A stretch of DNA of 61,423 bases from Desulfobulbaceae bacterium (GTDB lineage: Bacteria; Desulfobacterota; Desulfobulbia; Desulfobulbales; Desulfobulbaceae). The position numbers were made by a program, and so were the translations under genes. Shown piece by piece: positions 1 to 61,423 of the stretch. The stretch's first letter is position 1. Every line of letters begins with the position of its first letter. The notes beneath the pieces were generated by a model. It had not been told where the DNA came from. It saw only the letters and a program-made list of their open reading frames with translations, and searched no databases. The stretch is taken from positions 1 to 61,423 of the forward strand of contig JAFLKR010000039.1 in NCBI GenBank assembly GCA_019163135.1, read 5' to 3'.

Positions 1-302
1 CCGACGCGCTTGGCCAACCCTTCCCGGATTTTGCCGACTACCGCTTCCTGCGTACCCCGTTCTCCAGCAGCAGCCTGAACCTGCTGGGTGATCAGGGCCA
101 TATGCTCGGGGCTAAAACCGGCATCGATCATGCTCCCCACTATTTTAGCTGCATCCGTTTCCGGAACCCCGACCCGGACCAGCGTACTCTCCACGGCCCT
201 CAACTGGGCCGGTAATCCCGAGGCTTCTTCTGCGCCCGCCTCCCCCCTCACAGTCCCGGTCAGGAGCGACAGGATGATGAACGACAGTATCAATTTGTGC
301 AT
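1..302 (-). CDS. Hypothetical exported protein (3' end outside window)
   Basis: I translated this by hand; it runs off the left edge, so only the first 100 codons are visible. It opens with a signal peptide (MHKLILSF, then a hydrophobic stretch and a small-residue region around Ala23-Ala24). A soluble, helix-prone segment follows with no cysteines or recognisable motif. The ATG is preceded by AGAGGA at a good distance. It lies 68 bp downstream of the E-set lipoprotein gene on the same strand, so it is probably the fourth gene of the ECF sigma operon. I do not recognise the family. An exported role is inferred from the signal peptide only. Confidence 0.6.
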   Translation of the reverse strand, partial: MHKLILSFIILSLLTGTVRGEAGAEEASGLPAQLRAVESTLVRVGVPETDAAKIVGSMIDAGFSPEHMALITQQVQAAAGERGTQEAVVGKIREGLAKRV

Positions 303-370
303 ATTTTCCTCTTAAAACACCTCAGGGTGCAATTACGATCGCGCGCTTCCTTTTTTGCAGGATTCATCGT

Positions 371-691
371 TTAAGGCAAATACCTGCAGTTGGCTGTACC
401 AAAATCGTCATTTTGCCGAAAACGGCATTCGGGCAGCACAACCTTGCCATCGACCAGGTAAAAATATTGAAATTCCGTGTTTGCCAAACCACCGATCGCC
501 CAGGAGCCATCCCCTTTTTTCACCACTTCATGCAGGACAAATTGGTCCGCCGAGGAGGCGAATTGCACACGCGTTGCCTGCGGTGCCTGCAGATACAGAG
601 TGAGGGTATCGGCCTTGATGATCACATAATGCTGGCGAGTACATCCCCATACACTGCAAGCAAGCAGGAGGGATAAAAACGACCTGATCAT
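371..691 (-). CDS. Small lipoprotein with E-set/isoamylase-N-like domain
   Basis: 106 residues. The N-terminus is a short hydrophobic segment ending in the lipobox-like LLACSVWGC, so Cys17 (less likely Cys12) is probably the lipidated residue. The mature part resembles the small immunoglobulin-like early-set fold of isoamylase/AMPK-beta proteins: a Val-Gln-Phe strand, a central Gly-Asp-Gly-Ser-Trp turn, then a Phe-Gln-Tyr-Phe-Tyr-Leu-Val-Asp-Gly strand. The same Gly-x-Trp and Tyr-x-Tyr-Leu-Val pattern occurs in the anti-sigma gene just upstream, with which it overlaps by 4 bp. The two are therefore probably co-translated and may be paralogous sensor modules. A carbohydrate ligand is possible but not shown. 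A Cys pair near the C-terminus (ECRF, ANCR) could form a disulfide. Confidence 0.7.
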   Translation of the reverse strand: MIRSFLSLLLACSVWGCTRQHYVIIKADTLTLYLQAPQATRVQFASSADQFVLHEVVKKGDGSWAIGGLANTEFQYFYLVDGKVVLPECRFRQNDDFGTANCRYLP

Positions 692-1269
692 ATCGCCAAT
701 CCCCGCACCTCAATCACCGAGTTTTCGCCGCCGAAATCATCCTGCTCCCTCGTCATCACGGTCGGATCAGCAATCAACCGATCCTCTTCAACCAGATAAC
801 TGTAACGATGCTCACCCTCCGGCACCCGCAACGTCAAGGTCCAATAACCGCTGGAACCGACCGGCTCCATGGGGACGGGCTGCCAATTGGTAAAAGTCCC
901 GAGGATTCTGGCCTGAGTGTTCTCGGGCAGGTAGACCACAAAACGATGTGGTTCTCCTTGGGGAACCGGTGGAACGCCAGGACGAAACAACGCCAACAGG
1001 ATAACCACGACCGCCCCTGCCGCAAATCCGGCAAGCGGTTTGAACCAGAGCGCCAACCAATTGAGCGGAGGCGTTCTCACCGCACGGTGCAATTGCGGCA
1101 AAGCCGGCAACGGGAATGCCAATTCCGTCCTTAGCTGTTTTTCCTGCCTGAGCAACGCTACCGCCTCATCGGTAAAATGGCGGTCTTCATTGACCGTTTC
1201 GACAAAGGTAATCTTTTCATCGAGATCCAGTTCGTTATCGATATACTGGCTGATCAGATAGTCTTTCAT
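688..1269 (-). CDS. Membrane anti-sigma factor with C-terminal CBM48/AMPK-beta-like domain
   Basis: 193 residues in three parts. The N-terminal 70 residues are charged and helical (MKDYLISQYIDNELDLDEK), like the cytoplasmic sigma-binding segment of anti-sigma factors, but without the zinc-binding His/Cys set. A single membrane segment lies near residues 78-96. The C-terminal ~85 residues look like the glycogen-binding/early-set domain of AMPK-beta: GTFTNWQPVPM, then Gly-Tyr-Trp, Pro-Glu-Gly-Glu-His-Arg-Tyr-Ser-Tyr-Leu-Val, and a final Asp-Asp-Phe-Gly-Gly-Glu-Asn. It overlaps the sigma gene by 4 bp, the usual arrangement for a sigma/anti-sigma pair. Inference: the external domain senses a glycan or protein signal and releases sigma. 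Confidence 0.8.
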   Translation of the reverse strand: MKDYLISQYIDNELDLDEKITFVETVNEDRHFTDEAVALLRQEKQLRTELAFPLPALPQLHRAVRTPPLNWLALWFKPLAGFAAGAVVVILLALFRPGVPPVPQGEPHRFVVYLPENTQARILGTFTNWQPVPMEPVGSSGYWTLTLRVPEGEHRYSYLVEEDRLIADPTVMTREQDDFGGENSVIEVRGLAI

Positions 1270-1742
1270 AGTGACTCCGCGGGGAGTAATTGCCTGAGTT
1301 TCTGTCGCGCCCGATGGACTCTCACCTTGACGTTGCCCTCGGAGCAGCCCCTGAGCGCCCCAATTTCGCGATATGACAAACCGCTGCTGACCACCAGAGA
1401 CAGAATATCACGGTCGTCGTCGTCAAGCTGACGCATGGCTTCAAGTAACCGCCGCATATCTTCTTTAATAATATACAGTTGTTCCTGATCGTCCGCCAGG
1501 CTGGCAAACGATTCATCCAGTGCCACACTTTCGCGTTGTCGGCGGACATGGTCATAGAAGACATTTCGCCCTATCGTGAACAGTAAGGCGACGCTCAACC
1601 CCTGGTTGCGGTATCGTTCCAGATAACGGACAAAGGTCTCCTGCATAAGATCAGCGGCCAGATGATAATTGCCGGACTTGCGCAGCAGGTACCCGAGGAG
1701 CCGGGTGCCGTTATCAGTATAGAACTTGCGAAATGTATCCAT
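1266..1742 (-). CDS. ECF-type RNA polymerase sigma factor
   Basis: 158 residues, the usual size of an extracytoplasmic-function sigma factor. Region 2 is at residues ~8-75 (LMQETFVRYLERY and IGRNVFYDHVRRQR are typical of regions 2.2-2.4). Region 4 is at ~100-152 with the helix-turn-helix LSYREIGALRGCSEGNVKVRVHRARQ-type pattern. It is first in an operon with its presumed anti-sigma. The start codon has no Shine-Dalgarno sequence and lies only about a dozen bases below the proposed -10, so the message may be leaderless. The ECF subgroup cannot be assigned by eye. Confidence 0.9.
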   Translation of the reverse strand: MDTFRKFYTDNGTRLLGYLLRKSGNYHLAADLMQETFVRYLERYRNQGLSVALLFTIGRNVFYDHVRRQRESVALDESFASLADDQEQLYIIKEDMRRLLEAMRQLDDDDRDILSLVVSSGLSYREIGALRGCSEGNVKVRVHRARQKLRQLLPAESL

Positions 1743-1753
1743 CTACTACTATT

Positions 1754-1779
1754 AACGTTTCACCAGGAAAATCGTTACA
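1754..1779 (-). promoter_or_regulatory. Putative ECF-sigma promoter driving the sigma operon
   Basis: Read on the minus strand, a TGTAAC (-35-like) is followed after 16 bases by CGTT (-10-like). The spacer begins with two variable bases then TTTTC, identical in position to the divergent promoter at 1825-1850. Such elements suit an autoregulated ECF factor. The transcript would start within about 5 bases of the sigma ATG. Confidence 0.6.
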
Positions 1780-1824
1780 GTTTTCCTGTCACCCCAACCG
1801 TATTTCGCTCCTTCAAAGATTATC

Positions 1825-1850
1825 TGTAACCTTTTTCTACTTGCTACGTT
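1825..1850 (+). promoter_or_regulatory. Putative ECF-sigma promoter driving the glycine-rich protein gene
   Basis: TGTAAC, 16 bases, CGTT on the plus strand, with TTTTC at the same spacer position as in the divergent copy at 1754-1779. The two halves match in architecture and in about half of the spacer positions. The start would lie near 1857, leaving a leader of about 78 bases with a strong ribosome site. Confidence 0.6.
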
Positions 1851-1934
1851 TCAATAACAGACACTGTGCCGAACAGGTTATCTCGCAGGTGGATCGACCT
1901 CCTGCCCTGTTCGGAAAAATGTAAGGAGACGGAC

Positions 1935-2348
1935 ATGCAAACTTTGAGAATGGCGGGAAAAACCTTGCTCTGCGCCGCTGCAGTTCTGATGCTGGCGGTG
2001 CCGGCAATGGCTGGAAACGGCAAAGGGAGCGGTGGCGGACAAGGTTCGGGCGACCGTACTCGTACCCAAGATCGGCTCAAGGATGGTTCTTGCCAGGATG
2101 CGATCGAAAAGAGCTATGATAATCTTCAGCAGTTGGCCGGAAACGGGAAAGGACGGGCTTTCGGGCCAGGAGACGGTACCGGAACCAAAAGTCGCCCGAA
2201 AGACGGGACTGGATACGGATCAGGTGCCTCGGATATGACGGAACCAAGCATTCTTGATTTTGAATATTTTTTGACCGGCAACGGCAATGGTCATATGGGG
2301 GACAATGAAGAATTTGGCCCCGGTGACGGCATCTGCGACAACGCCTGA
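1935..2348 (+). CDS. Secreted glycine-rich repeat protein
   Basis: 137 residues from the ATG preceded by AAGGAGAC, which I prefer over an earlier in-frame codon. The N-terminus is a classical signal peptide ending AVPAMA-GNG. The mature protein is rich in Gly, Asp, Asn and Thr with short repeated units: GNGKG twice, FGPGDG twice, and DGTG twice in the middle. There are two isolated cysteines (DGSCQDA and GDGICDNA). Such Gly/Asp-rich units could bind calcium or form a flexible extracellular matrix element, but no family function is known to me. It is divergent from the ECF sigma operon behind a matching promoter, so it is probably a target of that sigma factor. Confidence 0.75.
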   Translation: MQTLRMAGKTLLCAAAVLMLAVPAMAGNGKGSGGGQGSGDRTRTQDRLKDGSCQDAIEKSYDNLQQLAGNGKGRAFGPGDGTGTKSRPKDGTGYGSGASDMTEPSILDFEYFLTGNGNGHMGDNEEFGPGDGICDNA

Positions 2349-2355
2349 GAGCAAC

Positions 2356-2394
2356 AAAAACCGGGAGCAAGGGGGCGAAGCCGCTTGCTCCCGG
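2356..2394 (-). terminator. Rho-independent terminator of the cation efflux gene
   Basis: A perfect 11-bp stem (CCGGGAGCAAG with its complement) surrounds a 12-base loop and is followed on the minus strand by TTTTT. It lies between two convergent genes and closes the minus-strand efflux gene. It may also slow transcription from the plus strand, where there is no T run. Confidence 0.85.
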
Positions 2395-2452
2395 CAGTGA
2401 AAGCCAAGCTATTCAAAAGGCAGACCAGAAATTTTACCGCCAACTCAGCTGG

Positions 2453-3373
2453 TCATTTTTCATAAATATCATGAAAGGAGTTGTCATCATCAATCGGTTC
2501 AAGGTGCGTGGAGACAAGGGCATCACCGAGTTCTGCACGCAAATCGCCTTCAAAATTTTCCGCCATATGATGGGCATCATGCACTGTCCAATCGCCGGGA
2601 ACGAGCATGTGCACGGAAATAAACCGGTGTGAAGCGGCTTGTCGGGTGCGTAAGGCATGAAAATCGACACCTTTTTCCCTGTATTTGACCATCACCTTTT
2701 CTATCAACTGCTGTTCTTCATCCGGCAGCACCACATCCATCAACCCATCCACGGAACGCCGCACCAGACCCACCCCTGTCCAGACGATATTACCGGCAAC
2801 CAGCAGAGCGACAATCGGATCAATCATGGTCCAACCGGAGAGCGCAACCAACCCCACCCCGAGGATGACGCCCGCTGAAGTCCAGACATCGGTCATGAGG
2901 TGCCGGGAATCCGCCTCAAGTGTGATGGAATTGTGGGCTCTGGCAGCCTTCATGAGCACCCTCGCCACGACCCAATTCACCGCCGACGCCACGCCACAGA
3001 CTACAACGCCGATGCCGACCTGTTCGAGCGGGCGCGGATGCATTATTCGATCAATCGCGGTATATGCAATGCCTGAAGCTGCCACCAAAATAAGAAGGCC
3101 CTCCACCACGCTGGAAAAATATTCGGCTTTACTGTGGCCAAAGGCATGCTTGGCATCCGCCGGTTGAGCCGCGAGCGTCAGCATGCCCAGTGCCATTAAG
3201 GCTCCAGCTAAATTGACAATCGACTCAATCGCATCTGAAAGCAGCCCGACGGAACCCGTCATTATATAGGCAATGAATTTCATGACGATGGTGGCCACGG
3301 CCGCAGCAATCGAAAGCCAGGCAAAACGAGTCAGGGCTGAACGATCAGCAATTGGGTTTTGAGGTGTGTCCAT
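2453..3373 (-). CDS. Cation diffusion facilitator (CDF) family metal exporter
   Basis: 306 residues from the ATG of MDTPQNP; the open frame extends further but only from a TTG without context. About six membrane segments are visible between residues 15 and 205. Metal-site motifs of CDF transporters are present: LLSDAIES in TM2, HAFGHSKAEYFSS in the loop (HxxxHxxxE-like) and HLMTDVWTS in TM5 (HxxxD). The C-terminal ~90 residues form the cytoplasmic ferredoxin-like domain with His-rich HDAHHMAENFE and a final HLEP. Substrate is probably Zn2+, Fe2+ or Co2+, which I cannot distinguish. It is monocistronic and ends at a strong terminator. Confidence 0.9.
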   Translation of the reverse strand: MDTPQNPIADRSALTRFAWLSIAAAVATIVMKFIAYIMTGSVGLLSDAIESIVNLAGALMALGMLTLAAQPADAKHAFGHSKAEYFSSVVEGLLILVAASGIAYTAIDRIMHPRPLEQVGIGVVVCGVASAVNWVVARVLMKAARAHNSITLEADSRHLMTDVWTSAGVILGVGLVALSGWTMIDPIVALLVAGNIVWTGVGLVRRSVDGLMDVVLPDEEQQLIEKVMVKYREKGVDFHALRTRQAASHRFISVHMLVPGDWTVHDAHHMAENFEGDLRAELGDALVSTHLEPIDDDNSFHDIYEK

Positions 3374-3398
3374 AGAATTTGTATTTTTTTCCTTGCGC

Positions 3399-3453
3399 CG
3401 GTACCTTGGTACCGTTGTCGTTTTAAAGGCCTCGTTCGCAACCAAGGCTCCAC
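3399..3453 (-). repeat. Intergenic element, copy A, with perfect 16-bp palindrome
   Basis: The block holds the palindrome CGGTACCTTGGTACCG at 3399-3414. It continues into a stretch that resembles the one at 14907-14953: GGTACCGTTGTC is identical, and the following ~30 bases match with small gaps (GCCTCG-like, then CAAGG-TCC). Both copies lie upstream of minus-strand genes. It may be a degenerate dispersed repeat or a shared regulatory site. Identity was judged by eye. Confidence 0.35.
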
Positions 3454-3627
3454 GGCATTTCCCAGGCTAAATTTGCATCTGACGGTGCAAAACGGCAAGA
3501 CCAGGAAACAATGGGCAAATCCATAGCAATCTTTTATTGAAAAATTTGCAAGAGGTCTGCCGATCCTGTTCGGCATTTTTCCGGCCATCGACCGAGGCGG
3601 GCAGGCAACCAACTAGGGGGCAAAGAT

Positions 3628-3978
3628 ATGGCTCGGGACGAGTACTATTTCGAGGAAGGCTGCTTCATCATTGAACTGCACAACACCGCCTACGACCCAG
3701 CGGTGTCGGTGGCTCGCGCCCGGGTAGAGCCCGGCCGGACCACCCGCTGGCACAGCTTGGAGAATATCGGCGAGCGCTATCTGCTGCTTGAAGGCTACGG
3801 CCGGGTGGAAGTCGGCGATGTGGCACCGCGGGAGGTAGGCCCCGGCGAGGTGGTCCTGATTCCCGCCGGTAGCCGGCAGCGGATCACTAATATCGGCACC
3901 GAGGACCTGATTTTTCTGGCGGTCTGCACCCCGCATTTTGTGGCCAGCGCCTACCGCGACCTCGAAGACGAGCAATAA
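3628..3978 (+). CDS. Single-domain cupin protein
   Basis: 116 residues forming one small beta-barrel cupin. Cupin motif 1 is seen as TTRWHSLENIGERYLLLEG with a metal-ligand His and Glu. Motif 2 is PGEVVLIPAGSRQRITNIG with the conserved Pro-Gly turn, although the usual motif-2 His is replaced by Arg. A late His (TPHF) could complete the site. GGGGG lies 8 bases before the ATG. It converges on radA with only 7 bp between stops. The substrate is unknown; mannose-6-phosphate isomerase-like or sensor cupins are possible. Confidence 0.8.
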   Translation: MARDEYYFEEGCFIIELHNTAYDPAVSVARARVEPGRTTRWHSLENIGERYLLLEGYGRVEVGDVAPREVGPGEVVLIPAGSRQRITNIGTEDLIFLAVCTPHFVASAYRDLEDEQ

Positions 3979-3985
3979 CGGAGGA

Positions 3986-5356
3986 TCAGGTCCGGAAAAG
4001 GTTTTCCGCCAGTTCCGCCACGGTGCGGACCGGCAGAATCTGCATACCCTCCTTCGACTTGCCTTTGAGCTGGCGGGTCGAGGACTCCGGCATCAAAAAG
4101 GTCTTGAACCCCAACCGACCGGCCTCGCGCAGCCGCAGTTCCATCTGGCCGACCGCCCGGACCTCCCCGGCCAGGCCGACTTCGCCGCAGACCACGGTAG
4201 TTGGGTCGATGGGTTTTTCAAAAAAACTGGACAGCAGGGCCGCCACCACGCCGAGATCCAGGGCCGGCTCGTCGATGCGAATGCCCCCGGCAATGTTGAG
4301 AAAAATATCGTGATCAAAGAGGGTCACCCCGAGTTTCTTCTCAAGCACCGCGGTCAGCAGGGCCAGTCGCTGCGGATCGGCGCCGATCGCGGTCCGCCGC
4401 GAAGTCCCGAGGCTGGAGCGGCTGACCAGGGCCTGAACCTCCACCAGGATGGGCCGGGTTCCCTCAATACTAGGCATGACCACCGAACCCGGCACATTGA
4501 CCGGCCGCTCGGCCAGAAACAGGGCTGAGGGGTTATCGACCCCGGCCAGCCCGCTCTCCTTCATCTCAAACACCCCGATTTCATTGGTGGAACCAAACCG
4601 GTTTTTCACCGTCCGCAGGATCCGAAATACCTGCCCGCGATCCCCCTCGAAATAGAGGACCGTATCGACCATGTGCTCCAACACCCGCGGGCCGGCAATC
4701 GAACCGTCCTTGGTGACATGGCCGACCAGCAGAATCGGCAGATGACTCGATTTGGCCAGGGCCATAAGGCGGGCGGTGGACTCCCGCACCTGGGTGACCG
4801 AACCCGGCGCCGATCCCACCTCCTCACTAAACACCGTCTGGACCGAATCCACAGCCAGCAGCGCCGGTTTCATCTGCCGGGCCAGATCGACAATGGCCTC
4901 GACACAATTTTCGGTTGAGATGTAAATGTCCTGGTCTTTGATCTGCAGCCGGGTGGCGCGCATGCGGATCTGGCGGACCGATTCTTCACCGGTGACGTAG
5001 AGGACCTTCATCTGCTTGGCCGCCAACGAACTGAGCAACTGCAGGATCAGAGTCGATTTGCCGATCCCCGGATCGCCGCCGATCAGCACCAGCGAGCCCG
5101 GCACGATACCGCCGCCCAACACCCTGTCCATCTCGCCGATGTCGGTGACCAGGCGGGTGCACTCCTCTTCGCCGGTGGCAGTCAGAGGATGGGCGGTGGC
5201 AGTGGTCCGGCCATGACGAATGGAGATCTGTTTTTTCTCCTCGGCGAGACTGTCCCAGGCGCCGCAATCGGGACAGCGGCCGAGCCATTTGCGGCTTTCA
5301 TAACCGCAGCCGGAGCAAATAAAAAGCAGGGTTTCTTTTTTAACGGTTGGTTGCAT
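3986..5356 (-). CDS. radA: DNA repair protein RadA/Sms
   Basis: 456 residues, normal length. In order: an N-terminal zinc ribbon (CSGCG at ~14-18, CPDCG at ~29-33), a RecA-like ATPase with Walker A GGDPGIGKST near residue 94, the RadA-specific KNRFGSTNEIGVFEM motif near 250, and a C-terminal Lon-protease-like P domain ending at LRT. RadA is a hexameric helicase-like motor that promotes branch migration during recombination. The N-terminal Met of MQPTVKKE is the natural start. It is monocistronic here. Confidence 0.97.
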   Translation of the reverse strand: MQPTVKKETLLFICSGCGYESRKWLGRCPDCGAWDSLAEEKKQISIRHGRTTATAHPLTATGEEECTRLVTDIGEMDRVLGGGIVPGSLVLIGGDPGIGKSTLILQLLSSLAAKQMKVLYVTGEESVRQIRMRATRLQIKDQDIYISTENCVEAIVDLARQMKPALLAVDSVQTVFSEEVGSAPGSVTQVRESTARLMALAKSSHLPILLVGHVTKDGSIAGPRVLEHMVDTVLYFEGDRGQVFRILRTVKNRFGSTNEIGVFEMKESGLAGVDNPSALFLAERPVNVPGSVVMPSIEGTRPILVEVQALVSRSSLGTSRRTAIGADPQRLALLTAVLEKKLGVTLFDHDIFLNIAGGIRIDEPALDLGVVAALLSSFFEKPIDPTTVVCGEVGLAGEVRAVGQMELRLREAGRLGFKTFLMPESSTRQLKGKSKEGMQILPVRTVAELAENLFRT

Positions 5357-5645
5357 AGTTTATAGGTGGGCAAGGGGGATCGAGAACAATCGGGACCAGC
5401 GCGGTTGGAACCGGGTCGGGCTTGGGCCGGTTTTCTATGGAATTGTTTGCTCAGTTCATTATCATAGTCTTATACCGTGGCGTCCCGGTCGATGCAAGCG
5501 GTTCGCCCCAGCATCCCCGCAAGGGATCAAGCGCCGCCTCAGCCACCGGGTTGTTCTGACTGAAAAACAGCCACAACCCGCAAAAATGAATGCGGTGACC
5601 GGCTCATCAGCGCCCATCAAAATCCTCAACCCTCCAGGAGAGCCT

Positions 5646-6059
5646 ATGCACTACGTCGCCACCAAAATCTGTCGGGCCAGCGAGATCGGTCTAAATGGCA
5701 ACCTTTTCGGCGGGACCATGCTCTCCTGGCTGGACGAATCCGGGGCCGCCTTTGCCGGCTACCTATGCCGCACCCCCAACATGGTCACCCTGAAAATGGA
5801 CGAGGTCCTGTTCAGGAGACCGGTGAAAATCAGCCACCATGTGCGCATCTACGCGCGGGTCGACAAGGTCGGCAAGACCTCGCTGGCTATCAACGTCGAG
5901 GCCAGACGATTTGATTTTGATAAGGAACTGGAAGAGTTAGTCTGCTCGACCCGAATGGTCTATGTCAAGATCGATGCCCAGGGCCAAGCGATCCCCATCG
6001 AGGATCGGTTGCGCGCCACCATGGATCAGTCGATGAACGATCTGACCCAGCGCACCTGA
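5646..6059 (+). CDS. Acyl-CoA thioesterase, single hotdog domain
   Basis: 137 residues from an ATG preceded by AGGAG at 6 bases; the frame is open another 20 codons upstream but without a ribosome site. It is a one-domain hotdog protein of the YciA/BFIT type: NLFGGTMLSWLDESGAAFA carries the helix-start Asp used by these hydrolases, followed by VTLKMDEVLFRRPVKISHHV. It would hydrolyse acyl-CoA, but chain-length preference cannot be read. The gene stands alone between radA and the small-protein gene. Confidence 0.85.
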   Translation: MHYVATKICRASEIGLNGNLFGGTMLSWLDESGAAFAGYLCRTPNMVTLKMDEVLFRRPVKISHHVRIYARVDKVGKTSLAINVEARRFDFDKELEELVCSTRMVYVKIDAQGQAIPIEDRLRATMDQSMNDLTQRT

Positions 6060-6161
6060 CCGTGCATGATCGGGACTGCGTGCAACAAGACGGAAATTCT
6101 CGATAAATTCTTTGACCGGTTGCCGCCCATAACGACACACCGAGCACACTCAGCAAACGAC

Positions 6162-6191
6162 AAAAAAAGCCCGGAACAGGATGTTCCGGGC
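6162..6191 (-). terminator. Terminator of the 56-residue protein gene
   Basis: A perfect 10-bp stem (GCCCGGAACA and its complement) has a 3-base loop and is followed by seven T on the minus strand. It sits 24 bp below the stop of the small minus-strand gene and supports that gene as a real transcription unit. Confidence 0.85.
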
Positions 6192-6214
6192 CACTTGATG
6201 GAAAAAAGCCAGAA

Positions 6215-6385
6215 CTACCAGCGCTCAGTGCCTATGATTTCGTTGACATTACGGCAACTCTGGCGCTCCTGTTCTGACAAATCATCGAACCTTTTGGGTG
6301 TCCCCTGATGACCGCTGTCCATTGAACAAACAAACTCTTTACCATCTATATCGTTGACCCATACCAAGCTTTCATATCCGTACAT
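6215..6385 (-). CDS. Small hypothetical protein, 56 residues
   Basis: I found this by translating the gap between the thioesterase and PEPCK genes. It starts MYGYESLVWVNDIDGKEF and ends NEIIGTERW, with two cysteines (FVCS and QSCR) spaced 25 residues apart, and acidic and basic residues spread throughout. AGGGAG stands 6 bases before the ATG, a TTGACA-N16-TATGTT promoter lies about 50 bp upstream, and a strong terminator lies just downstream. That full set argues for a genuine single-gene unit. I do not recognise the family; the two-strand beginning (SLVWVNDIDGKEFVC) suggests a small folded domain. Confidence 0.75.
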   Translation of the reverse strand: MYGYESLVWVNDIDGKEFVCSMDSGHQGTPKRFDDLSEQERQSCRNVNEIIGTERW

Positions 6386-6438
6386 AGCAAACTCCCTATT
6401 TTAATTGAATTAGGAACCCCTAAAAAGGGTATGCTTTG

Positions 6439-6466
6439 AACATAAATCTCCCTGACTTTCTGTCAA
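6439..6466 (-). promoter_or_regulatory. Sigma70-like promoter of the 56-residue protein gene
   Basis: On the minus strand, TTGACA (perfect -35) is separated by 16 bases from TATGTT (4 of 6 matches to the -10). The expected start is near 6432, giving a leader of about 45 bases. Confidence 0.55.
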
Positions 6467-6690
6467 GAAAGAGATTAAGCAATAAGAAAATTCATGGCAT
6501 TTCCTCCCGGGTGGCCCCGTTCAACCTGTCTGGTGGCCCTCTGCCGCTCATAATCAACTGAGGGTCCTTTTACCGCAGAAGAGTTCTCACACAGGGGCTC
6601 CGGCCCTTTATCTTTCGTTTACCCCCCGAAAAAGTCAAAAAAAAAACTGCATTCCTGTTTGCTTATTCCCAAAAATCGAGCTAATAATTG

Positions 6691-6704
6691 AAGTTTACAA
6701 ACTT
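6691..6704. promoter_or_regulatory. Inverted repeat upstream of the PEPCK gene
   Basis: AAGTTT-AC-AAACTT is a perfect 6-2-6 palindrome 67 bp before the pckA start, in an AT-rich stretch that must hold the promoter (TAATAA and TATAAG are possible -10 elements). It is a candidate operator. The rest of the 6467-6770 gap is GC-rich on its left and shows no other gene. Confidence 0.3.
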
Positions 6705-6770
6705 GTATAAGTTACTGTCCGAGAACAGTTTCCCATAATATTTCAGAAAGAATAATCCCACGGAGGCAGG

Positions 6771-8705
6771 ATGTTGGAGTTCAAGAAAGGCGTTGATATT
6801 TTATCAGCGGTTGGAGGTATAACCACCATGAATGATGCGAGGAAGCTATTTGCGCAGCGCCTCGACCAGGAACAGCTCGCCCGGCTCGTCACTATCACTA
6901 ACGAAGAGGCACTGTTAAAAGTTGCCAACGCCATTGCCATGTGCGAACCGGAGCAGGTGTACATCCACACCGGCAGCGACGATGATCGTGAAAAGGTGCG
7001 CCGGATGAGCCTTGAGAAAGGCGAAGAAGCTGAGCTGGCTATCCCTGGCCACACCATCCATTTCGACCTGCCCGAGGATCAAGGGCGGATGGTCGATCAG
7101 ACCTTTTATATCGTCAACGAAGACGAGCCGGTTTCGTCGCTCGCCAAGAAGGAACTGCGCGCCCAGTCCCACGCCTATATCCGTGAGCACATGCGCGGTA
7201 TCATGAGGGGCAAGACCATGTTTGTCGGCTTTTACAGCCGCGGTCCGGTCGGCGCCAAGGCCTCCATCCCCGCCATTGAGATCTCCAGCTCCACCTATGT
7301 CCTCCATTCGGCGGAATTGCTCTATCGCAACTGTTACCCTGATTTCGACGCCGAGGTAGCCCGGAGAGGGGAATTTTTCACCAATGTCCATTCGGAAGGC
7401 CCCAATCGCTCGGAAGATATTCCCAAGGTCCGCATTTACATGGATCGGAGCTGGCAGACCACCTTTTCCACCTTCTGCACTTATGCCGGCAATACCCTGC
7501 TGATGAAAAAAGGCAATCACCGGTTCGCCTCCGACTGTGCCATGTATAAACATAATGGCCAGGAGCTCTCCGAGCATATGTTCATCACCGGTATGACCGG
7601 ACCCGGCGGCCGTGTTACCTATTTTGCTGGAGCGGCCCCATCCGGTTGCGGCAAGACCACCACCGCCATGGTCGGCAGCAATTTCATCGGCGACGACCTC
7701 GCCCAGATGTGGATCGAGGACGACGGCACCCTGCGGGCGGTTAACCCGGAGATCGGCATTTTCGGGATCATCGAGGACGTCAACCTGGAGGGTGACCCTC
7801 ATCTCATGAAATGCCTGCGCCAGCCGGGTGCGGAGGTGATCTTTTCCAACGTGCTGGTCGATGAACAGAACAACCCACGGTGGGTCGGTGACGGCGACAA
7901 AATGCCTGAACGGGGTATCAACTACCAGGGACAATGGACCAAAGAAATGGTTGATGTGCCGATGTCTCATCCCAATTCCCGCTGCACCCTGATGGCGGAA
8001 GCGGTAGGCAACCACAACAAAGCGGTCAATGCCGACCCGGCGGGCATCGTCATCAAGGTTATTACTTATTCCGGCCGCGACAGCAATACCATGCCGCCGA
8101 TCTGGGTAGCGAAAAATATGGAGGCCGGGGTGACCATTGGCGCCTCCATCGTCTCCAAAGCCACCGCCGCCGAGATCGGCACCAGCGGTGTCAATCGCCA
8201 GCCTTGGGCCAATACGCCTTTTGTGGCCGGAACAATGGCCGATTACCTCGATGCCCAATTCAATTTCTACGGCAACGATCAGATGACCCATAAACCGGTC
8301 ATGGCCGGCCTCAATTACTTTCTCACCCATGAGGCCCGTGGCGACGGCGGCAAGGGCTTACTGGGGGAAAAGAAAGATGTCCATGTCTGGTTAGGGTGGC
8401 TGGAATTGTTCACCCATGGCGAGGTCCAGGCCATCGAGACCCCGATCGGCCTGATCCCGAAATACGAAGATCTGCTCAAACTATTTACCGAGCGTATCAA
8501 CAAAGACTATCCCGAATCGCTCTACAATATGCAGTTTTCCCTGTACATCGACAACATCATTGCCCGAATCGATCTTCAGGACGCTGCCTGGCGCAAAGAA
8601 CAGGGGGCCTCGAAACGACTGTTTGCGGTGTATGCCGAACAGAAGGCCGCATTGCTGGCACTCAAGGCTGCCAAAGGCGGGATCGTCAAGCCACAGGATT
8701 TATAA
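6771..8705 (+). CDS. pckA: Phosphoenolpyruvate carboxykinase, GTP-type, divergent
   Basis: 644 residues, the length of GTP-dependent PEPCK. The kinase loop GAAPSGCGKTTTAM near 286 keeps the characteristic hyper-reactive Cys, and the HPNSR active-site segment and a YSGRDSNTMPPIW segment (the GGR-x-x-G-V-P region in usual enzymes) are present. The following block GVTIGASIVSKATAAE matches the family's GVFVGAxMRSEATAA. Several of these motifs differ from textbook sequences, so nucleotide preference deserves care. It interconverts oxaloacetate and PEP at the gluconeogenic step. GGAGG lies 7 bases before the ATG, and a strong terminator follows. Confidence 0.88.
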   Translation: MLEFKKGVDILSAVGGITTMNDARKLFAQRLDQEQLARLVTITNEEALLKVANAIAMCEPEQVYIHTGSDDDREKVRRMSLEKGEEAELAIPGHTIHFDLPEDQGRMVDQTFYIVNEDEPVSSLAKKELRAQSHAYIREHMRGIMRGKTMFVGFYSRGPVGAKASIPAIEISSSTYVLHSAELLYRNCYPDFDAEVARRGEFFTNVHSEGPNRSEDIPKVRIYMDRSWQTTFSTFCTYAGNTLLMKKGNHRFASDCAMYKHNGQELSEHMFITGMTGPGGRVTYFAGAAPSGCGKTTTAMVGSNFIGDDLAQMWIEDDGTLRAVNPEIGIFGIIEDVNLEGDPHLMKCLRQPGAEVIFSNVLVDEQNNPRWVGDGDKMPERGINYQGQWTKEMVDVPMSHPNSRCTLMAEAVGNHNKAVNADPAGIVIKVITYSGRDSNTMPPIWVAKNMEAGVTIGASIVSKATAAEIGTSGVNRQPWANTPFVAGTMADYLDAQFNFYGNDQMTHKPVMAGLNYFLTHEARGDGGKGLLGEKKDVHVWLGWLELFTHGEVQAIETPIGLIPKYEDLLKLFTERINKDYPESLYNMQFSLYIDNIIARIDLQDAAWRKEQGASKRLFAVYAEQKAALLALKAAKGGIVKPQDL

Positions 8706-8738
8706 ACAACGAACGCTCGCTGCCCCACTGGCCCCACC

Positions 8739-8780
8739 CGGAGCCCCTGCACAAGTTGCACGGGCTCCGTTTTTTTTTCA
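8739..8780 (+). terminator. Terminator of the PEPCK gene
   Basis: CGGAGCCC pairs with GGGCTCCG around an inner TGCA/TGCA stem and is followed directly by a run of nine to ten T. It lies 33 bp below the pckA stop. Confidence 0.9.
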
Positions 8781-8811
8781 ACCGGCCCTGAATCCTCCTC
8801 CAGAAAATAGG

Positions 8812-8852
8812 GAAAAAAAACCGGAGCGCTTCACGATGGAAGCATCTCCGGT
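8812..8852 (-). terminator. Terminator of the transketolase-like gene
   Basis: On the minus strand, ACCGGAG and CTCCGGT close a longer imperfect stem that includes GCTTC/GAAGC, and eight T follow. With the plus-strand terminator at 8739-8780 it separates two convergent genes. Confidence 0.88.
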
Positions 8853-8909
8853 TGATGGCGGCAATAGTGCTCCGAGACACACTGTTGCCAAGGCCGCTGT
8901 TTGGTCGGA

Positions 8910-10802
8910 TCAGCCTTTAAGCATCTGCAGCACCTGGTCGCGAATGGCTTCCATCCCCAGTCCCTGGTACGGAATCTGCTCGGCCAGACCGCCGGCGCCG
9001 TCTTTCCACGTTCCTAGATATCCATACTTCGGGGTCAAACCACGTTCCAGCAGCCAACTGCCATAGCGAATCCCCAGCCCGGTTTTACTGTTCTGGGTCT
9101 CCACCACCAGCACCATTGGGCTGGTGCCTACGGTGGCCAGCATGGTCTCGTCCACCACATTGAGCACCGGTTTATTGACCAGACCGATCCGTAGCCCTTC
9201 CTGCTTAAGCCGTTCTACTACATCAAGGCAGCGGTAAAGCATTTCACCGTAAGCCACAATGTAGCCGTCGCTGCCCTCGCGGATAATCTCATCGGTATCC
9301 GGGGTGAAGGTATAGCCCGCCCCATAGCGCTGCTCGCCGTTTTCATTTAAAATATAAGGAGTCCCGGAGCGGGTCGAATACACAAACCGCAAGCCCGGAT
9401 CATGAAAGACCGTGTGCAGGATGGCCTTGAGTTGCAGCGCATCGGCGGGAAAAAAGAGTCGGGTCTGATCGTGCTCGGCCAAGCCATTGTCGGCAAAGAA
9501 ATTGTTGATCCCGAAATGACAGGTGTTATCCGCCATGTCATCGACCCCGGAGTGGGAGAAATGGGCCAGCACATTGGCTTGATTAAGTCGAGCCATGGTA
9601 ATCTCGGAAATCACCATCTCCTGAAAGGCTGCAAAAGTTCCGAAGATGCCCTGTTTGCCGGGGACGGAACCAAAACCGGCGGCCACCGAGAAATTGTTGC
9701 GCTCCATGATGCCGGCATGGACATAGACCTCCGGGCAATTCTTGCGGATATGGTGCAGACCGCAGGAGCCTTCGAGGTCGGAATCCACCACCAGTACCCG
9801 AGCCGCAGGATTATCCATCGCCTTAATGAGTTCGCTGACGATCTTACCGAACTCGTCCCGATTCTTGGCCGATTCCTTTGAGCTGCCGAGATACTCGACC
9901 TTCTCGGTCTGGGGAGGCGACTGCTTGAGCAAAGCGACCGCCGCATCGTGCCCTTTGGCGGTGAGATACTCGATGGCCAGAGGGACTGGAATGACATCGT
10001 GCCCCTTGGGCAGCCCTTCAATCCCGGCGACCCCGACCGCCATCGGCCGTTTGATGACCACCGCTACCGGTCCGTCGGTCACAATGGCCTGCCGAATCTG
10101 CTGAAAAAGGCTGTCGATATCCTCACCCTTGCAGGTACTGGCGGTGAGCCCATGACCGGAAAGCGTCCGGACCAGATCGTATCCCTGCATATAAGCACTG
10201 GGGTGGCCAGCGATGGTGACGTCGTTGTCATCCAGCAACAGTTTAACCTTGAGCCGGCGCGCCACCGCATAACGGGCGGCTTCGGCATCATCGCCTTCCT
10301 GCTGGGAACCGTCGCTGCCGAACATGAAAACGGTTTTGTCCGGATGCGCCTCGGCCACACCGTTGACATGGCTCCACATATGCCCCAGGCGCCCGGAACT
10401 AAAGAAAACGCCCTCAGCCTCCTGCCGCTCAGGATGACCGTAGAGCCCCTGGCCGAATTCCCGGTAATGGAGAAGAGCCTCCGGCTGCTTGAAGCCGTTG
10501 AGCACCGCCATGATATACTGGATGGCAACGCGATGCCCGGCTTCGTCAAAATAGACCGGATAACAGGAGTCGGATCCTTTCATGAAGCCGTCGGCGATCA
10601 GCAGCTCGGGGACGATGTCATAGGCGCCGCCAGTATGCCCGCCCAAGCCCTTGGTATTGGCCAGCGCGGTAAAAAAAACGATGCTGTCGCGTACCAGATT
10701 GATGTTGTGCAATAAGGTGGTGCGCTGCTCCGCATCCAGCCCTTCCTGGCTAATGGAAAAACGCAAGGGCTGGTACGCCGACAAATCAATAGGGAATTTC
10801 AT
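8910..10802 (-). CDS. Transketolase
   Basis: 630 residues in one chain. The N-terminal part is the ThDP pyrophosphate domain with GSDGSQQEGDDAEAARYA (the GDG...N motif, here closing with DDNDVTIAGH) near residues 166-200 and the typical GGHTGGAYD near 54. The central pyrimidine domain carries VVDSDLEGSCGL and the Glu-containing GIMERNNFSVAAG. The C-terminal transketolase domain follows from ~490. This would transfer two-carbon units in the pentose phosphate pathway. It stands alone, not with other pentose phosphate genes. An AGGA lies close to the ATG. A related ThDP enzyme (for example a C2-transferase variant) cannot be ruled out. Confidence 0.85.
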   Translation of the reverse strand: MKFPIDLSAYQPLRFSISQEGLDAEQRTTLLHNINLVRDSIVFFTALANTKGLGGHTGGAYDIVPELLIADGFMKGSDSCYPVYFDEAGHRVAIQYIMAVLNGFKQPEALLHYREFGQGLYGHPERQEAEGVFFSSGRLGHMWSHVNGVAEAHPDKTVFMFGSDGSQQEGDDAEAARYAVARRLKVKLLLDDNDVTIAGHPSAYMQGYDLVRTLSGHGLTASTCKGEDIDSLFQQIRQAIVTDGPVAVVIKRPMAVGVAGIEGLPKGHDVIPVPLAIEYLTAKGHDAAVALLKQSPPQTEKVEYLGSSKESAKNRDEFGKIVSELIKAMDNPAARVLVVDSDLEGSCGLHHIRKNCPEVYVHAGIMERNNFSVAAGFGSVPGKQGIFGTFAAFQEMVISEITMARLNQANVLAHFSHSGVDDMADNTCHFGINNFFADNGLAEHDQTRLFFPADALQLKAILHTVFHDPGLRFVYSTRSGTPYILNENGEQRYGAGYTFTPDTDEIIREGSDGYIVAYGEMLYRCLDVVERLKQEGLRIGLVNKPVLNVVDETMLATVGTSPMVLVVETQNSKTGLGIRYGSWLLERGLTPKYGYLGTWKDGAGGLAEQIPYQGLGMEAIRDQVLQMLKG

Positions 10803-11116
10803 AACATATCCTGGATGGGGAAAATTTCGTGAAACGATGGCAGCGTATACGGCCCATCGCCCGTCTACTGTCTCGGAAAAATAACTGCACAGATAACAGA
10901 ATTACCAGATTCCGCAAGGATGAATTGCGCATGGGGCCGCTTGCATCGAACACCGCCAGGAGAGGGGCCAATGCCTTGCAAACCCTGCCCAACAAGAGTA
11001 ATATTTACGATTTCAGCCGATGCGCAATCACTGTGGCGACGAGATGGTAGCCTCAATCATTTTCCCTTAAAATGCCCCTTTCTGCATGCAACCAGACGAG
11101 GGAATCAGGATACTCT

Positions 11117-11422
11117 ATGAAAACAATCTGGAGATACGAACTTGTGCCCAACCGGGTCCAGGCCATTCCCATCCCCTTTGGCGGCCAGCTCCTGAGTGTG
11201 CAGACCAAAGAGGCAAACACCCCGTTGCTGTGGGTGCTGGTTGATCCGGACATGCCGCTCCGGGATCGCCATATCGGCATTTACACAACCAACACCGCCG
11301 TACCCGACGATCCCGGCAAGTATATCGGCACCTTCCTGATTTATGACGGCACCCTTGAATTCCATCTCTTTGAGATGGAGACCCCGGACGCGGGCGTAGA
11401 AAGTTTGCCGGAAGAAAACTGA
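11117..11422 (+). CDS. Small DUF7352-like protein
   Basis: 101 residues beginning MKTIWRYEL, with a sheet-rich pattern: PFGGQLLSVQ, LLWVLVDPD, HIGIYTTN and a closing DDPGKYIGTFLIYDGTLEFHLFE. This resembles the small DUF7352-type proteins common in phages and many bacteria, whose function is unknown. An AGGAT stands before the ATG. A 314-bp gap on its left (10803-11116) holds no other gene that I can support. It converges on purU with 13 bp between stops. Family assignment is from memory. Confidence 0.7.
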   Translation: MKTIWRYELVPNRVQAIPIPFGGQLLSVQTKEANTPLLWVLVDPDMPLRDRHIGIYTTNTAVPDDPGKYIGTFLIYDGTLEFHLFEMETPDAGVESLPEEN

Positions 11423-11435
11423 ATCCGTTCGGTGC

Positions 11436-12317
11436 TCAGGTGAAAACCACGGTACGGTTCTGGTAGACTAGAATCTGGCGTTGCAGGTGGTGCCAGATGG
11501 ATCGGGACAGGATCACTTTCTCCATATCCCGCCCTTTGCGCACCAGATCTTCCACCGACTCGGCATGGCTGACGCGGATGATATCCTGAGCAATGATCGG
11601 CCCGGCATCCAAGTCGGCGGTGACGTAATGACTGGTGGCGCCGATCACCTTCACCCCCCGCTCAAAAGCGGAGTGATAGGGTTTGGCCCCCGGAAAGGCG
11701 GGAAGGAAGGAGTGGTGGATATTGATGATCTTATTTTTATAGTGGTTAACGAATGCATCGGAAAGAATTTGCATGTACCGTGCCAAGACGATGAATTCCA
11801 CCTTATGCTCTGCCAGGAGTTTGAGTTGCGCCTGTTCCTGATCGTGCTTGTTCTGGCCGTTGATGGTAAAATGATGAAATTCGATGCCGAATTGACGGGC
11901 CACCGGCTCCAGATCGGCATGATTACTGATGATCAGAGGGATTTCAACCTCGATTTCATTTGATTTCCAACGGGCCAGAATATCATAGAGGCAATGGGGC
12001 AGCTTTGACACGAAGATCGCCATCCGGGGCACCTCGTGGGAAAAATGCAGCTGCCATTTCATGTCGTATTTCTTGGCTATCAGGGTATCAAAATATTCCC
12101 CGATCTTGTTGTCCGGGATGATGAACTGATCCAGCTCCCATTCAATCCGCATGAAGAAGACTTTCCTGGCCAGATCGACATGCTGATCAAGAAAAGTAAT
12201 ATTGCCATTGTTCTTGTAGATGAACTCACTGATGGTGGCAACAATCCCCTTGTTATCGGGGCAATGAATCAGCAGAATGGCGGATGCGGGCAACGGCTCG
12301 GAATCAATAGTCTTCAT
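11436..12317 (-). CDS. purU: Formyltetrahydrofolate deformylase
   Basis: 293 residues with an N-terminal ACT domain (ILLIHCPDNKGIVATISEFIY, residues ~14-90) and a C-terminal formyltransferase-fold domain. The active-site signature is visible: Asn-His near 131-132 (SNHADL), the loop with His-His-Ser-Phe-Leu-Pro-Ala-Phe-Pro-Gly near 203-213, and Gly-Ala-Thr-Ser-His-Tyr-Val with Asp-Ala-Gly-Pro-Ile near 225-241. PurU hydrolyses 10-formyl-THF to formate and THF, balancing the one-carbon pool; the ACT domain is the usual Met/Gly sensor. The ATG start is natural. It has no operon partner. Confidence 0.95.
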   Translation of the reverse strand: MKTIDSEPLPASAILLIHCPDNKGIVATISEFIYKNNGNITFLDQHVDLARKVFFMRIEWELDQFIIPDNKIGEYFDTLIAKKYDMKWQLHFSHEVPRMAIFVSKLPHCLYDILARWKSNEIEVEIPLIISNHADLEPVARQFGIEFHHFTINGQNKHDQEQAQLKLLAEHKVEFIVLARYMQILSDAFVNHYKNKIINIHHSFLPAFPGAKPYHSAFERGVKVIGATSHYVTADLDAGPIIAQDIIRVSHAESVEDLVRKGRDMEKVILSRSIWHHLQRQILVYQNRTVVFT

Positions 12318-12706
12318 AACGTTTGCAGATAAGCTGGCTCAAGTAAAAAAGGGAGAAAGAAACTCGCAGCGACCACCTATAGGGCCGCGTAATAAACTTT
12401 TAAAGATAAACTTTTCAGGCACGTTACGCAAGTCGTGAAACATAACCGCCCCCGCCGGACCATCGCAGCGGCACCGCGAAGCGATCCGGATGCGGACCGG
12501 GCTGAGGGCGCCGGGCCTGATTAATCCGACCCCACCCATGGCCTGCCCCCGTACTGTTCCGGACTTTAAAAATGACACCCAGGTCCCGACAGGTCGCCAG
12601 ATACTTCATGCAATCTTGCGCTGTTTATCGTATATAATCCCCACAAAATAGGCTGTCCCATATCAGCGCCTTCGAACGAAAAAGATTTTTCCGTGAACCT
12701 CAGCTC
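12318..12706. other. Intergenic stretch without a supported gene
   Basis: The left part is AT-rich and the middle (about 12440-12560) is very GC-rich with several short self-complementary segments but no stem followed by T. A perfect TATAAT lies at 12633-12638 on the plus strand, without a convincing -35. It probably serves the HAD-family gene. I see no coding frame with a ribosome site. Confidence 0.4.
12633..12638 (+). promoter_or_regulatory. Possible -10 element for the HAD-family gene
   Basis: Exact TATAAT, about 90 bases before the preferred start of the downstream gene. No good -35 is found at 16-18 bases upstream. Confidence 0.35.
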
Positions 12707-12727
12707 ATGAAATCGTCAGGAAACAAG

Positions 12728-13795
12728 ATGCAACAGCAGGTCGTTGGTCCTTTTAGTGAGGCGGGAAACTGGTTCCCGGAAAATTTGGCGCTGATCACGA
12801 GCAGGCTGCAAAATCCTCCCGCCGGCAATCCTGCTGCGGTTAAGCCGGTGGCGGTGTTTGACTTTGACAACACCTGCGTTTTCAGGGATGTGGGCCAGGC
12901 GGTATTCCGTTACCAACTGCTGCATCTGCGCTACCGCATCGCCCCGGATACCTTCACCGAGCTTCTGCCCAAGATCGAGGGCGACCTCGACGGCAGGCCC
13001 ATGACCACGATCACTTCAATCCTGATCGACGCCTACCGGCACCTCTGGCCGCTGATCGTCAACAAAGAACTGGAACAGGCCCGACGGCTGCCGGAGTATC
13101 GGTTGTTCACCACGCTGCTGCTGTGGTTCACCGACAGGGCCCGCAAGGATGAACGACTGGGGCCCCGCTATGTGCTGCCGTTCATGGGCAAATTGCTGGC
13201 CGGATATCCACTCCCCGAACTGCGGCAGTTTGCCGCCGAAGTGGTGACTGCGGCCCAGACCGAACCGTTGATCGACCAAACCCTTGCCCTCGATGCCCCC
13301 GAACCGCTTGGCCGTCTTGAGGCCAGTTACCCCTGCGGACTCCACGCCTTCCCGGAAATGCAAGCCTTGATGCAACGGCTGCAACGTCAGGGGATCGAGT
13401 GCTACGTGGTTTCGGCCAGCACCGAATGGCTGGTGGAAGAGGCTGTTCGGCTGCTCGAATTCCCAGTGGCGGCCGACCATATCTTCGGCATCCGCGTCCA
13501 TCTGGATGCACAAGGATTGCTGACCCCCTTTGATCCCGACGCCTACCCCATCACCTTTCGCGAAGGCAAGGCCGAGATCATCCGGCAGTTCATCGATGGC
13601 GCTCCGATCCTGGTGGCTGGCGACGCCGACACCGACTTCGAGATGCTCACCCTGCCAGATGTGGCCATCCGCCTGCTGCTCAACCGCAACCAGACCGGCC
13701 TGATCAGCACCCTCTACCAAGACCCCGGCATCCTGCTCCAGGGGCTGGATCTGCGGACCGGCTGTTTCCGACCCACCCGCGAATCAATCGCCTGA
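12728..13795 (+). CDS. HAD-superfamily phosphatase, phosphoserine phosphatase-like
   Basis: 355 residues from the ATG with AGGAAACAAG before it; an ATG seven codons earlier lacks a ribosome site. HAD motifs in order: FDFDNTCVF near 43-51 (nucleophile Asp and DxDxT), VVSASTEWLVE near 230 (motif II Ser), a Lys in REGKAEII near 280, and GDADTDFEML near 300 (motif IV acids). A large helical cap occupies the space between motifs I and II. It probably hydrolyses a small phosphate ester; the substrate is not readable. It converges on nadA, 12 bp apart. Confidence 0.85.
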   Translation: MQQQVVGPFSEAGNWFPENLALITSRLQNPPAGNPAAVKPVAVFDFDNTCVFRDVGQAVFRYQLLHLRYRIAPDTFTELLPKIEGDLDGRPMTTITSILIDAYRHLWPLIVNKELEQARRLPEYRLFTTLLLWFTDRARKDERLGPRYVLPFMGKLLAGYPLPELRQFAAEVVTAAQTEPLIDQTLALDAPEPLGRLEASYPCGLHAFPEMQALMQRLQRQGIECYVVSASTEWLVEEAVRLLEFPVAADHIFGIRVHLDAQGLLTPFDPDAYPITFREGKAEIIRQFIDGAPILVAGDADTDFEMLTLPDVAIRLLLNRNQTGLISTLYQDPGILLQGLDLRTGCFRPTRESIA

Positions 13796-13807
13796 AGCGG
13801 GCCCCTC

Positions 13808-14866
13808 CTACTTTTTCAACGTCTTGGCAAAATCAAGCATCCGCTGAATCGGGATTCGCGCCTTGGCAGCCAATTCCGGTGCAACCTCGATTTCCCCCGC
13901 GCCGGTCTCCAGAACCATCGCCAATTTTTCCAACGTATTCATCTCCATCCAGGGACAGCGGGCGCAACTCTGACAAGTCGCACCCTCGCCCGCAGTGGGC
14001 GCCCCAAAGAGAATCTTACCCGGTGCCAACTGTTTCATTTTGTTAAATATACCGGCATCAGTGGCTACAATGAATTCCGGGTTGGGCAAGCGACAGACCG
14101 CCTCGATCAGGGCGGTAGTGGAACCGACCACATCGGCTTGATCGACGACATCCTGGGGTGATTCGGGGTGAACCAACACGGCCGCCTGCGGATGGTGCCG
14201 GCGCATCTCTACCAGGGCATCCGCCTTGAATTCCTCATGAACCACGCAGGAGCCGGGCCAGAGGATCATCTCAACCCCAGTCAACAGCTGCACATACCGC
14301 CCCAGATGTTTATCCGGGCCCCACAGAATCTTTTCGCCTCTGGCGGCCAGGTGTTTGACAATCGGCAGGGCGATGCCGGAGGTCACCACCCAGTGGGAAC
14401 GGGCCTTGACCAAAGCACTGGTATTGGCGTAGACCACCACCGTATGCTCGGGATAACGGTCGCAGTAATCGGCAAACAGCCCGGCCGGGCAGTTCTCGTC
14501 AAGCGAACAGGTGGCGCTCAGATCGGGCATGAGCACCCGTTTCTCGTTATTGAGAATCTTGGAGGTCTCGCCCATGAACCGCACCCCGGCCACGACCAGG
14601 GTCTGGGCCGGATGCTCGGTGCCGAACCGCGCCATCTCCAGCGAGTCGGCAACGCAGCCACCGGTTTCCTCCGCCAGATCCTGGAGATCGCCATCGGTAT
14701 AATAATGGGCCACGAGGACCGCATCCTTGGCGCGCAACAGGCCCTTGATGCGTTCCTTGAGCGCCGCCTTTTCCTGAGCCGGCAACTCCAGCCTGAGGGG
14801 GTGGGCCGGAACCTTGACCACGGGAATGACGACATCCGCCAGGTTTTTATCTAATCCGTTTTTCAT
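13808..14866 (-). CDS. nadA: Quinolinate synthase A
   Basis: 352 residues, typical of NadA. It condenses iminoaspartate and dihydroxyacetone phosphate to quinolinate using a [4Fe-4S] cluster. Visible markers are [19 protein letters not shown] near residue 53, [21 protein letters not shown] near 96, the first cluster Cys in [12 protein letters not shown] near 120, a conserved GSCVVHEEF near 205 and the C-terminal [18 protein letters not shown] (further cluster Cys). The other NAD genes, nadB and nadC, are not in this window. The copy B intergenic element lies upstream. Confidence 0.97.
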
Positions 14867-14906
14867 GGAGGTCTTCGCTGTAGTGCAGTTTTATTAAGAG
14901 GGGCGC

Positions 14907-14953
14907 GGTACCGTTGTCAGTGGAGTTCAAAGCCTCCTCGACCACAAGGTTCC
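14907..14953 (-). repeat. Intergenic element, copy B
   Basis: GGTACCGTTGTC is shared exactly with the element at 3408-3419, and the next ~30 bases align with copy A apart from small gaps. Unlike copy A, it lacks the second palindromic half. The remainder of the gap up to 15143 contains no other gene, only a possible TATAGT -10 for the following plus-strand gene. Confidence 0.3.
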
Positions 14954-15143
14954 CTACTACCGCAAAACCCTCTGCAAGACAATCATTTTTCGCAGGACAG
15001 CGCCGCCCTTGCCGGCAGCCGGTCGGCCCTGAAAATCACGGCGGCAGCAAGCGCGGTAAAAACTCCGCACAAGGTGGTTTCATCTCTGAACGACCTGCGG
15101 TATAGTAGTTGCAATCCGGTAACCTCCACCCCCTGATGCCGCC

Positions 15144-16469
15144 ATGCACGTTTATCCCGCAGAACTTGTCGCCCTCATTAACCAGAAATGGCATGAGCCC
15201 TCGTCGCAGGAGGATGCCGGCAGTCAACCGGAGGCCATTCCTTTACCGGGCAAGGTGGCCCTTGAGCATCTGATTTCGACCTGTTACCAGGTCAGCATGA
15301 TGCGCGAGGAAACGCGGCCCGTCACCCTCCGGCTCATTCTGGTTGACCCGAAGGTCTTTCCGCCCGATCAGGGACCGCCCAAAGGGTTTCTCCGCCTGCT
15401 CTTTTCTTCGCCCAGGCCCTTCAACGAATACGAACTGCGTCGACTGTCGCCTGCTGTCGACTTTGAACGCTCTCTGATCGGGATAGAACCGCACCCCGAA
15501 AAAGGGTTTCAGATATGGGGCATTGTCAATTCGGGAATCCGCTGGCTGCAGGAAGAACGCGGCGGCAATAAAAAAACCAACCAACTTCCCGAGGTTTTCG
15601 TACTCCATGTCACCGGACCGGGCATGCTCACCATCTGCAAAGGTATCAAAATCATCACCACCCTCAACAGTGGCAAATTATTGGATTCGGCGGCCAATGC
15701 CTTTCAGTCCAAGTGGATGAACAAACTGTTTGCCGAGGAGCGCGAGACCCTGCTGGGGATGCATGAAATCTTTCGGGCCAGCGTCCTCTATCCAGTCGCT
15801 AAAATCCAAGAAGAGTTCATCGAAAGCCTCCAGTTCCAACTCCTCAAACGCATCCTCAGCGTGACCCGAATGTCCCGCCATGGAGCTACATTTATTATCT
15901 TCCCCGGTGACAATCCCGCAGAACTTCAGGGTGAAAATCCCCAGATCCTGCTCAAATACAAATTCCAGCACGACGAGGCGATCCAACGCCAGCAATCGTT
16001 GATGGTCAGGACCATTCGACTGGCGGCAACGGCCTTGGGCGACATCCACCATCCGGACAAGGTCATCACCTGGAAAGACTATGTTGAACTCCGTCACGAA
16101 TCGGCAGTCTACGATCTGGAAGAAGCCCTCTACGAACAGGCCCAGTTTGTAGCCGGCCTGGCGGCTGTGGATGGCGCAGTAGTGGCCAGCAGTCGCGGCG
16201 CCTTGGGATTTGGCGGCATGATCATCGGCTCGTTGGACAAGTTGACTGAGGTCGCCATTGCTAACGACACCGAAGGCAAAATGGTCACCCTGGCCAAAAT
16301 CGAAGGCTACGGCTCCAGACACCGTTCGGTGTACCACCTCTGCAACACCATCCACAATGCGATGGCCATCGTCGTTTCCCAGGACGGCAACATCCAACTG
16401 GCCAAATGGCGTAACGGCATCGTCACCTGCTGGGACCTGACCTCGCAGATGTTTATCGGCGACATCTGA
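15144..16469 (+). CDS. Putative diadenylate cyclase (DAC domain) with N-terminal sensor-like region
   Basis: 441 residues, no membrane segment. The C-terminal ~110 residues carry the DisA_N/DAC hallmarks: VDGAVVAS with the DGA motif at 343-345, and GSRHRSVYHL with the RHR motif at 392-394, followed by AIVVSQDGNIQLAKW, the usual strand after RHR. These are the ATP-binding motifs of c-di-AMP synthases. The first ~300 residues match no domain I can name with certainty and recall the 'DACNV' type sensor domain described for soluble DAC proteins. It is monocistronic, between nadA and an MFS gene. Product formation (c-di-AMP) is inferred from motifs alone. Confidence 0.78.
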   Translation: MHVYPAELVALINQKWHEPSSQEDAGSQPEAIPLPGKVALEHLISTCYQVSMMREETRPVTLRLILVDPKVFPPDQGPPKGFLRLLFSSPRPFNEYELRRLSPAVDFERSLIGIEPHPEKGFQIWGIVNSGIRWLQEERGGNKKTNQLPEVFVLHVTGPGMLTICKGIKIITTLNSGKLLDSAANAFQSKWMNKLFAEERETLLGMHEIFRASVLYPVAKIQEEFIESLQFQLLKRILSVTRMSRHGATFIIFPGDNPAELQGENPQILLKYKFQHDEAIQRQQSLMVRTIRLAATALGDIHHPDKVITWKDYVELRHESAVYDLEEALYEQAQFVAGLAAVDGAVVASSRGALGFGGMIIGSLDKLTEVAIANDTEGKMVTLAKIEGYGSRHRSVYHLCNTIHNAMAIVVSQDGNIQLAKWRNGIVTCWDLTSQMFIGDI

Positions 16470-16516
16470 ACGGAATGCCCCCGGCATCACCTCCGACCTT
16501 CCATCTCCTATGGCTT

Positions 16517-17719
16517 TTAGCCTGAGACCGGCCCCAATCGACGCTTCACCAACTGCCAAAGCAGTAGGGTACAGGCCACCGACACCACCCCCATCCAACC
16601 CAGCACCCCAATCTTATCGTTCCAGTTCAGCGAAAAAAACCACATCGACAAAGCGCCGATCATAAAATAAGAAAAGACCATCAGCGACGAAGCCGCCCCG
16701 GTGTCGCGATCCACCTGTTCCAGGATCAGATTGTTACCGGCCGGCCGGCAGAGGGAAAAACAGAAGGTCAGCAGAAACATCGACAGAGTCAGCCGCCACG
16801 GTTGCTGAATCCAGGGACAGAGCAGCAGCAGCGACGCACAGAACATGCCCAGAAAGGCAAAGGGCATAATCCTGATAGTGGCAAAGCGGCGGGCCAACCT
16901 GGAAAAGGTAAGCGGTGCCAGGACAAAGGCCAGTGAATTAAATCCGAAAAAATAGCCGAACTGCTGCTCGTCATAGCCGAATTGAGTGATATACAAATCA
17001 GCAGAACCGCCAATGAAAGCAAAAATCGGGACACAGGTGCAGGCAAGGGTCAGCAGCAGCACAATGTACCTGCGGTTGCGCAACAGCCGGAAATAGCTGG
17101 AGGCCACCTCGCCAAAACTCGGTGGGGTCTCCTCCTTTCTTGATTCCGCCATGCACCATACTCCGATCAAGGCAATGGTACCCAGCACCGCCTGGAGCAG
17201 AAAAATCCAGCGCCAGGAAAACAGCTTGATGATCCAGGCGCCGAGCATCGGGGCGATCATCGGAGCGGTGGCGACAATCACCCCAATCTGAATAAACACC
17301 CGCTGACGCTGCTGACCGGTGAACAGATCCTTACAGACGGCGAAGACTATGGCCGAAGCCGCCGCCGCACCCGCGCCCTGAAGGACGCGGCCTAGAGTCA
17401 TCATCCCTGCGCTCTGCGATAGGCCGCAGATCAGGCAGGACACGATAAAGAGCCCCACCCCGAACAACAGGGGCGGACGCCGGCCGTAGCGGTCGGAGAG
17501 CGGACCGTAGATGAGGAGAAAGCCGCAATAGGCCATGAAAAAAGTGACCAAGGTCAGATTAATCGCCACCAGCGGGGCCTGCCATTCCCGCTGGAGCAAT
17601 GGCAGTGCTGGCAAATACATGTCGGTGGCCAAAGGCGGGAAGGCTGACAGCAGGGCCAGCAGAAGGATAATTGGCGGGAACCTATCCCTGATATGATGGA
17701 TAACCTTCATCCGGCGCAA
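16517..17719 (-). CDS. MFS transporter, Bcr/CflA drug-resistance type
   Basis: 400 residues with about 12 membrane helices. Family features: FPPLATDMYLPALP in TM1, GPLSDRYGRRPPLLFG (the MFS loop motif) between TM2 and TM3, and GRVLQGAGAAAASAIVFAVCKDLF in TM4, all typical of the Bcr/CflA group of proton antiporters. The TTG start has AAAGGAG at ideal spacing, better than the ATG three codons later. The substrate is unknown; exported drugs or amino-acid-derived compounds are common in the family. Confidence 0.9.
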   Translation of the reverse strand: MRRMKVIHHIRDRFPPIILLLALLSAFPPLATDMYLPALPLLQREWQAPLVAINLTLVTFFMAYCGFLLIYGPLSDRYGRRPPLLFGVGLFIVSCLICGLSQSAGMMTLGRVLQGAGAAAASAIVFAVCKDLFTGQQRQRVFIQIGVIVATAPMIAPMLGAWIIKLFSWRWIFLLQAVLGTIALIGVWCMAESRKEETPPSFGEVASSYFRLLRNRRYIVLLLTLACTCVPIFAFIGGSADLYITQFGYDEQQFGYFFGFNSLAFVLAPLTFSRLARRFATIRIMPFAFLGMFCASLLLLCPWIQQPWRLTLSMFLLTFCFSLCRPAGNNLILEQVDRDTGAASSLMVFSYFMIGALSMWFFSLNWNDKIGVLGWMGVVSVACTLLLWQLVKRRLGPVSG

Positions 17720-17837
17720 CTTGCTCCTTTATGACGTGCGCTACGAGTGCGCGGATCGGCAAGAACTTTCCAGGTACTCACAAAAAACCTCCAAGGACGT
17801 AATACGCGTAAGCACCACCCTGCAACCGCCTACGCTT

Positions 17838-18653
17838 TCAGTAATCCGCCGATATCCCGGCCGCGTGCAGCGCATCGAGCCGCAGACGGTGGCGGGCGTC
17901 GAACAGTTTACGTTCCACGCCCAAAATCGCGGCGACTGTCCCGAAACCGGTACCGGCGCAGATCAGAAACATGATCAGAATTTGATAGTGGACGGCATCC
18001 AACGGGCTGGAACCGCCCAAGATCTGACCGGTCATCATCCCGGGAAGACTCACCAGACCCGCGGTAGCCATGGAGTTGATGATCGGCATCATCCCGGCCC
18101 GGATGGCCTGGCGGCGGATGTCAGCCACCGCCTGGGAGGCGGTTTGCCCGAGCAGCAGGCGTTGCTCAATGATCCGGCGCTGCTGCCACAAGGTTTCAGT
18201 CATCCGATCCATCCCCAGAGCCACGCCGCTCATGGTATTGCCCAGCAGCATACCGAGCAGCGGAATCGCATACTGCGGCGTGTACCAGGGGACCTTGCCG
18301 ATGATGACCACCAGCGCCAGCAGGGTGACGGTGAAGGACGAAATAAACATCGACCCGGTACCGATCAGCCAGCCGTGAAACCCCCGAATCGATCGGTGCT
18401 GCCGTTCCATTACCTCCCGACCGGCAGCGGCCAGCATCACCATCGAAATCAGCAGCATATAGCCGATATGGACATGGGCAAAAAGCAGCCGCAGGATCTG
18501 GCCGACAAGCAGAAGCTGGACCGTAGTTCGGGCAGCGGCGATCGCCAACTGCTTGCCCAGCCCCAACTGCAGACGCCAGGAAAGTGCGCCGAGCAACACC
18601 AGCAGGGAAGCGGCCAATGCCAGATCAAGGGGAGAAAGCGGCTTAACGTTCAT
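17838..18653 (-). CDS. fetB: FetB-type ABC exporter permease
   Basis: 271 residues starting at MNVKPLSPLDL, which overlaps the ATPase gene by 11 bp and so is translationally coupled; longer frames lack support. About six to seven membrane helices of the UPF0014/YbbM family, with the characteristic AAARTTVQLLLVGQIL near residue 40, a central PQYAIPLLGMLLGNTMSG and MMPIINSMATAGLVSLPGMMTGQILGG near 190. The E. coli homologue exports iron in oxidative stress. The pair here may play the same role, but the metal is inferred. Confidence 0.9.
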   Translation of the reverse strand: MNVKPLSPLDLALAASLLVLLGALSWRLQLGLGKQLAIAAARTTVQLLLVGQILRLLFAHVHIGYMLLISMVMLAAAGREVMERQHRSIRGFHGWLIGTGSMFISSFTVTLLALVVIIGKVPWYTPQYAIPLLGMLLGNTMSGVALGMDRMTETLWQQRRIIEQRLLLGQTASQAVADIRRQAIRAGMMPIINSMATAGLVSLPGMMTGQILGGSSPLDAVHYQILIMFLICAGTGFGTVAAILGVERKLFDARHRLRLDALHAAGISADY

Positions 18654-19266
18654 TCGGCCCCCCTGCAGCGACAAGCAGGCCGTCGCTTGCCATGCATAGA
18701 CGACGACCGCTGACCCGCGCCAACTGAGCCGGATCGTGGCTAACCCAGAGTACAGGGACAAAATGGGTTTTCGCGTAGGTTACCAGCAAATCCTCGACCC
18801 GTGCCACCAGTTCCTGGTCAAGGCTGGCGGTCGGCTCGTCAAGCAGCAGGCATTGAGGCTGCTGGTGCAGTAAACGGACAATCGCCAGCCGTTGCTTTTC
18901 CCCGGTCGAGAGCCGGCTGATCTGCCAGCCCCGCACCGACCGGTCAAAGCCGACGGTAGCCAGGATGTCTGCGTCGACAGTGTCGAAGTTCGCAAAATGA
19001 TCGCCCACCAGATCCAACCACCAGCCGCTCTCTGCCGGGAGCATTCCAACAGCACGCCGCCACATCGGAGCGGCCACCGCATCGGCATTGATATCACCCA
19101 ACTGCATGCGGCCCGTGCGCGGATCCAGATCGGCTATCGCCCTGAGCAGCAGACTCTTGCCCGCCCCGGAAGCCCCCTGAAGTCCCACGCACTCCCCGCT
19201 CGTAATCCGTAAAGAATACGGTCCGCGGTTGTGAAAGCAGAGATGCTCGATTTCAAGATCGGGCAT
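18643..19266 (-). CDS. fetA: FetA-type ABC transporter ATP-binding protein
   Basis: 207 residues with the full ABC set: Walker A GASGAGKS near residue 31, signature LSTGEKQRLAI near 120, Walker B CLLLDEPTASLD near 139, and the H-loop VSHD near 175. It is small and lacks extra domains, as in FetA/YbbL. The permease follows with an overlap. It powers export through the FetB-like permease. Confidence 0.92.
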   Translation of the reverse strand: MPDLEIEHLCFHNRGPYSLRITSGECVGLQGASGAGKSLLLRAIADLDPRTGRMQLGDINADAVAAPMWRRAVGMLPAESGWWLDLVGDHFANFDTVDADILATVGFDRSVRGWQISRLSTGEKQRLAIVRLLHQQPQCLLLDEPTASLDQELVARVEDLLVTYAKTHFVPVLWVSHDPAQLARVSGRRLCMASDGLLVAAGGPNER

Positions 19267-19301
19267 AGCCGTCCTTAAAGAAAAAGACCAAGCGCATCAA
19301 T

Positions 19302-20777
19302 CTATGAACGCCCCGGCGGCGGTGGTACCTGGACACCATCGTCGACGGCCCCTCCTTGGCTTGAGAGTGTCGGCTCACTGCTCTTGACCGGCAGGGTAAC
19401 GCTGAAAAGGCTGCCCTCGTCTGGACGACTGGTTACGGCAATGGTGCCTTTATGTTTTTCCACGATATTCTTGGCGATGGTCAAACCAAGACCGGTCCCG
19501 CGATTTTTATCGGTGTAGAAGGGGGTAAAGATCTGATCGATTTTTTCGGCTGGAATGCCGATACCAGTATCGGAGATCTCCAGAACCACGGTGGAAGGAT
19601 TTTGGGCCGCCTTGGTTTGCACTACGATATCACCGCCATACGGCATGGCCTGGGTGGCGTTAAACACAATGTTGAAGACCACTTGATAAATCTGCTCGCT
19701 GTCCATGTAAATCTCGGGCAAGTTCGCATCAAGCTGGGTATGCACCACCACCGATTTCTGCTTGAATTCAGGTTCCATAAACCGCAGGACCCGCTCAACC
19801 ACCCCATTAAGTGCGCTGTTGGCCATCGTGATCTCCCGGGGCCGGGCGAAATCGAGGAACTCACGGACAATACCATCGAGCCGGGAGGTCTCTTCAACAA
19901 TGATCTGGGCGAGATGTTCGTTGCCGGGGGCGACCTTGCTGATCCGATTTCCGAGGATTTCAGCGGTCGATCGGACAATCCCCAAAGGGTTCTTGATTTC
20001 ATGGGAGACCGCTGCCACCATTTTACCAAGCGAGGCCAGTCGCTGGGCCTCGTTGAGCTGTTCCTCCAACCGCAGCCGTTCCTCCGCCCTTTCGGCCATA
20101 ATGCGGTTGGCCCTGACCACGATCAGGCTGAGGATGGAGAAGAGGATGGCCATGATGGTCAAGGAAAGGACGATCACCCGCCCCTGGAGCTGGATGATGG
20201 CGCGGAGATCGTCGGAGAGGTCCTGGACAACCTCAATGACCCCCATGATCTCGCCGGTATGTTCTCCCAGTCGGTTTTCCTGACGGAAAGGGACATAGGT
20301 CTTCAGAGTGCAGAAAACGTCAGCAGCGCCGGGGAGGATGCTGAGCAGGGAACCTCCGGTGATCAGCACCGAATTGTTATCCCCTTTGATGGCTTTCTGG
20401 TATTCCAGGCCCCCCATGTCGCGTTTGCCCATCAGTTCCGTGACGGTGGAATAGGCAATTCTGTTCTGGCCGGGTTCAAAAATGGTCACCGAATCGATCC
20501 GCATCCCCCGGGTGATATTGCGGACTATCTGATCGAGTCGCTCGAACTGGTCCATTTCCGACAGGGCGATACGACCGTAACGGACCACCGTCGGCAACAC
20601 AAACTGAAGAAAAACCTGACGATTAAGGTTATCGGCAAAAAGTTTGGAATAGGCCTCGCTGCGCTGCAGCAACACGGTCTTGGCGTTATCGGCAATCACC
20701 CATGACAACACAAAGGAGGCGATGAGAATAAGGAGGAGCGAGGTGACGGCAAAATACTTGACCAGCTCAAAGGGCAA
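19302..20777 (-). CDS. Membrane sensor histidine kinase
   Basis: 491 residues from a TTG (reading as MPFELVKYF). The frame is open far upstream into the radical SAM gene, but no ATG or GTG lies in the space between, so the start is uncertain; an ATG at 20954 with GGGAGG would overlap the radical SAM gene by 125 bp. Two membrane segments flank a ~170-residue external sensor region with VLISGG-like loops. Then come HisKA with phospho-acceptor His near 256 (SHEIKNPLGIVR) and a HATPase with N box NIVFNATQAM, G box DTGIGI and FYTDKNRGTGLGL. No response regulator lies nearby, so it is an orphan. Confidence 0.85.
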   Translation of the reverse strand: MPFELVKYFAVTSLLLILIASFVLSWVIADNAKTVLLQRSEAYSKLFADNLNRQVFLQFVLPTVVRYGRIALSEMDQFERLDQIVRNITRGMRIDSVTIFEPGQNRIAYSTVTELMGKRDMGGLEYQKAIKGDNNSVLITGGSLLSILPGAADVFCTLKTYVPFRQENRLGEHTGEIMGVIEVVQDLSDDLRAIIQLQGRVIVLSLTIMAILFSILSLIVVRANRIMAERAEERLRLEEQLNEAQRLASLGKMVAAVSHEIKNPLGIVRSTAEILGNRISKVAPGNEHLAQIIVEETSRLDGIVREFLDFARPREITMANSALNGVVERVLRFMEPEFKQKSVVVHTQLDANLPEIYMDSEQIYQVVFNIVFNATQAMPYGGDIVVQTKAAQNPSTVVLEISDTGIGIPAEKIDQIFTPFYTDKNRGTGLGLTIAKNIVEKHKGTIAVTSRPDEGSLFSVTLPVKSSEPTLSSQGGAVDDGVQVPPPPGRS

Positions 20778-20829
20778 GAGGGCGCTGCTGCTGCCCTCAT
20801 ACTTGATTTTTTTCCATATCCAGGAAACA

Positions 20830-22578
20830 TCAGGCAGACGGATTTTCCTGACAGACTCCGCAACGACGGCAGACAGCCGGGTCGCAGGGCCGGGTCGAGA
20901 CACCACCCTTCGCCTTTTCGAATTCTTCCCAGAGGTATCCGGAACGAATACCATGATCCACCACCTCCCAGCACATGCGTTCATTTTGGTCCCGCGGCCG
21001 AATCGCCACCTGCCACGGGTTAATCCGGTGTCGCTGCAGGGCCTGTTTAAAGGAAAACCTGCCGCTGCCGATATCGAGCAAGGCTGGCCCGATCCGCCGA
21101 TCCGCCCTCGAATAGACCGCCTGCTGCAAGGCCTGCTCAGGATGATCAAACTTAAGACGCAAATTCGCCTTAGCTCCCAGTATTTTGCGAAGATACTTGA
21201 TTTTATCTTTCAGCGCCATAAGCGCCGGCGCACTGCTCGGTTCCTGAGCCTGCTGGGGCGAAAGACCGCCAAATGAGCAGTATTGGAAAGGCGTCCAGGG
21301 TTTGGGCACAAAACAGTTGATCGAAAGGGTCAGCTCCGAAACTCGCCCCCGAGCCCGACCCACGGGAAGAATACGGGTCTGCAATTGCTCGACAAGTCGC
21401 ACCAACTCATCCAGATCCTCGTTGGTTTCGGTGGGCAGACCGATCATCACATAGAGCTTGAGGTGAAAGATCCCGGCTGCCACCAGTCGCACCGCCGCCG
21501 AAAGGAGATCCTCTTCGCTCAAGCCTTTATTGATCAGACGCCGTAACCGTTCCGAACAGCCGTCAGCGGCGATAGCGACGCTCTTCAGCTGCGAGGCGGC
21601 CAGCAGCGTCAGGGTCTGTTCGGTGATGCGATCGGCCCGGAGCGAAGAAAAAGAAAGCGCGCATTGGTGTTCCTTGAGATACAAAGCGATCTGGTCAATG
21701 GTGTCTTCCGCAGCCATCTCCATACCTAAAAGGCCGATACGATTTATCTTCTCCGGCCTGTCCGCCAGCCCTTTCAGGATAGCGTCACCGCTCCAGAGAC
21801 GCGGCGGGCGATAAATGAAGCCGGCCGCGCAAAAACGACAGCCTCGGCTGCACCCCCGTCCCAATTCCACCATGTACATACCCAATTCGGCCTCTGGCGA
21901 AAGCAAGGTTGAATGGGCGGCTTGTTCCATCACCGGCGCGATCACCTTTACGATCCGCCGCGGCAGGCCAGTCGCAACCTCGATCCGCTCGACCTCGCCG
22001 GTTTCGGCATAGGAAAAGGTATACCCCGAGGGCACATAGCACCCAGGCAGCGTACTGCCGATCTGCTGCAGGAGCGCATCACGGCCTGTGGTTGCATATC
22101 CGCTGAGCATCTCGATCAGCGGGTCCAGCAAGGGCTCCGCCTCGCCGATCACCATGAGATCGGCAAACCCGGCCAACGGTTCGGGATTCATGAACACCCC
22201 GACTCCGCCCAGAACCACCAGAGGATCCCCCCGACGCACCACCTGCGATCTCGCGGCGGCGAAAGGCTCAATCCTGCCCACTGCCAGCATGGCGGCCAGT
22301 CGGGGGTAATCATGCTCAAAGCTGATGGAGCCAAAGACCAAGGGGAAGTCTGTCAGCGGACGGGAGGATTCCAGCGAACGCAGCGCCTGCTGGTCATCAG
22401 GATAAACAAAACGCTCGCATACCACATCCTCCCGCTGGTTGAGCAGGCTATACACGAGTTGAAAACCCAGGTTGGAAACTGCGACGGAATAGGCATTCGG
22501 GTACAGTAAAGCCACCGGAATCCGGCCCTTCCATTTCTTGCGGACCGTGCCGGTCTCAGTAGCTAAGTAGGATGACAA
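20830..22578 (-). CDS. B12-binding-like radical SAM protein (TIGR03960-like)
   Basis: 582 residues. The N-terminal ~200 residues are Rossmann-like and recall a cobalamin-binding fold (YPNAYSVAVSNLGFQLVYSLLNQ). The radical SAM cluster motif is CSRGCRFC near residue 244, and a typical GxIxGxPxE-like VMIGLPTETNEDL is near 374. The C-terminus has CDPAVCRRCGVC, which could hold another cluster. It resembles the 'fused uncharacterised' radical SAM family that often sits beside tRNA/rRNA maturation genes. Start is a TTG; its 5' end is not firmly set. The histidine kinase follows on the same strand, 52 bp below. Confidence 0.85.
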   Translation of the reverse strand: MSSYLATETGTVRKKWKGRIPVALLYPNAYSVAVSNLGFQLVYSLLNQREDVVCERFVYPDDQQALRSLESSRPLTDFPLVFGSISFEHDYPRLAAMLAVGRIEPFAAARSQVVRRGDPLVVLGGVGVFMNPEPLAGFADLMVIGEAEPLLDPLIEMLSGYATTGRDALLQQIGSTLPGCYVPSGYTFSYAETGEVERIEVATGLPRRIVKVIAPVMEQAAHSTLLSPEAELGMYMVELGRGCSRGCRFCAAGFIYRPPRLWSGDAILKGLADRPEKINRIGLLGMEMAAEDTIDQIALYLKEHQCALSFSSLRADRITEQTLTLLAASQLKSVAIAADGCSERLRRLINKGLSEEDLLSAAVRLVAAGIFHLKLYVMIGLPTETNEDLDELVRLVEQLQTRILPVGRARGRVSELTLSINCFVPKPWTPFQYCSFGGLSPQQAQEPSSAPALMALKDKIKYLRKILGAKANLRLKFDHPEQALQQAVYSRADRRIGPALLDIGSGRFSFKQALQRHRINPWQVAIRPRDQNERMCWEVVDHGIRSGYLWEEFEKAKGGVSTRPCDPAVCRRCGVCQENPSA

Positions 22579-22713
22579 AGACGCAAACCCAAGGATAATG
22601 AAATTGGGAGGGCTACCTCCCAGAATGAATTTTCAGAGGCTGAATACAACGGCGAACTCACCCTGAGGTACAACGAAAAAAGGCTGTAAATGCAGCCGCA
22701 GGCTGACCGCATC

Positions 22714-22752
22714 AAAAAAATGCAGGGGAATATCCACCGGATATCCCCCTGC
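22714..22752 (-). terminator. Terminator at the end of the dcw cluster
   Basis: On the minus strand, GCAGGGG...ATATCC pairs with GGATAT...CCCCTGC in a long, nearly perfect stem, followed by seven T. It lies 57 bp below the ftsZ stop, ends the division cluster and isolates it from the radical SAM gene. Confidence 0.92.
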
Positions 22753-22809
22753 GACGCCTGCGATCATTGCTGCCGGCACCCGGTCAGCGGCGTGTTCTCA
22801 CTTCCTGCC

Positions 22810-24021
22810 TCAGTTCGCCTTTTTACGAAGATAGGCAGGCTCGTCAAACTCATTTTGTTCGTGATCATCAAAAATCGGCAGCGGCATGCGCGGTAAACCT
22901 TTGGGCAGCATATTTGGCTTGGCGATGCTGACCGGAGCGCTCTCTGGGCCGCTGGCATCCTCCTCGAGTAGACGCGGCAGTCTGGAGCGCGTCGTTGCCG
23001 GTAATTTCTGGGTCTGTCGATGAGTGCGCACTACGTCGATCTGGGAAATCTCCGGATCCTCGATGCTGGAAATACCGGTGGCAATAACCGTCACCCGCAA
23101 TTCATCGCCCAGCGATTCGTCAAACAGCGCCCCGATAATGATATTGGCATCATCATGTGCTTTTTCCTGAATCAGTGCGGAAGCTTCCATGAATTCATTC
23201 ATGGTCAGGGTATTCTTGGCTGCGGAAATATTGATCAAAATGCCTCGGGCTCCATCGATGCCGACATCCTCAAGCAACTGATTGTCGATAGCACGCTTAG
23301 CTGCCTCGGTCGCACGATTTTCACCAACCGCGGCACCCGAGCCCATGATGGCGGGCCCGACTTCCTTCATGACCGTTTTCAAGTCGGCAAAGTCGACGTT
23401 GATGTGTCCTGGCAGATTGATGAGATCGGTGATCCCCTTGACTGCCTGCAGCAACACGTTGTCGACCATCTGCATCATATCGACCAGGGTGGAATTCTTG
23501 TTCATCAGGCTGAGCAGTCGGTCGTTTGGCACGGTAATAATGGTATCGGCATATTCCTTGAGCTTTTCCCAACCCGCCTCGGCATTGCGCATCCGCTTTT
23601 TGGCTTCGAAGTAGAACGGTTTGGTGACCACCGCCACCGTGAGAGCCCCGGCCTCCTTACTCAGCTTAGCGATCACCGGTGCGGCACCCGTGCCCGTCCC
23701 GCCGCCTAAACCGGCGGTGACGAAGACCATGTCCGCCCCTTTCAGAACAGACTGGAGGTCGTCGTAGCTCTCCTGAGCAGCTTCCCTGCCCATTTCCGGA
23801 TCAGCGCCCGCTCCCATGCCTTTGGTTATGCCCGGCCCTAATTGCAGACGGATATCGGCGCGCGATTTTTCCAGGGCCTGCATATCGGTATTGGCGGCAA
23901 TAAATTGCACGCCGGCCAATTTGCTTTCAACCATGGTATTGATGGCATTGCCACCTCCGCCACCAACCCCGATTACCTTTATAACAGCAACAGATTCTTC
24001 TTCGGCCATCCTGAACGGCAT
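22810..24021 (-). CDS. ftsZ: Cell division protein FtsZ
   Basis: 403 residues from the ATG of [10 protein letters not shown], with GGGAGAG before it. The tubulin-like GTPase signature [10 protein letters not shown] and the N-terminal [15 protein letters not shown] are intact, as is the T7-loop [12 protein letters not shown] short linker leads to a conserved C-terminal peptide, [10 protein letters not shown], that binds FtsA. FtsZ forms the Z ring that drives septum formation. It is the last gene of the cluster and looks fully functional, in contrast with the FtsI-like protein upstream. Confidence 0.98.
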
Positions 24022-24108
24022 GTTTCTCTCCCAAGAAAAAATTACCTGATTAATTTCTCTTATACATACCACTAAGTTCGGTGGCACCAAAGGGAAAAAT
24101 TAGTACAC

Positions 24109-25332
24109 TTAGACGATATTTTTCACCCAGTTTTTCAACTTGCTGACCATCCCGCCGTTTTCCTTCTGCACATAACTTCTCGCTTTACTGCCATAAAGAA
24201 TCAAACCGACTCCCGTGGTGCACCTGGGGGATCGAATATCCTCGACCCGTCCCTCCACGCCCTGCGGATAACCGATCCGCACCGGCAGGTCAAAGACCTG
24301 TTCCGCCATTTCAACAATATTGGCCAAGAGCGCGGTGCCGCCGGTGATCACGATGCCGGCATTGATCCGATTACGATAACCGGAGGCACAAATGTTTTTA
24401 TTGACCATCTGCAGAATTTCTTCCATCCTCGCCTCAAGGATCTCGACCATAATTCGTTGTGAGACCTTGCGGGGCTTACGGTCGCCGACCGTGGGCACCT
24501 CGATGATGTGGTTTTCCTTGATCATCGAGGAAAGGGCGCCACCGTAAAGATATTTCAATTCTTCGGCCTCCTGCAGCGGAGTCCGCAACCCAACCGAAAG
24601 ATCGCTGGTGAGATTATTGCCGCCCAAAGCCAACTCCCAGGTATGCTTGATGGTGCCGTTGCAGAAAATGGCAAGGTCGGTGGTGCCGCCGCCGATATCG
24701 ATCAGGGCAACCCCTAGCTCCATTTCATCCCTGCCGAGAACCGTCAGTGATGAAGCCACCGACTCGAGCACAATCTCAGCCACGGTCAACCCGGCCCGGT
24801 TACAGCTGGTCACCACATTATGCAAGGCGGTGACGTCGGCGGTGACAATATGCACATTGGTAACCAGGCGAACACCAGTCATGCCCAGCGGATTCTGGAT
24901 GCCGGTGTGATCGTCCACCATATATTCTTGCGGCAGAACGTGGATGATCTGCTGGTTATCGGAGATCTTCACGGTCTGGGCGGCCTGGATGACGGCCTCG
25001 ATATCCTTTTCCTTGATCTCCTGATTGTTGATGGCAATGATTCCAGGTGAGTTGAATCCTTTGATATGGTTGCCGGCAATGCCCACAAAAACCGACTCGA
25101 TATCGCAACCGGCCATGTCCGAAGCCGCTTCCACCGCCTGCCGGATCGACTTAACCGTTGACTCGATATTGACGACCACACCTTTTTTCATACCCGATGA
25201 GGCAGCGGTACCGACACCAACGATCTCCACCCGGTCCTCGAAAACCTCCCCGATCAGGGCACAGACCTTGGTTGTGCCTATATCAAGGGCAGCGACCAGT
25301 TCCCCCGGCTCCCGCGCTTCCAACTCTTCCAT
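24109..25332 (-). CDS. ftsA: Cell division protein FtsA
   Basis: 407 residues. The ATG at 25332 is preceded by GGTGAGGAT and overlaps nothing. Actin-like fold with phosphate-1 motif AALDIGTTKVCALIGE near residue 15, a SHS2-type domain, phosphate-2 LIDIGGGTTDLAIF near 200 and an adenosine motif GIVITGGTALLANIVEM near 330. The C-terminal amphipathic helix (GGMVSKLKNWVKNIV) is the membrane anchor that tethers FtsZ. Adjacent ftsQ and ftsZ on the same strand fit the usual order. Confidence 0.97.
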   Translation of the reverse strand: MEELEAREPGELVAALDIGTTKVCALIGEVFEDRVEIVGVGTAASSGMKKGVVVNIESTVKSIRQAVEAASDMAGCDIESVFVGIAGNHIKGFNSPGIIAINNQEIKEKDIEAVIQAAQTVKISDNQQIIHVLPQEYMVDDHTGIQNPLGMTGVRLVTNVHIVTADVTALHNVVTSCNRAGLTVAEIVLESVASSLTVLGRDEMELGVALIDIGGGTTDLAIFCNGTIKHTWELALGGNNLTSDLSVGLRTPLQEAEELKYLYGGALSSMIKENHIIEVPTVGDRKPRKVSQRIMVEILEARMEEILQMVNKNICASGYRNRINAGIVITGGTALLANIVEMAEQVFDLPVRIGYPQGVEGRVEDIRSPRCTTGVGLILYGSKARSYVQKENGGMVSKLKNWVKNIV

Positions 25333-25336
25333 ATCC

Positions 25337-26275
25337 TCACCTGTCAAGTTCCGCTCCGGCAACCAAGATTTTATCATCAGAATAATCCATTCGAATTTCT
25401 TTTACCGCTTCGACCTGTTTTTTGGCGTACAATTGCTCAAGCACTTTAACCAGTCGGAAATATTTAGTCTGCAACCGGTCTTTGCCGAAATAGACGGGAA
25501 AAGGTCGATCGAGCAGGTAGACGATCAGCCCATGCTGCGGGTCAACATGCACCTCTGAAACCGATTGAATCGGAAGGATGGCGTTACCCTTGGAGGCCAG
25601 AAACAAAAAGTTGCATGCCGCCTCAGCCAGTCCCCCTTTAACAAACTGATCGGCGGTCACATCTTTTCGCGACACCACCCCGGTTATCACCGGAAAATCA
25701 AATTCCTGCCCTTGGCCGACCTCTGCAAAGACATGCCCTTCCCGACTGACATAGCGTAATCGTCTTTCCTTACCCTCCTCGACATTTACCAGCGCAAACG
25801 GCTGATACTCGCGGACGGTGATATCAACGGCAGACGGCCATTGGGCTTTTATCTTGACCTGGTCCACCCAAGGATGGGCGGCTATTTTGGCCTCCGCCGC
25901 CTTGGCATTAAACTGCAACAGACTGTTGCCTTGCTGCAGACCCGCCAGATCGAGGATTTGCCGTTCGGTCGTGATTCGAACACCGGATATTCGGATATCG
26001 GTCAGCCGGAAAATATCGGACCGAAACAACAACTGGGTGGCTCCCCAGACGATTGCCGCCAGACCACCGGCCAGAACAACCAGCAGAACCGCGATCTGTG
26101 CAAGCCGTTTCAGTTGCCAAGCCCGATGGGCACCGCTCACCATGGTCTGGGCCCGGAACTGCACCGCCCTGGTATTGCGCCGCAGCAGTAAACCAATCAG
26201 TTTAGTAAATCTGCGCGGCTTGCTTCCGTTTTTTTGCGAGCGAGACGGCGCCTGCCTGGGGGTATAAATCGCCAT
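25337..26275 (-). CDS. ftsQ: Cell division protein FtsQ/DivIB
   Basis: 312 residues: a basic cytoplasmic tail of ~75 residues, one membrane helix near 78-100 (VLLVVLAGGLAAIVWGATQLL), a POTRA domain (FRLTDIRISGVRITTERQIL...) and the FtsQ beta domain. It bridges FtsA-ring components and FtsL/FtsB at midcell. It ends 4 bp before the ftsA start and is the usual neighbour of murB and ftsA in a dcw cluster. Confidence 0.93.
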   Translation of the reverse strand: MAIYTPRQAPSRSQKNGSKPRRFTKLIGLLLRRNTRAVQFRAQTMVSGAHRAWQLKRLAQIAVLLVVLAGGLAAIVWGATQLLFRSDIFRLTDIRISGVRITTERQILDLAGLQQGNSLLQFNAKAAEAKIAAHPWVDQVKIKAQWPSAVDITVREYQPFALVNVEEGKERRLRYVSREGHVFAEVGQGQEFDFPVITGVVSRKDVTADQFVKGGLAEAACNFLFLASKGNAILPIQSVSEVHVDPQHGLIVYLLDRPFPVYFGKDRLQTKYFRLVKVLEQLYAKKQVEAVKEIRMDYSDDKILVAGAELDR

Positions 26276-26296
26276 CAGCTCTCTCTCATACCGTCT

Positions 26297-27235
26297 TTAA
26301 AAAATATGCACCTCAGGCTCCAGGAGAACGCCTGACTGCTGCAACACTTTGCTTCGAACCACCTGCATGAGCCCGATAATATCTTCGGGTACCGCGCCGC
26401 CGGTATTGACGATAAAATTGGCATGTTGTGGGGAAACCATCGCCTTGCCCAGCGTCAACCCTTTGAGTCCGGCCCGTTCAATCAGCCGACCGGCGAAATC
26501 TCCCGCTGGATTCTTGAAAAAAGAACCGGCCGAACCAACGCCCGAAGGCTGCTTCTGCCGGCGCTGTTCGACAATCTCCCGGCACCGAGCGGCCACCCCT
26601 TTGCGGTCGGCTCGCTGAAGGAAAAAAGTGCCGCGGGTGATGAGCATCCTGGTCGCTGGTTCTCCAGGGAATACGGTGTGGCGGTACGAAAAAGCGATAT
26701 CCGTGCTCGCCGCCTCCAGCAATTCGCCCCGGTCAGTGGTGCATTGCACCCGCTGCAGGACCTCACTGATCGAATGACCAAAGGCTCCGGCATTCATCCG
26801 GATGGCCCCGCCGACACTGCCGGGGATTCCAGCCATAAATTCCAACCCTGTCAGCCCGTTGCGAGCACACCAGGAGACAAAAACAGCCAGACTGCACCCG
26901 GCCCCAACCTGCACCCGGCTGCCCTTACTGGTTTCCGCTCCAGCATCAGGTACGGCCGCCATATCCTCGACCGAACCGCGCAGACGAATGAAAACCCCCT
27001 GGTGATATCCATTGGTAACCAGGATGTTGGAGCCGCCGCCGATAACCCGCCACTCCACCTGCTGTTGATGCAACCATCGCATGAGCGCGGCCAACTCGTC
27101 GGCATTACCCGGTTCGGCCACGGCCTCAACCACGCCGCCAGTGCGAAAAGTCGAGTAGGAGGCCATGTCGACGTCCCAGTGGACTGTTTGACAATGCGCT
27201 GCAAGTTCCGTGCGTTGTTGGAGGTTCATGCTCAT
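26297..27235 (-). CDS. murB: UDP-N-acetylenolpyruvoylglucosamine reductase MurB
   Basis: 312 residues from the first ATG of MSMNLQQ; the upstream frame is not likely to be used. FAD-binding signatures are present: YSTFRTGG, VIGGGSNILVTNGY and the catalytic GLEFMAGIPGSVGGAIRMNAGAFG. A second part carries GSAGSFFKNPAGDFAGRLIE with the catalytic Ser/Glu pair. It reduces UDP-GlcNAc-enolpyruvate to UDP-MurNAc. It sits between murC and ftsQ as expected. Confidence 0.96.
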   Translation of the reverse strand: MSMNLQQRTELAAHCQTVHWDVDMASYSTFRTGGVVEAVAEPGNADELAALMRWLHQQQVEWRVIGGGSNILVTNGYHQGVFIRLRGSVEDMAAVPDAGAETSKGSRVQVGAGCSLAVFVSWCARNGLTGLEFMAGIPGSVGGAIRMNAGAFGHSISEVLQRVQCTTDRGELLEAASTDIAFSYRHTVFPGEPATRMLITRGTFFLQRADRKGVAARCREIVEQRRQKQPSGVGSAGSFFKNPAGDFAGRLIERAGLKGLTLGKAMVSPQHANFIVNTGGAVPEDIIGLMQVVRSKVLQQSGVLLEPEVHIF

Positions 27236-27323
27236 GCTCTCGTCATTGGTATGGCGATGGGCCACGTCCTGATTACCGGTGCACATTCGCCCGGTGCTCC
27301 GCCCCAGTTGTTGCCTGTTTGTT

Positions 27324-28709
27324 TCAATCTTTCTTTTCTCCAAGCAGTTGCAGAATCTGCTCACCCGCCCTGACAATATTTCCCGCTCCCAGGGTCAACA
27401 GCAGATCCCCAGGTAGTAAAAGAGGCGCCAAGGCCAACGGTTGCTGGACCAACTGCGGAATAAAATAAGTATGCCGCTGCCCATGTTGCTTGATACTCTC
27501 CTGCAGATGTTCGGAGGAGACGCCTTCGATCGGTTGCTCACCGGCTGCATAGATATCGGTCAGCACCAAAACATCGGCTCGCCGAAAAGCGGTGGTGAAA
27601 TCGGCGAACAAACCGGCGGTCCTACTGTAACGATGCGGCTGAAAGGCCACCACCACCCGTCTGTCGGGCCAGCCTTCCCGCACCGCATCCAGTGTAGCTC
27701 GAATTTCCGTGGGATGATGACCGTAATCGTCAACCACCAGTACGCCGCCAGCCTCGCCTTTGATCTGGAGCCGACGTTGCACGCCCTGAAAATTGGCCAA
27801 GGCCTTGGCGATTACCGCGAAATCAATCTCCAACTCCAGAGCGACGCCGATGACGGCAAGACTGTTATAAACCAGATGTTTCCCCGGACGGTTCAACTGG
27901 ATGACACCCAGTTCCTGGTCACGATACCGCACTGTAAATTGCACCCCCCCCTTGCCGGAGGTAATTTTGACTGCCTGCAGATCAGCCTGTTCGGTCAAAC
28001 CATAAGTGAGGATTCGTTTCTGGATACGGGGCAGTATCTGGGCTATGTGATCGTTATCGAAACAGACGACCGCCACCCCGTAGAAAGGCAACCGGTTGAT
28101 GAACTCGAGGAATATTTCTTTGATATGCTCAATGTCACGGTAATAATCAAGGTGCTCCAAATCGATATTGGTTACCACCTCGATCACCGGCGACAGTTTC
28201 AAAAAGGAGCCGTCGCTCTCATCGGCCTCGGCGACCAGGAATTCGCCCGCCCCCAGTTTGGCGTTACTGCCGAGCCCAAGAACTTTGCCGCCAACCACCA
28301 CCGTCGGATCAAGACCGGCTTCGACCAGGACAGCGGCCACCATGGAGGTGGTCGATGTTTTCCCGTGACTGCCGGCCACCGCGATCCCATATTTCTTCAA
28401 ACGCATCAACTCGGCCAGCATCTCAGCCCGCTGGATGACAGGGATATGCTCTTCGTGGGCGGCGACCACCTCGGGGTTGTCGGCGGGAATGGCGGTGGAG
28501 GTCACAACCACGTCTGCGCCAGCCACCCAGGCCGCCGCGTGCCCCTGCTGCACGACGCCGCCCATCTGCTCCAATCGCCTGGTGATATCAGTTGAGCGCA
28601 GGTCAGATCCGCTTACCCGATAACCGAGACTCAACAGTAGTTCGGCTATTCCCGACATGCCGATACCGCCGATGCCGACGAAATGAATGTGTTTGGTTTT
28701 CCTATACAT
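27324..28709 (-). CDS. murC: UDP-N-acetylmuramate-L-alanine ligase MurC
   Basis: 461 residues from the ATG of [12 protein letters not shown]. The Rossmann start [19 protein letters not shown], the Mur ligase ATP loop [16 protein letters not shown] and the central [12 protein letters not shown] mark Mur[10 protein letters not shown] and [12 protein letters not shown] are in the C-terminal domain. It adds the first L-Ala to UDP-MurNAc. It lies in the usual order after murG and before murB. Confidence 0.97.
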
Positions 28710-28739
28710 GAAGGTGCCTGCTATCAAATAAAAATAAAA

Positions 28740-29831
28740 TCATAAGCTACGCCCAGTCCAAGCCGCCAATTGCAAGCATTCATCCACGATCCGGTCTGTG
28801 GCATCCGGCATGGCCATCGTCTTCATGCTGGCAGCCATTGTATGTAACTCTGCCGAGTTATGCAAGCATTCGCTGATCGCCCGGGCTAGAATTTCTCCGG
28901 TGAGACCGGACTCTTTCAGCACCAGAGCCCCACCGTTCCTTGCGTAGTATTCGCCATTGGTTACCTGATGATTATCCGCAGCATAGGGATAAGGTATCAA
29001 CAGGGCCGGTAACCCCATAACCGACAGTTCCGCCAAGGTTGTTGCTCCGGCACGGGACACCACCAGATCGGTTCGGGAATAGGCCCCGGCCATATCCCTG
29101 ATAAACGATACTACCGTCGCCTCAATGCCAAGGCGTGCATAGCCTTGGGTTACCAATTCCTGGTCCGCTGCCCCGGTCTGATGGATGAGGCGCAGCGGCA
29201 CCTTTTGGGCCACCAGTATTTCTATTGCCTCCAGCATCAGCAAGTTTACCCGATGGGCGCCCTGACTGCCACCGAGCACCAGCACGGTCGGCACTTCGGC
29301 GACCTGCTTCTCCTGGCTTGCGGCGGCCAGAATCTCCTGCCGCACCGGGTTACCGGTCTGCACGGTTTTAGCCGGTGGAAAGGGGGGAGTGCAGGGCAGC
29401 GAGATACAGATGCGATCCACCAACCATCCCGCCAGCCTGTTGGCCATACCCGGCACCGAGTTCTGTTCGTGAATGCCGATGGGTATCCGCAATAAACACG
29501 CGGCCAGCAATACCGGCCCGGTTACATAACCGCCGACCCCGAACACCAAGTCCGGCTTAAAATGCCGCAACAACCGAATGGCCGCCACCACGGCTCCGGG
29601 CATCAACAGCAGACTTCGGAGCTTAGCGATAAAACTCAAGCCTTTGACCCCGCCGCAGTCCAAAGCGACGAGTTCAAACCCCTGCCCGGCAAGGGCCTGC
29701 TGATCAAGCAGACGGGAGGTGCCGATGAACAGAACCCGCGTTGCCGGAACCCGCTTTTGCATTCCAGTAGCCAAGGCAATGCCGGGAAAAAGATGGCCGC
29801 CGGTACCGCCGCCGGTAATAATCAGGCGCAT
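28740..29831 (-). CDS. murG: Lipid II synthase MurG (GlcNAc transferase)
   Basis: 363 residues from ATG of MRLIITGGGTGGHLFPGIALA, whose glycine loop is the first MurG motif; HEQNSVPGMANR near 123 and GGSQGAHRVN near 180 are the others. The C-terminal UDP-GlcNAc site holds SRAGATTLAELSVMGLPALLIPYP. It adds GlcNAc to lipid I at the inner face of the membrane. Its start overlaps the end of the small Cys gene by 10 bp, so translation is coupled. In most clusters the coupling partner here is ftsW. Confidence 0.96.
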   Translation of the reverse strand: MRLIITGGGTGGHLFPGIALATGMQKRVPATRVLFIGTSRLLDQQALAGQGFELVALDCGGVKGLSFIAKLRSLLLMPGAVVAAIRLLRHFKPDLVFGVGGYVTGPVLLAACLLRIPIGIHEQNSVPGMANRLAGWLVDRICISLPCTPPFPPAKTVQTGNPVRQEILAAASQEKQVAEVPTVLVLGGSQGAHRVNLLMLEAIEILVAQKVPLRLIHQTGAADQELVTQGYARLGIEATVVSFIRDMAGAYSRTDLVVSRAGATTLAELSVMGLPALLIPYPYAADNHQVTNGEYYARNGGALVLKESGLTGEILARAISECLHNSAELHTMAASMKTMAMPDATDRIVDECLQLAAWTGRSL

Positions 29832-30043
29832 GGAAGGCAGGAACCGTGTACCGATGACCAAGGAGGCGGCCTCAAGGCACAGCCAATCTTTCCGCCGATA
29901 AAGCCTTCGATCTCCGCCATCACAGCCGCGTAACAGTCAGGGCAGTAGGCATGAGTAACCCGCTCGTCTTCCGCGAAAGTGCGGTTGACGCGCCATTGCC
30001 CGCCCTCCTCAACCTTGTGACAGGCACAACACATTTTGATCAT
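29822..30043 (-). CDS. Small CxxC/CxxC protein occupying the usual ftsW position
   Basis: 73 residues (MIKMCCACHKVEEGG start). A CCAC at residues 5-8 and CPDC at 34-37 form a probable zinc-ribbon or metal-binding knuckle of about 30 residues, with THAYCPDCYAAVM like the tail of many small bacterial zinc-finger proteins. The C-terminal end is Cys/Pro-rich (Cys55, Cys69, Cys72). It overlaps the murD stop by 4 bp (ATGA) with a strong GGAGGGAG ahead, and overlaps murG by 10 bp, so it is a genuine coupled gene. I do not know a role in wall synthesis. ftsW is normally found exactly here. Confidence 0.8.
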   Translation of the reverse strand: MIKMCCACHKVEEGGQWRVNRTFAEDERVTHAYCPDCYAAVMAEIEGFIGGKIGCALRPPPWSSVHGSCLPCA

Positions 30044-31428
30044 GGCTCTCCCTCCTTCCCGGTCGGTTCCCGACGAAGTTGATGGACACATTCGGCAAAA
30101 ACCCGGCCCCGTTCTTCGTATCCGGAAAACATATCGTAACTGGCACAGCCGGGAGCCAGCAGCACAAGATCACCGCTCACGGCGGCGGCCTTCGCCTTTC
30201 TGACCGCGTCCGCCATGGTGGTGGCCGACTCGGTCCCGACCACCGTCCCCAAAGCCGCCTCCATCAAATCCGCCGCTTCACCGACCAGGACCAGATGCTT
30301 GACCTTGGCGCGGACAACCTCCTGCAGCATGGTATAATCCCCCCCCTTATCGCGGCCGCCGGCGATCAAAATGACCGGCGAGGTGCAACCGCCCAGAGCC
30401 GCCTGCAGGGCCCCGATATTAGTGGCTTTGGAATCGTTGATAAAACGCACTCCGTCGATCTCCCCAACCTCTGCCATGCGGTGCGGCGGCGGCTCAAAGG
30501 CTGCCAGTCCGGCGATGATCGCCTCCCGGCTGCAGTTGCACAGGGTGGCTGCCAGGATAGCGGCGGCGGCATTGAGCTGATTAACCGAGGAATGCAACCG
30601 GGTTCCGGCGAGATCATACATCTCCTCGCAAGCAACCCCGCTCCGTTCCAGTCGGACCCGGACCTGCCCGTCAATGATCCGGGCTGCACAGCGCTCTTCT
30701 TTTCCAAACCAGAAACCGAGAACGCCGCCATTCAGCGGAGCCGCATCGGCTACCGGGTCATCGCCGCCCAAGATGGCAACATCGCCGACAACCTGGGCCC
30801 CGAAGAGGTTCATCTTGGCTGCGGTGTAAGCGGACAGCGATCCATGCCGATCCAGGTGATCAGGAGAAATGTTGAGCAAGAGTCCAACATCCGGACGAAA
30901 GGCACCGGCCAGATCGAGCTGAAAACTTGACAATTCCAGCACCACGGTTGCATACGGTCCTGGATCGGCAAAATAATCAAGCAGGGGCCTGCCGATATTG
31001 CCGCCGACAAAAGGTGTTTTACCGCCCATTTGCAGCAGAGTCCCGATCAGGCTGGTGACAGTGGTCTTACCGTTGGAACCAGTGACCGCAATGACCGGGA
31101 CTGAATATCGACCCGCCGCCAGGGCCAGTTCGCCCATTATCGGGAGCCCTTGCTCACGGGCTGCACGGATGATTGGCAGACTCAACGGCACCCCCGGCCC
31201 AGGGATGACCACGTCGGCGCCGACAAGAAAGGCTGCTGAATGGCCACCGGTTTCAATCCGAATCGCCGAGTGCTGCAAAAATTTCAGGACATACGGATCG
31301 ATTTGGTCGATCGTGCCACGCTCCGAGACCGCGACCCGCAGACCTTGACGCAACAAAAACTTGACAGTGGACAGCCCCGCCGTCCCCAACCCAATCACCA
31401 CTGCCTGCATCCCTTGTTTCAGCTGCAC
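30040..31428 (-). CDS. murD: UDP-N-acetylmuramoyl-L-alanine:D-glutamate ligase MurD
   Basis: 462 residues. N-terminal Rossmann IGLGTAGLSTVKFLLRQGL, ATP loop VTGSNGKTTVTSLIG near 114, HLDRHGSLSAYTAAK with the carbamylated-Lys-like region near 205, and the C-terminal FINDSKATN and GGRDKGGDY of MurD. It adds D-Glu to UDP-MurNAc-L-Ala. mraY lies 3 bp upstream and the small Cys gene overlaps its end. Confidence 0.97.
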   Translation of the reverse strand: MQLKQGMQAVVIGLGTAGLSTVKFLLRQGLRVAVSERGTIDQIDPYVLKFLQHSAIRIETGGHSAAFLVGADVVIPGPGVPLSLPIIRAAREQGLPIMGELALAAGRYSVPVIAVTGSNGKTTVTSLIGTLLQMGGKTPFVGGNIGRPLLDYFADPGPYATVVLELSSFQLDLAGAFRPDVGLLLNISPDHLDRHGSLSAYTAAKMNLFGAQVVGDVAILGGDDPVADAAPLNGGVLGFWFGKEERCAARIIDGQVRVRLERSGVACEEMYDLAGTRLHSSVNQLNAAAAILAATLCNCSREAIIAGLAAFEPPPHRMAEVGEIDGVRFINDSKATNIGALQAALGGCTSPVILIAGGRDKGGDYTMLQEVVRAKVKHLVLVGEAADLMEAALGTVVGTESATTMADAVRKAKAAAVSGDLVLLAPGCASYDMFSGYEERGRVFAECVHQLRREPTGKEGEP

Positions 31429-31431
31429 GGT

Positions 31432-32511
31432 TTATCTCAACTTCAAGGTTGCTAAGGCAACCAGGCCGAGGATAATGGAAACGATCCAGAACCGAACCAC
31501 GACCTTCGGTTCCAGCCAGCCCTTTTTCTCGAAATGATGATGAAACGGAGCCATGAGGAAAATCCGTTTGCCCCCGCTCATCTTGAAATACCCGACCTGG
31601 AGGATGACGGAAATCGCCTCCATCACAAAAATCCCCCCGACAATAACCAGCAGGAATTCCTGTTTGGTTATGATCGAAATCACCCCCAGTGTACCGCCCA
31701 GCGAAAGCGAACCGACATCGCCCATGAAAATTTCCGCCGGATAGCAGTTAAACCAGAGAAATCCCAGGCAGGCGCCGACTATGCCGCCACAAAAGATGGT
31801 AACCTCTCCGGCACCCGGTACAAAGGGAATCTGCAAATAACTGGCGACCACTGCGTTACCGGCGACATAAGAAAAAATAAGGTAGGTCGAGGCGGTAATT
31901 ACGATTGGCCCGGCTGCCAGACCGTCGAGGCCGTCGGTCAGATTGACGGCGTTAGAGGCACCGACGATCACCAAAACCGCAAAAGGCAGGTACCACCAGC
32001 CCAGGTCAGGGTGAAAACTCTTAAAAAACGGCAGGCTGAGCATACCATCATAGCCGGGGGTCAAAAGGAGAAAAACCCCGACCAGCGATGCCCCGAACAC
32101 CTGCAGAGCCAATTTGCCCCTGGCACTCAATCCCCGGGAGTTGCCTTTGCTGATTTTTTTAATATCATCCAGCGACCCGATACCCCCAAAAAACAGGCTG
32201 ATCCCGATCAGCAGCCAGATCAAGCCGCTGCGCAGATCGGTCCACAGCAGGGCGGAGACGGTTATGGCAAAGAGAATCAGCGCCCCACCCATGGTGGGCA
32301 CCCCTTGCTTGGAGAAGTGGGTCTCCGGGCCATCGTCCCTGATCACCTGGCCAATCTGCCTTTTCTGCAGCCAGGCGATGAACCGCGGCCCGATGATCAC
32401 CAGGATGAGGAAAGCGGTCACCGCGCTGCCGATCGAGCGAAAGGTGATGTAACGGAAAACATTGAGCCAGCTCAGTTCCGTATGAAAGGGATAGAGAAAA
32501 TTATAAAACAT
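31432..32511 (-). CDS. mraY: Phospho-MurNAc-pentapeptide transferase MraY
   Basis: 359 residues with about ten membrane helices. Diagnostic motifs: DDGPETHFSKQGVPTMGG near 50, SLDDIKKISK (the catalytic Asp pair region) near 107, NAVNLTDGLDGLAAG near 180, and GDVGSLSLGG near 255, then the His-rich APFHHHFEKKGW near 318. It makes lipid I from UDP-MurNAc-pentapeptide and undecaprenyl phosphate. It starts 13 bp below the fused murE-murF stop. Confidence 0.98.
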   Translation of the reverse strand: MFYNFLYPFHTELSWLNVFRYITFRSIGSAVTAFLILVIIGPRFIAWLQKRQIGQVIRDDGPETHFSKQGVPTMGGALILFAITVSALLWTDLRSGLIWLLIGISLFFGGIGSLDDIKKISKGNSRGLSARGKLALQVFGASLVGVFLLLTPGYDGMLSLPFFKSFHPDLGWWYLPFAVLVIVGASNAVNLTDGLDGLAAGPIVITASTYLIFSYVAGNAVVASYLQIPFVPGAGEVTIFCGGIVGACLGFLWFNCYPAEIFMGDVGSLSLGGTLGVISIITKQEFLLVIVGGIFVMEAISVILQVGYFKMSGGKRIFLMAPFHHHFEKKGWLEPKVVVRFWIVSIILGLVALATLKLR

Positions 32512-32524
32512 AATCCGTTATATA

Positions 32525-35500
32525 TTAATTGAGCGCTTTTAACCGCTGTTCCATTGCTTCGATGAGCCGCTCCATCCGCATCCCCCGCGACCCCTTGACC
32601 AGCAGCCAGTCGCCAGCGGACAAGGCCCCGTCATCCAACATTTTGCAGAGCCATTCGGCAATCTGGCAGGGTTCGGCGAAGGTCTGTACATCTGCTGGTT
32701 GCATCCCGGCCTTTTGCGCAGCCTGGGCGACCAGTTGCGCATGGGCCCCGGTGACCGCCAGCCTGTCATAGCCAAGCTTCGCGACCAGCGTGCCGATTTC
32801 GTGATGCAAGTTCTCCGAGGCGGTGCCGAGTTCGAGCATGTCTCCCAGAGCTGCGACATGACGACAGTTGCTGCCAAAGGCTGCAACCGTACGCAACCCG
32901 GCCGCCATCGAAGCTGGGTTGGCATTATAGGCATCGTTCACCAGCCGTAGACCGCCTGGCAGGGTGGAAACGACCAACCGCTTATCCACCGCCGTGTATC
33001 CCTGCAACCCCCTGACAATGGTTGCCGGCTCTATGCCGGCGGCATGGGCAATGGCTGCAGCCGCGGCGCAATTGGCAACATTATGACTACCATGCACTGG
33101 TACAGTAATGCGCTCGCGCCATGGCCCGAGGTGCAGGGTAAAACGCATGCCAATCTCGCCCAGATTCTTCTGACGGGTGACCTGAACCGACGGCTGAAGC
33201 CTGCGACCTGCAGTGGTCACCGCAAAACCGACCTGTCGGCCTCCCGATTGTTTTGCCAAGGCCACGACATTGGGGTCGTCGCAGTTGACGACCCGTATGG
33301 ATTCAGGCCGCATCCCGGCAAACAACTCTCCCTTGGCCCGGGCAACGCCCTCAATACTGCCAAGCCCCAGCAGGTGGGCAGGATGAACATTGTTGATGCA
33401 ACCGATATCGGGATCCGCAATGGCGGTAAGACGGGCGATTTCACCGGGGGCATTCATCCCCATCTCCAGAATGGCCCTTCGATGACCGGCTTCCAGTGGC
33501 AGAAGAGAGAGGGGGAGGCCCACCAGGTTGTTAAAATTTCCTTTGGTCTTCAGGAGCGGATCAATCCCGGTGCGGGTTGCCAGCAACGCCTGGGCAAAGA
33601 TTCCGGCGGTCATCTCCTTGACCGTGGTTTTCCCAGAACTTCCAGTTATAGCCGCCACCTGGACCTCAGGCGCTAAAAGACGGCGACGGTACGCAGCCAG
33701 TTCTCCCAGGGCACGCAAGGTATCGTTGACCTGAATATACAACACTTGCGGCGCCAGGGTCGGCGGCATTCGCTCGGCGATGACCGCTCCCGCGCCGCTT
33801 GTCACTGCGGCATCGATATAGACGTGCCCATCAAAGCTTTCCCCGTTCAAGGCGATAAAAACATCACCACGCTGCAGGTGGCGTGAATCGGTTGAAACCT
33901 GCGCAAATAAATCCTGCTGCCTGCCGGCAACAACCCAGCCGCCGGTGGCCGCCACCAGATGACGCTCGTTCCAACGCAGCAGCCCGTTCATCACCTCAAG
34001 GCGGTCGTCGAAAAAATGCTTTTGAGTCCCGATGATCTGATAATCCTCATGGCCCTTGCCGGCCACAAGCACACTGTCACCGGGAAGGGCCAGACTGCAG
34101 GCACTCGCAATCGCCGTCCTCCGGTCCGCGATGACCGTAAAGCCATCCATCGGCAGATCAACGCTCAGCAACTCCTGGGGAGTGCAACACCGTTTCCCGC
34201 TGGCCGCAACCCCTTCGACAATAGCGTCGATAATTGAATCCGGCGCTTCGGTTCTCGGGTTATCGGAGGTAACGATAACCGCATCTGCATACTGCCCGGC
34301 GATGGTTCCCATCAATGGCCGCTTGCCCCGATCCCGATCGCCACCACAGCCGAAAATACAGATAAGTCGCCCGACCGCTAACCCTTTCAAAGTCTTCAGA
34401 ACATTTTCCAGGGCATCGGGAGTGTGGGCGTAATCAACAAACACCGCCGGACCGGAGGATAGAACCTCGCCCGGCAAGGTCACACGTTCCAACCTACCTG
34501 GAACGCGACCGACCCCGGCCAATCCCTCGCGGATACGATCTCCCGATATGCCAAGCCCAACCCCGACACCCGCTGCCGCCAATACATTCAACACATTGTA
34601 ACCACCGGGCAGCGGAGAGGCGAAAGCCGCCTCATGCCCCTTCAGGCGAAGGGTGCAACGGAATCCCGCCAGGGTCTGGGACAAATTGGTGGCTCGCACC
34701 TCGCACTGCTCCGACAGGCCGCAGCGAAGGAGAGGGACACCAGGGGTGAACTGGGCGGCCAGCAACTCACTCCAGTCGGCACCCTCTACAGGCTCGTTGA
34801 CAACCACCACAGCCACCCCGTTTTGCTTAAGATGTCGCGAAAAAAGCAATTTCTTGGCATCGAAATACTGCTCCATGTCAAGATGATAATCGAGATGGTC
34901 ACGGCTCAGATTGGTAAAGAGGGCAACGTCATAGCAGGTCCGTCCCAAGCGCTTTTGCTGGAGGGCATGGGAAGAAACCTCCATAACTACATGGGTCACG
35001 TGCTGGTCTACCATGATACGGAACAACCGCTGCAAGCTCACCGGGTCAGGGGTGGTCAGGGGGGCATCCTGGATGACATGCAGACCGTCAAGTCCATGAT
35101 AGCGGTAATTGACCGTCCCAATCACCCCGGGCCGATAACCGGCGACGATCAGCATGCCCTCAATCAAATAGCTGCAGGTGGTTTTGCCATTGGTCCCGGT
35201 GATCCCTATCAATTGCAGGTGGTTGGCGGGATAACCATACCAGGCTGCCGCCAGTTCGCTGATTGCTTCGTGGCAGTCCTGCACCAGAATGGTCGGCACG
35301 GCCGATTCCCCAATACCGTCGCTTGCGTCAAGGACCACAGCCAGACACCCTCTTTGAATTGCGTCGGCAATATACGCACGCCCATCAGCCTTTTCCCCGC
35401 GGATGGCGACAAAAAGACTGCCGGGAACAACCGCCCTTGAATCGGCGGTGATCGCCGTCACCGGTCTGGAGAGCAAAGCCTCCGGCACCTGAACTGCGAC

Positions 35501-35548
35501 CTGACCGTCGATGGTAGATAAAAGCTCTGCAAGAGTGATCATAGTCAT
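32525..35548 (-). CDS. murE-murF: Fused MurE-MurF ligase (m-DAP-adding and D-Ala-D-Ala-adding)
   Basis: 1007 residues from an ATG 8 bp below the ftsI stop (a second ATG is two codons on). MurE half: ATP loop GITGTNGKTT near 123 and DNPRTEAP near 430, whose Arg marks meso-diaminopimelate specificity. MurF half: from about residue 528, with ATP loop AITGSSGKTT near 640 and NDAYNANPASM near 860. No frameshift, stop or long linker separates them. The two domains catalyse consecutive steps, UDP-MurNAc-tripeptide then pentapeptide. Such fusions are known in some bacteria, so this is not unique. Confidence 0.97.
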   Translation of the reverse strand: MTMITLAELLSTIDGQVAVQVPEALLSRPVTAITADSRAVVPGSLFVAIRGEKADGRAYIADAIQRGCLAVVLDASDGIGESAVPTILVQDCHEAISELAAAWYGYPANHLQLIGITGTNGKTTCSYLIEGMLIVAGYRPGVIGTVNYRYHGLDGLHVIQDAPLTTPDPVSLQRLFRIMVDQHVTHVVMEVSSHALQQKRLGRTCYDVALFTNLSRDHLDYHLDMEQYFDAKKLLFSRHLKQNGVAVVVVNEPVEGADWSELLAAQFTPGVPLLRCGLSEQCEVRATNLSQTLAGFRCTLRLKGHEAAFASPLPGGYNVLNVLAAAGVGVGLGISGDRIREGLAGVGRVPGRLERVTLPGEVLSSGPAVFVDYAHTPDALENVLKTLKGLAVGRLICIFGCGGDRDRGKRPLMGTIAGQYADAVIVTSDNPRTEAPDSIIDAIVEGVAASGKRCCTPQELLSVDLPMDGFTVIADRRTAIASACSLALPGDSVLVAGKGHEDYQIIGTQKHFFDDRLEVMNGLLRWNERHLVAATGGWVVAGRQQDLFAQVSTDSRHLQRGDVFIALNGESFDGHVYIDAAVTSGAGAVIAERMPPTLAPQVLYIQVNDTLRALGELAAYRRRLLAPEVQVAAITGSSGKTTVKEMTAGIFAQALLATRTGIDPLLKTKGNFNNLVGLPLSLLPLEAGHRRAILEMGMNAPGEIARLTAIADPDIGCINNVHPAHLLGLGSIEGVARAKGELFAGMRPESIRVVNCDDPNVVALAKQSGGRQVGFAVTTAGRRLQPSVQVTRQKNLGEIGMRFTLHLGPWRERITVPVHGSHNVANCAAAAAIAHAAGIEPATIVRGLQGYTAVDKRLVVSTLPGGLRLVNDAYNANPASMAAGLRTVAAFGSNCRHVAALGDMLELGTASENLHHEIGTLVAKLGYDRLAVTGAHAQLVAQAAQKAGMQPADVQTFAEPCQIAEWLCKMLDDGALSAGDWLLVKGSRGMRMERLIEAMEQRLKALN

Positions 35549-35555
35549 GACGCAA

Positions 35556-37379
35556 TCATTTGGTATCAAGGGTCAAAACACACTCATTTACCCCGGCCAG
35601 CGATTGGCCTGGAAGCGGATATTGGGCGACAATCCGGCCACTGCCATTGACACGAATTTTCATTTTGTATTGTTTGAGTTGCTGCAATCCTTTACGAAGA
35701 CTCATCCCTTTGACCATCGGCATAACGGGAATCGGCTCATTCACTTTTCCGGGAGTTTCCCTAAAATTGAGCCGCTTGCTGATAAAAAATTGTCTTAAAT
35801 TTTCAGTGTTTTTTTGCGGGGGCTTTCCTTGGGAAACCTCGGCAGGTTGCTCTTTGACAAACAACGTCAGTAATTCCTTGCCCATTTCTTCCAGCGCCGA
35901 CTTTTTGTAACTTTTTTCAGAAGGCATCGGCCGGAGGTATTCTTGCTCAATTGCCATCAACAAAAGAAATTTTGGCTGCTTGGCCGGAGCTAAACCGACG
36001 AACAATCCCTGCATGGAATATTTGGAGAAAGCCTTCTCTTTCAACAACTGCAGATGCTCTCCAGTAAAAACGACCAAATTCTCCTGCTCCATCAACCACT
36101 TGGAAAACAGCTCGCGCCGAATCTTGACACTTTGTGCCGGGTCGAGCACATGACTTTTCTGAGTAGCGTCATTATTGCGAAAATAGCGTTTGGCCGTATT
36201 GTGGTCGTAGATGGAGTCAACCACATACGGCGTGATCCGCCATCCCCCATTGACCAGGCTGGCCAGGGTTACCCCGACCTGCACGCCGGTTACAGAGGGA
36301 ACGGCATCCGGTTGCTCGGGCGCACCAGGGCCGGACTCCCAATTCCCAAAAACCGAACCATACAACTGAATCTGTTTTTCAAAGGCATCGAGCATGGTGC
36401 TGGTAAAACCATAATCCGGGGCGGCCACAGTTTCCGGGAGCAACCCTGCACCATTCAGCCCCTCGCGTTCTATCGCCGCTGCCCTGGCAAGAATGGGACG
36501 AATGAGTTCCTTATCGAGCACATGGTTGTATATACGATTCACCCTATTGCTCTCATTGGCCTTCCAAAAATAATTGGGGTTAAAGGATGGTTGATTGACC
36601 AAGGCCAGGATGCGTCCGCTGCCCGGCTCAATCACCAACCCCATACCCTTCTCCGCCCCTTGCGCTGAGAGATACTCGCGAAAACGCTGCTCTAATTTTT
36701 TTTGGACATCAATATCCAGGGTGAGGATGAGATCTGTGGAATTTCCCCCCAGACTTTCCTGCCCTTGAAAATCGATATCTGCCATGTTGCTTCGCCGGAA
36801 TGTACCCGCCTGCAGCACGGCATCATATTTCCCTTCGACCCCGGCTAAACCCACGCCGTCCCCCATAAACCCCAATACATGCGATGCGGCGGTATGGCCC
36901 GGATAGAATCTCGCTTCCACTGCCTTGCACGACACCCCTTTGAGTTGCAAAGCAATGACTTGCGCCGCCTTCTGTTCATCGAGATCATCGGCCAGTTCCA
37001 GATAACGCTGCGAGTCCTTCAACTTGGCCTCAAGACTCTCAGGCTTTCCACCGATCAGCGGTGCCAATGCCTCAGCGACCTTGCGATGATTGCTGACTTC
37101 CACCGGATTAACCGTCAAGGAAAACAACCGATACGAAACCGCCAGTTCGTTAAATTTCCGGTCGTAAACCGTGCCCCTTAAAACAGTTTCAGCGGGCGCC
37201 GGGCCCGCTGAAAAAGTAGAAATTTTGCTGACAGCAGCCTGTATCATTCTGCCGATATCCTGGAGGGAGGAGGGGCATCTATACAGAACGACAGCAGCCG
37301 CTGTCAGCAAAATAACGAGGAGGAGTAAAAGATAAAACCATCGTATTTTATTTTTTTTGGCTCTTAAATTTTTTGCCAT
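35556..37379 (-). CDS. FtsI/PBP-like protein lacking catalytic transpeptidase motifs
   Basis: 607 residues from the ATG 7 bp below ftsL (a longer frame from a TTG is possible). One membrane helix near 13-33. The class B PBP pedestal is normal: ETVLRGTVYDRKFNELAVS near 64-82, HVLGFMGDGVGLAGVEGKYD near 167, and DLILTLDIDVQKKLEQRF near 216. The transpeptidase-fold framework continues (GLVIEPGSGRILALVNQPSF and later QGLFVGLAPAKQPKFLLLM). The catalytic SxxK is replaced by a Leu-Asp-Lys-Glu-Leu-Ile-Arg-Pro segment of the same length, and no SxN or KTG is found where expected. A PASTA-like domain ends the protein. It is full length and in frame. Confidence 0.85.
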   Translation of the reverse strand: MAKNLRAKKNKIRWFYLLLLLVILLTAAAVVLYRCPSSLQDIGRMIQAAVSKISTFSAGPAPAETVLRGTVYDRKFNELAVSYRLFSLTVNPVEVSNHRKVAEALAPLIGGKPESLEAKLKDSQRYLELADDLDEQKAAQVIALQLKGVSCKAVEARFYPGHTAASHVLGFMGDGVGLAGVEGKYDAVLQAGTFRRSNMADIDFQGQESLGGNSTDLILTLDIDVQKKLEQRFREYLSAQGAEKGMGLVIEPGSGRILALVNQPSFNPNYFWKANESNRVNRIYNHVLDKELIRPILARAAAIEREGLNGAGLLPETVAAPDYGFTSTMLDAFEKQIQLYGSVFGNWESGPGAPEQPDAVPSVTGVQVGVTLASLVNGGWRITPYVVDSIYDHNTAKRYFRNNDATQKSHVLDPAQSVKIRRELFSKWLMEQENLVVFTGEHLQLLKEKAFSKYSMQGLFVGLAPAKQPKFLLLMAIEQEYLRPMPSEKSYKKSALEEMGKELLTLFVKEQPAEVSQGKPPQKNTENLRQFFISKRLNFRETPGKVNEPIPVMPMVKGMSLRKGLQQLKQYKMKIRVNGSGRIVAQYPLPGQSLAGVNECVLTLDTK

Positions 37380-37386
37380 CACACAG

Positions 37387-37749
37387 CTACATCCGGTGCA
37401 CCTGCCCTTGTCCAGGTTCAAACAGATTCAGCTTTTTGCCGGCAAGCGATATAATATGATTTTTGGACGCCAACTGCGCTCGCACGGACAGCAGCCGTAT
37501 ATTCTCATTACTGATACTGGTGTTCAGGATTCGGACCTTTTCGGCCCTGCTTCGCATATCCACCATCTGGCCATGGAAAAACTGGGTTACCACCAATCCC
37601 AATACCAAGCCAACGGTAGCCATAACAACAGCCCATTTTCGCGATTCTGTAGACATGCCGAGACTGAACCAAGGCGTTTCCTGCCGTCGCGCCCTTAAAG
37701 CAACCTGCTGCGGCGGCCTGTAAATTCTCACATTGGCATTTGACCCCAT
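37387..37749 (-). CDS. ftsL: Cell division protein FtsL-like
   Basis: 120 residues from an ATG preceded by GGGGGTAGGT (a longer frame overlapping rsmH is unlikely). A basic N-tail, one membrane helix near 40-59 (WAVVMATVGLVLGLVVTQFF) and then a short coiled coil rich in Leu, Ile and Val with NENIRLLSVRAQLAS. This is the small bitopic protein that links FtsQ to FtsB in septum assembly. Sequence is too short and divergent for certainty; context carries the call. Confidence 0.8.
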   Translation of the reverse strand: MGSNANVRIYRPPQQVALRARRQETPWFSLGMSTESRKWAVVMATVGLVLGLVVTQFFHGQMVDMRSRAEKVRILNTSISNENIRLLSVRAQLASKNHIISLAGKKLNLFEPGQGQVHRM

Positions 37750-37802
37750 ACCTACCCCCTTTTCTCCTCTTAACTCCCAGGGACCACTCCCCCAGGAAAC
37801 GG

Positions 37803-38705
37803 TCAAACTCTTGCGGCCACCCGAAGCTTTGCACTTCTTGATCGTGGATTTCGCTGCATTTCTGCCCTTGATGGTTCAATCGGCCGCTTGGTCAGCACTG
37901 CATAAGCCGGGTTCTGCAGAAACGTCTGTTTCACAATTCGATCTTCCAGGGAATGGAAGGTTATAATGCAAATTCTGGCGCCTGACACCAGCACCTCCGG
38001 TGCGGCTGCCAACAGCTTGGTAAGATTGTCCAATTCGCCGTTGACTGCAATCCGTAAGGCCTGGAAAACTTTGGTAGCTACATGCACCTTGGGCGGATGA
38101 TATTTTCTAGGAACAGCCGCAGCTATAATCGCCGCCAACCTGCCCGTAGTCGTCACAGGTGCCTCCTGCCGCGCTTCCACCAGAAAACGGGCAATTCGCC
38201 GGGCCTGACGCTCCTCGCCATAATGGTAAAAAACATCTGCCAGTTGTTCTTCGGATAACCGAGCAACCAGCGAGGCCGCAGTGTTCGGACTCCGCTTGTC
38301 CATGCGCATATCAAGGGCATGGTCTGTCCTGAAGCTGAACCCTCGCTCGGCCTGATCGAGTTGCAACGAACTCACCCCGAGATCGGCAATCAATCCGTCA
38401 ATGCCAGCCAAACCGAGTTCTCCGAGTTCCATCAGCAAGGCCGCGTAGGAGGCCCGCACTATGTGCAACCGATCGGAATATCCGGACAGCCGCTCGCCGG
38501 CTTTAACGGCGGCATCCTCATCCCATTCAAAACCGATAACCCGGCCCGATGGCGCCGTCACATCCAGAATCGCCTGAGAATGCCCGCCCAGGCCAAGCGT
38601 ACCGTCGACATACAATCCATCTGGGGTCGGTTGCAGCCACTCGAGGATTTCGTCCTGCAACACCGGGATATGAATCGCCGAGGGGGTCAGGGGCATGGAG
38701 GGCAC
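37803..38705 (-). CDS. rsmH: 16S rRNA (cytosine1402-N4)-methyltransferase RsmH
   Basis: 300 residues. SAM-binding motif VDGTLGLGGHSQAIL near 33, DLGVSSLQLDQAERGFSFRTDHALDMRMD near 107-135, and the C-terminal ITFHSLEDRIVKQTF near 250, all diagnostic of RsmH (MraW). It modifies C1402 in the ribosomal P site. mraZ lies 6 bp upstream, the usual start of a dcw cluster. Confidence 0.98.
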   Translation of the reverse strand: MPSMPLTPSAIHIPVLQDEILEWLQPTPDGLYVDGTLGLGGHSQAILDVTAPSGRVIGFEWDEDAAVKAGERLSGYSDRLHIVRASYAALLMELGELGLAGIDGLIADLGVSSLQLDQAERGFSFRTDHALDMRMDKRSPNTAASLVARLSEEQLADVFYHYGEERQARRIARFLVEARQEAPVTTTGRLAAIIAAAVPRKYHPPKVHVATKVFQALRIAVNGELDNLTKLLAAAPEVLVSGARICIITFHSLEDRIVKQTFLQNPAYAVLTKRPIEPSRAEMQRNPRSRSAKLRVAARV

Positions 38706-38711
38706 AATGGC

Positions 38712-39164
38712 TTATAAAATCCCCAGAGCAGAGAGTCCGGCACTGAACTCCTCGAACGTTTCACGAGTGTGCCGCGTCTCTTGTTCCCATGCATTTTTAT
38801 CCCATATTTCAAAATGTTGGAGCATACCGACCAGGATTACATCCTTATCGATACTAAAGCCCGCCCTGAGCGTCGGCGGCAGAAGAATTCGCCCCTGCTT
38901 ATCCAGGGGACATTCGCTGACACCGGCAATTAGATACCGGACAAACTTGCCAAAATTCGGCTGCATCCTGCCCTGGTCCAGCAGTTTCTCTTCCAAGGCT
39001 TCCCACTCGCGAACCGGGTAGGCACGGAGACACTGTTGCCAGTTGGTCACGATCAGCATTTCGGAATCGTACTGCTCCCTGAGCACGTCGCGAAAACGTG
39101 CCGGTATGTTCAGGCGACCTTTCGGGTCAAGACTATGCTCCGAGTGACTCCGAAACCGTTGCAC
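38712..39164 (-). CDS. mraZ: Transcriptional regulator MraZ
   Basis: 150 residues with two SpoVT/AbrB-like halves: FRSHSEHSLDPKGRLNIPARFRDVL near 4-28 and DKQGRILLPPTLRAGFSID near 87-105. It is the first gene of the cluster. MraZ is a repressor/autoregulator that binds phased direct repeats in front of its own gene, and such repeats are present here at 39219-39243. This copy is complete. Confidence 0.97.
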   Translation of the reverse strand: MQRFRSHSEHSLDPKGRLNIPARFRDVLREQYDSEMLIVTNWQQCLRAYPVREWEALEEKLLDQGRMQPNFGKFVRYLIAGVSECPLDKQGRILLPPTLRAGFSIDKDVILVGMLQHFEIWDKNAWEQETRHTRETFEEFSAGLSALGIL

Positions 39165-39218
39165 AACGCTCCTTGTTCCCCACCCAAAGCCAGGCTTTGG
39201 GCAACCACTCCATTATCA

Positions 39219-39243
39219 ACCTCTTTAAACCACTTTCCACCAC
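39219..39243 (-). promoter_or_regulatory. MraZ-box array, three phased repeats
   Basis: Read on the minus strand, the 5-base cores GTGGT, GTGGT and GAGGT at 39239-39243, 39229-39233 and 39219-39223 are separated by exactly 5 bases each. MraZ boxes in other bacteria (TGGGN or GTGG-type) have the same 10-bp phase. They lie between the predicted promoter and mraZ, just after the start site, so binding would block initiation. Confidence 0.65.
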
Positions 39244-39256
39244 CCAATGACTCATT

Positions 39257-39283
39257 AGTATACGAACCAGGCCAGAGAGTCAA
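39257..39283 (-). promoter_or_regulatory. Sigma70-like promoter of the dcw cluster
   Basis: On the minus strand, TTGACT (5 of 6) and TATACT (5 of 6) are separated by 15 bases, slightly short. It lies about 95 bp before mraZ with the MraZ boxes directly downstream. The remaining gap up to ruvB (39284-39574) holds no supported gene. Confidence 0.55.
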
Positions 39284-39574
39284 GAAAAAATACGCCGTAA
39301 CAACAGAACGGCACCGTCGTCGCGACACACCGACAGCATGGCCATTACCAACCTGCTTTCGACCACATACCGGTCGGTTCGCTACGCAGACTACAGCCTC
39401 TTTCCCGGCAATCGGAACCTCGCCGCCACCAAGACGAACAAGAGAGATGCGTAGCTTTTCAAGAACAAGCAGTTGCTGTCGATAGCCCAAAAGAAGGAAA
39501 CGGAGCGTGCGAAAAATGCCTGAATCAAACGAGCGGAGGGGACTGCTGAAGAAAGGCTTGTGGTACGCGGTGAT

Positions 39575-40642
39575 TTAGATCTTTTTTAGCGGGTCTTCGA
39601 ACAAACTGGGTTGCTGCTGGGGGGAAGTCCGCAACGGCAAATGAAAATGTTCATAAGCAGCAGCAGTGGCGACGCGCCCCCGGGGGGTACGGATCAAAAA
39701 ACCGGACTGAATGAGAAACGGCTCATAGACATCTTCCAAAGTGTTTTTTTCTTCACAGACTGCGGTCGACAGGGTTTCAAGACCGATGGGTCCCCCCTGG
39801 AACTTCTCGATCAGCGTCAAGAGAATCCTCCGGTCCATCTCATCCAGACCGAGTCGATCGACCCTGAGCATGGTAAGGGCCTCGTCCGCAACCGACCGCG
39901 AGATTACTGCATGCCCCCCCACCTCGGAGTAATCACGCACTCGCCGCAACAAACGGTTGGCTATCCTGGGCGTACCACGTGACCGCCGCCCCAGTTCCAT
40001 GGCACCGTCGGCATCGATGCCGATATTGAACAGCCGGGCTGATCGCTGCACAATGGTGACCAGTTCCTCGGGGCTGTAATAATCGAGTCGCAAGATAACG
40101 CCGAAACGGTCGCGCAATGGCGGGGTCAGCAAACCGGTGCGGGTGGTGGCGCCGATCAGTGTAAAACGCGGCAAATCCATCTTGACCGAACGCGCCCCCG
40201 GCCCTTGACCGATCACCAGATCGAGTTGAAAATCCTCCATCGCCGGATAGAGGATTTCTTCCACCACATGGTTGAGCCGGTGGATTTCGTCGATAAACAG
40301 GACATCACCGGCCTGCAGGCTGGAAAGTATCGCCGCCAGATCACCGGCCCGCTCGATCACCGGCCCGGAGGTGACTTTGATGCCGGCCCCCATCTCATTG
40401 GCAATGATATAGGCGAGTGTAGTCTTACCCAGACCAGGAAATCCGTGAAACAAAACATGATCGAGAGGTTCGTCTCGCTGCAGGGCCGCCTGAATGAAAA
40501 TTCTCAGACTTTGCTTCACCAACTCCTGGCCGATATATTCGTCCAGGCGCCGCGGCCGGATCTCAACCCCAATCTGGCGATCCTCCTCCTGCGGCCCACC
40601 GGTCACCAAGCGTTTTCCGGTCAGACTCTCCTCGTGTTTCAT
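39575..40642 (-). CDS. ruvB: Holliday junction DNA helicase RuvB
   Basis: 355 residues. AAA+ motor with Walker [13 protein letters not shown] near 65 (Phe where Pro is usual in the GPPG form), Walker [11 protein letters not shown] near 114, sensor [18 protein letters not shown] near 166, and a C-terminal winged helix ([23 protein letters not shown]...). It forms hexamers that drive branch migration with RuvA. The ruvC-ruvA-ruvB order is typical, here followed by the dcw cluster. Confidence 0.97.
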
Positions 40643-40683
40643 TATGCCAACGCCTCAGGGTGCCTCATCAAATCCCGCACCCA

Positions 40684-41310
40684 CTATTTCCCGGCCAGAG
40701 ATTGCAGCGTCAGACGGATCAGGTCTTCTACCTTGGGCACACCGCCATCTTCTGGAAATTGTTTCAAAACGGCTCGCAGCGCCTGCCAGGCAGTGTACTG
40801 GGGATAGCCGAGATTGACCAGGGCGGAAGCGGCATCGGCGACCACCTGATTCTCGCCTGCAACTGCGGTGACCATACCGGTGCCCTCAACCATGACCGCG
40901 CCGGTAAAACCGCCGACCTTTTCGCCCAGTTCCATGCAAAGCCGCTGGGCGGTTTTTTTGCCGACCCCCGGCAGAGCGGTCAACCGGGTGAGATCTTTCA
41001 CCGTGATCGCCCGGCACAACTCCTCCCCCCCGATTCCCGATAAAATGGTGAGCGCCAGTTTAGGCCCAATCCCGGAAACCGTAACCAGCAGCAAAAACAG
41101 CTCCTTTTCTTCTTTTTCATGGAAACCGTAGAGGGTGATCGCATCTTCGCGGACCATGGTCTGCACAAATAAAAAGCAGGAAGCCCCGGTCACCGGCAGG
41201 GCATCATAGGTGCGCACGGAAATGAGCACTTCATAGCCGACACCGTTAACGTCGACAATCACGGTAGCAGGGGTTTTGGCAAAAACCAGGCCGTTAAGGG
41301 TTGCAATCAT
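40684..41310 (-). CDS. ruvA: Holliday junction DNA helicase subunit RuvA
   Basis: 208 residues from the ATG of MIATLNGLVFAK, the canonical RuvA start; the frame is open upstream but is not this protein. N-terminal OB fold, then two helix-hairpin-helix motifs (VSGIGPKLALTILSGIGG and LTALPGVGKKTAQRLCMELGEK) and a C-terminal domain III that binds RuvB (residues ~160-208). It recognises four-way junctions and sits between ruvC and ruvB. Confidence 0.96.
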   Translation of the reverse strand: MIATLNGLVFAKTPATVIVDVNGVGYEVLISVRTYDALPVTGASCFLFVQTMVREDAITLYGFHEKEEKELFLLLVTVSGIGPKLALTILSGIGGEELCRAITVKDLTRLTALPGVGKKTAQRLCMELGEKVGGFTGAVMVEGTGMVTAVAGENQVVADAASALVNLGYPQYTAWQALRAVLKQFPEDGGVPKVEDLIRLTLQSLAGK

Positions 41311-41368
41311 TGATGGATAAATCTCGGTGAGCCATGAGGAAGCAGCGCAGGGCGTTGCTCGGAACCAT

Positions 41369-41857
41369 TCATGCGTGAAGCCCCCTTTGAAAAGCGGCAT
41401 GGTGGGCATGACAGATGGCCACTGCCAAGGCGTCGGCGGCATCCTGGGAGGGAATCGAATCCAACTCCAGCAGAGTGCGGACCATATGCTGGACCTGTCT
41501 CTTTTCCGCCTGACCATAACCCGCCACCGCCTGTTTGACCTTGCGGGCGGTATAATCAAAAACCGTCAGGTTGTTGTGAAGAGCCGCAACCACGGCTGCG
41601 CCCCGGGCATGGCCGAGTTTGAGCGCCGAACGCGGATTGCGGTCGACGAACATGTCCTCGACCGCAGCGACCTCCGGATTATGGATACTGATCACCTCAC
41701 ACAAGTCCTGAAAAATAGTCAGCAATCGCCTGGAAAAATCAGGATCTCCGGCTGTACGGATGGTGCCGCAGGCAATAAAACCAATCTCATGACCATGGGT
41801 GGCGATTACGCCGTACCCGGTCACCCGCGAGCCCGGATCAATGCCCAGAATACGCAT
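41369..41857 (-). CDS. ruvC: Crossover junction endodeoxyribonuclease RuvC
   Basis: 162 residues. The four acidic catalytic residues are visible: Asp7 (ILGIDPGSRVTGYG), Glu near 66 (AAVEDMFV), and Asp residues near 138-141 in SQDAADALAVAICHAHH. It resolves Holliday junctions by paired nicks. ruvA is 58 bp below and yebC just upstream, an arrangement widespread in bacteria. Confidence 0.97.
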   Translation of the reverse strand: MRILGIDPGSRVTGYGVIATHGHEIGFIACGTIRTAGDPDFSRRLLTIFQDLCEVISIHNPEVAAVEDMFVDRNPRSALKLGHARGAAVVAALHNNLTVFDYTARKVKQAVAGYGQAEKRQVQHMVRTLLELDSIPSQDAADALAVAICHAHHAAFQRGLHA

Positions 41858-41878
41858 CCAACAGGCCTGAGTCTATCA

Positions 41879-42628
41879 TCAGGAAAGCAAATCCATGAGG
41901 TCGTCGGCGATATCGAAGTTGGCATGCACCTTCTGCACATCGTCGTGGTCCTCAAGGTTTTCGAGCAGTCGCAGCAAAGAGCGAGCCGTTTTTTCTTCGG
42001 TCACCTCGATGGTGATTCTCGGTATCATCGACAGGGTGGCCTCGGCGAACTTGACATTGCCCTTCTCAAGGCGATCAACGACATCATTAAAGGCTTCCGG
42101 AGCGGTCACGATCTGGAAGGAATCCTCTTCCTCCAGCACATCCTCGGCACCGGCATCCAAGGCCAGATCCATCAACTGCTCCTCGTTCACCCCTTCTTTA
42201 TCCACGGACAGCGAGCCTTTTTTGTCGAACATATAGCCAACACAGCCGGACTCACCGAGGTTGCCGCCGCTCTTGGCGAAGAAGTGACGGATATCGGCCA
42301 CTGTTCGGTTTTTGTTATCAGTCATGGTCTCGACCAGAACCGCAACGCCGCCGGGTCCGTAACCCTCGTAAAGAATCTCTTCATAGATGGCGCCGTCGAG
42401 GTCGCCAGCCCCCTTTTTAATGGCCCGGTCAATGTTCTCCTTGGGCATATTTTCACCCTTGGCAGCGGTAACAGCGCTCCGTAGCCGGGGATTTCCTTCG
42501 ATATCTCCGCCGCCCATCTTGGCAGCGATGGTTATTTCCTTAATCAGTTTGGTAAAGATCGCGCCGCGCTTGGCATCATTGGCCCCTTTCTTGCGCTTGA
42601 TCGTGCTCCATTTCGAATGTCCCGACAC
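41879..42628 (-). CDS. yebC: YebC/PmpR-type translational/transcriptional regulator
   Basis: 249 residues, the full YebC length. The invariant start [31 protein letters not shown] is present, followed by [28 protein letters not shown]. YebC-family proteins act on translation of proline-rich stretches or as regulators depending on the species. It commonly neighbours ruvC, as here. Confidence 0.96.
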
Positions 42629-42679
42629 GGTCTGACTCCTTCAGTAGATAATATCGTCAAGTTTGCCTGTAATAAAAAA

Positions 42680-43282
42680 TCACCCCGCTCGACGAAAACC
42701 CCGGCCAAGCACAAAGACTTCCCTGCTTTCCGATCGCGAGCTTTTGGGTTTCACCACTTTCACGGTTGCAAAAAACGGCTTGCAGGTCTGTAGAAATTCA
42801 GGGAAGTCCTCCCCCTGAAAGACTTTCATATACAGCGTGCCGTTTTCATGCAGAAACAACGAAGATAATTCGAGCACCCGGCGCGCCAGCCTAAGTGATT
42901 GCTGGTGATCAGCATATTGGCTGCCCGTGGTGCGGGGGGCCATATCGCTGAGCACCACATGGAAACCAGGCCAGTGCTTTTTCAGATAATCGACGAATTC
43001 GTCCGAGTATACATCATAACAGAGCCAGTTAATTTCGGCATGGGGTTTTTGAACCGGGATGTCGGTACGCTGTAGGTCGACTGCCACCACCAGACCTTTC
43101 TCACCGACAATGGAGGCGGCATACAGGCTCCAACTGCCCGGATGGCAGCCCAAATCCAGCACCCGCTGCCCACTTTTTAAAAACTTGTTTTTGAGCTGTG
43201 CCTCTTCCAGTTTGTAGACCGACCGCGCCGGATAATTTTCTTTTTTCGCTTTTCTAAAATAATAATCCTGCTCGTCACGCAT
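42680..43282 (-). CDS. rlmE: 23S rRNA (uridine2552-2'-O)-methyltransferase RlmE
   Basis: 200 residues. The SAM site VLDLGCHPGSWSLYAA near 41, the K-D-K-E methyltransferase tetrad (Lys near 19, VVLSDMAPRTTGSQYADH near 112, MKVFQGEDFPEFL near 152, Glu near 187) and N-terminal YYFRKAKKENYPARSVYKL match RlmE (FtsJ). It methylates U2552 in the A-site loop of 23S rRNA. It overlaps the end of the preceding gene by 8 bp. Confidence 0.95.
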   Translation of the reverse strand: MRDEQDYYFRKAKKENYPARSVYKLEEAQLKNKFLKSGQRVLDLGCHPGSWSLYAASIVGEKGLVVAVDLQRTDIPVQKPHAEINWLCYDVYSDEFVDYLKKHWPGFHVVLSDMAPRTTGSQYADHQQSLRLARRVLELSSLFLHENGTLYMKVFQGEDFPEFLQTCKPFFATVKVVKPKSSRSESREVFVLGRGFRRAG

Positions 43283-44825
43283 CGTTCGCCCCTTCCTCCC
43301 CGTCGGTCACCACGGGATTGCTCTTTATTATTTTTTCCGCCAGTTGCAAAGCCCCGGCATAATCAGTCACCGTCCCTTCCATCCGCGCTTCCTCCACCGC
43401 CCCGAGGATCTCTTTGAATTCCGGACCGGGCCGGAGTTGAAAGATTTCAATCAGATCTTTGCCAGTGAGCAGGGGCGGACCGGACTGAACCGGTTCGACA
43501 TGATCGGCCCGAACTTTTTCCAGGTGCAGAAAGAGATCGACCAGTTCCCGTTCCATCCCGGCAATCCGGTCAACCCCCTGCCCGGCAAGAGCGTCGGCCA
43601 TACTCAAGAGAAAAAAACCTGGCAAATCGGCCCCGGCCTTCCTGACCATTCTAATCCCGGCCCGCAGAGTCAGGTTGCCGCCACGGACGACATTGGCCAA
43701 ATGGAACGGCCGCATGTGGCCAGCGATCAGTTGCGCCACCCGCTCGGTGTCCTCATTGGACCAGCGAAGCCGCCGGGCAAAGGCGCAAAATAATCTGGCT
43801 CCGACCAGGTCATGGTTGTAAAAAGTGATTCGGCCGCCCTTATCGTCCCGGATGGCACAGGTGGCCGGCTTGCCGAGATCGTGGAGCAGGGCCGCCCATT
43901 TCAAACGCAGGCGTTGGCGGTTTCCGCCGAGATATGAGACCATTGCCTCGCCACACTCTGGAAAATAGGCCAAAGGAGCTTCGACAATCCGCTCCATCTG
44001 CCTCAGAGTTTCGAGGTTATGCTGCCAGACATCCAGATGGTGACTCTTTGGCTGGGCCATACCGGCCCCAGCCGCCAGTTCCGGGATCACTTCCCACAAC
44101 AATCCGGTGGCTGCCATAACGGCAAAGGCAGCATGACCGTGGGCCGAAGCCATGGCCAAGTCGAGTTCATGGGCGATGCGCTCGGGCGCCGAGGCAACCA
44201 CCAGCCCACATTGCCGCCCCACCAGCGCTAAGGTTTCCTCCTCGACCGTAAACCCAAGACTGGCGGCAAAGCGAAAGACACGCAGCAAACGGAGCGGATC
44301 ACTGCGAAAACTCTCAGGACCGGTTACCCGAATCCGCCTCCGGGCCAGATCCTCCCGACCGCCGGTGGGATCGAGGACCGGAATAATCATCTCGGCCGTC
44401 CCGTCGCGATCCGCAAGAAGCGGATCGATGCGGATTCCCAGCCCATTGACGGTCAGGTCCCGCAGGGTCAGGTCCGCAAGGATAGTGGCGGTTCCTTGCC
44501 GAAACGCGGAAAAATCGACGGTGACCTGCCGACTGACCACCCGGGCCACATCCTCGACTCGCCCAAGATCCACATAGGCCCCGCCGGTCCGGGCGACAAG
44601 TTTTTCAGCCCAGATTTTCGCCCCTCTCGGGACGGTGAGGTCGATATCGGCTGGCGTGACCCCAAGCAGAAGATCGCGCACCACCCCGCCGGCCAGGTAG
44701 ACCTCGCCTCCCAGTTCCCGCCATAGGCTCGCAAGATCGGCCTGCAGCCAAGATGGCAGGACTGCAAGAATCTGCCGCCCGCTCAAGTACGCAGGAATCT
44801 GCCCCACGATATCTACATCCGCCAC
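43275..44825 (-). CDS. tRNA nucleotidyltransferase/poly(A) polymerase family protein with HD domain
   Basis: 516 residues from a GTG that overlaps the upstream gene by 13 bp; longer frames overlap it by 200 bp and are unlikely. Nucleotidyltransferase head: EVYLAGGVVRDLLLGVTPADIDLTV near 38 (the Gly-Gly...Asp-x-Asp catalytic set), RNA-binding segments SDPLRLLRVFRFAASLGFTVEEET near 185, and an HD phosphohydrolase-type region near 285 (LHDLGKPATCAI...NHDLVGARL). It may repair tRNA CCA ends. Single-subunit CCA addition or a split A-/CC-adding role cannot be decided by sequence alone. Confidence 0.85.
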   Translation of the reverse strand: MADVDIVGQIPAYLSGRQILAVLPSWLQADLASLWRELGGEVYLAGGVVRDLLLGVTPADIDLTVPRGAKIWAEKLVARTGGAYVDLGRVEDVARVVSRQVTVDFSAFRQGTATILADLTLRDLTVNGLGIRIDPLLADRDGTAEMIIPVLDPTGGREDLARRRIRVTGPESFRSDPLRLLRVFRFAASLGFTVEEETLALVGRQCGLVVASAPERIAHELDLAMASAHGHAAFAVMAATGLLWEVIPELAAGAGMAQPKSHHLDVWQHNLETLRQMERIVEAPLAYFPECGEAMVSYLGGNRQRLRLKWAALLHDLGKPATCAIRDDKGGRITFYNHDLVGARLFCAFARRLRWSNEDTERVAQLIAGHMRPFHLANVVRGGNLTLRAGIRMVRKAGADLPGFFLLSMADALAGQGVDRIAGMERELVDLFLHLEKVRADHVEPVQSGPPLLTGKDLIEIFQLRPGPEFKEILGAVEEARMEGTVTDYAGALQLAEKIIKSNPVVTDGEEGANDA

Positions 44826-45850
44826 TGCTGGCACGCCTCTTCCGCCAAGGGGTCGAACACAGCCTTCGTAAGGGTGTCGCCGCGATCGATAATCACCTCG
44901 GCCGGTGCGCCCTCCATCTTTTTGCCGTAGCGGACCACTATCCCGGCCAAACTGCGAAGCACCTCGCTTTCGCCGGCATTGGCCACTTTCTGCCGTCCAT
45001 AACGCACCAGACCGAGCGGCCCGGGACGTTCTGGCATCCACAGCAGCCAGTCGTCCGGGCCACGTAGAGCGGTGAGCTGCTGATTTTCCCGTTCATTGCG
45101 GCCTAGAATAAACCAGACATCCTCACCGAGTTTAAACTGACGACCGATGACCAGCAGCCTGAAATCATCGGCGATACGCTCTTGCTGGCCAAAGGAGAAG
45201 AGACCGTCATGGAAATGCCGGATCCTTGATGCCAGATTGACATCGGTGAGCATGCATCCACCCGCCGGGGTCGGATAATCGGTGATCCCCAACTGCGCGG
45301 CCAACAATTTCTGCTGCCGCCGGCTTCGACCGGAATACCCATAGAGCCGTTCCCGGTCTACCAGCCCCTCCAATTCAGCCTTGGTCGGGTTCATCAGCTT
45401 GGCGCAGAGAGGCCGCAGCAGCAGACCGGTACAGCCGGAGTCGCGCTCGATCACCCGGAGGGTATCCCGCCGCTGCGACATCGGCCGTTGTCCCAGGACT
45501 TCACCGGTGATCAAAAAGGAGGCACCATAGGTGGCCATGAGTTCGCGCGCCTTGGTCAGCATCAAGATTTTGCAGTCGATGCAGGGATTAAAATGTTTGC
45601 CAAAGCCGTGGGCCGGGTGATCAAGCATACGCAGATAGCCTTGGCTGATATCGACGACCGCTACCTCCAGGCCGTACTGCCGCTGCATGGCCTGTGCATA
45701 GTCGTCGCGGCCGGCAAGCAGATCGGAGTCAAAAAAAGGGGTGATGAATTTAAGGGCCACCACCCGCACGCCCTGATCGGCAACTACCCGGCAGGCAAGA
45801 ATCGAATCCAGACCGCCGGAAAAAAGCCCAAGTGCCGTTCGCTGCCTCAT
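44813..45850 (-). CDS. PP-loop tRNA thiolase-like protein with NFACT-R-like C-terminal domain
   Basis: 345 residues. The ATP pyrophosphatase loop is SGGLDSILA at ~10, close to MnmA/ThiI-type thiolases. A CIDC motif near 91 and a further Cys in CTGLLLRPLC and PAGGCM offer catalytic sulfur or cluster ligands. The last ~130 residues (FRLLVIGRQFKLGEDVWFILGRNERENQQL...) resemble the NFACT-R (DUF814) domain. It is probably a tRNA uridine thiolation enzyme; the target position is not readable. It overlaps recN by 4 bp and the next gene by 13 bp. Confidence 0.75.
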   Translation of the reverse strand: MRQRTALGLFSGGLDSILACRVVADQGVRVVALKFITPFFDSDLLAGRDDYAQAMQRQYGLEVAVVDISQGYLRMLDHPAHGFGKHFNPCIDCKILMLTKARELMATYGASFLITGEVLGQRPMSQRRDTLRVIERDSGCTGLLLRPLCAKLMNPTKAELEGLVDRERLYGYSGRSRRQQKLLAAQLGITDYPTPAGGCMLTDVNLASRIRHFHDGLFSFGQQERIADDFRLLVIGRQFKLGEDVWFILGRNERENQQLTALRGPDDWLLWMPERPGPLGLVRYGRQKVANAGESEVLRSLAGIVVRYGKKMEGAPAEVIIDRGDTLTKAVFDPLAEEACQQWRM

Positions 45851-47541
45851 GCCGATTTTCTCTTGGCCTTGCGCTCAATCAGCTCCCCGGCATAGGCGAG
45901 AGTCTGGGCCGTCGGTTTTTCACCGCCAAGCATCCGGGCAATCTCACCGATTTGTTCATCTTTTGCCAGAGGGGCGATCACGGTACGGGTTCGGCCACCC
46001 TCCACCCGCTTTTCCACCTTGAAATGGAGATCGGCACAGGCGGCGATCTGCGGCAGATGAGTGATGCAAAACACCTGATGATGCCCGGCCAGCTCATTGA
46101 TCTTGACGGCCACCGACTCAGCAGCCTGGCCGCCGATCCCCGCATCGATCTCATCGAAAATGACCGTGTCCACCTGATCCCGGCGTGCCAGCAGACATTT
46201 CATCGCCAGCATCAGCCGCGACAGTTCACCGCCGGAGACGATCTTGGCCAACGGCTTAGGCGGTTCGCCGGGATTGGCGGAAAAAAGAAACTCCACGCTG
46301 TCCCGGCCGGTGCTGTGAATCCCGTCCATCCCCAGCCCCTCCGGCTCGGTCACGGCCGCCTGGAAAACCGCCTGGGGAAAACTGAGCGAGACCAGCTCGT
46401 TTTCCATATTGGCCGCCAGCTTCCTGGCCACCTCCCGACGCGCCTGGGTCAATTCGGCGGCTTTAAGCAGGGCCTCGGTGGAAATCTCCTCAACCCTGAG
46501 CTCCGCCTGGGCAATCTGCTGCTCGAGGCTTTCCAGCAGGGCAAGGGTTGCCTCGGCCTGTTCGGCAAAAGCCAGCACCTCGACTAGCGTTGGCCCGTAT
46601 TTGCGTTGCAGCTGCTTCAGTTCAGCCAGCCTTCCGGAGATAACATCCAGCCGGGAGACATCCTTGGGAATCGTGTCGAAATACTTATGCACACCCGCAG
46701 CCAGGTCCTCGAGCTCAAAACCAGCGGACCTGATCCGCTCGACCAGCGGACCAAGCCCGTCGTCAAGCACCCATGCCTGCTCCATATTTTTTCGGACCTC
46801 GACCAACGGCCCGCTGACCGTATCGGTTAACAGCCGTCTGCTTGCGCCAATCAGCCGAATCAGGGCATCGGCGGCCTTCAGCTGTTCCCGCTCCCGCAGC
46901 AGTATCTCGTCTTCTCTTAGCTCCGGCTTGCATTTACGGATCTCATCGAGTTGAAAGGCCAAAAAATCGCGCTGCTGCTCCTTATCCTGTTCCCTTTCCT
47001 GCATCTGCCGGAACTCGGAGCTGGCCTGCTGCCAGCGGCGGAACAATCGGGTGAACTGCTCCCGCAGTCCCCAAAGTTCTCCGTAACTGTCGAGATAATC
47101 GAGGTGATTGCGGGCATTGAGCAGTTGCTGATGATCATGCTGACTGGCAATATTAATCAATCCTGCGGTCAGCTCTCCGGCAAGCCTGGTGGTGACCGAT
47201 TGATCGTTGACGTAAATCCGGGATCGCCCTTCCCGGGTCAGCACCCGCCGCACCAAGCAGGCACCGCCATCCTGCAACGATTGCTCGGCCAGCAGACCAT
47301 TGAGCTCTAAATGATCCGGCCGGATGGCAAAAACCGCCTCGATGCTGGCTTGATCGCAGTCGTTGCGCACCCAGGAAGCGGCGCCCCGTCCACCGGTGAG
47401 CAGATTAATGGCTTGGAGAATGATGGATTTACCGGCCCCGGTTTCGCCGGTCAAGACAATCAGCCCGGTTTTTTGGGCCGAGAGGTCAAGGGCAAGGGTA
47501 TCAATCAATGCCAGATTCTGTACGCGAAGTTCCTGCAGCAT
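45847..47541 (-). CDS. recN: DNA repair protein RecN
   Basis: 564 residues, full RecN length. Walker A ETGAGKSIIL near residue 32, a long central coiled coil (residues ~150-390), signature KIVSGGELSRLMLAMK near 470 and Walker B VIFDEIDAGIGGQAAESV near 490. It is an SMC-like protein that protects double-strand break ends. In many bacteria recN is SOS-regulated; I see no LexA box upstream in this gap. Confidence 0.95.
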   Translation of the reverse strand: MLQELRVQNLALIDTLALDLSAQKTGLIVLTGETGAGKSIILQAINLLTGGRGAASWVRNDCDQASIEAVFAIRPDHLELNGLLAEQSLQDGGACLVRRVLTREGRSRIYVNDQSVTTRLAGELTAGLINIASQHDHQQLLNARNHLDYLDSYGELWGLREQFTRLFRRWQQASSEFRQMQEREQDKEQQRDFLAFQLDEIRKCKPELREDEILLREREQLKAADALIRLIGASRRLLTDTVSGPLVEVRKNMEQAWVLDDGLGPLVERIRSAGFELEDLAAGVHKYFDTIPKDVSRLDVISGRLAELKQLQRKYGPTLVEVLAFAEQAEATLALLESLEQQIAQAELRVEEISTEALLKAAELTQARREVARKLAANMENELVSLSFPQAVFQAAVTEPEGLGMDGIHSTGRDSVEFLFSANPGEPPKPLAKIVSGGELSRLMLAMKCLLARRDQVDTVIFDEIDAGIGGQAAESVAVKINELAGHHQVFCITHLPQIAACADLHFKVEKRVEGGRTRTVIAPLAKDEQIGEIARMLGGEKPTAQTLAYAGELIERKAKRKSA

Positions 47542-47589
47542 GGTTCTTTATTGGTCAAAAAGAAGGGGCAAGAGAGCTTGACATTCCCC

Positions 47590-47630
47590 TTGACGCCCAG
47601 GGTTTAAGAATGTATCGTGTTGAAGATACA
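47590..47630 (+). promoter_or_regulatory. Promoter with overlapping palindrome for the DtxR/MntR-type regulator
   Basis: TTGACG (47590-47595), 17 bases, TATCGT (47613-47618), then a start near 47625. A 6-8-6 palindrome TGTATC...GATACA (47611-47616 and 47625-47630) covers the -10 and start site. The regulator gene begins 30 bases on. The layout suits autorepression, though the sequence is unlike the known MntR consensus. Confidence 0.5.
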
Positions 47631-47659
47631 TGTAAAAATCAATAGTCCGGAGGGACGAC

Positions 47660-48175
47660 ATGACGGAGACTCAACAACTCAGCGCCAGCCTGGAAGATTA
47701 TATTGAGGCCATCTACCATATCATCGCCGAAAAACAGGTGGCGCGAGGCAAAGATATTTCCCAACGACTGGCGGTGAGCGGTGCCTCGGTAACCGAAGCC
47801 TTACGGGCTCTTTCCAAAAAAGGATTGATCAACTACGCCCCCTATGAAGTCATCACCATGACCAAGGAGGGGCGAGTCGTTGCCGAGGATGTCGTTCGCC
47901 GCCACAACGCCCTCAAACAATTTTTCACCGATGTCCTGGCCATTGAGGAATCTCTTGCCGAACAAGGCGCCTGCAGGATCGAACATACCGCCCCGCAAAA
48001 AATCATCAACCGAATGGTCGATTTTATCAAATTCCTGGAGATCTGCCCCCGTGGCGGCAAGGATCTGATCAGCGGATTTGCCAACTTTTGCCAGGAAGGC
48101 CAGTCCCGCACCGGTTGCGCTTCCTGTTTGTCCCACTGTTTGGATGATCTCCAGAAGGAGAAAAACCGCGTCTGA
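47660..48175 (+). CDS. DtxR/MntR-family metal-dependent transcriptional regulator
   Basis: 171 residues. N-terminal winged helix-turn-helix (SASLEDYIEAIYHIIAEKQ, then ISQRLAVSGASVTEALRAL) and a dimerisation/metal domain with RRHNALKQFFTDVLAIEESLAEQ. Metal ligands probably include His91 (RRHN), Glu and the late His in EHTAP. A Cys-rich C-terminus (CPRGGKDL, then CQEG, CASCLSHC) recalls DtxR relatives in anaerobes and may bind a second metal. The target genes are not evident; it may control manganese or iron transport. AGGGACGAC stands before the ATG. Confidence 0.9.
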   Translation: MTETQQLSASLEDYIEAIYHIIAEKQVARGKDISQRLAVSGASVTEALRALSKKGLINYAPYEVITMTKEGRVVAEDVVRRHNALKQFFTDVLAIEESLAEQGACRIEHTAPQKIINRMVDFIKFLEICPRGGKDLISGFANFCQEGQSRTGCASCLSHCLDDLQKEKNRV

Positions 48176-48290
48176 GCGGAAGAGAGGCCCAAACAGGCCT
48201 GCTTATTGGTCGCCTATATTAGCACAACCCCCAACCGGTGCAATGGATACCTCAACTTTCTCCCTGATCCTTCTAGGTACCTGACCGCAC

Positions 48291-49514
48291 ATGCCTGTCT
48301 ATGAATTCAATGCCCTGACCAGTACAGGGAAAAAACTAAAAGGGGTCATCGACGCCGACTCGATGACCGCCGCCCGGCAAAAGATTCGAGGTCAGGGCAA
48401 TTATCCGGTGGAGATCAAAGAGACCTCCACCAGGACCATCTCCGCCAAGATGCCCCTGCTCTCGATGCGACTGGGACAGACGGTGAAACAACAGGAAATC
48501 CATATCGCCACCCGTCAACTGGCCACTCTGATCGGTGCAGGCATCCCCTTGGTACCGGCGCTCAATGGATTGATCGAACAGACCGAAAACCGGGCGTTCA
48601 AGACCATTCTTGCCCAGATCAAAGATGCGGTCAACGAAGGCAACTCCCTGACCTCGGCTCTGACTGAACACCCCAAACTTTTTTCCAAAATATTCGTCAA
48701 CATGGTACGCGCCGGCGAGGCCTCCGGCTCCCTCGACGTCGTGCTCGACCGGTTGGCCGAGTTCGGCGAGACCCAGCACGCCCTGCGCTCCCGCATCAAG
48801 GCGGCCATGCTTTACCCCCTGTTTATGGCGGTGGTCGGTATCGTCGTGCTGTTTTTACTGATCACCTTTATCGTTCCGAGCATCACCTCGGTTTTTGAAG
48901 GCACCAAACAGGCCTTGCCGCTCCCCACGATTATCCTCATCGGCCTTAGTTCTTTCCTCAAGCAGTTCTGGTGGGCAGTACTGTTGATTATATTGGGCGC
49001 AATCGCCGCAGTCCGCTGGTATGTCGGCACGCCGACCGGACGACAGCGCTTTGATTTGCTCAAGCTGACCATTCCTGGCATCCGTGACCTCAGCATCAAA
49101 ACCGCCTCCGCCCGTTTCGGCCGCACCCTGGCAAGCCTCCTGCAATCGGGGGTCTCGCTGATCACCGCCTTGCAGATTGTTAAAAATATCGTCAACAACG
49201 TTGTCCTGGCCGACCTGATCAACGAGGCCTGCAACGAGTTGGAAAAAGGGCAGAGTCTGTCCCAGTTCTTCAGGGGCAACAAGTGGTTTCCGCCCATGCT
49301 GGTGCAGATGATGGCGGTGGGAGAACAGAGCGGCACCCTGGATAAGATGCTCGCCAAGGCGGCGGACAGCTACGAAAAAGAGGTGGAAACAAAAATCCTG
49401 GCCCTGACCTCAATGATCGAGCCGGTGATGATTCTGTCAATGGGCCTGGTGGTCAGTTTTATCGTGGTGTCGATCCTCTTGCCCATCTTCGAGATGAACC
49501 AGTTGATCAGGTAA
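48291..49514 (+). CDS. gspF: Type II secretion inner-membrane platform protein GspF
   Basis: 407 residues with the T2SSF layout: two repeated cytoplasmic domains separated by membrane segments, with GIPLVPALNGLIEQ and GEASGSLDVVLDRLAEF in the first half, and GVSLITALQIVKNIV and GEQSGTLDKMLAKAADSYEKEV in the second. Helices lie near 170-190, 220-240 and 375-400. It forms the platform on which GspE acts. It is the only T2SS gene on the plus strand here and overlaps the 3' end of gspE by 8 bp, tail to tail, although gspF usually follows gspE in the same operon. Confidence 0.96.
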   Translation: MPVYEFNALTSTGKKLKGVIDADSMTAARQKIRGQGNYPVEIKETSTRTISAKMPLLSMRLGQTVKQQEIHIATRQLATLIGAGIPLVPALNGLIEQTENRAFKTILAQIKDAVNEGNSLTSALTEHPKLFSKIFVNMVRAGEASGSLDVVLDRLAEFGETQHALRSRIKAAMLYPLFMAVVGIVVLFLLITFIVPSITSVFEGTKQALPLPTIILIGLSSFLKQFWWAVLLIILGAIAAVRWYVGTPTGRQRFDLLKLTIPGIRDLSIKTASARFGRTLASLLQSGVSLITALQIVKNIVNNVVLADLINEACNELEKGQSLSQFFRGNKWFPPMLVQMMAVGEQSGTLDKMLAKAADSYEKEVETKILALTSMIEPVMILSMGLVVSFIVVSILLPIFEMNQLIR

Positions 49515-51198
49515 CCCGGAAGACCTCTTCCAGCGTAGTCATTCCGGCCAACACCTTGCGCAACCCATCCTGGCGCAGGGTGGTCATACCGGTCGACAGG
49601 GAAGACAGCGCCTGCTTCTTGATCTGCCCGGCATCGGAGGTCGTTAGTATCACGCTCTTCATCGCCGGTGTCAGACCCATCAATTCGAAAATCCCAATCC
49701 GCCCCTTGTAGCCGGTCTGTAGACAAGCGGCACAGCCCCTCCCCCGAAAAAGCTCCCGACCGGCAAATTTAATCGGCGAAAGCCCCACCCGCTCCAGATA
49801 GGTGTTGGAGGGGACATAGGCCTCCTTGCAATGGGGACAGATCTTGCGCACCAACCGCTGAGCCATGATCGCGTTGACCGAGGAGGAGACCAGGAAGGGC
49901 TCCACCCCCATGTCGATCAACCGGGTAATGGCACTGGCCGCATCGTTGGTGTGCAGGGTCGAAAACACCAGATGGCCGGTGAGAGCCGATTGAATAGCGA
50001 TCTCAGCGGTCTCGACATCACGGATTTCACCCACCAGAATAACATCCGGATCCTGACGAACAATCGTCCGCAGACCGTTGGCAAAAGTGAGCCCGATCTT
50101 GGGGTTGACCTGCATCTGACTGATGCCGTTCATCTGATATTCGATCGGGTCCTCAATGGTAATGATGTTGATATCGGGATTATTGAGAATACCCAGGGCC
50201 GAGTAGAGCGTCGTGGTCTTGCCGCTGCCGGTCGGGCCGGTCACCAGGATGATTCCATGCGGGGCTTTGATCAGCTTCAGAAAATGGTTCAAATCATCCC
50301 TGGACAGCCCTAGCGCCTGGAGCGGCACCAGCGAACTCGACTTGTCGAGCAACCGCATAACCACCCGCTCGCCAAAGGAGGTCGGCAGGGTTGACACCCG
50401 GATATCGATATTTTTATCGGCAATCCGAATCTCGATACGCCCATCCTGGGGCAGCCTTTTTTCAGCGATATCCATTTTGGCCATGATTTTAATGCGGGAT
50501 ATCAGCTTGCCCTGCACATGCCGAGGCGGCGAATACATGTCGTAAAGGATGCCGTCGACCCGTTTGCGGATCTTGATCCGATCCTTGTAGGATTCGATAT
50601 GGACGTCGCTGGCGTTGTCACGAACTGCCTGGGAAAGCACCAGATTGACCAGTTTGATGACCGGGGCATCGCTGGTATCGTCGAGCAAATCCGACGTCTC
50701 TTCGATCTCGGAAAGGATGCTTTCAGGATCCTCCTCACCCATGTCCTGCATAACCTGATCAGCGACCTCCTGCCTGGTGGTGTCATAGGCGGCATTGATG
50801 GCCACGAAGATCTCGTTCTGCGGGGCCAGCACGGTTTTCATGCCTTCCCACTGCAGCAGGCGCTGGAGATCATCGACCTGCTGGAAATAAAAAGGCTCGG
50901 CCAAGGCGATATAGGACTCCGAAGGCGTTGCAACCGGAATCATTTTGAACTTTTTGAGGAATCCGATTGGCACCCGTTGCGCGAAAAACGGATCGATATC
51001 CGAGGGCAAGAGGTGCACGACCTCCATGCCGCACTGGAGACTGCGGGCGTTGAGCAGGTCGCTTTCCGTGAGTTTGCGCAGCCCAATCAGGATTTCACCG
51101 ATCCGACCGCCTTTCTCCCGCTGGAGAGCCAGGGCGGCTTCAATACTGTCATCTGTTACCCCAAAGGTTTCCTTGAGGATTTCACCCAAAAGACGCAT
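49507..51198 (-). CDS. gspE: Type II secretion ATPase GspE
   Basis: 563 residues. N-terminal N1E/N2E domains (MRLLGEILKETFG...), then the hexameric ATPase: DVHIESYKDRIKIRKRVDG near 210, Walker A GPTGSGKTTTLYSAL near 335, Walker B-like VILVGEIRDVETAE near 400 and the tetracysteine zinc site CPHC near 468 and CAAC near 505. It powers pseudopilus assembly. It is last in the minus-strand T2SS cluster and converges with gspF. Confidence 0.97.
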   Translation of the reverse strand: MRLLGEILKETFGVTDDSIEAALALQREKGGRIGEILIGLRKLTESDLLNARSLQCGMEVVHLLPSDIDPFFAQRVPIGFLKKFKMIPVATPSESYIALAEPFYFQQVDDLQRLLQWEGMKTVLAPQNEIFVAINAAYDTTRQEVADQVMQDMGEEDPESILSEIEETSDLLDDTSDAPVIKLVNLVLSQAVRDNASDVHIESYKDRIKIRKRVDGILYDMYSPPRHVQGKLISRIKIMAKMDIAEKRLPQDGRIEIRIADKNIDIRVSTLPTSFGERVVMRLLDKSSSLVPLQALGLSRDDLNHFLKLIKAPHGIILVTGPTGSGKTTTLYSALGILNNPDINIITIEDPIEYQMNGISQMQVNPKIGLTFANGLRTIVRQDPDVILVGEIRDVETAEIAIQSALTGHLVFSTLHTNDAASAITRLIDMGVEPFLVSSSVNAIMAQRLVRKICPHCKEAYVPSNTYLERVGLSPIKFAGRELFRGRGCAACLQTGYKGRIGIFELMGLTPAMKSVILTTSDAGQIKKQALSSLSTGMTTLRQDGLRKVLAGMTTLEEVFRVT

Positions 51199-51266
51199 CG
51201 GTCATACCCTCGCGGCGGCCATTGAAAGGGGGCTCGGCACAGTTTCTCTCCAGCGATTCGCTTTGT

Positions 51267-53516
51267 TCACTTCCCTGCCTTAACCGCTTGCCCCAGACGC
51301 TTGAGGCTTTCCCGGGCTGTCACTTTTAACGGATCCTCCTCGGCCTGGCCCGTCTTGCCATCTTTGGCCGTGGGCAGGGCCAGCACCTTACGGTACAGGG
51401 CCACAGCTTCGGTTTTTTTGCCCTCCCGCTCGCAGACGATGGCCAGATTGATCATGGCGGCACCATTCTCCGGGTCGACCTTCAAGGCCTGATTGAAATA
51501 CTCCCTGGCCCTTGCCAACTCGTTCTTTTGCAGTTTATCAAAGCCGATATCCGAAAGCGCCATACTCTGCGCGGGATTCGAGGTCGGATGAAAGAACTGA
51601 TCGGCAGGGTCGCCGGGTACATGGTGCACGCTCTCCATATTTTCCCGCTTCTTATGATAGATATCGGCCAGTTCAGCGGGATTTTCGACAATATGGGGGG
51701 TAATGAAAATATAAAGGTTGGTTTTTTTATGGCTGTCGCCATGGGATTTGAACATCCAGCCCAGGAGCGGAATATCCCCGAGCAGCGGAACCTTGTATTC
51801 ACTGTTGGTGGAGTCCTGGCCGATCATGCCGCCAATCACCACGGTCTCTTCATTATGGATCACCACAGTGGTATCCGCAGTTCTGGTAAAGGTAGTGGGC
51901 GTGCCGGTCGTATCCGCGCCCTTGAGCTTGATCACCTCAACCCCGATCTCCAACCGAATGACCTCCGCCTGGTTGACCTGGGGGGTGATGGTCAGACTGG
52001 TGGCCACGTCTTTATATTCATAGTTGGTGTAATCCTGCTGGGTGGTGGTGGTGTTCTTGCTGGTGATATAGGGGACGTTCTCGCCGACCTTTATTTTAGC
52101 CTTTTTATTGTCGGTGGTCAGAATCTGTGGAGTGGCAATCACATTGATATCGTCGTCGGCTTTATAGGCATTGACCACCGCACCAAGATTGGGAAAGGTG
52201 ACATCACCGATCTTGATGCCTTTTTTCAGTACGCCCAAGGTGAAACCGGCGGGCAGCGATCCCGGGACATCAGTGGTGGTCATCTGGTTCAGCACGTTGT
52301 AGGGCGCCGCTTCATTGCCGCTGAACCCACCAATCACCGAGCCGTCGCCATCGGACCATTGCACCCCGATGGCGAAATCCTTCTGCACATTGACCTCCAT
52401 GATCAAGGCCTCCAGGTACACCATCCGTCTGGGGATATCGAGTTTCTTGATGACATTCTCCAACGTCTGATATTCTTCCAGCGGGCCGGTAATGATCAGC
52501 GAGTTGGTAGCCGTATCCGCGACAATTTTAACTTCCTTGGAAATAGCCGGGGCAGATGGGGTACCGCCGCCGGTACCGCCCGCTGCTTTTTTTCCAGCCT
52601 GGTCATCAGGAAGGTTCATCAGCACCTTGACCAACTCCTCGGCATTGGCATGCTGCAGATAAATAACCCGCAGGTTGCCCTCCCCTCTGGGTACATCCGC
52701 ATCCAGTTTTGCGACAATCTCTCGAACCCGCTTTACCGTCATCTTTGACGCAAAGACAATCAAGTCGTTGGTCCGCTCGGAAGGAATAATTTTGACGGTT
52801 TCCGGACGTACGCCCTTCTGAGCGCTGGTGACAAACAACTGACTGATGGACTTTGCAATGCTTTCAGCCGAGGCACGTTTCAAGGGAATAATGGCAAGCT
52901 CTTCGCCATCCGAAGGCACATCGACAGACCTGATAATTTCCAACAAACGGACAATATTCGAATAATAATCGGTAATCATGAGCATGCCCGAATTCGCATG
53001 GGCCATCAGCACGCTGTTTTTAGAAACCAGCGGGGTCAGCATGGTTTTGATTTCCTCTGCATTGGCATGCTTCAGCGCAATGATCTGGGTGACCACCTTA
53101 TCCTCTGCAGAGGTAGCAGTTCCCGGCTGGACCGTGGCGATATTTTTTGATCGCGCCTGCACCGAAGGCACGATCTTTATGACCGATCCGCTAGGGATGG
53201 CAGCAAACCCATGGACCTCAAGGACCGATTCAAAAACCCGGTAAGCATCTTCCTCGGAAATCCGGGTGGGAGAAATGATCGTAACCTTCCCCTTGACCTC
53301 CCGGTCAACCACAAAGTTTTTCTGTGTTAATTCGCTGATATACTTAATAAACAAATTAATATCGACATCGTTGAAATCGATAGTGACAAACCGCTGCCCT
53401 CCTCCCCCAGCCTGTTGCTCTACCTTCGGACTGGCCGCATACAATGGCGAGCAGGAAAAAAACAGCAAAATCAGGAGGATCGACCGGGTAATCGCGGCGA
53501 GATAAAATGGCTTCAT
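51267..53516 (-). CDS. gspD: Type II secretion secretin GspD with C-terminal TPR extension
   Basis: 749 residues. A signal peptide (MKPFYLAAITRSILLILLFFS), N0 and three N domains with KYISELTQKNFVVD near 53, then the secretin core (PQILTTDNKKAKIKVGENVPYI near 480, VIHNEETVVIGGMI near 585 and LLGDIPLLGWMFK near 610). The last ~110 residues add a TPR-like helix hairpin set, NELARAREYFNQALKVDPENGAAMINLAIVC, not part of usual GspD, where an S domain for a pilotin would be. The protein forms the outer-membrane gate. A TPR could replace a pilotin contact. Confidence 0.95.
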   Translation of the reverse strand: MKPFYLAAITRSILLILLFFSCSPLYAASPKVEQQAGGGGQRFVTIDFNDVDINLFIKYISELTQKNFVVDREVKGKVTIISPTRISEEDAYRVFESVLEVHGFAAIPSGSVIKIVPSVQARSKNIATVQPGTATSAEDKVVTQIIALKHANAEEIKTMLTPLVSKNSVLMAHANSGMLMITDYYSNIVRLLEIIRSVDVPSDGEELAIIPLKRASAESIAKSISQLFVTSAQKGVRPETVKIIPSERTNDLIVFASKMTVKRVREIVAKLDADVPRGEGNLRVIYLQHANAEELVKVLMNLPDDQAGKKAAGGTGGGTPSAPAISKEVKIVADTATNSLIITGPLEEYQTLENVIKKLDIPRRMVYLEALIMEVNVQKDFAIGVQWSDGDGSVIGGFSGNEAAPYNVLNQMTTTDVPGSLPAGFTLGVLKKGIKIGDVTFPNLGAVVNAYKADDDINVIATPQILTTDNKKAKIKVGENVPYITSKNTTTTQQDYTNYEYKDVATSLTITPQVNQAEVIRLEIGVEVIKLKGADTTGTPTTFTRTADTTVVIHNEETVVIGGMIGQDSTNSEYKVPLLGDIPLLGWMFKSHGDSHKKTNLYIFITPHIVENPAELADIYHKKRENMESVHHVPGDPADQFFHPTSNPAQSMALSDIGFDKLQKNELARAREYFNQALKVDPENGAAMINLAIVCEREGKKTEAVALYRKVLALPTAKDGKTGQAEEDPLKVTARESLKRLGQAVKAGK

Positions 53517-53613
53517 AATTGTTCACATGGCAAATGATTGCCCGTTGCGGCCAACGGCAATCCGTTTTTGTTTATGTACGGCCAGGACTGTTGCCTCAGG
53601 TGCATTCACGCTT

Positions 53614-54417
53614 TCACTGGGCCTGCCGATCGGTGCTTTCCGCAGCACCGCTTTCGGGAGGAGACAATTCACTCTCAGGCACAGGTTTGTCCTCGGGTAG
53701 CGACTTATTGTCCATCTGGTTGCCCTTTTCTTTGGAAGGGGACAAGGCCTCAGCATCATCCGTCCCCTCTGCGGTTGAGGCTACAGGCACCGGAGGAGGA
53801 ACTGCAGACGCTGCATTACGGAAACTGATCCGTCGGCGCGGCACGGCCTCCGGTACCCGTCGTTCGCTTACCGGTGCAGTCTGCATCTGCGACATCGGGT
53901 TTCCAGCGGTCGGTGAGCTCCCCGATGGCGGCCCGCCACTCTCCGGCTCTTTGATCGTGAGTATTTCCTCGCGGCCATTGACCTGAAGCACCACCTTACC
54001 CCTGCCGATTCTGGTAATCAGTGCGCCATGCAATTCACTGCCGACATGATAAATATCCTCTGCCTTCGCCTTTTCGTCACGAATAATCGCCCGGGCATCC
54101 TCTTTACTGCCGGTAACGGTTCCGAGCAGCGCTAACTGCATCTTGGTTTCCGCCAGATCTTCCAGATCCTGTTGCGATTGCTCGCCGGTGGGTTTCCCCC
54201 CCGATTCAGGGAGTGCTTTAAAGATATTTCTCGCCACGATAGTGGAATATTCTACCGGTGCAGTTTCACTGGGTTTCTGGGCTGGAAGCGCTGCAGGTTC
54301 TATTTTTTCGACGGAGATCGACCCCTGCAGTTTTTTCTCAACCCGTCCGTACCAGATGGTCACCCCTGCAAAAATAAAAAGGGCTATGAGCGCCAGTCGG
54401 CCGAAAACCTTTCCCAC
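53614..54417 (-). CDS. gspC: Type II secretion protein GspC-like, no PDZ domain
   Basis: 267 residues from a GTG 5 bp below gspN; longer starts overlap gspN. A basic N-tail, one membrane helix near 7-20 (LALIALFIFAGVTIW) and the HR domain with VEYSTIVARNIFKAL and TKMQLALLGTVTGSKEDARAIIRDEKAKAEDIYHVGSELHGA. The last ~110 residues are low-complexity, rich in Pro, Ser, Glu and Ala. The PDZ domain of many GspC proteins is absent. GspC links the inner-membrane platform to GspD. The exact start is uncertain. Confidence 0.8.
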   Translation of the reverse strand: MGKVFGRLALIALFIFAGVTIWYGRVEKKLQGSISVEKIEPAALPAQKPSETAPVEYSTIVARNIFKALPESGGKPTGEQSQQDLEDLAETKMQLALLGTVTGSKEDARAIIRDEKAKAEDIYHVGSELHGALITRIGRGKVVLQVNGREEILTIKEPESGGPPSGSSPTAGNPMSQMQTAPVSERRVPEAVPRRRISFRNAASAVPPPVPVASTAEGTDDAEALSPSKEKGNQMDNKSLPEDKPVPESELSPPESGAAESTDRQAQ

Positions 54418-54421
54418 GATC

Positions 54422-55357
54422 TTATTGCAACTCCTTTTCCAGGGTTTGAAACAGCATGGAATATTCCTCGAAACCAATACCGGGGTCATACAAAGCACCG
54501 GTTAGCCTGAACGGCAAGGTGTTTCCCTTGAGCTGGGTGCGGATGAGCTGCAAGACCGCTCCGCTACTCACCCCTTTAAAAAAATCCGGACGCGGCTGCA
54601 GCGTGCCGGCGACATTGATCCGGCTTGCGGCCGGTTCCCGATGCAACGTTACATCCCCGGCAAACTGCCCACTGAACAGTTCCGATTCCACCACACCCTG
54701 CTCCAACTGGAGGGACTCGCCATGACTCCGCAGCATCACTGTGGCCTGGGAAAAAAGTAGGCTTCTGTGGGTCAGGATGGGGCGTTTCAGGGCCAGCAGG
54801 CCGTTGTCTATCTTCAAGGTCGCCTCCATTCCGCCATTTTTCCCTGTCGTTGGCGGCAGCATCCCCTTGAAGGTGGCGGCGACGGTTCCCTGCAGCTTTC
54901 GCTCCAACAAACGGGCCAGCATGGGCAATTCAGTCAATTGCACCCCCTGAACCGTTCCGTCAAACCGCACTCCCGTTTTCCAACCATCGAGCTGCAGGGT
55001 GCCGGCAATAACGCCTTGAGCCAACAAGAGGCGATATCCGACCCGCAGCCGTTTAGCTTGCCACATCCCTGGGATGTCCGGCCGCAGTTCCAACAGATCC
55101 ACGCGCACCCAGGGCTTTTTTTTATCTTGCGCCTCACAGCCCTCGATCCCGCCCAAACGCAAGCCCTCGGGCATCCGCAGAGTCATGGATTGGATCTGCC
55201 AGTTCAATTGCGGATACGCACCGTTGAGATATTGCACCAGCAGTCGGGGCAAGGCCTCCTTGGGAAAAAGCAACCACAAAAAGAGCAGCAGCAGCGCCAA
55301 GGCAAAGAGCAGGTACCCGATCCAACCGCCCAGCCATCTGCAGACCTTGTTCAGCAT
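54422..55357 (-). CDS. gspN: Type II secretion protein GspN
   Basis: 311 residues with one N-terminal membrane helix (GYLLFALALLLLFLWLLFP near 14-32) and a beta-rich periplasmic region of the GspN family (TLQLDGWKTGVRFDGTVQGVQL; LLTHRSLLFSQ-type strands). Its place between gspM and gspC fits. GspN is an accessory T2SS component, absent in some species, whose job is poorly defined. Confidence 0.85.
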   Translation of the reverse strand: MLNKVCRWLGGWIGYLLFALALLLLFLWLLFPKEALPRLLVQYLNGAYPQLNWQIQSMTLRMPEGLRLGGIEGCEAQDKKKPWVRVDLLELRPDIPGMWQAKRLRVGYRLLLAQGVIAGTLQLDGWKTGVRFDGTVQGVQLTELPMLARLLERKLQGTVAATFKGMLPPTTGKNGGMEATLKIDNGLLALKRPILTHRSLLFSQATVMLRSHGESLQLEQGVVESELFSGQFAGDVTLHREPAASRINVAGTLQPRPDFFKGVSSGAVLQLIRTQLKGNTLPFRLTGALYDPGIGFEEYSMLFQTLEKELQ

Positions 55358-55369
55358 GGGCCCACGCCT

Positions 55370-55912
55370 CTATTGGGGTGACGCTCCGGTTGCCTGATCG
55401 ACACTCACCATCTGCAGCGTCACATCAAGGGTGGCTTCCTCCTTGGTATTTTCCTGAATGGTGATCTTGTCGATCCCAACCAACTGTTCGGGGGATTCCG
55501 TTTTCTCGAGGAATTCGACCAGCTGCTGCAGCCCGACTGCCTGCAGCTTCATTTCGACCAGACTCTGCTTAAACACTTCATTCTTCGCCGATTCCGAAGG
55601 TTTCATGTAGGCAATCTGTTCTTTGACACTGCTGTCGGCCGCATTTTTTTCCAAAAAAGAGAAAAGACTAAATCCCGCCTCACGTTTGGCCAAACGATCA
55701 ATCAAAGAACCCCTTTGCTGGCTGAGATCCCGGTACCGTGCCTGCATGCTTCGCATCTCGACCACCGCTTTCTCCCGTGTGGCCAGCCCCTTGATCAGTT
55801 TCGCCCTTTTATCAACCAAGGGAAAGACGATAAACTGAAGGACAACAAAAACAAAGAGACAGACCCCGGCAATCCCCACCGCCATTTTTTCCCGCTGATT
55901 GAGCTTGATCAT
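55370..55912 (-). CDS. gspM: Type II secretion protein GspM
   Basis: 180 residues: a short cytoplasmic tail, one membrane helix near 12-31 (VGIAGVCLFVFVVLQFIVFPL), a coiled-coil-like stretch (KAVVEMRSMQARYRDLSQQ) and a ferredoxin-like C-terminal domain. GspM partners GspL in the inner-membrane platform. It overlaps gspL by 4 bp. Confidence 0.85.
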   Translation of the reverse strand: MIKLNQREKMAVGIAGVCLFVFVVLQFIVFPLVDKRAKLIKGLATREKAVVEMRSMQARYRDLSQQRGSLIDRLAKREAGFSLFSFLEKNAADSSVKEQIAYMKPSESAKNEVFKQSLVEMKLQAVGLQQLVEFLEKTESPEQLVGIDKITIQENTKEEATLDVTLQMVSVDQATGASPQ

Positions 55913-57426
55913 ATCCCCTCGAGCTGCAACTGGATTTCAAAACGGATCAGGCTGCTATTTTTGGCTTTGTCCGCTGTAGCCGAAACGATCTGCACCCCTT
56001 TGTATTTAGGGGAAACGGCCAGGGCATTCTTGATGGTATCCACCGAATTAAAGGTGCTGGTGGTGCCTTTGATCAGCACCGACTCCCTGTCGATCGCCAG
56101 ACGGCTCACCCGCAGCGCCACGGTTTCTGGAATACGGGAGGAGATATCGGCCAGCAGACCGAGTACCCGTTTGTCGGAGACAAAGAGCGGGGCAGGCGAC
56201 TCCGGCCCCTGCACGGCTTTCAGCGCGGCCTGCATTTCGGTATAAGGTTCACGTACTTTGGTGATCTTGGGAAAGGTCTGCTTAAAGATGGCGACCATTT
56301 CATCCCTGACGATTTGATCCCGTCGCTGCAGCAGGCGACAATCGCTCCACAGGTACCCCAAAAAACATAGTACCAGCACCAAAACAGCGGCCGCAGCGCC
56401 AATCAACTGTTTTCTGGAGGAGTAAAAAGTCCGTTTTTTGACAAAGGTCTCTTTGCGGAAATTGATCGCCGCCTTTTTTCCAAAACCCAGCAAAGCCAAG
56501 GACACGGCCCGGTCAAAACGTTGACTCTGCCATTCGGTCCGGATTGCCTCAGGACAATCGATGGCATTGGCGGCGAGCAAATCGACCAGATCCACCGGTA
56601 GCTGCAAGGTCGAGGCGATTATGCCGGCCATGGCATCCATCCCCGCTAGCGGACCGGTGAGAACAACCCGTTCCGGTCGACTCTCCGCCTCGCTCTCCAG
56701 ACGATAATAATCAAGGCTGCGTTCGATCGAAGCGCAGATAAGCCGGATGCAGTGCTTGGCGGCGGCCATATCAACCACCACCAACTGATCATTATCGTAC
56801 AAAAACGGAGGGTGCAGGATCATCTGATCCGGGTAGGAAAGCCTTCGATAAAAGAGTGGCCGTTCCCCGTGGGCCAGGACCATGGTCATGGAATGCAGGT
56901 CCGCATGCAGCATCAGCACGTTACCGACATCCCGATGTTGCCTGACGACCTGGGCGGCGAGCGGGGTCACCGCCGGCGTGATGATCTCCGGGTCGACCAC
57001 TCCCGCCAATCCCTCGAGCAGGTTCTGCAAAAAAAACTTTTCGACCGCAAAGGCGATGATCCGGCTGCCCGCATTGGCAGTCGCGCTGACCATAAAATCG
57101 ACGACCAGGGACTCAACCGGTACAATCAGTTGCTCTTCCAACTCAAAAGGGAGGGCCTGGGCGATCTGCTTGACATCGCTAAAGGGCAGGGCGAGATTAC
57201 GAACACTGAGCAGCGAAAGCGGCAACCCGCAGACACACGGGTCCTCCCGCCAAGCGAACTGTTGACAAAGCTGGATGATTTGCGGTGCAACATCGGCAGC
57301 TTCGGACAAAGGCAAGCTCAGGCAGGCGGTGACAGCAAGGAGTTTCCCTTGCTGTTCGAGCGCCACGCCGGTGACTTGGCCGTCGCTTATGTCAATGCCC
57401 AGCGATCTTTTGCCCATGCAACTCAC
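55909..57426 (-). CDS. gspL: Type II secretion protein GspL (PilM-like cytoplasmic domain)
   Basis: 505 residues. The N-terminal ~340 residues form an actin-like fold (SLGIDISDGQVTGVALE and VVLTGPLAGMDAMAGI) as in GspL/PilM. A membrane helix lies near 340-360 (LIGAAAAVLVLVLCFLGYLW) and a periplasmic ferredoxin-like domain ends the chain. It recruits the GspE ATPase to the platform. The combination of fold and neighbours supports GspL over PilM. Confidence 0.9.
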   Translation of the reverse strand: MSCMGKRSLGIDISDGQVTGVALEQQGKLLAVTACLSLPLSEAADVAPQIIQLCQQFAWREDPCVCGLPLSLLSVRNLALPFSDVKQIAQALPFELEEQLIVPVESLVVDFMVSATANAGSRIIAFAVEKFFLQNLLEGLAGVVDPEIITPAVTPLAAQVVRQHRDVGNVLMLHADLHSMTMVLAHGERPLFYRRLSYPDQMILHPPFLYDNDQLVVVDMAAAKHCIRLICASIERSLDYYRLESEAESRPERVVLTGPLAGMDAMAGIIASTLQLPVDLVDLLAANAIDCPEAIRTEWQSQRFDRAVSLALLGFGKKAAINFRKETFVKKRTFYSSRKQLIGAAAAVLVLVLCFLGYLWSDCRLLQRRDQIVRDEMVAIFKQTFPKITKVREPYTEMQAALKAVQGPESPAPLFVSDKRVLGLLADISSRIPETVALRVSRLAIDRESVLIKGTTSTFNSVDTIKNALAVSPKYKGVQIVSATADKAKNSSLIRFEIQLQLEGI

Positions 57427-57444
57427 ACCTGCGCCGTTCGGCGC

Positions 57445-58431
57445 TTATTCCATCTTCCAGCAGAGCATGCTCTGCTCCTGATTTTCCGCCCTGATCAGTA
57501 TGCCGCTTCCAGTGCGATTATACTGATGAATGGCGGCTTTTACCCTGACATCAAAATATTTGCTGGTAACCGTCAAAGCATCACTCCTGAAACCAATCGT
57601 ACTGGGAAATCCACTCACCTGCTGATACCAGGCGACCGTCGTCAGCGCCTCAATTTTATCCTTATCCCCACGAAAGTCTATCAATTCCTGTGCCAGTTTC
57701 GGCGTCATCTCGGGTGACAAGGCCATTAACACCGGCAACGGTGCCGTGTTCAGGTTAATTTTTCCGTCATCTCCCGCCACCGTAATATAGTTGAGGATGC
57801 CTTCATGCGCCTTGTCGCCGTAGACAATCTTGGGCGTCATGCCCTTGATGAGCAGCAACTCTTCAGGATAAACCACCTGGTCATTTCTGCTGCCATAAGG
57901 CGGATTCAACGAGCGGTAATACAGTTCCTCGGCCCCCTGGGGGCGTTCATCCTCGTCTTTGTCGATCCAGTCGCCCAGCGCATCGAGCAAGGCCTCGGCC
58001 TCCTCTTCGTCGGCAATGGCAAAGCGCCCGGAAAGAAGAAAACGCTTCCAGATCTCACGATATTTATCCTTGGCCGAATCCCCCAGCGCATTGACCTGCA
58101 GCCTTCCGGAAAGATCGGTCACCGTAACGCTCAGCTCTACGCCGCCGGCCAGCGTTCTCATTTTATCGGGATCAAAGGCCGCCCAAGTATCCTGGAGGGA
58201 ATCAAAATCATTTTCCTGCTGATCCGCCACCAAGGCGGCCCGGGCCAGATTCAAACCGGCCAGCACCATGCTGTCGAGCCGGACCTGCTCACGTTGCGCG
58301 GTCGACTCGGACACCTGCCGGTCGATCGTGATCATCAACTGCACGGTCATGGCCACCAGAAAACTGATGGTCAACAGAGTCAGGACCAGAGCCAGACCCG
58401 ACTGATTACCGGCAACCGGATCAGTTTTCAT
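57445..58431 (-). CDS. gspK: Type II secretion minor pseudopilin GspK
   Basis: 328 residues, the large minor pseudopilin. The N-terminus SGLALVLTLLTISFLVAMTVQLM is a type IV-pilin-like segment with helix; the usual processing site (Gly-Leu) is SG|LALVL. An insert of about 200 residues holds DALGDWIDKDEDERPQGAEE, a calcium-binding-like acidic loop of GspK. It tips the pseudopilus with GspI and GspJ. It is adjacent to gspJ (11-bp overlap). Confidence 0.93.
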   Translation of the reverse strand: MKTDPVAGNQSGLALVLTLLTISFLVAMTVQLMITIDRQVSESTAQREQVRLDSMVLAGLNLARAALVADQQENDFDSLQDTWAAFDPDKMRTLAGGVELSVTVTDLSGRLQVNALGDSAKDKYREIWKRFLLSGRFAIADEEEAEALLDALGDWIDKDEDERPQGAEELYYRSLNPPYGSRNDQVVYPEELLLIKGMTPKIVYGDKAHEGILNYITVAGDDGKINLNTAPLPVLMALSPEMTPKLAQELIDFRGDKDKIEALTTVAWYQQVSGFPSTIGFRSDALTVTSKYFDVRVKAAIHQYNRTGSGILIRAENQEQSMLCWKME

Positions 58432-59110
58432 CCTTGCCCTTCGCAGCGATAAAGCCGGCCGGAATCAACACACTGGTGCTGAAGGTCTGCGCGGTCTCTT
58501 TATCCGGATCAAGCCAGAATTCCAGAGTGCATCGGACGGCGGCAGGCAATGGATGTACTTCCTGCGGCTCACTGGTCGTCGTCGCCCCGCCCCAGCTGTC
58601 AAATTCCTGACCTTGAAGATTAAGAAAACTAAACCGCACCGAACGCAGATTGTCAGCCAGCAGAAACGCACTGTCCAAGGCATCCTCCTTATCGGCTGCA
58701 ACACCCGGTAGCAGCGGGGTGTCCGAACGCAGTAGCCGCCATTTCCGGACATCTTCAGCATCGGCTTGCAATTGATACCGGATGACCGCCGCACCCGGCT
58801 TCTGCTTATCCGGGTTCAGAACCAGATGGGCCAGGGAGGCAAACACCAGGGTGTCGGTTCGTTGGCCATCCCGTTCATTCTTCTTGCCGACCAATCCCAT
58901 TTCCTTGGTCAAAACAGCGCCGGCCAGATCTTCGGTAATCCGGCGGAAGGTGATCTGGGCCTGGTGATAAATCTCCTCCTGCCGCTCGGTGGCATCAACC
59001 ACTCGCAGAGTTCCGGAGAGCGAGAGCGAAAGCATGGCCATGACCACCCCCAGGACGGTTATCGCCAACAGAACTTCCAGCAAGGTAAAGCCGTTGTCGC
59101 GCACGATCAC
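58421..59110 (-). CDS. gspJ: Type II secretion minor pseudopilin GspJ
   Basis: 229 residues with a type IV-pilin leader ending DNGFTLLEVLLAITVLGVVMAM (cleavage after Gly, methylated Phe, Glu5). Remaining sequence resembles GspJ with RRITEDLAGA and a late FWLDPDKE. It forms a tip complex with GspI and GspK. Start ATG overlaps gspI by 4 bp. Confidence 0.92.
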   Translation of the reverse strand: MIVRDNGFTLLEVLLAITVLGVVMAMLSLSLSGTLRVVDATERQEEIYHQAQITFRRITEDLAGAVLTKEMGLVGKKNERDGQRTDTLVFASLAHLVLNPDKQKPGAAVIRYQLQADAEDVRKWRLLRSDTPLLPGVAADKEDALDSAFLLADNLRSVRFSFLNLQGQEFDSWGGATTTSEPQEVHPLPAAVRCTLEFWLDPDKETAQTFSTSVLIPAGFIAAKGKDEN

Positions 59111-59547
59111 TTCACTACCGCGTTCTTTTTTTGAAAGACAATGGTCCGCAGTACGTACAACTGGGCGGCATCCTGCTCAAACGAAACCGTCAGGTCAATG
59201 GCCTTGAGCATACCGGCGACCCCCTTGATGCCGGTATCGCCCTCACCCAAATCCGTCACCTCCGCCTTCCAAAAAAAACTTGGGTGTTCCGTGCCAAAAT
59301 CTCCCGAACCGCCATTGAGTTCGCCGTAATTCTGCAAACACAGCTCCGCCATCTTCCGTTGCGCCAACAGAGAGGCTTGGGCGTCAAATTTCGCACTGGT
59401 GGCAATGGCTACACTCTGCGATTGAGCCCCGATCAGGGTGACAAAGGCGATGGCAATCACCGCCACGGCGACCATGACCTCCAGCAGGGTGAATCCGGCG
59501 TCTCCCCGCGCTCCCCGGCTGGGGGGATGGTTACTGGAAAAACGCAT
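59107..59547 (-). CDS. gspI: Type II secretion minor pseudopilin GspI
   Basis: 146 residues from the ATG preceded by GGAGAAAG (longer frames overlap gspH more). The pseudopilin leader is RGDAGFTLLEVMVAVAVIAIAFVTL with cleavage after Gly and Glu5 present. The short body ends in a strand-rich region. It helps initiate the pseudopilus tip. It overlaps gspH by 17 bp. Confidence 0.92.
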   Translation of the reverse strand: MRFSSNHPPSRGARGDAGFTLLEVMVAVAVIAIAFVTLIGAQSQSVAIATSAKFDAQASLLAQRKMAELCLQNYGELNGGSGDFGTEHPSFFWKAEVTDLGEGDTGIKGVAGMLKAIDLTVSFEQDAAQLYVLRTIVFQKKNAVVK

Positions 59548-60079
59548 CTTTCTCCGGGGTAACATAACGGTCCACAACCTGCACCTTGCCGAGAAACGGG
59601 GAAAGCACCACTGAAATCTCCCGCCCGCCGTCCTCCCGGAGATGGATGATGGTCGGCTCGACATAGCCGTTTTTGGTGAAACGGATGCTGAATTCCGCAG
59701 TAGTACGGATTCCGCCGTACCACGACCAGCAATCCTTGACCTTAACCGATTCGGCCAGGCGCAATCCTCTCTCCTTTATCTCCTTGCTCTCCTTAAAGAA
59801 AGTTTTGGTTTCATCCTCCTTTTGTTGTTCCGGTTCCACCACAAACCGTTGCTCGCCCTCGATATAGCGCAGCAGGTACGGGGCCTGATTACGTTGGGCC
59901 AGTTGCGAAGACTGGTTGATCAACCCCACCAGTTTACGCACCGCTACCTTCAACTGATCGGTATAAATAAAATTGGAAATCTTGGGGACGGTAAGCGTAA
60001 CGGTGATGGCGATAAGCACCATGACCACGATCAGTTCAAGCAGGGTGAACCCCTGATGGTTTATCGAAGAAAGACGCAT
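59531..60079 (-). CDS. gspH: Type II secretion minor pseudopilin GspH
   Basis: 182 residues from the ATG of MRLSSINHQG; an upstream GTG adds eight residues. Leader NHQGFTLLELIVVMVLIAITVTLTVPK is a typical prepilin-like sequence with Glu5. The rest is GspH-like, with a charged loop of EPEQQKEDETKT. Overlap with gspI suggests coupled translation. It is a minor pseudopilin of the secretion piston. Confidence 0.9.
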   Translation of the reverse strand: MRLSSINHQGFTLLELIVVMVLIAITVTLTVPKISNFIYTDQLKVAVRKLVGLINQSSQLAQRNQAPYLLRYIEGEQRFVVEPEQQKEDETKTFFKESKEIKERGLRLAESVKVKDCWSWYGGIRTTAEFSIRFTKNGYVEPTIIHLREDGGREISVVLSPFLGKVQVVDRYVTPEKDAFFQ

Positions 60080-60108
60080 GGCTGCAGGCTTTCCCCGATC
60101 CACGAAAA

Positions 60109-60573
60109 CTATTGCAGCTCCCAGTTGTTGATATCGGCGTCAACGCCTTCGCCGCCGGATTGACGATCAGGACCATAAGAAATCAGATCGAAATCACCGT
60201 GCAACCCTGGACAGAGATAAAGGAAATCGTTATCCCACGGGTCCTTGGGGACCTTGCCTTTTTCGAGATAACCGCCAGTCCGCCATTTCTTGGCCAACCC
60301 CCCGACCGTGGGCGCCTCGACCAAAGCGAGCAATCCCTGTTCCGTGGTCGGATACAGTCCGTTATCAAGTTTATAGAGTTTCAGAGCCTGCTCAATGGAT
60401 TGAATCTGAATGGCGGCCTTGGTGCGCCGAGCCTCTTCTGGTCGATCCATGATCCGCGGAACGATGAGCCCGGCCAGAATGCCGAGAATCACCATGACCA
60501 CCATCAATTCAATCAGGGTGAATCCCTGCTGACCGCCAACCGTACGGGCCTTTTTCGCCTGCAATCCAATCAT
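60109..60573 (-). CDS. gspG: Type II secretion major pseudopilin GspG
   Basis: 154 residues. Prepilin leader VGGQQGFTLIELMVVMVILGILAGLIVP is canonical (cleavage after Gly, Phe1, Glu5). The body has the GspG signature LDNGLYPTTEQGLLALVEAP and the calcium loop region DPWDNDFLYLCPGLHGDFDLISYGPD. It is the main pseudopilus subunit. It is the first T2SS gene in the run, 71 bp below the CFI-box protein gene. Confidence 0.97.
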   Translation of the reverse strand: MIGLQAKKARTVGGQQGFTLIELMVVMVILGILAGLIVPRIMDRPEEARRTKAAIQIQSIEQALKLYKLDNGLYPTTEQGLLALVEAPTVGGLAKKWRTGGYLEKGKVPKDPWDNDFLYLCPGLHGDFDLISYGPDRQSGGEGVDADINNWELQ

Positions 60574-60644
60574 TTCTTCACTCTCAAAGTAGGTAACAAC
60601 AGGGCTATCTGCTCAAAGCGGGATATCGTCCACTCTTAAGAGAC

Positions 60645-61423
60645 TCATCGCCGCATCCAGACACGGGAGGAGAACCAACCGAGCAGCAGGGCCATAACAA
60701 CAAAGGACAACAGGGCCGAAATCATCCCGACCTGCAGCGCCAGCCAGGAAAAGCCGACAAACGGCAAGAGGAGCATCCGGACAGTAAAGCGGAGGAACGC
60801 ATTTTGAGCAATACCGTCGGCCAGGGGAGGCGAAAAGGTATAGTACAGGGCAACCAGCCTCCGACCCAACCCATTGTGGAGCAGAAAGGTATCGCGGAAA
60901 TCGCGCAGCACCGTGACGCTCGGGTGCAGCAGGGTGCCAAAGGACGCCGTGGCGACAAAGCAACTATCCGCAGTGCCGAAAACCAGCTGATTACCGTAAT
61001 ACACCGCTCCGTCCGAAGTCAAGGCATAGGCACGGACATAGTAGGCCGTTCCTGGCTTCAACTGGCTCAGGCCGATACTGAACGAACCGTAGCCGGAACC
61101 ACCTGGGATTTCGCCTTCCTCGACAAAAGTGGAGTTGGCGGCAGCGCCACTCGAGGCGGTCGAGGCCGCGACGGCGTCGGCAACCAACCAACCGGCCAAG
61201 ACATTGAAGGGCCGCGAGATAGCCGTGCTGAAAAGTGATGAAGAGGTCAATGCCCCGCCCCTGTTCTTCACGCCGATGGCGCTGCTCGACCAGAAGGCAT
61301 CGACCTCAGAGCCCCCTGCAAGAGTGGCGGCGTAAACCGGATTTTTGCTGACACTGAAAACCACGCCCCGCTTAATCACCGTTTTGCCGAAAGCAGGGGT
61401 TACCTCGCCACCGATAGTGGCGG
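60645..61423 (-). CDS. FN3-like surface protein with C-terminal CFI-box motif (5' end outside window)
   Basis: At least 259 residues; the frame continues to the right edge (ATIGGEVTPAFGKTVIKRG), so the visible part is the C-terminal end. FN3-like repeats are suggested by LKPGTAYYVRAYAL and the GVV-FS type strand. Near the end a CFVATASFGTLLHP motif is followed by VTVLRDFRDTFL and YTFSPPLAD, which matches the CFI-box-CTERM pattern, and then a membrane helix (FSWLALQVGMISALLSFVVMALLL) and basic tail. Such tripartite ends are thought to serve sorting and processing of exported proteins. It lies directly upstream of the T2SS cluster, an association worth noting. Confidence 0.75.
   Translation of the reverse strand, partial: ATIGGEVTPAFGKTVIKRGVVFSVSKNPVYAATLAGGSEVDAFWSSSAIGVKNRGGALTSSSLFSTAISRPFNVLAGWLVADAVAASTASSGAAANSTFVEEGEIPGGSGYGSFSIGLSQLKPGTAYYVRAYALTSDGAVYYGNQLVFGTADSCFVATASFGTLLHPSVTVLRDFRDTFLLHNGLGRRLVALYYTFSPPLADGIAQNAFLRFTVRMLLLPFVGFSWLALQVGMISALLSFVVMALLLGWFSSRVWMRR

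Follow-up and report, generated by a model that had tools for sequence, protein, structure and literature searches.

A putatively non-catalytic FtsI kept without FtsW in Desulfobulbaceae and their relatives

Our analysis reports a division protein of a Desulfobulbaceae bacterium, encoded within its dcw cluster, that appears to have been kept after its active site was lost. We consider it probable (roughly 0.6) that this dcw FtsI became a pseudoenzyme in a lineage from which FtsW, too, has disappeared, and that it is now a structural or regulatory part of the divisome. With the active site dead, FtsW gone and the protein nevertheless kept, the dividing wall must be built another way. On the scale of the phylum, division without an FtsW-FtsI septal synthase probably arose in an entire class of Gram-negative bacteria and, independently, in two or more other lineages; ftsW would have left the dcw cluster and FtsI would have been recycled as a non-catalytic FtsL/FtsQ membrane anchor, in some lineages one of about 250 residues.

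The ftsI slot of the dcw cluster and its active-site motifs

The window, by which we mean the whole stretch of 61,423 nucleotides that was analysed, holds a dcw cluster running in one direction, in the order mraZ, rsmH, ftsL-like, pseudo-ftsI, murE-murF, mraY, murD, murG, murC, murB, ftsQ, ftsA and ftsZ. The genes were named by position, length and the order common to 39 other clusters, and murE-murF from NCBIfam. Features are listed with their evidence in brackets; a line without brackets rests on position, length and a homologue at the same place.

38712..39164, minus strand: mraZ
37803..38705, minus strand: rsmH (position, length, homologue at the same place; PF01795 matches its relatives)
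37387..37806, minus strand: FtsL-like protein of 139 residues with one membrane helix, directly upstream of pseudo-ftsI (hydropathy, position)
35556..37379, minus strand: pseudo-ftsI, 607 codons from the ATG at 37379 (ORF 37421-35556)
37278..37361, minus strand: N-terminal membrane helix, residues 7-34 (helix 7-34 in the model; hydropathy)
36780..37184, minus strand: PBP-dimer pedestal, residues 66-200 (Pfam PBP_dimer at 66-189; conserved)
35940..36779, minus strand: degenerate transpeptidase domain, residues 201-480 (Pfam Transpeptidase; fold retained; drop in identity)
36495..36506, minus strand: place of SxxK, residues 292-295, here Leu-Ile-Arg-Pro (alignments)
36057..36068, minus strand: approximate place of KTG, residues 438-441, Phe-Thr-Gly-Glu (one alignment; uncertain, as a second alignment differs)
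35565..35726, minus strand: PASTA domain, residues 552-605 (Pfam PASTA)
32525..35569, minus strand: murE-murF fusion, 1014 residues, overlapping the end of pseudo-ftsI (NCBIfam)
31432..32511, minus strand: mraY
30040..31428, minus strand: murD
29862..30039, no strand: murD-murG junction, the place of ftsW in outgroups; ftsW absent (cluster comparison)
28740..29861, minus strand: murG
27324..28727, minus strand: murC
26297..27376, minus strand: murB
25337..26275, minus strand: ftsQ
24109..25377, minus strand: ftsA
22810..24090, minus strand: ftsZ

The FtsL-like protein gave no Pfam or NCBIfam match, so its name rests on place and shape; such an ORF precedes the ftsI slot in all 17 loci measured in the order and in family f31. 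The murE-murF fusion scored above the NCBIfam cut-offs for murE and murF and slightly below that of the bifunctional MurE/MurF model. Pseudo-ftsI lies between rsmH/ftsL-like and murE in the window, in 13/13 other clusters of the order and in genomes G004 and G115.

The frame is open throughout, as the original prediction had stated, running from 37421 with no internal stop, and that prediction's claim of a retained pedestal and PASTA-like end was borne out by Pfam (PBP_dimer, E 7e-12; PASTA, E 2.7e-5). The Transpeptidase profile matched (E 2e-8) in two stretches, the best of which covers profile positions 162-288, beyond the SxxK part. In NCBIfam the SpoVD model obtained the top score and the FtsI model matched as well, all far below their cut-offs. 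Pfam, the structural model and hydropathy identified a PBP-dimer pedestal and a membrane helix, and the protein is a class B PBP, probably the true dcw FtsI inherited by descent.

SxxK, SxN and KTG had been predicted to be missing from their expected places, and alignments across the order agree. When the window protein is aligned with 23 FtsIs from the phylum's other families, LIRP stands in its SxxK columns and its SxN region is mostly deleted; at the KTG columns one alignment gives FTGE and another --EH. All 23 outgroup FtsIs in that alignment carry SxxK and SSN, with KTGT in 22 and KTAT in one. S-x-x-K strings occur in the window protein at residues 490, 516 and 560 (after the transpeptidase domain and in PASTA), and a single S-x-N at residue 265, ahead of the active site, while a string check over the whole protein found neither KTG nor KSG; some homologues have KTG or KSG strings at other places. 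It had further been proposed that no indel is needed to explain the change. This holds for the SxxK helix, which aligns without gaps, but not for what follows it: the SxxK-to-KTG span is 146 residues versus 200 in the catalytic reference L132 (about 54 shorter), so deletions belong to the motif loss.

The orthologues show the identical loss. At the aligned place, SxxK and KTG were each found in 0/51 proteins, comprising 48 from the order (including the window's) and three from f31. Of the 15 families drawn from the order, all except f2 and f11 are represented among the 48, making 13, and three of the rows (L019, L023, L051) are incomplete; the count excludes the duplicates L003 and L079 as well as L001, a PBP2 locus. 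An S-x-N was seen in three of the 51 (L032, L036, L050), in a poorly aligned stretch. All 38 named Desulfobulbaceae loci, whose genomes partly overlap those of the 48, lack SxxK, SxN and KTG. The named relatives found by a search with the family alignment are Desulfobulbus elongatus, D. alkaliphilus and D. rhabdoformis, and Desulfogranum japonicum, D. marinum and D. mediterraneum; the search also found many Desulfobulbaceae MAGs, and five of its 43 loci were distant matches in other groups. Judging by these relatives, we take the order to be Desulfobulbales. Within the genus, family and order, pseudo-FtsI was matched in 54/55 genomes, with zero match in G028 (84% complete); the sole match in G013 (74% complete) is weak and lies in a 698-codon PBP2-like frame.

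Constraint and fold of the protein

Nine pairs of genus homologues gave dN/dS values of 0.08-0.16 across the whole of pseudo-ftsI, and eight of them 0.05-0.14 in the dead transpeptidase domain (the ninth was saturated); several dS values exceed 1, so these ratios are rough. Read as such, they indicate strong purifying selection on the gene among close homologues, and the low values in the dead domain suggest that it is seemingly still in use within the genus. An assembly error or a decaying pseudogene is next to impossible as an explanation. Genes in two pieces do occur in the sample, as with ftsI in G027, split over two frames, and rodA in G018, frameshifted into two frames at a run of C. The motif loss, however, is found in isolates and MAGs alike, in full-length open frames, and dN/dS is well under 1. 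Sequencing error and gene decay were ruled out by the order-wide loss, the open frames and dN/dS; an error whose correction would restore the motifs is likewise excluded, the loss being common to the 48 order proteins and to every named locus.

Between distant members of the order (28 order versus 23 outgroup sequences), constraint appears to have moved within the protein. PASTA is the most alike domain in the order, with an identity of 0.47 versus 0.38 in the catalytic outgroups, and the pedestal is almost as similar as in the outgroups, at 0.38 versus 0.44. Identity falls to 0.26 versus 0.62 in the SxxK helix and to 0.23 versus 0.51 in the C-terminal half of the transpeptidase domain. As judged from these values, constraint shifted towards PASTA and was released on the helix and on the C-terminal half. 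The conserved PASTA domain would suit a protein that has left division for another envelope job, for example one in which PASTA senses wall fragments and the protein regulates hydrolases. We regard this as improbable, as pseudo-ftsI has kept its slot, flanked by ftsL-like and murE, in those clusters of the order that were read, and the ftsW-less families f42 and f43 retained the gene without a PASTA match.

An AlphaFold2 model of pseudo-FtsI built from a 33-row alignment had a mean pLDDT of 82. When the whole model was used as input to a fold search, the matches, among the 50 listed, pointed to the PBP3/SpoVD fold (Z about 31-35), including SpoVD 7rcz (Z 34.8, 4.0 Å over 409 residues) and the P. 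aeruginosa FtsI in the FtsWIQBL complex 8bh1 (Z 32.2, 5.3 Å over 409 residues). The protein thus resembles FtsI/PBP3 and SpoVD in gene place, membrane helix, pedestal and overall fold, and shares a PASTA-like end with the outgroup FtsIs looked at; it differs from FtsI/PBP3 and SpoVD in having lost SxxK, SxN and KTG, in its shortened SxxK-to-KTG part and in the disappearance of its partner FtsW. A retained transpeptidase fold, in a domain constrained between close relatives, would also be expected of an enzyme that still transpeptidates using other residues. We find this scarcely credible, since the alignment across the order shows no shared Ser, Cys or Thr replacing the nucleophile serine, and the SxxK columns vary widely (LIRP, GIGR, ELAL and others). 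Judged by sequence, pseudo-FtsI is an FtsI-derived pseudoenzyme: it shares descent with catalytic FtsI, its catalytic residues are gone and its open frame is under selection. The pseudoenzyme reading of the original prediction is upheld by the alignments, by purifying selection and by the modelled PBP3/SpoVD fold, and the Pfam search and structure prediction it had proposed as checks returned a partial Transpeptidase match and a retained fold, with the motif residues missing.

FtsW absence and active-site loss across the phylum

Between the murD and murG frames, where outgroups have ftsW, the window has a gap of 178 bases. The gene was absent from this junction in 16 order clusters and three f31 clusters, all that were read, and present in 60/60 outgroup clusters in which the junction was covered. 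Only one SEDS gene is present in the source genome; it lies on contig 14 together with mreB, mreC and PBP2 and scored 403.7 with the NCBIfam RodA model (cut-off 336.7) and 290.3 with the FtsW model (cut-off 337.5). By these scores it is RodA, so a pairing of pseudo-FtsI with FtsW fails.

The same was seen more widely. One SEDS locus was found in 57/58 order genomes (none in G004; in two pieces in G018 and G073) and in 76 of the 78 genomes of a class draw that overlaps the order set (none in G004 and G115). By coordinates, it shares a contig with a PBP2-type match and sits near it in 54/57, the exceptions being G039, G061 and G064. In a tree of 46 SEDS sequences, the 14 from ftsW-less genomes group with nine RodA candidates, apart from 23 dcw FtsWs; f42 too has a single SEDS gene, outside the dcw cluster. 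The remaining SEDS enzyme, where typed by sequence, is RodA, next to PBP2. G004 and G115 gave zero SEDS and zero MreC matches and retained pseudo-FtsI. They were considered as proof that RodA-PBP2 is dispensable, and this was dropped: both also lack a gene that, in G000, G021 and G023, neighbours the rod operon, so a missing contig is as likely and their evidence counts little. In G018 this neighbour gene sits elsewhere.

To compare the two losses we relied on two batches of dcw clusters. The first held 49: the window, 15 others from the order, three from f31, six from f38, f42, f43 and f68 (picked for their single SEDS count) and 24 outgroups; all 24 ftsW-bearing clusters had the three FtsI motifs. 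The second held 49 from the remainder of the phylum draw. Of its 36 clusters with ftsW, 35 had all motifs; in the other, G129, ftsI lies in two frames, the first piece without KTG. The remaining 13 end before murG, and all three motifs were present in 13/13. The phylum draw counts 99 genomes, and the motif check covered all but G124, G128, G141, G183, G195 and G204; in G183 (f62) rsmH was not found, hence the ftsI slot was not located. Altogether, FtsI lacked SxxK in 25/25 ftsW-less clusters, two of which (G046, G050) show S-x-N by alignment, and carried all three motifs in 59/60 ftsW-bearing clusters, the one left being the cluster with the split ftsI. Across the phylum sample, active-site loss and FtsW loss go together, as read from these sequences.

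To get clues on the number of events we placed the ftsW-less families on a tree of seven dcw genes (40 taxa, midpoint root). Family f31 joins the order with a support of 0.984, and with nine added taxa f31 and f43 still stand beside it, with a weak support of 0.49. Family f42, and f38 with f68, were placed elsewhere, f42 as sister (0.997) to two genomes with FtsW and all FtsI motifs. Given these placements and the FtsW-bearing sisters of f42, the tree requires at least three separate losses.

In f38, f68, f42 and f43 the ftsI slot is only 248-440 codons long. PASTA was matched in the f38 genome G179 (E 6.6e-6), whereas the match in G142 (E 0.012) fell under the cut-off. In f68 a stretch resembles pseudo-FtsI (BLAST E 1e-4), in f42 an RG-Y-FDRN pedestal start was seen by eye with zero Pfam match, and f43 has weak traces of pedestal and transpeptidase. 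Common to the proteins of all four families is a hydrophobic N-terminal segment, by eye, and at least one member of each has a small FtsL-like ORF just upstream. That segment and ORF, shared between the families, hint most strongly at a retained task with FtsL. The original prediction had overlooked that the partner ftsW is missing and that the state, common to the order, has arisen again in other parts of the phylum.

Candidate septal synthases and the proposed role

We infer a role in septum formation from the slot between ftsL-like and murE and from studies of division-PBP mutants elsewhere. The membrane helix and pedestal of pseudo-FtsI would dock on FtsL and FtsQ, and the docked protein would bring in or activate a different wall synthase at midcell, while PASTA may bind the septal wall. 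In a less certain step, the recruited synthase would be a class A PBP, as in C. difficile. The septal wall would be made by class A PBPs, which we favour, or by RodA-PBP2.

Two known systems resemble this proposal. In B. subtilis, PBP2B is reported to have a structural role independent of catalysis, and an inactive mutant supports assembly of the division complex (PMC5656894). The likeness lies in an inactive division PBP that supports the division complex; that mutant, however, was made in the laboratory and needs a second class B PBP, PBP3, whereas here the state is natural and no class B PBP besides pseudo-FtsI and PBP2 was seen in the source genome. In C. difficile, the class A PBP1 is described as building the septum and the class B PBP3 as promoting septation without catalysis (PMC12539705), with RodA-PBP2 assigned to elongation (PMC10693644). 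That species, too, lacks the canonical FtsW-FtsI pair, and there a class B PBP can aid septation non-catalytically (PMC10693644, PMC12539705). It differs in that SpoVD, the PBP of its dcw cluster, serves in sporulation and is known from an ampicillin structure (7rcz), whereas here the dcw PBP is naturally dead and FtsW is absent. Class A PBPs are favoured because C. difficile, without a functional FtsW-FtsI, builds its septum with the class A PBP1.

The source genome holds three proteins of the Transpeptidase family, namely pseudo-FtsI, PBP2 and a class A PBP, and its glycosyltransferase domain revealed another class A PBP, 1098 residues long. The two class A PBPs (624 and 1098 residues) have SxxK and KTG intact by eye. 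A hidden second FtsI was ruled out in this genome, the other Transpeptidase proteins being PBP2 and the class A PBPs. Among 12 genomes, the strong class B match was PBP2 in ten, with none in G004 and zero matches in G115; weak matches lie in frames of 358-448 residues in G001, G009, G014 and G037. Each of 34 order genomes has at least two glycosyltransferase-domain matches, some in short frames of monofunctional size, and in 30 of the 34 there is a frame of 1098-1182 residues, two of which were read. A class A PBP of about 1100 residues is, on this sequence evidence, an attractive candidate for a dedicated septal synthase. A frame of that size is missing in G027 (661 codons), G067, G070 and G080, and none was seen in f31, where G207 (90% complete) gave zero class A glycosyltransferase match. 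The genome of G070 is in two contigs.

None of the class A size classes occurs throughout the order, and a serious though distinctly less probable rival is that RodA-PBP2, the one pair of SEDS and class B proteins seen, builds the septum as well as the side wall, with pseudo-FtsI as its adaptor to the Z ring. It stays a rival because it is the sole synthase kept nearly everywhere, as the SEDS counts above indicate, and PBP2-SEDS pairs were seen in the ftsW-less f31, f38, f43, f62 and f68 genomes looked at. However, mreB and mreC accompany the pair in the source genome and in f31, as expected of the elongation machine, and the equivalent sole essential pair of C. difficile is reported to serve elongation (PMC10693644). 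The retention of pseudo-FtsI without SEDS in G004 and G115 also speaks against it, counting little since missing contigs are likely.

If class A PBPs or RodA-PBP2 can take over synthesis, the irreplaceable job of FtsI would be to assemble and signal. These bacteria would be a diderm group with a naturally broken FtsW-FtsI pair, one enzyme gone and the other kept but dead, a state that would set the structural role of FtsI apart from its catalytic one with no need for a mutant. Aztreonam is an FtsI-directed beta-lactam, a specificity known from E. coli, and such compounds are predicted to be without a division target here. Cultured species of Desulfobulbus and Desulfogranum allow one to ask which synthase builds the septum without FtsW. 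FtsW-FtsI is regarded as a near-universal core of septal wall synthesis (PMC10693644), and in the literature searched C. difficile is the worked-out exception; in a planctomycete, three canonical genes for division or shape are reported to be dispensable (PMC6952346). No paper describing an FtsI that is inactive in nature came up in the literature searched, subscription papers and preprints lying outside its scope.

The one paper we met on Desulfobulbaceae division genes concerns cable bacteria. It reports that ftsW, ftsN and zipA are lacking from four genomes, two of Ca. Electrothrix and two of Desulfobulbus (PMC7873302), so that the lack of ftsW in four Desulfobulbaceae genomes was already known, and it describes an mre-PBP2-RodA cluster as present. 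FtsI is counted there as a recruited division protein, and septal synthesis in E. coli is ascribed to FtsI activity; the words "catalytic" and "inactive" are absent from its main text and, unlike the present finding, its gene sets as presented there leave the lost catalytic residues of FtsI unmentioned. The state reported here bears on models of division in cable bacteria, for which FtsI is entered in the published gene lists like any other division protein. The same paper calls ftsL absent in many Desulfobulbaceae; the FtsL-like ORFs found here suggest that it was overlooked in those gene sets.

Reduced proteins in the ftsI slot of other ftsW-less families

In four further families that lack ftsW, the place of ftsI is taken by reduced proteins of 248-440 codons, which differ from one another in which parts of the protein remain.

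Reduced ftsI-slot proteins (L numbers, fetched loci)
L198:10095-10895, reduced ftsI-slot protein
L213:15076-15819, reduced ftsI-slot protein
L214:4153-5172, reduced ftsI-slot protein
L215:14146-15153, reduced ftsI-slot protein
L216:4239-5558, reduced ftsI-slot protein
L217:14780-15766, reduced ftsI-slot protein

Other frames of the window's dcw cluster

Three further frames of the cluster were noted.

32525-35569, a single 1014-codon frame in which murE and murF are fused
37387-37806, an FtsL-like ORF
29822-30091, an 89-codon frame spanning the murD-murG junction, the site of the missing ftsW

Among the 14 clusters of the order that were compared, the window's included, murE and murF are fused in seven and separate in seven. 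The FtsL-like ORF was matched by no Pfam and no NCBIfam model; ftsL is given as absent in many Desulfobulbaceae in one publication (PMC7873302). The junction frame carries paired cysteines, and its matches to Pfam were weak and all below the cut-offs.

Long class A PBPs and relatives without SEDS proteins

Contig 15 of the genome that holds the window encodes an unusually long class A PBP of 1098 residues (L226:1930-5223), in which SxxK, SEN and KTG were recognised by eye and whose transpeptidase part holds a long insert. Of 34 genomes of the order that were examined, 30 have such a long frame, of 1098-1182 residues and containing a glycosyltransferase domain; two of these frames were read.

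In the relative G115 (L218) the dcw cluster is complete, and SEDS (the FtsW/RodA family), Transpeptidase-family matches and MreC were all not found; as this genome is 90% complete, the genes perhaps lie on missing contigs. Neither SEDS, MreC nor a strong class B match was found in G004 (L219), a 99% complete genome, a MAG judging by the length of its contigs, that also lacks a gene adjoining the rod operon (rodA, PBP2 and mre genes) in relatives. In G018, a genome of one contig, rodA is apparently frameshifted at a run of C (L192, around 12060-12160), which is either an error or real.
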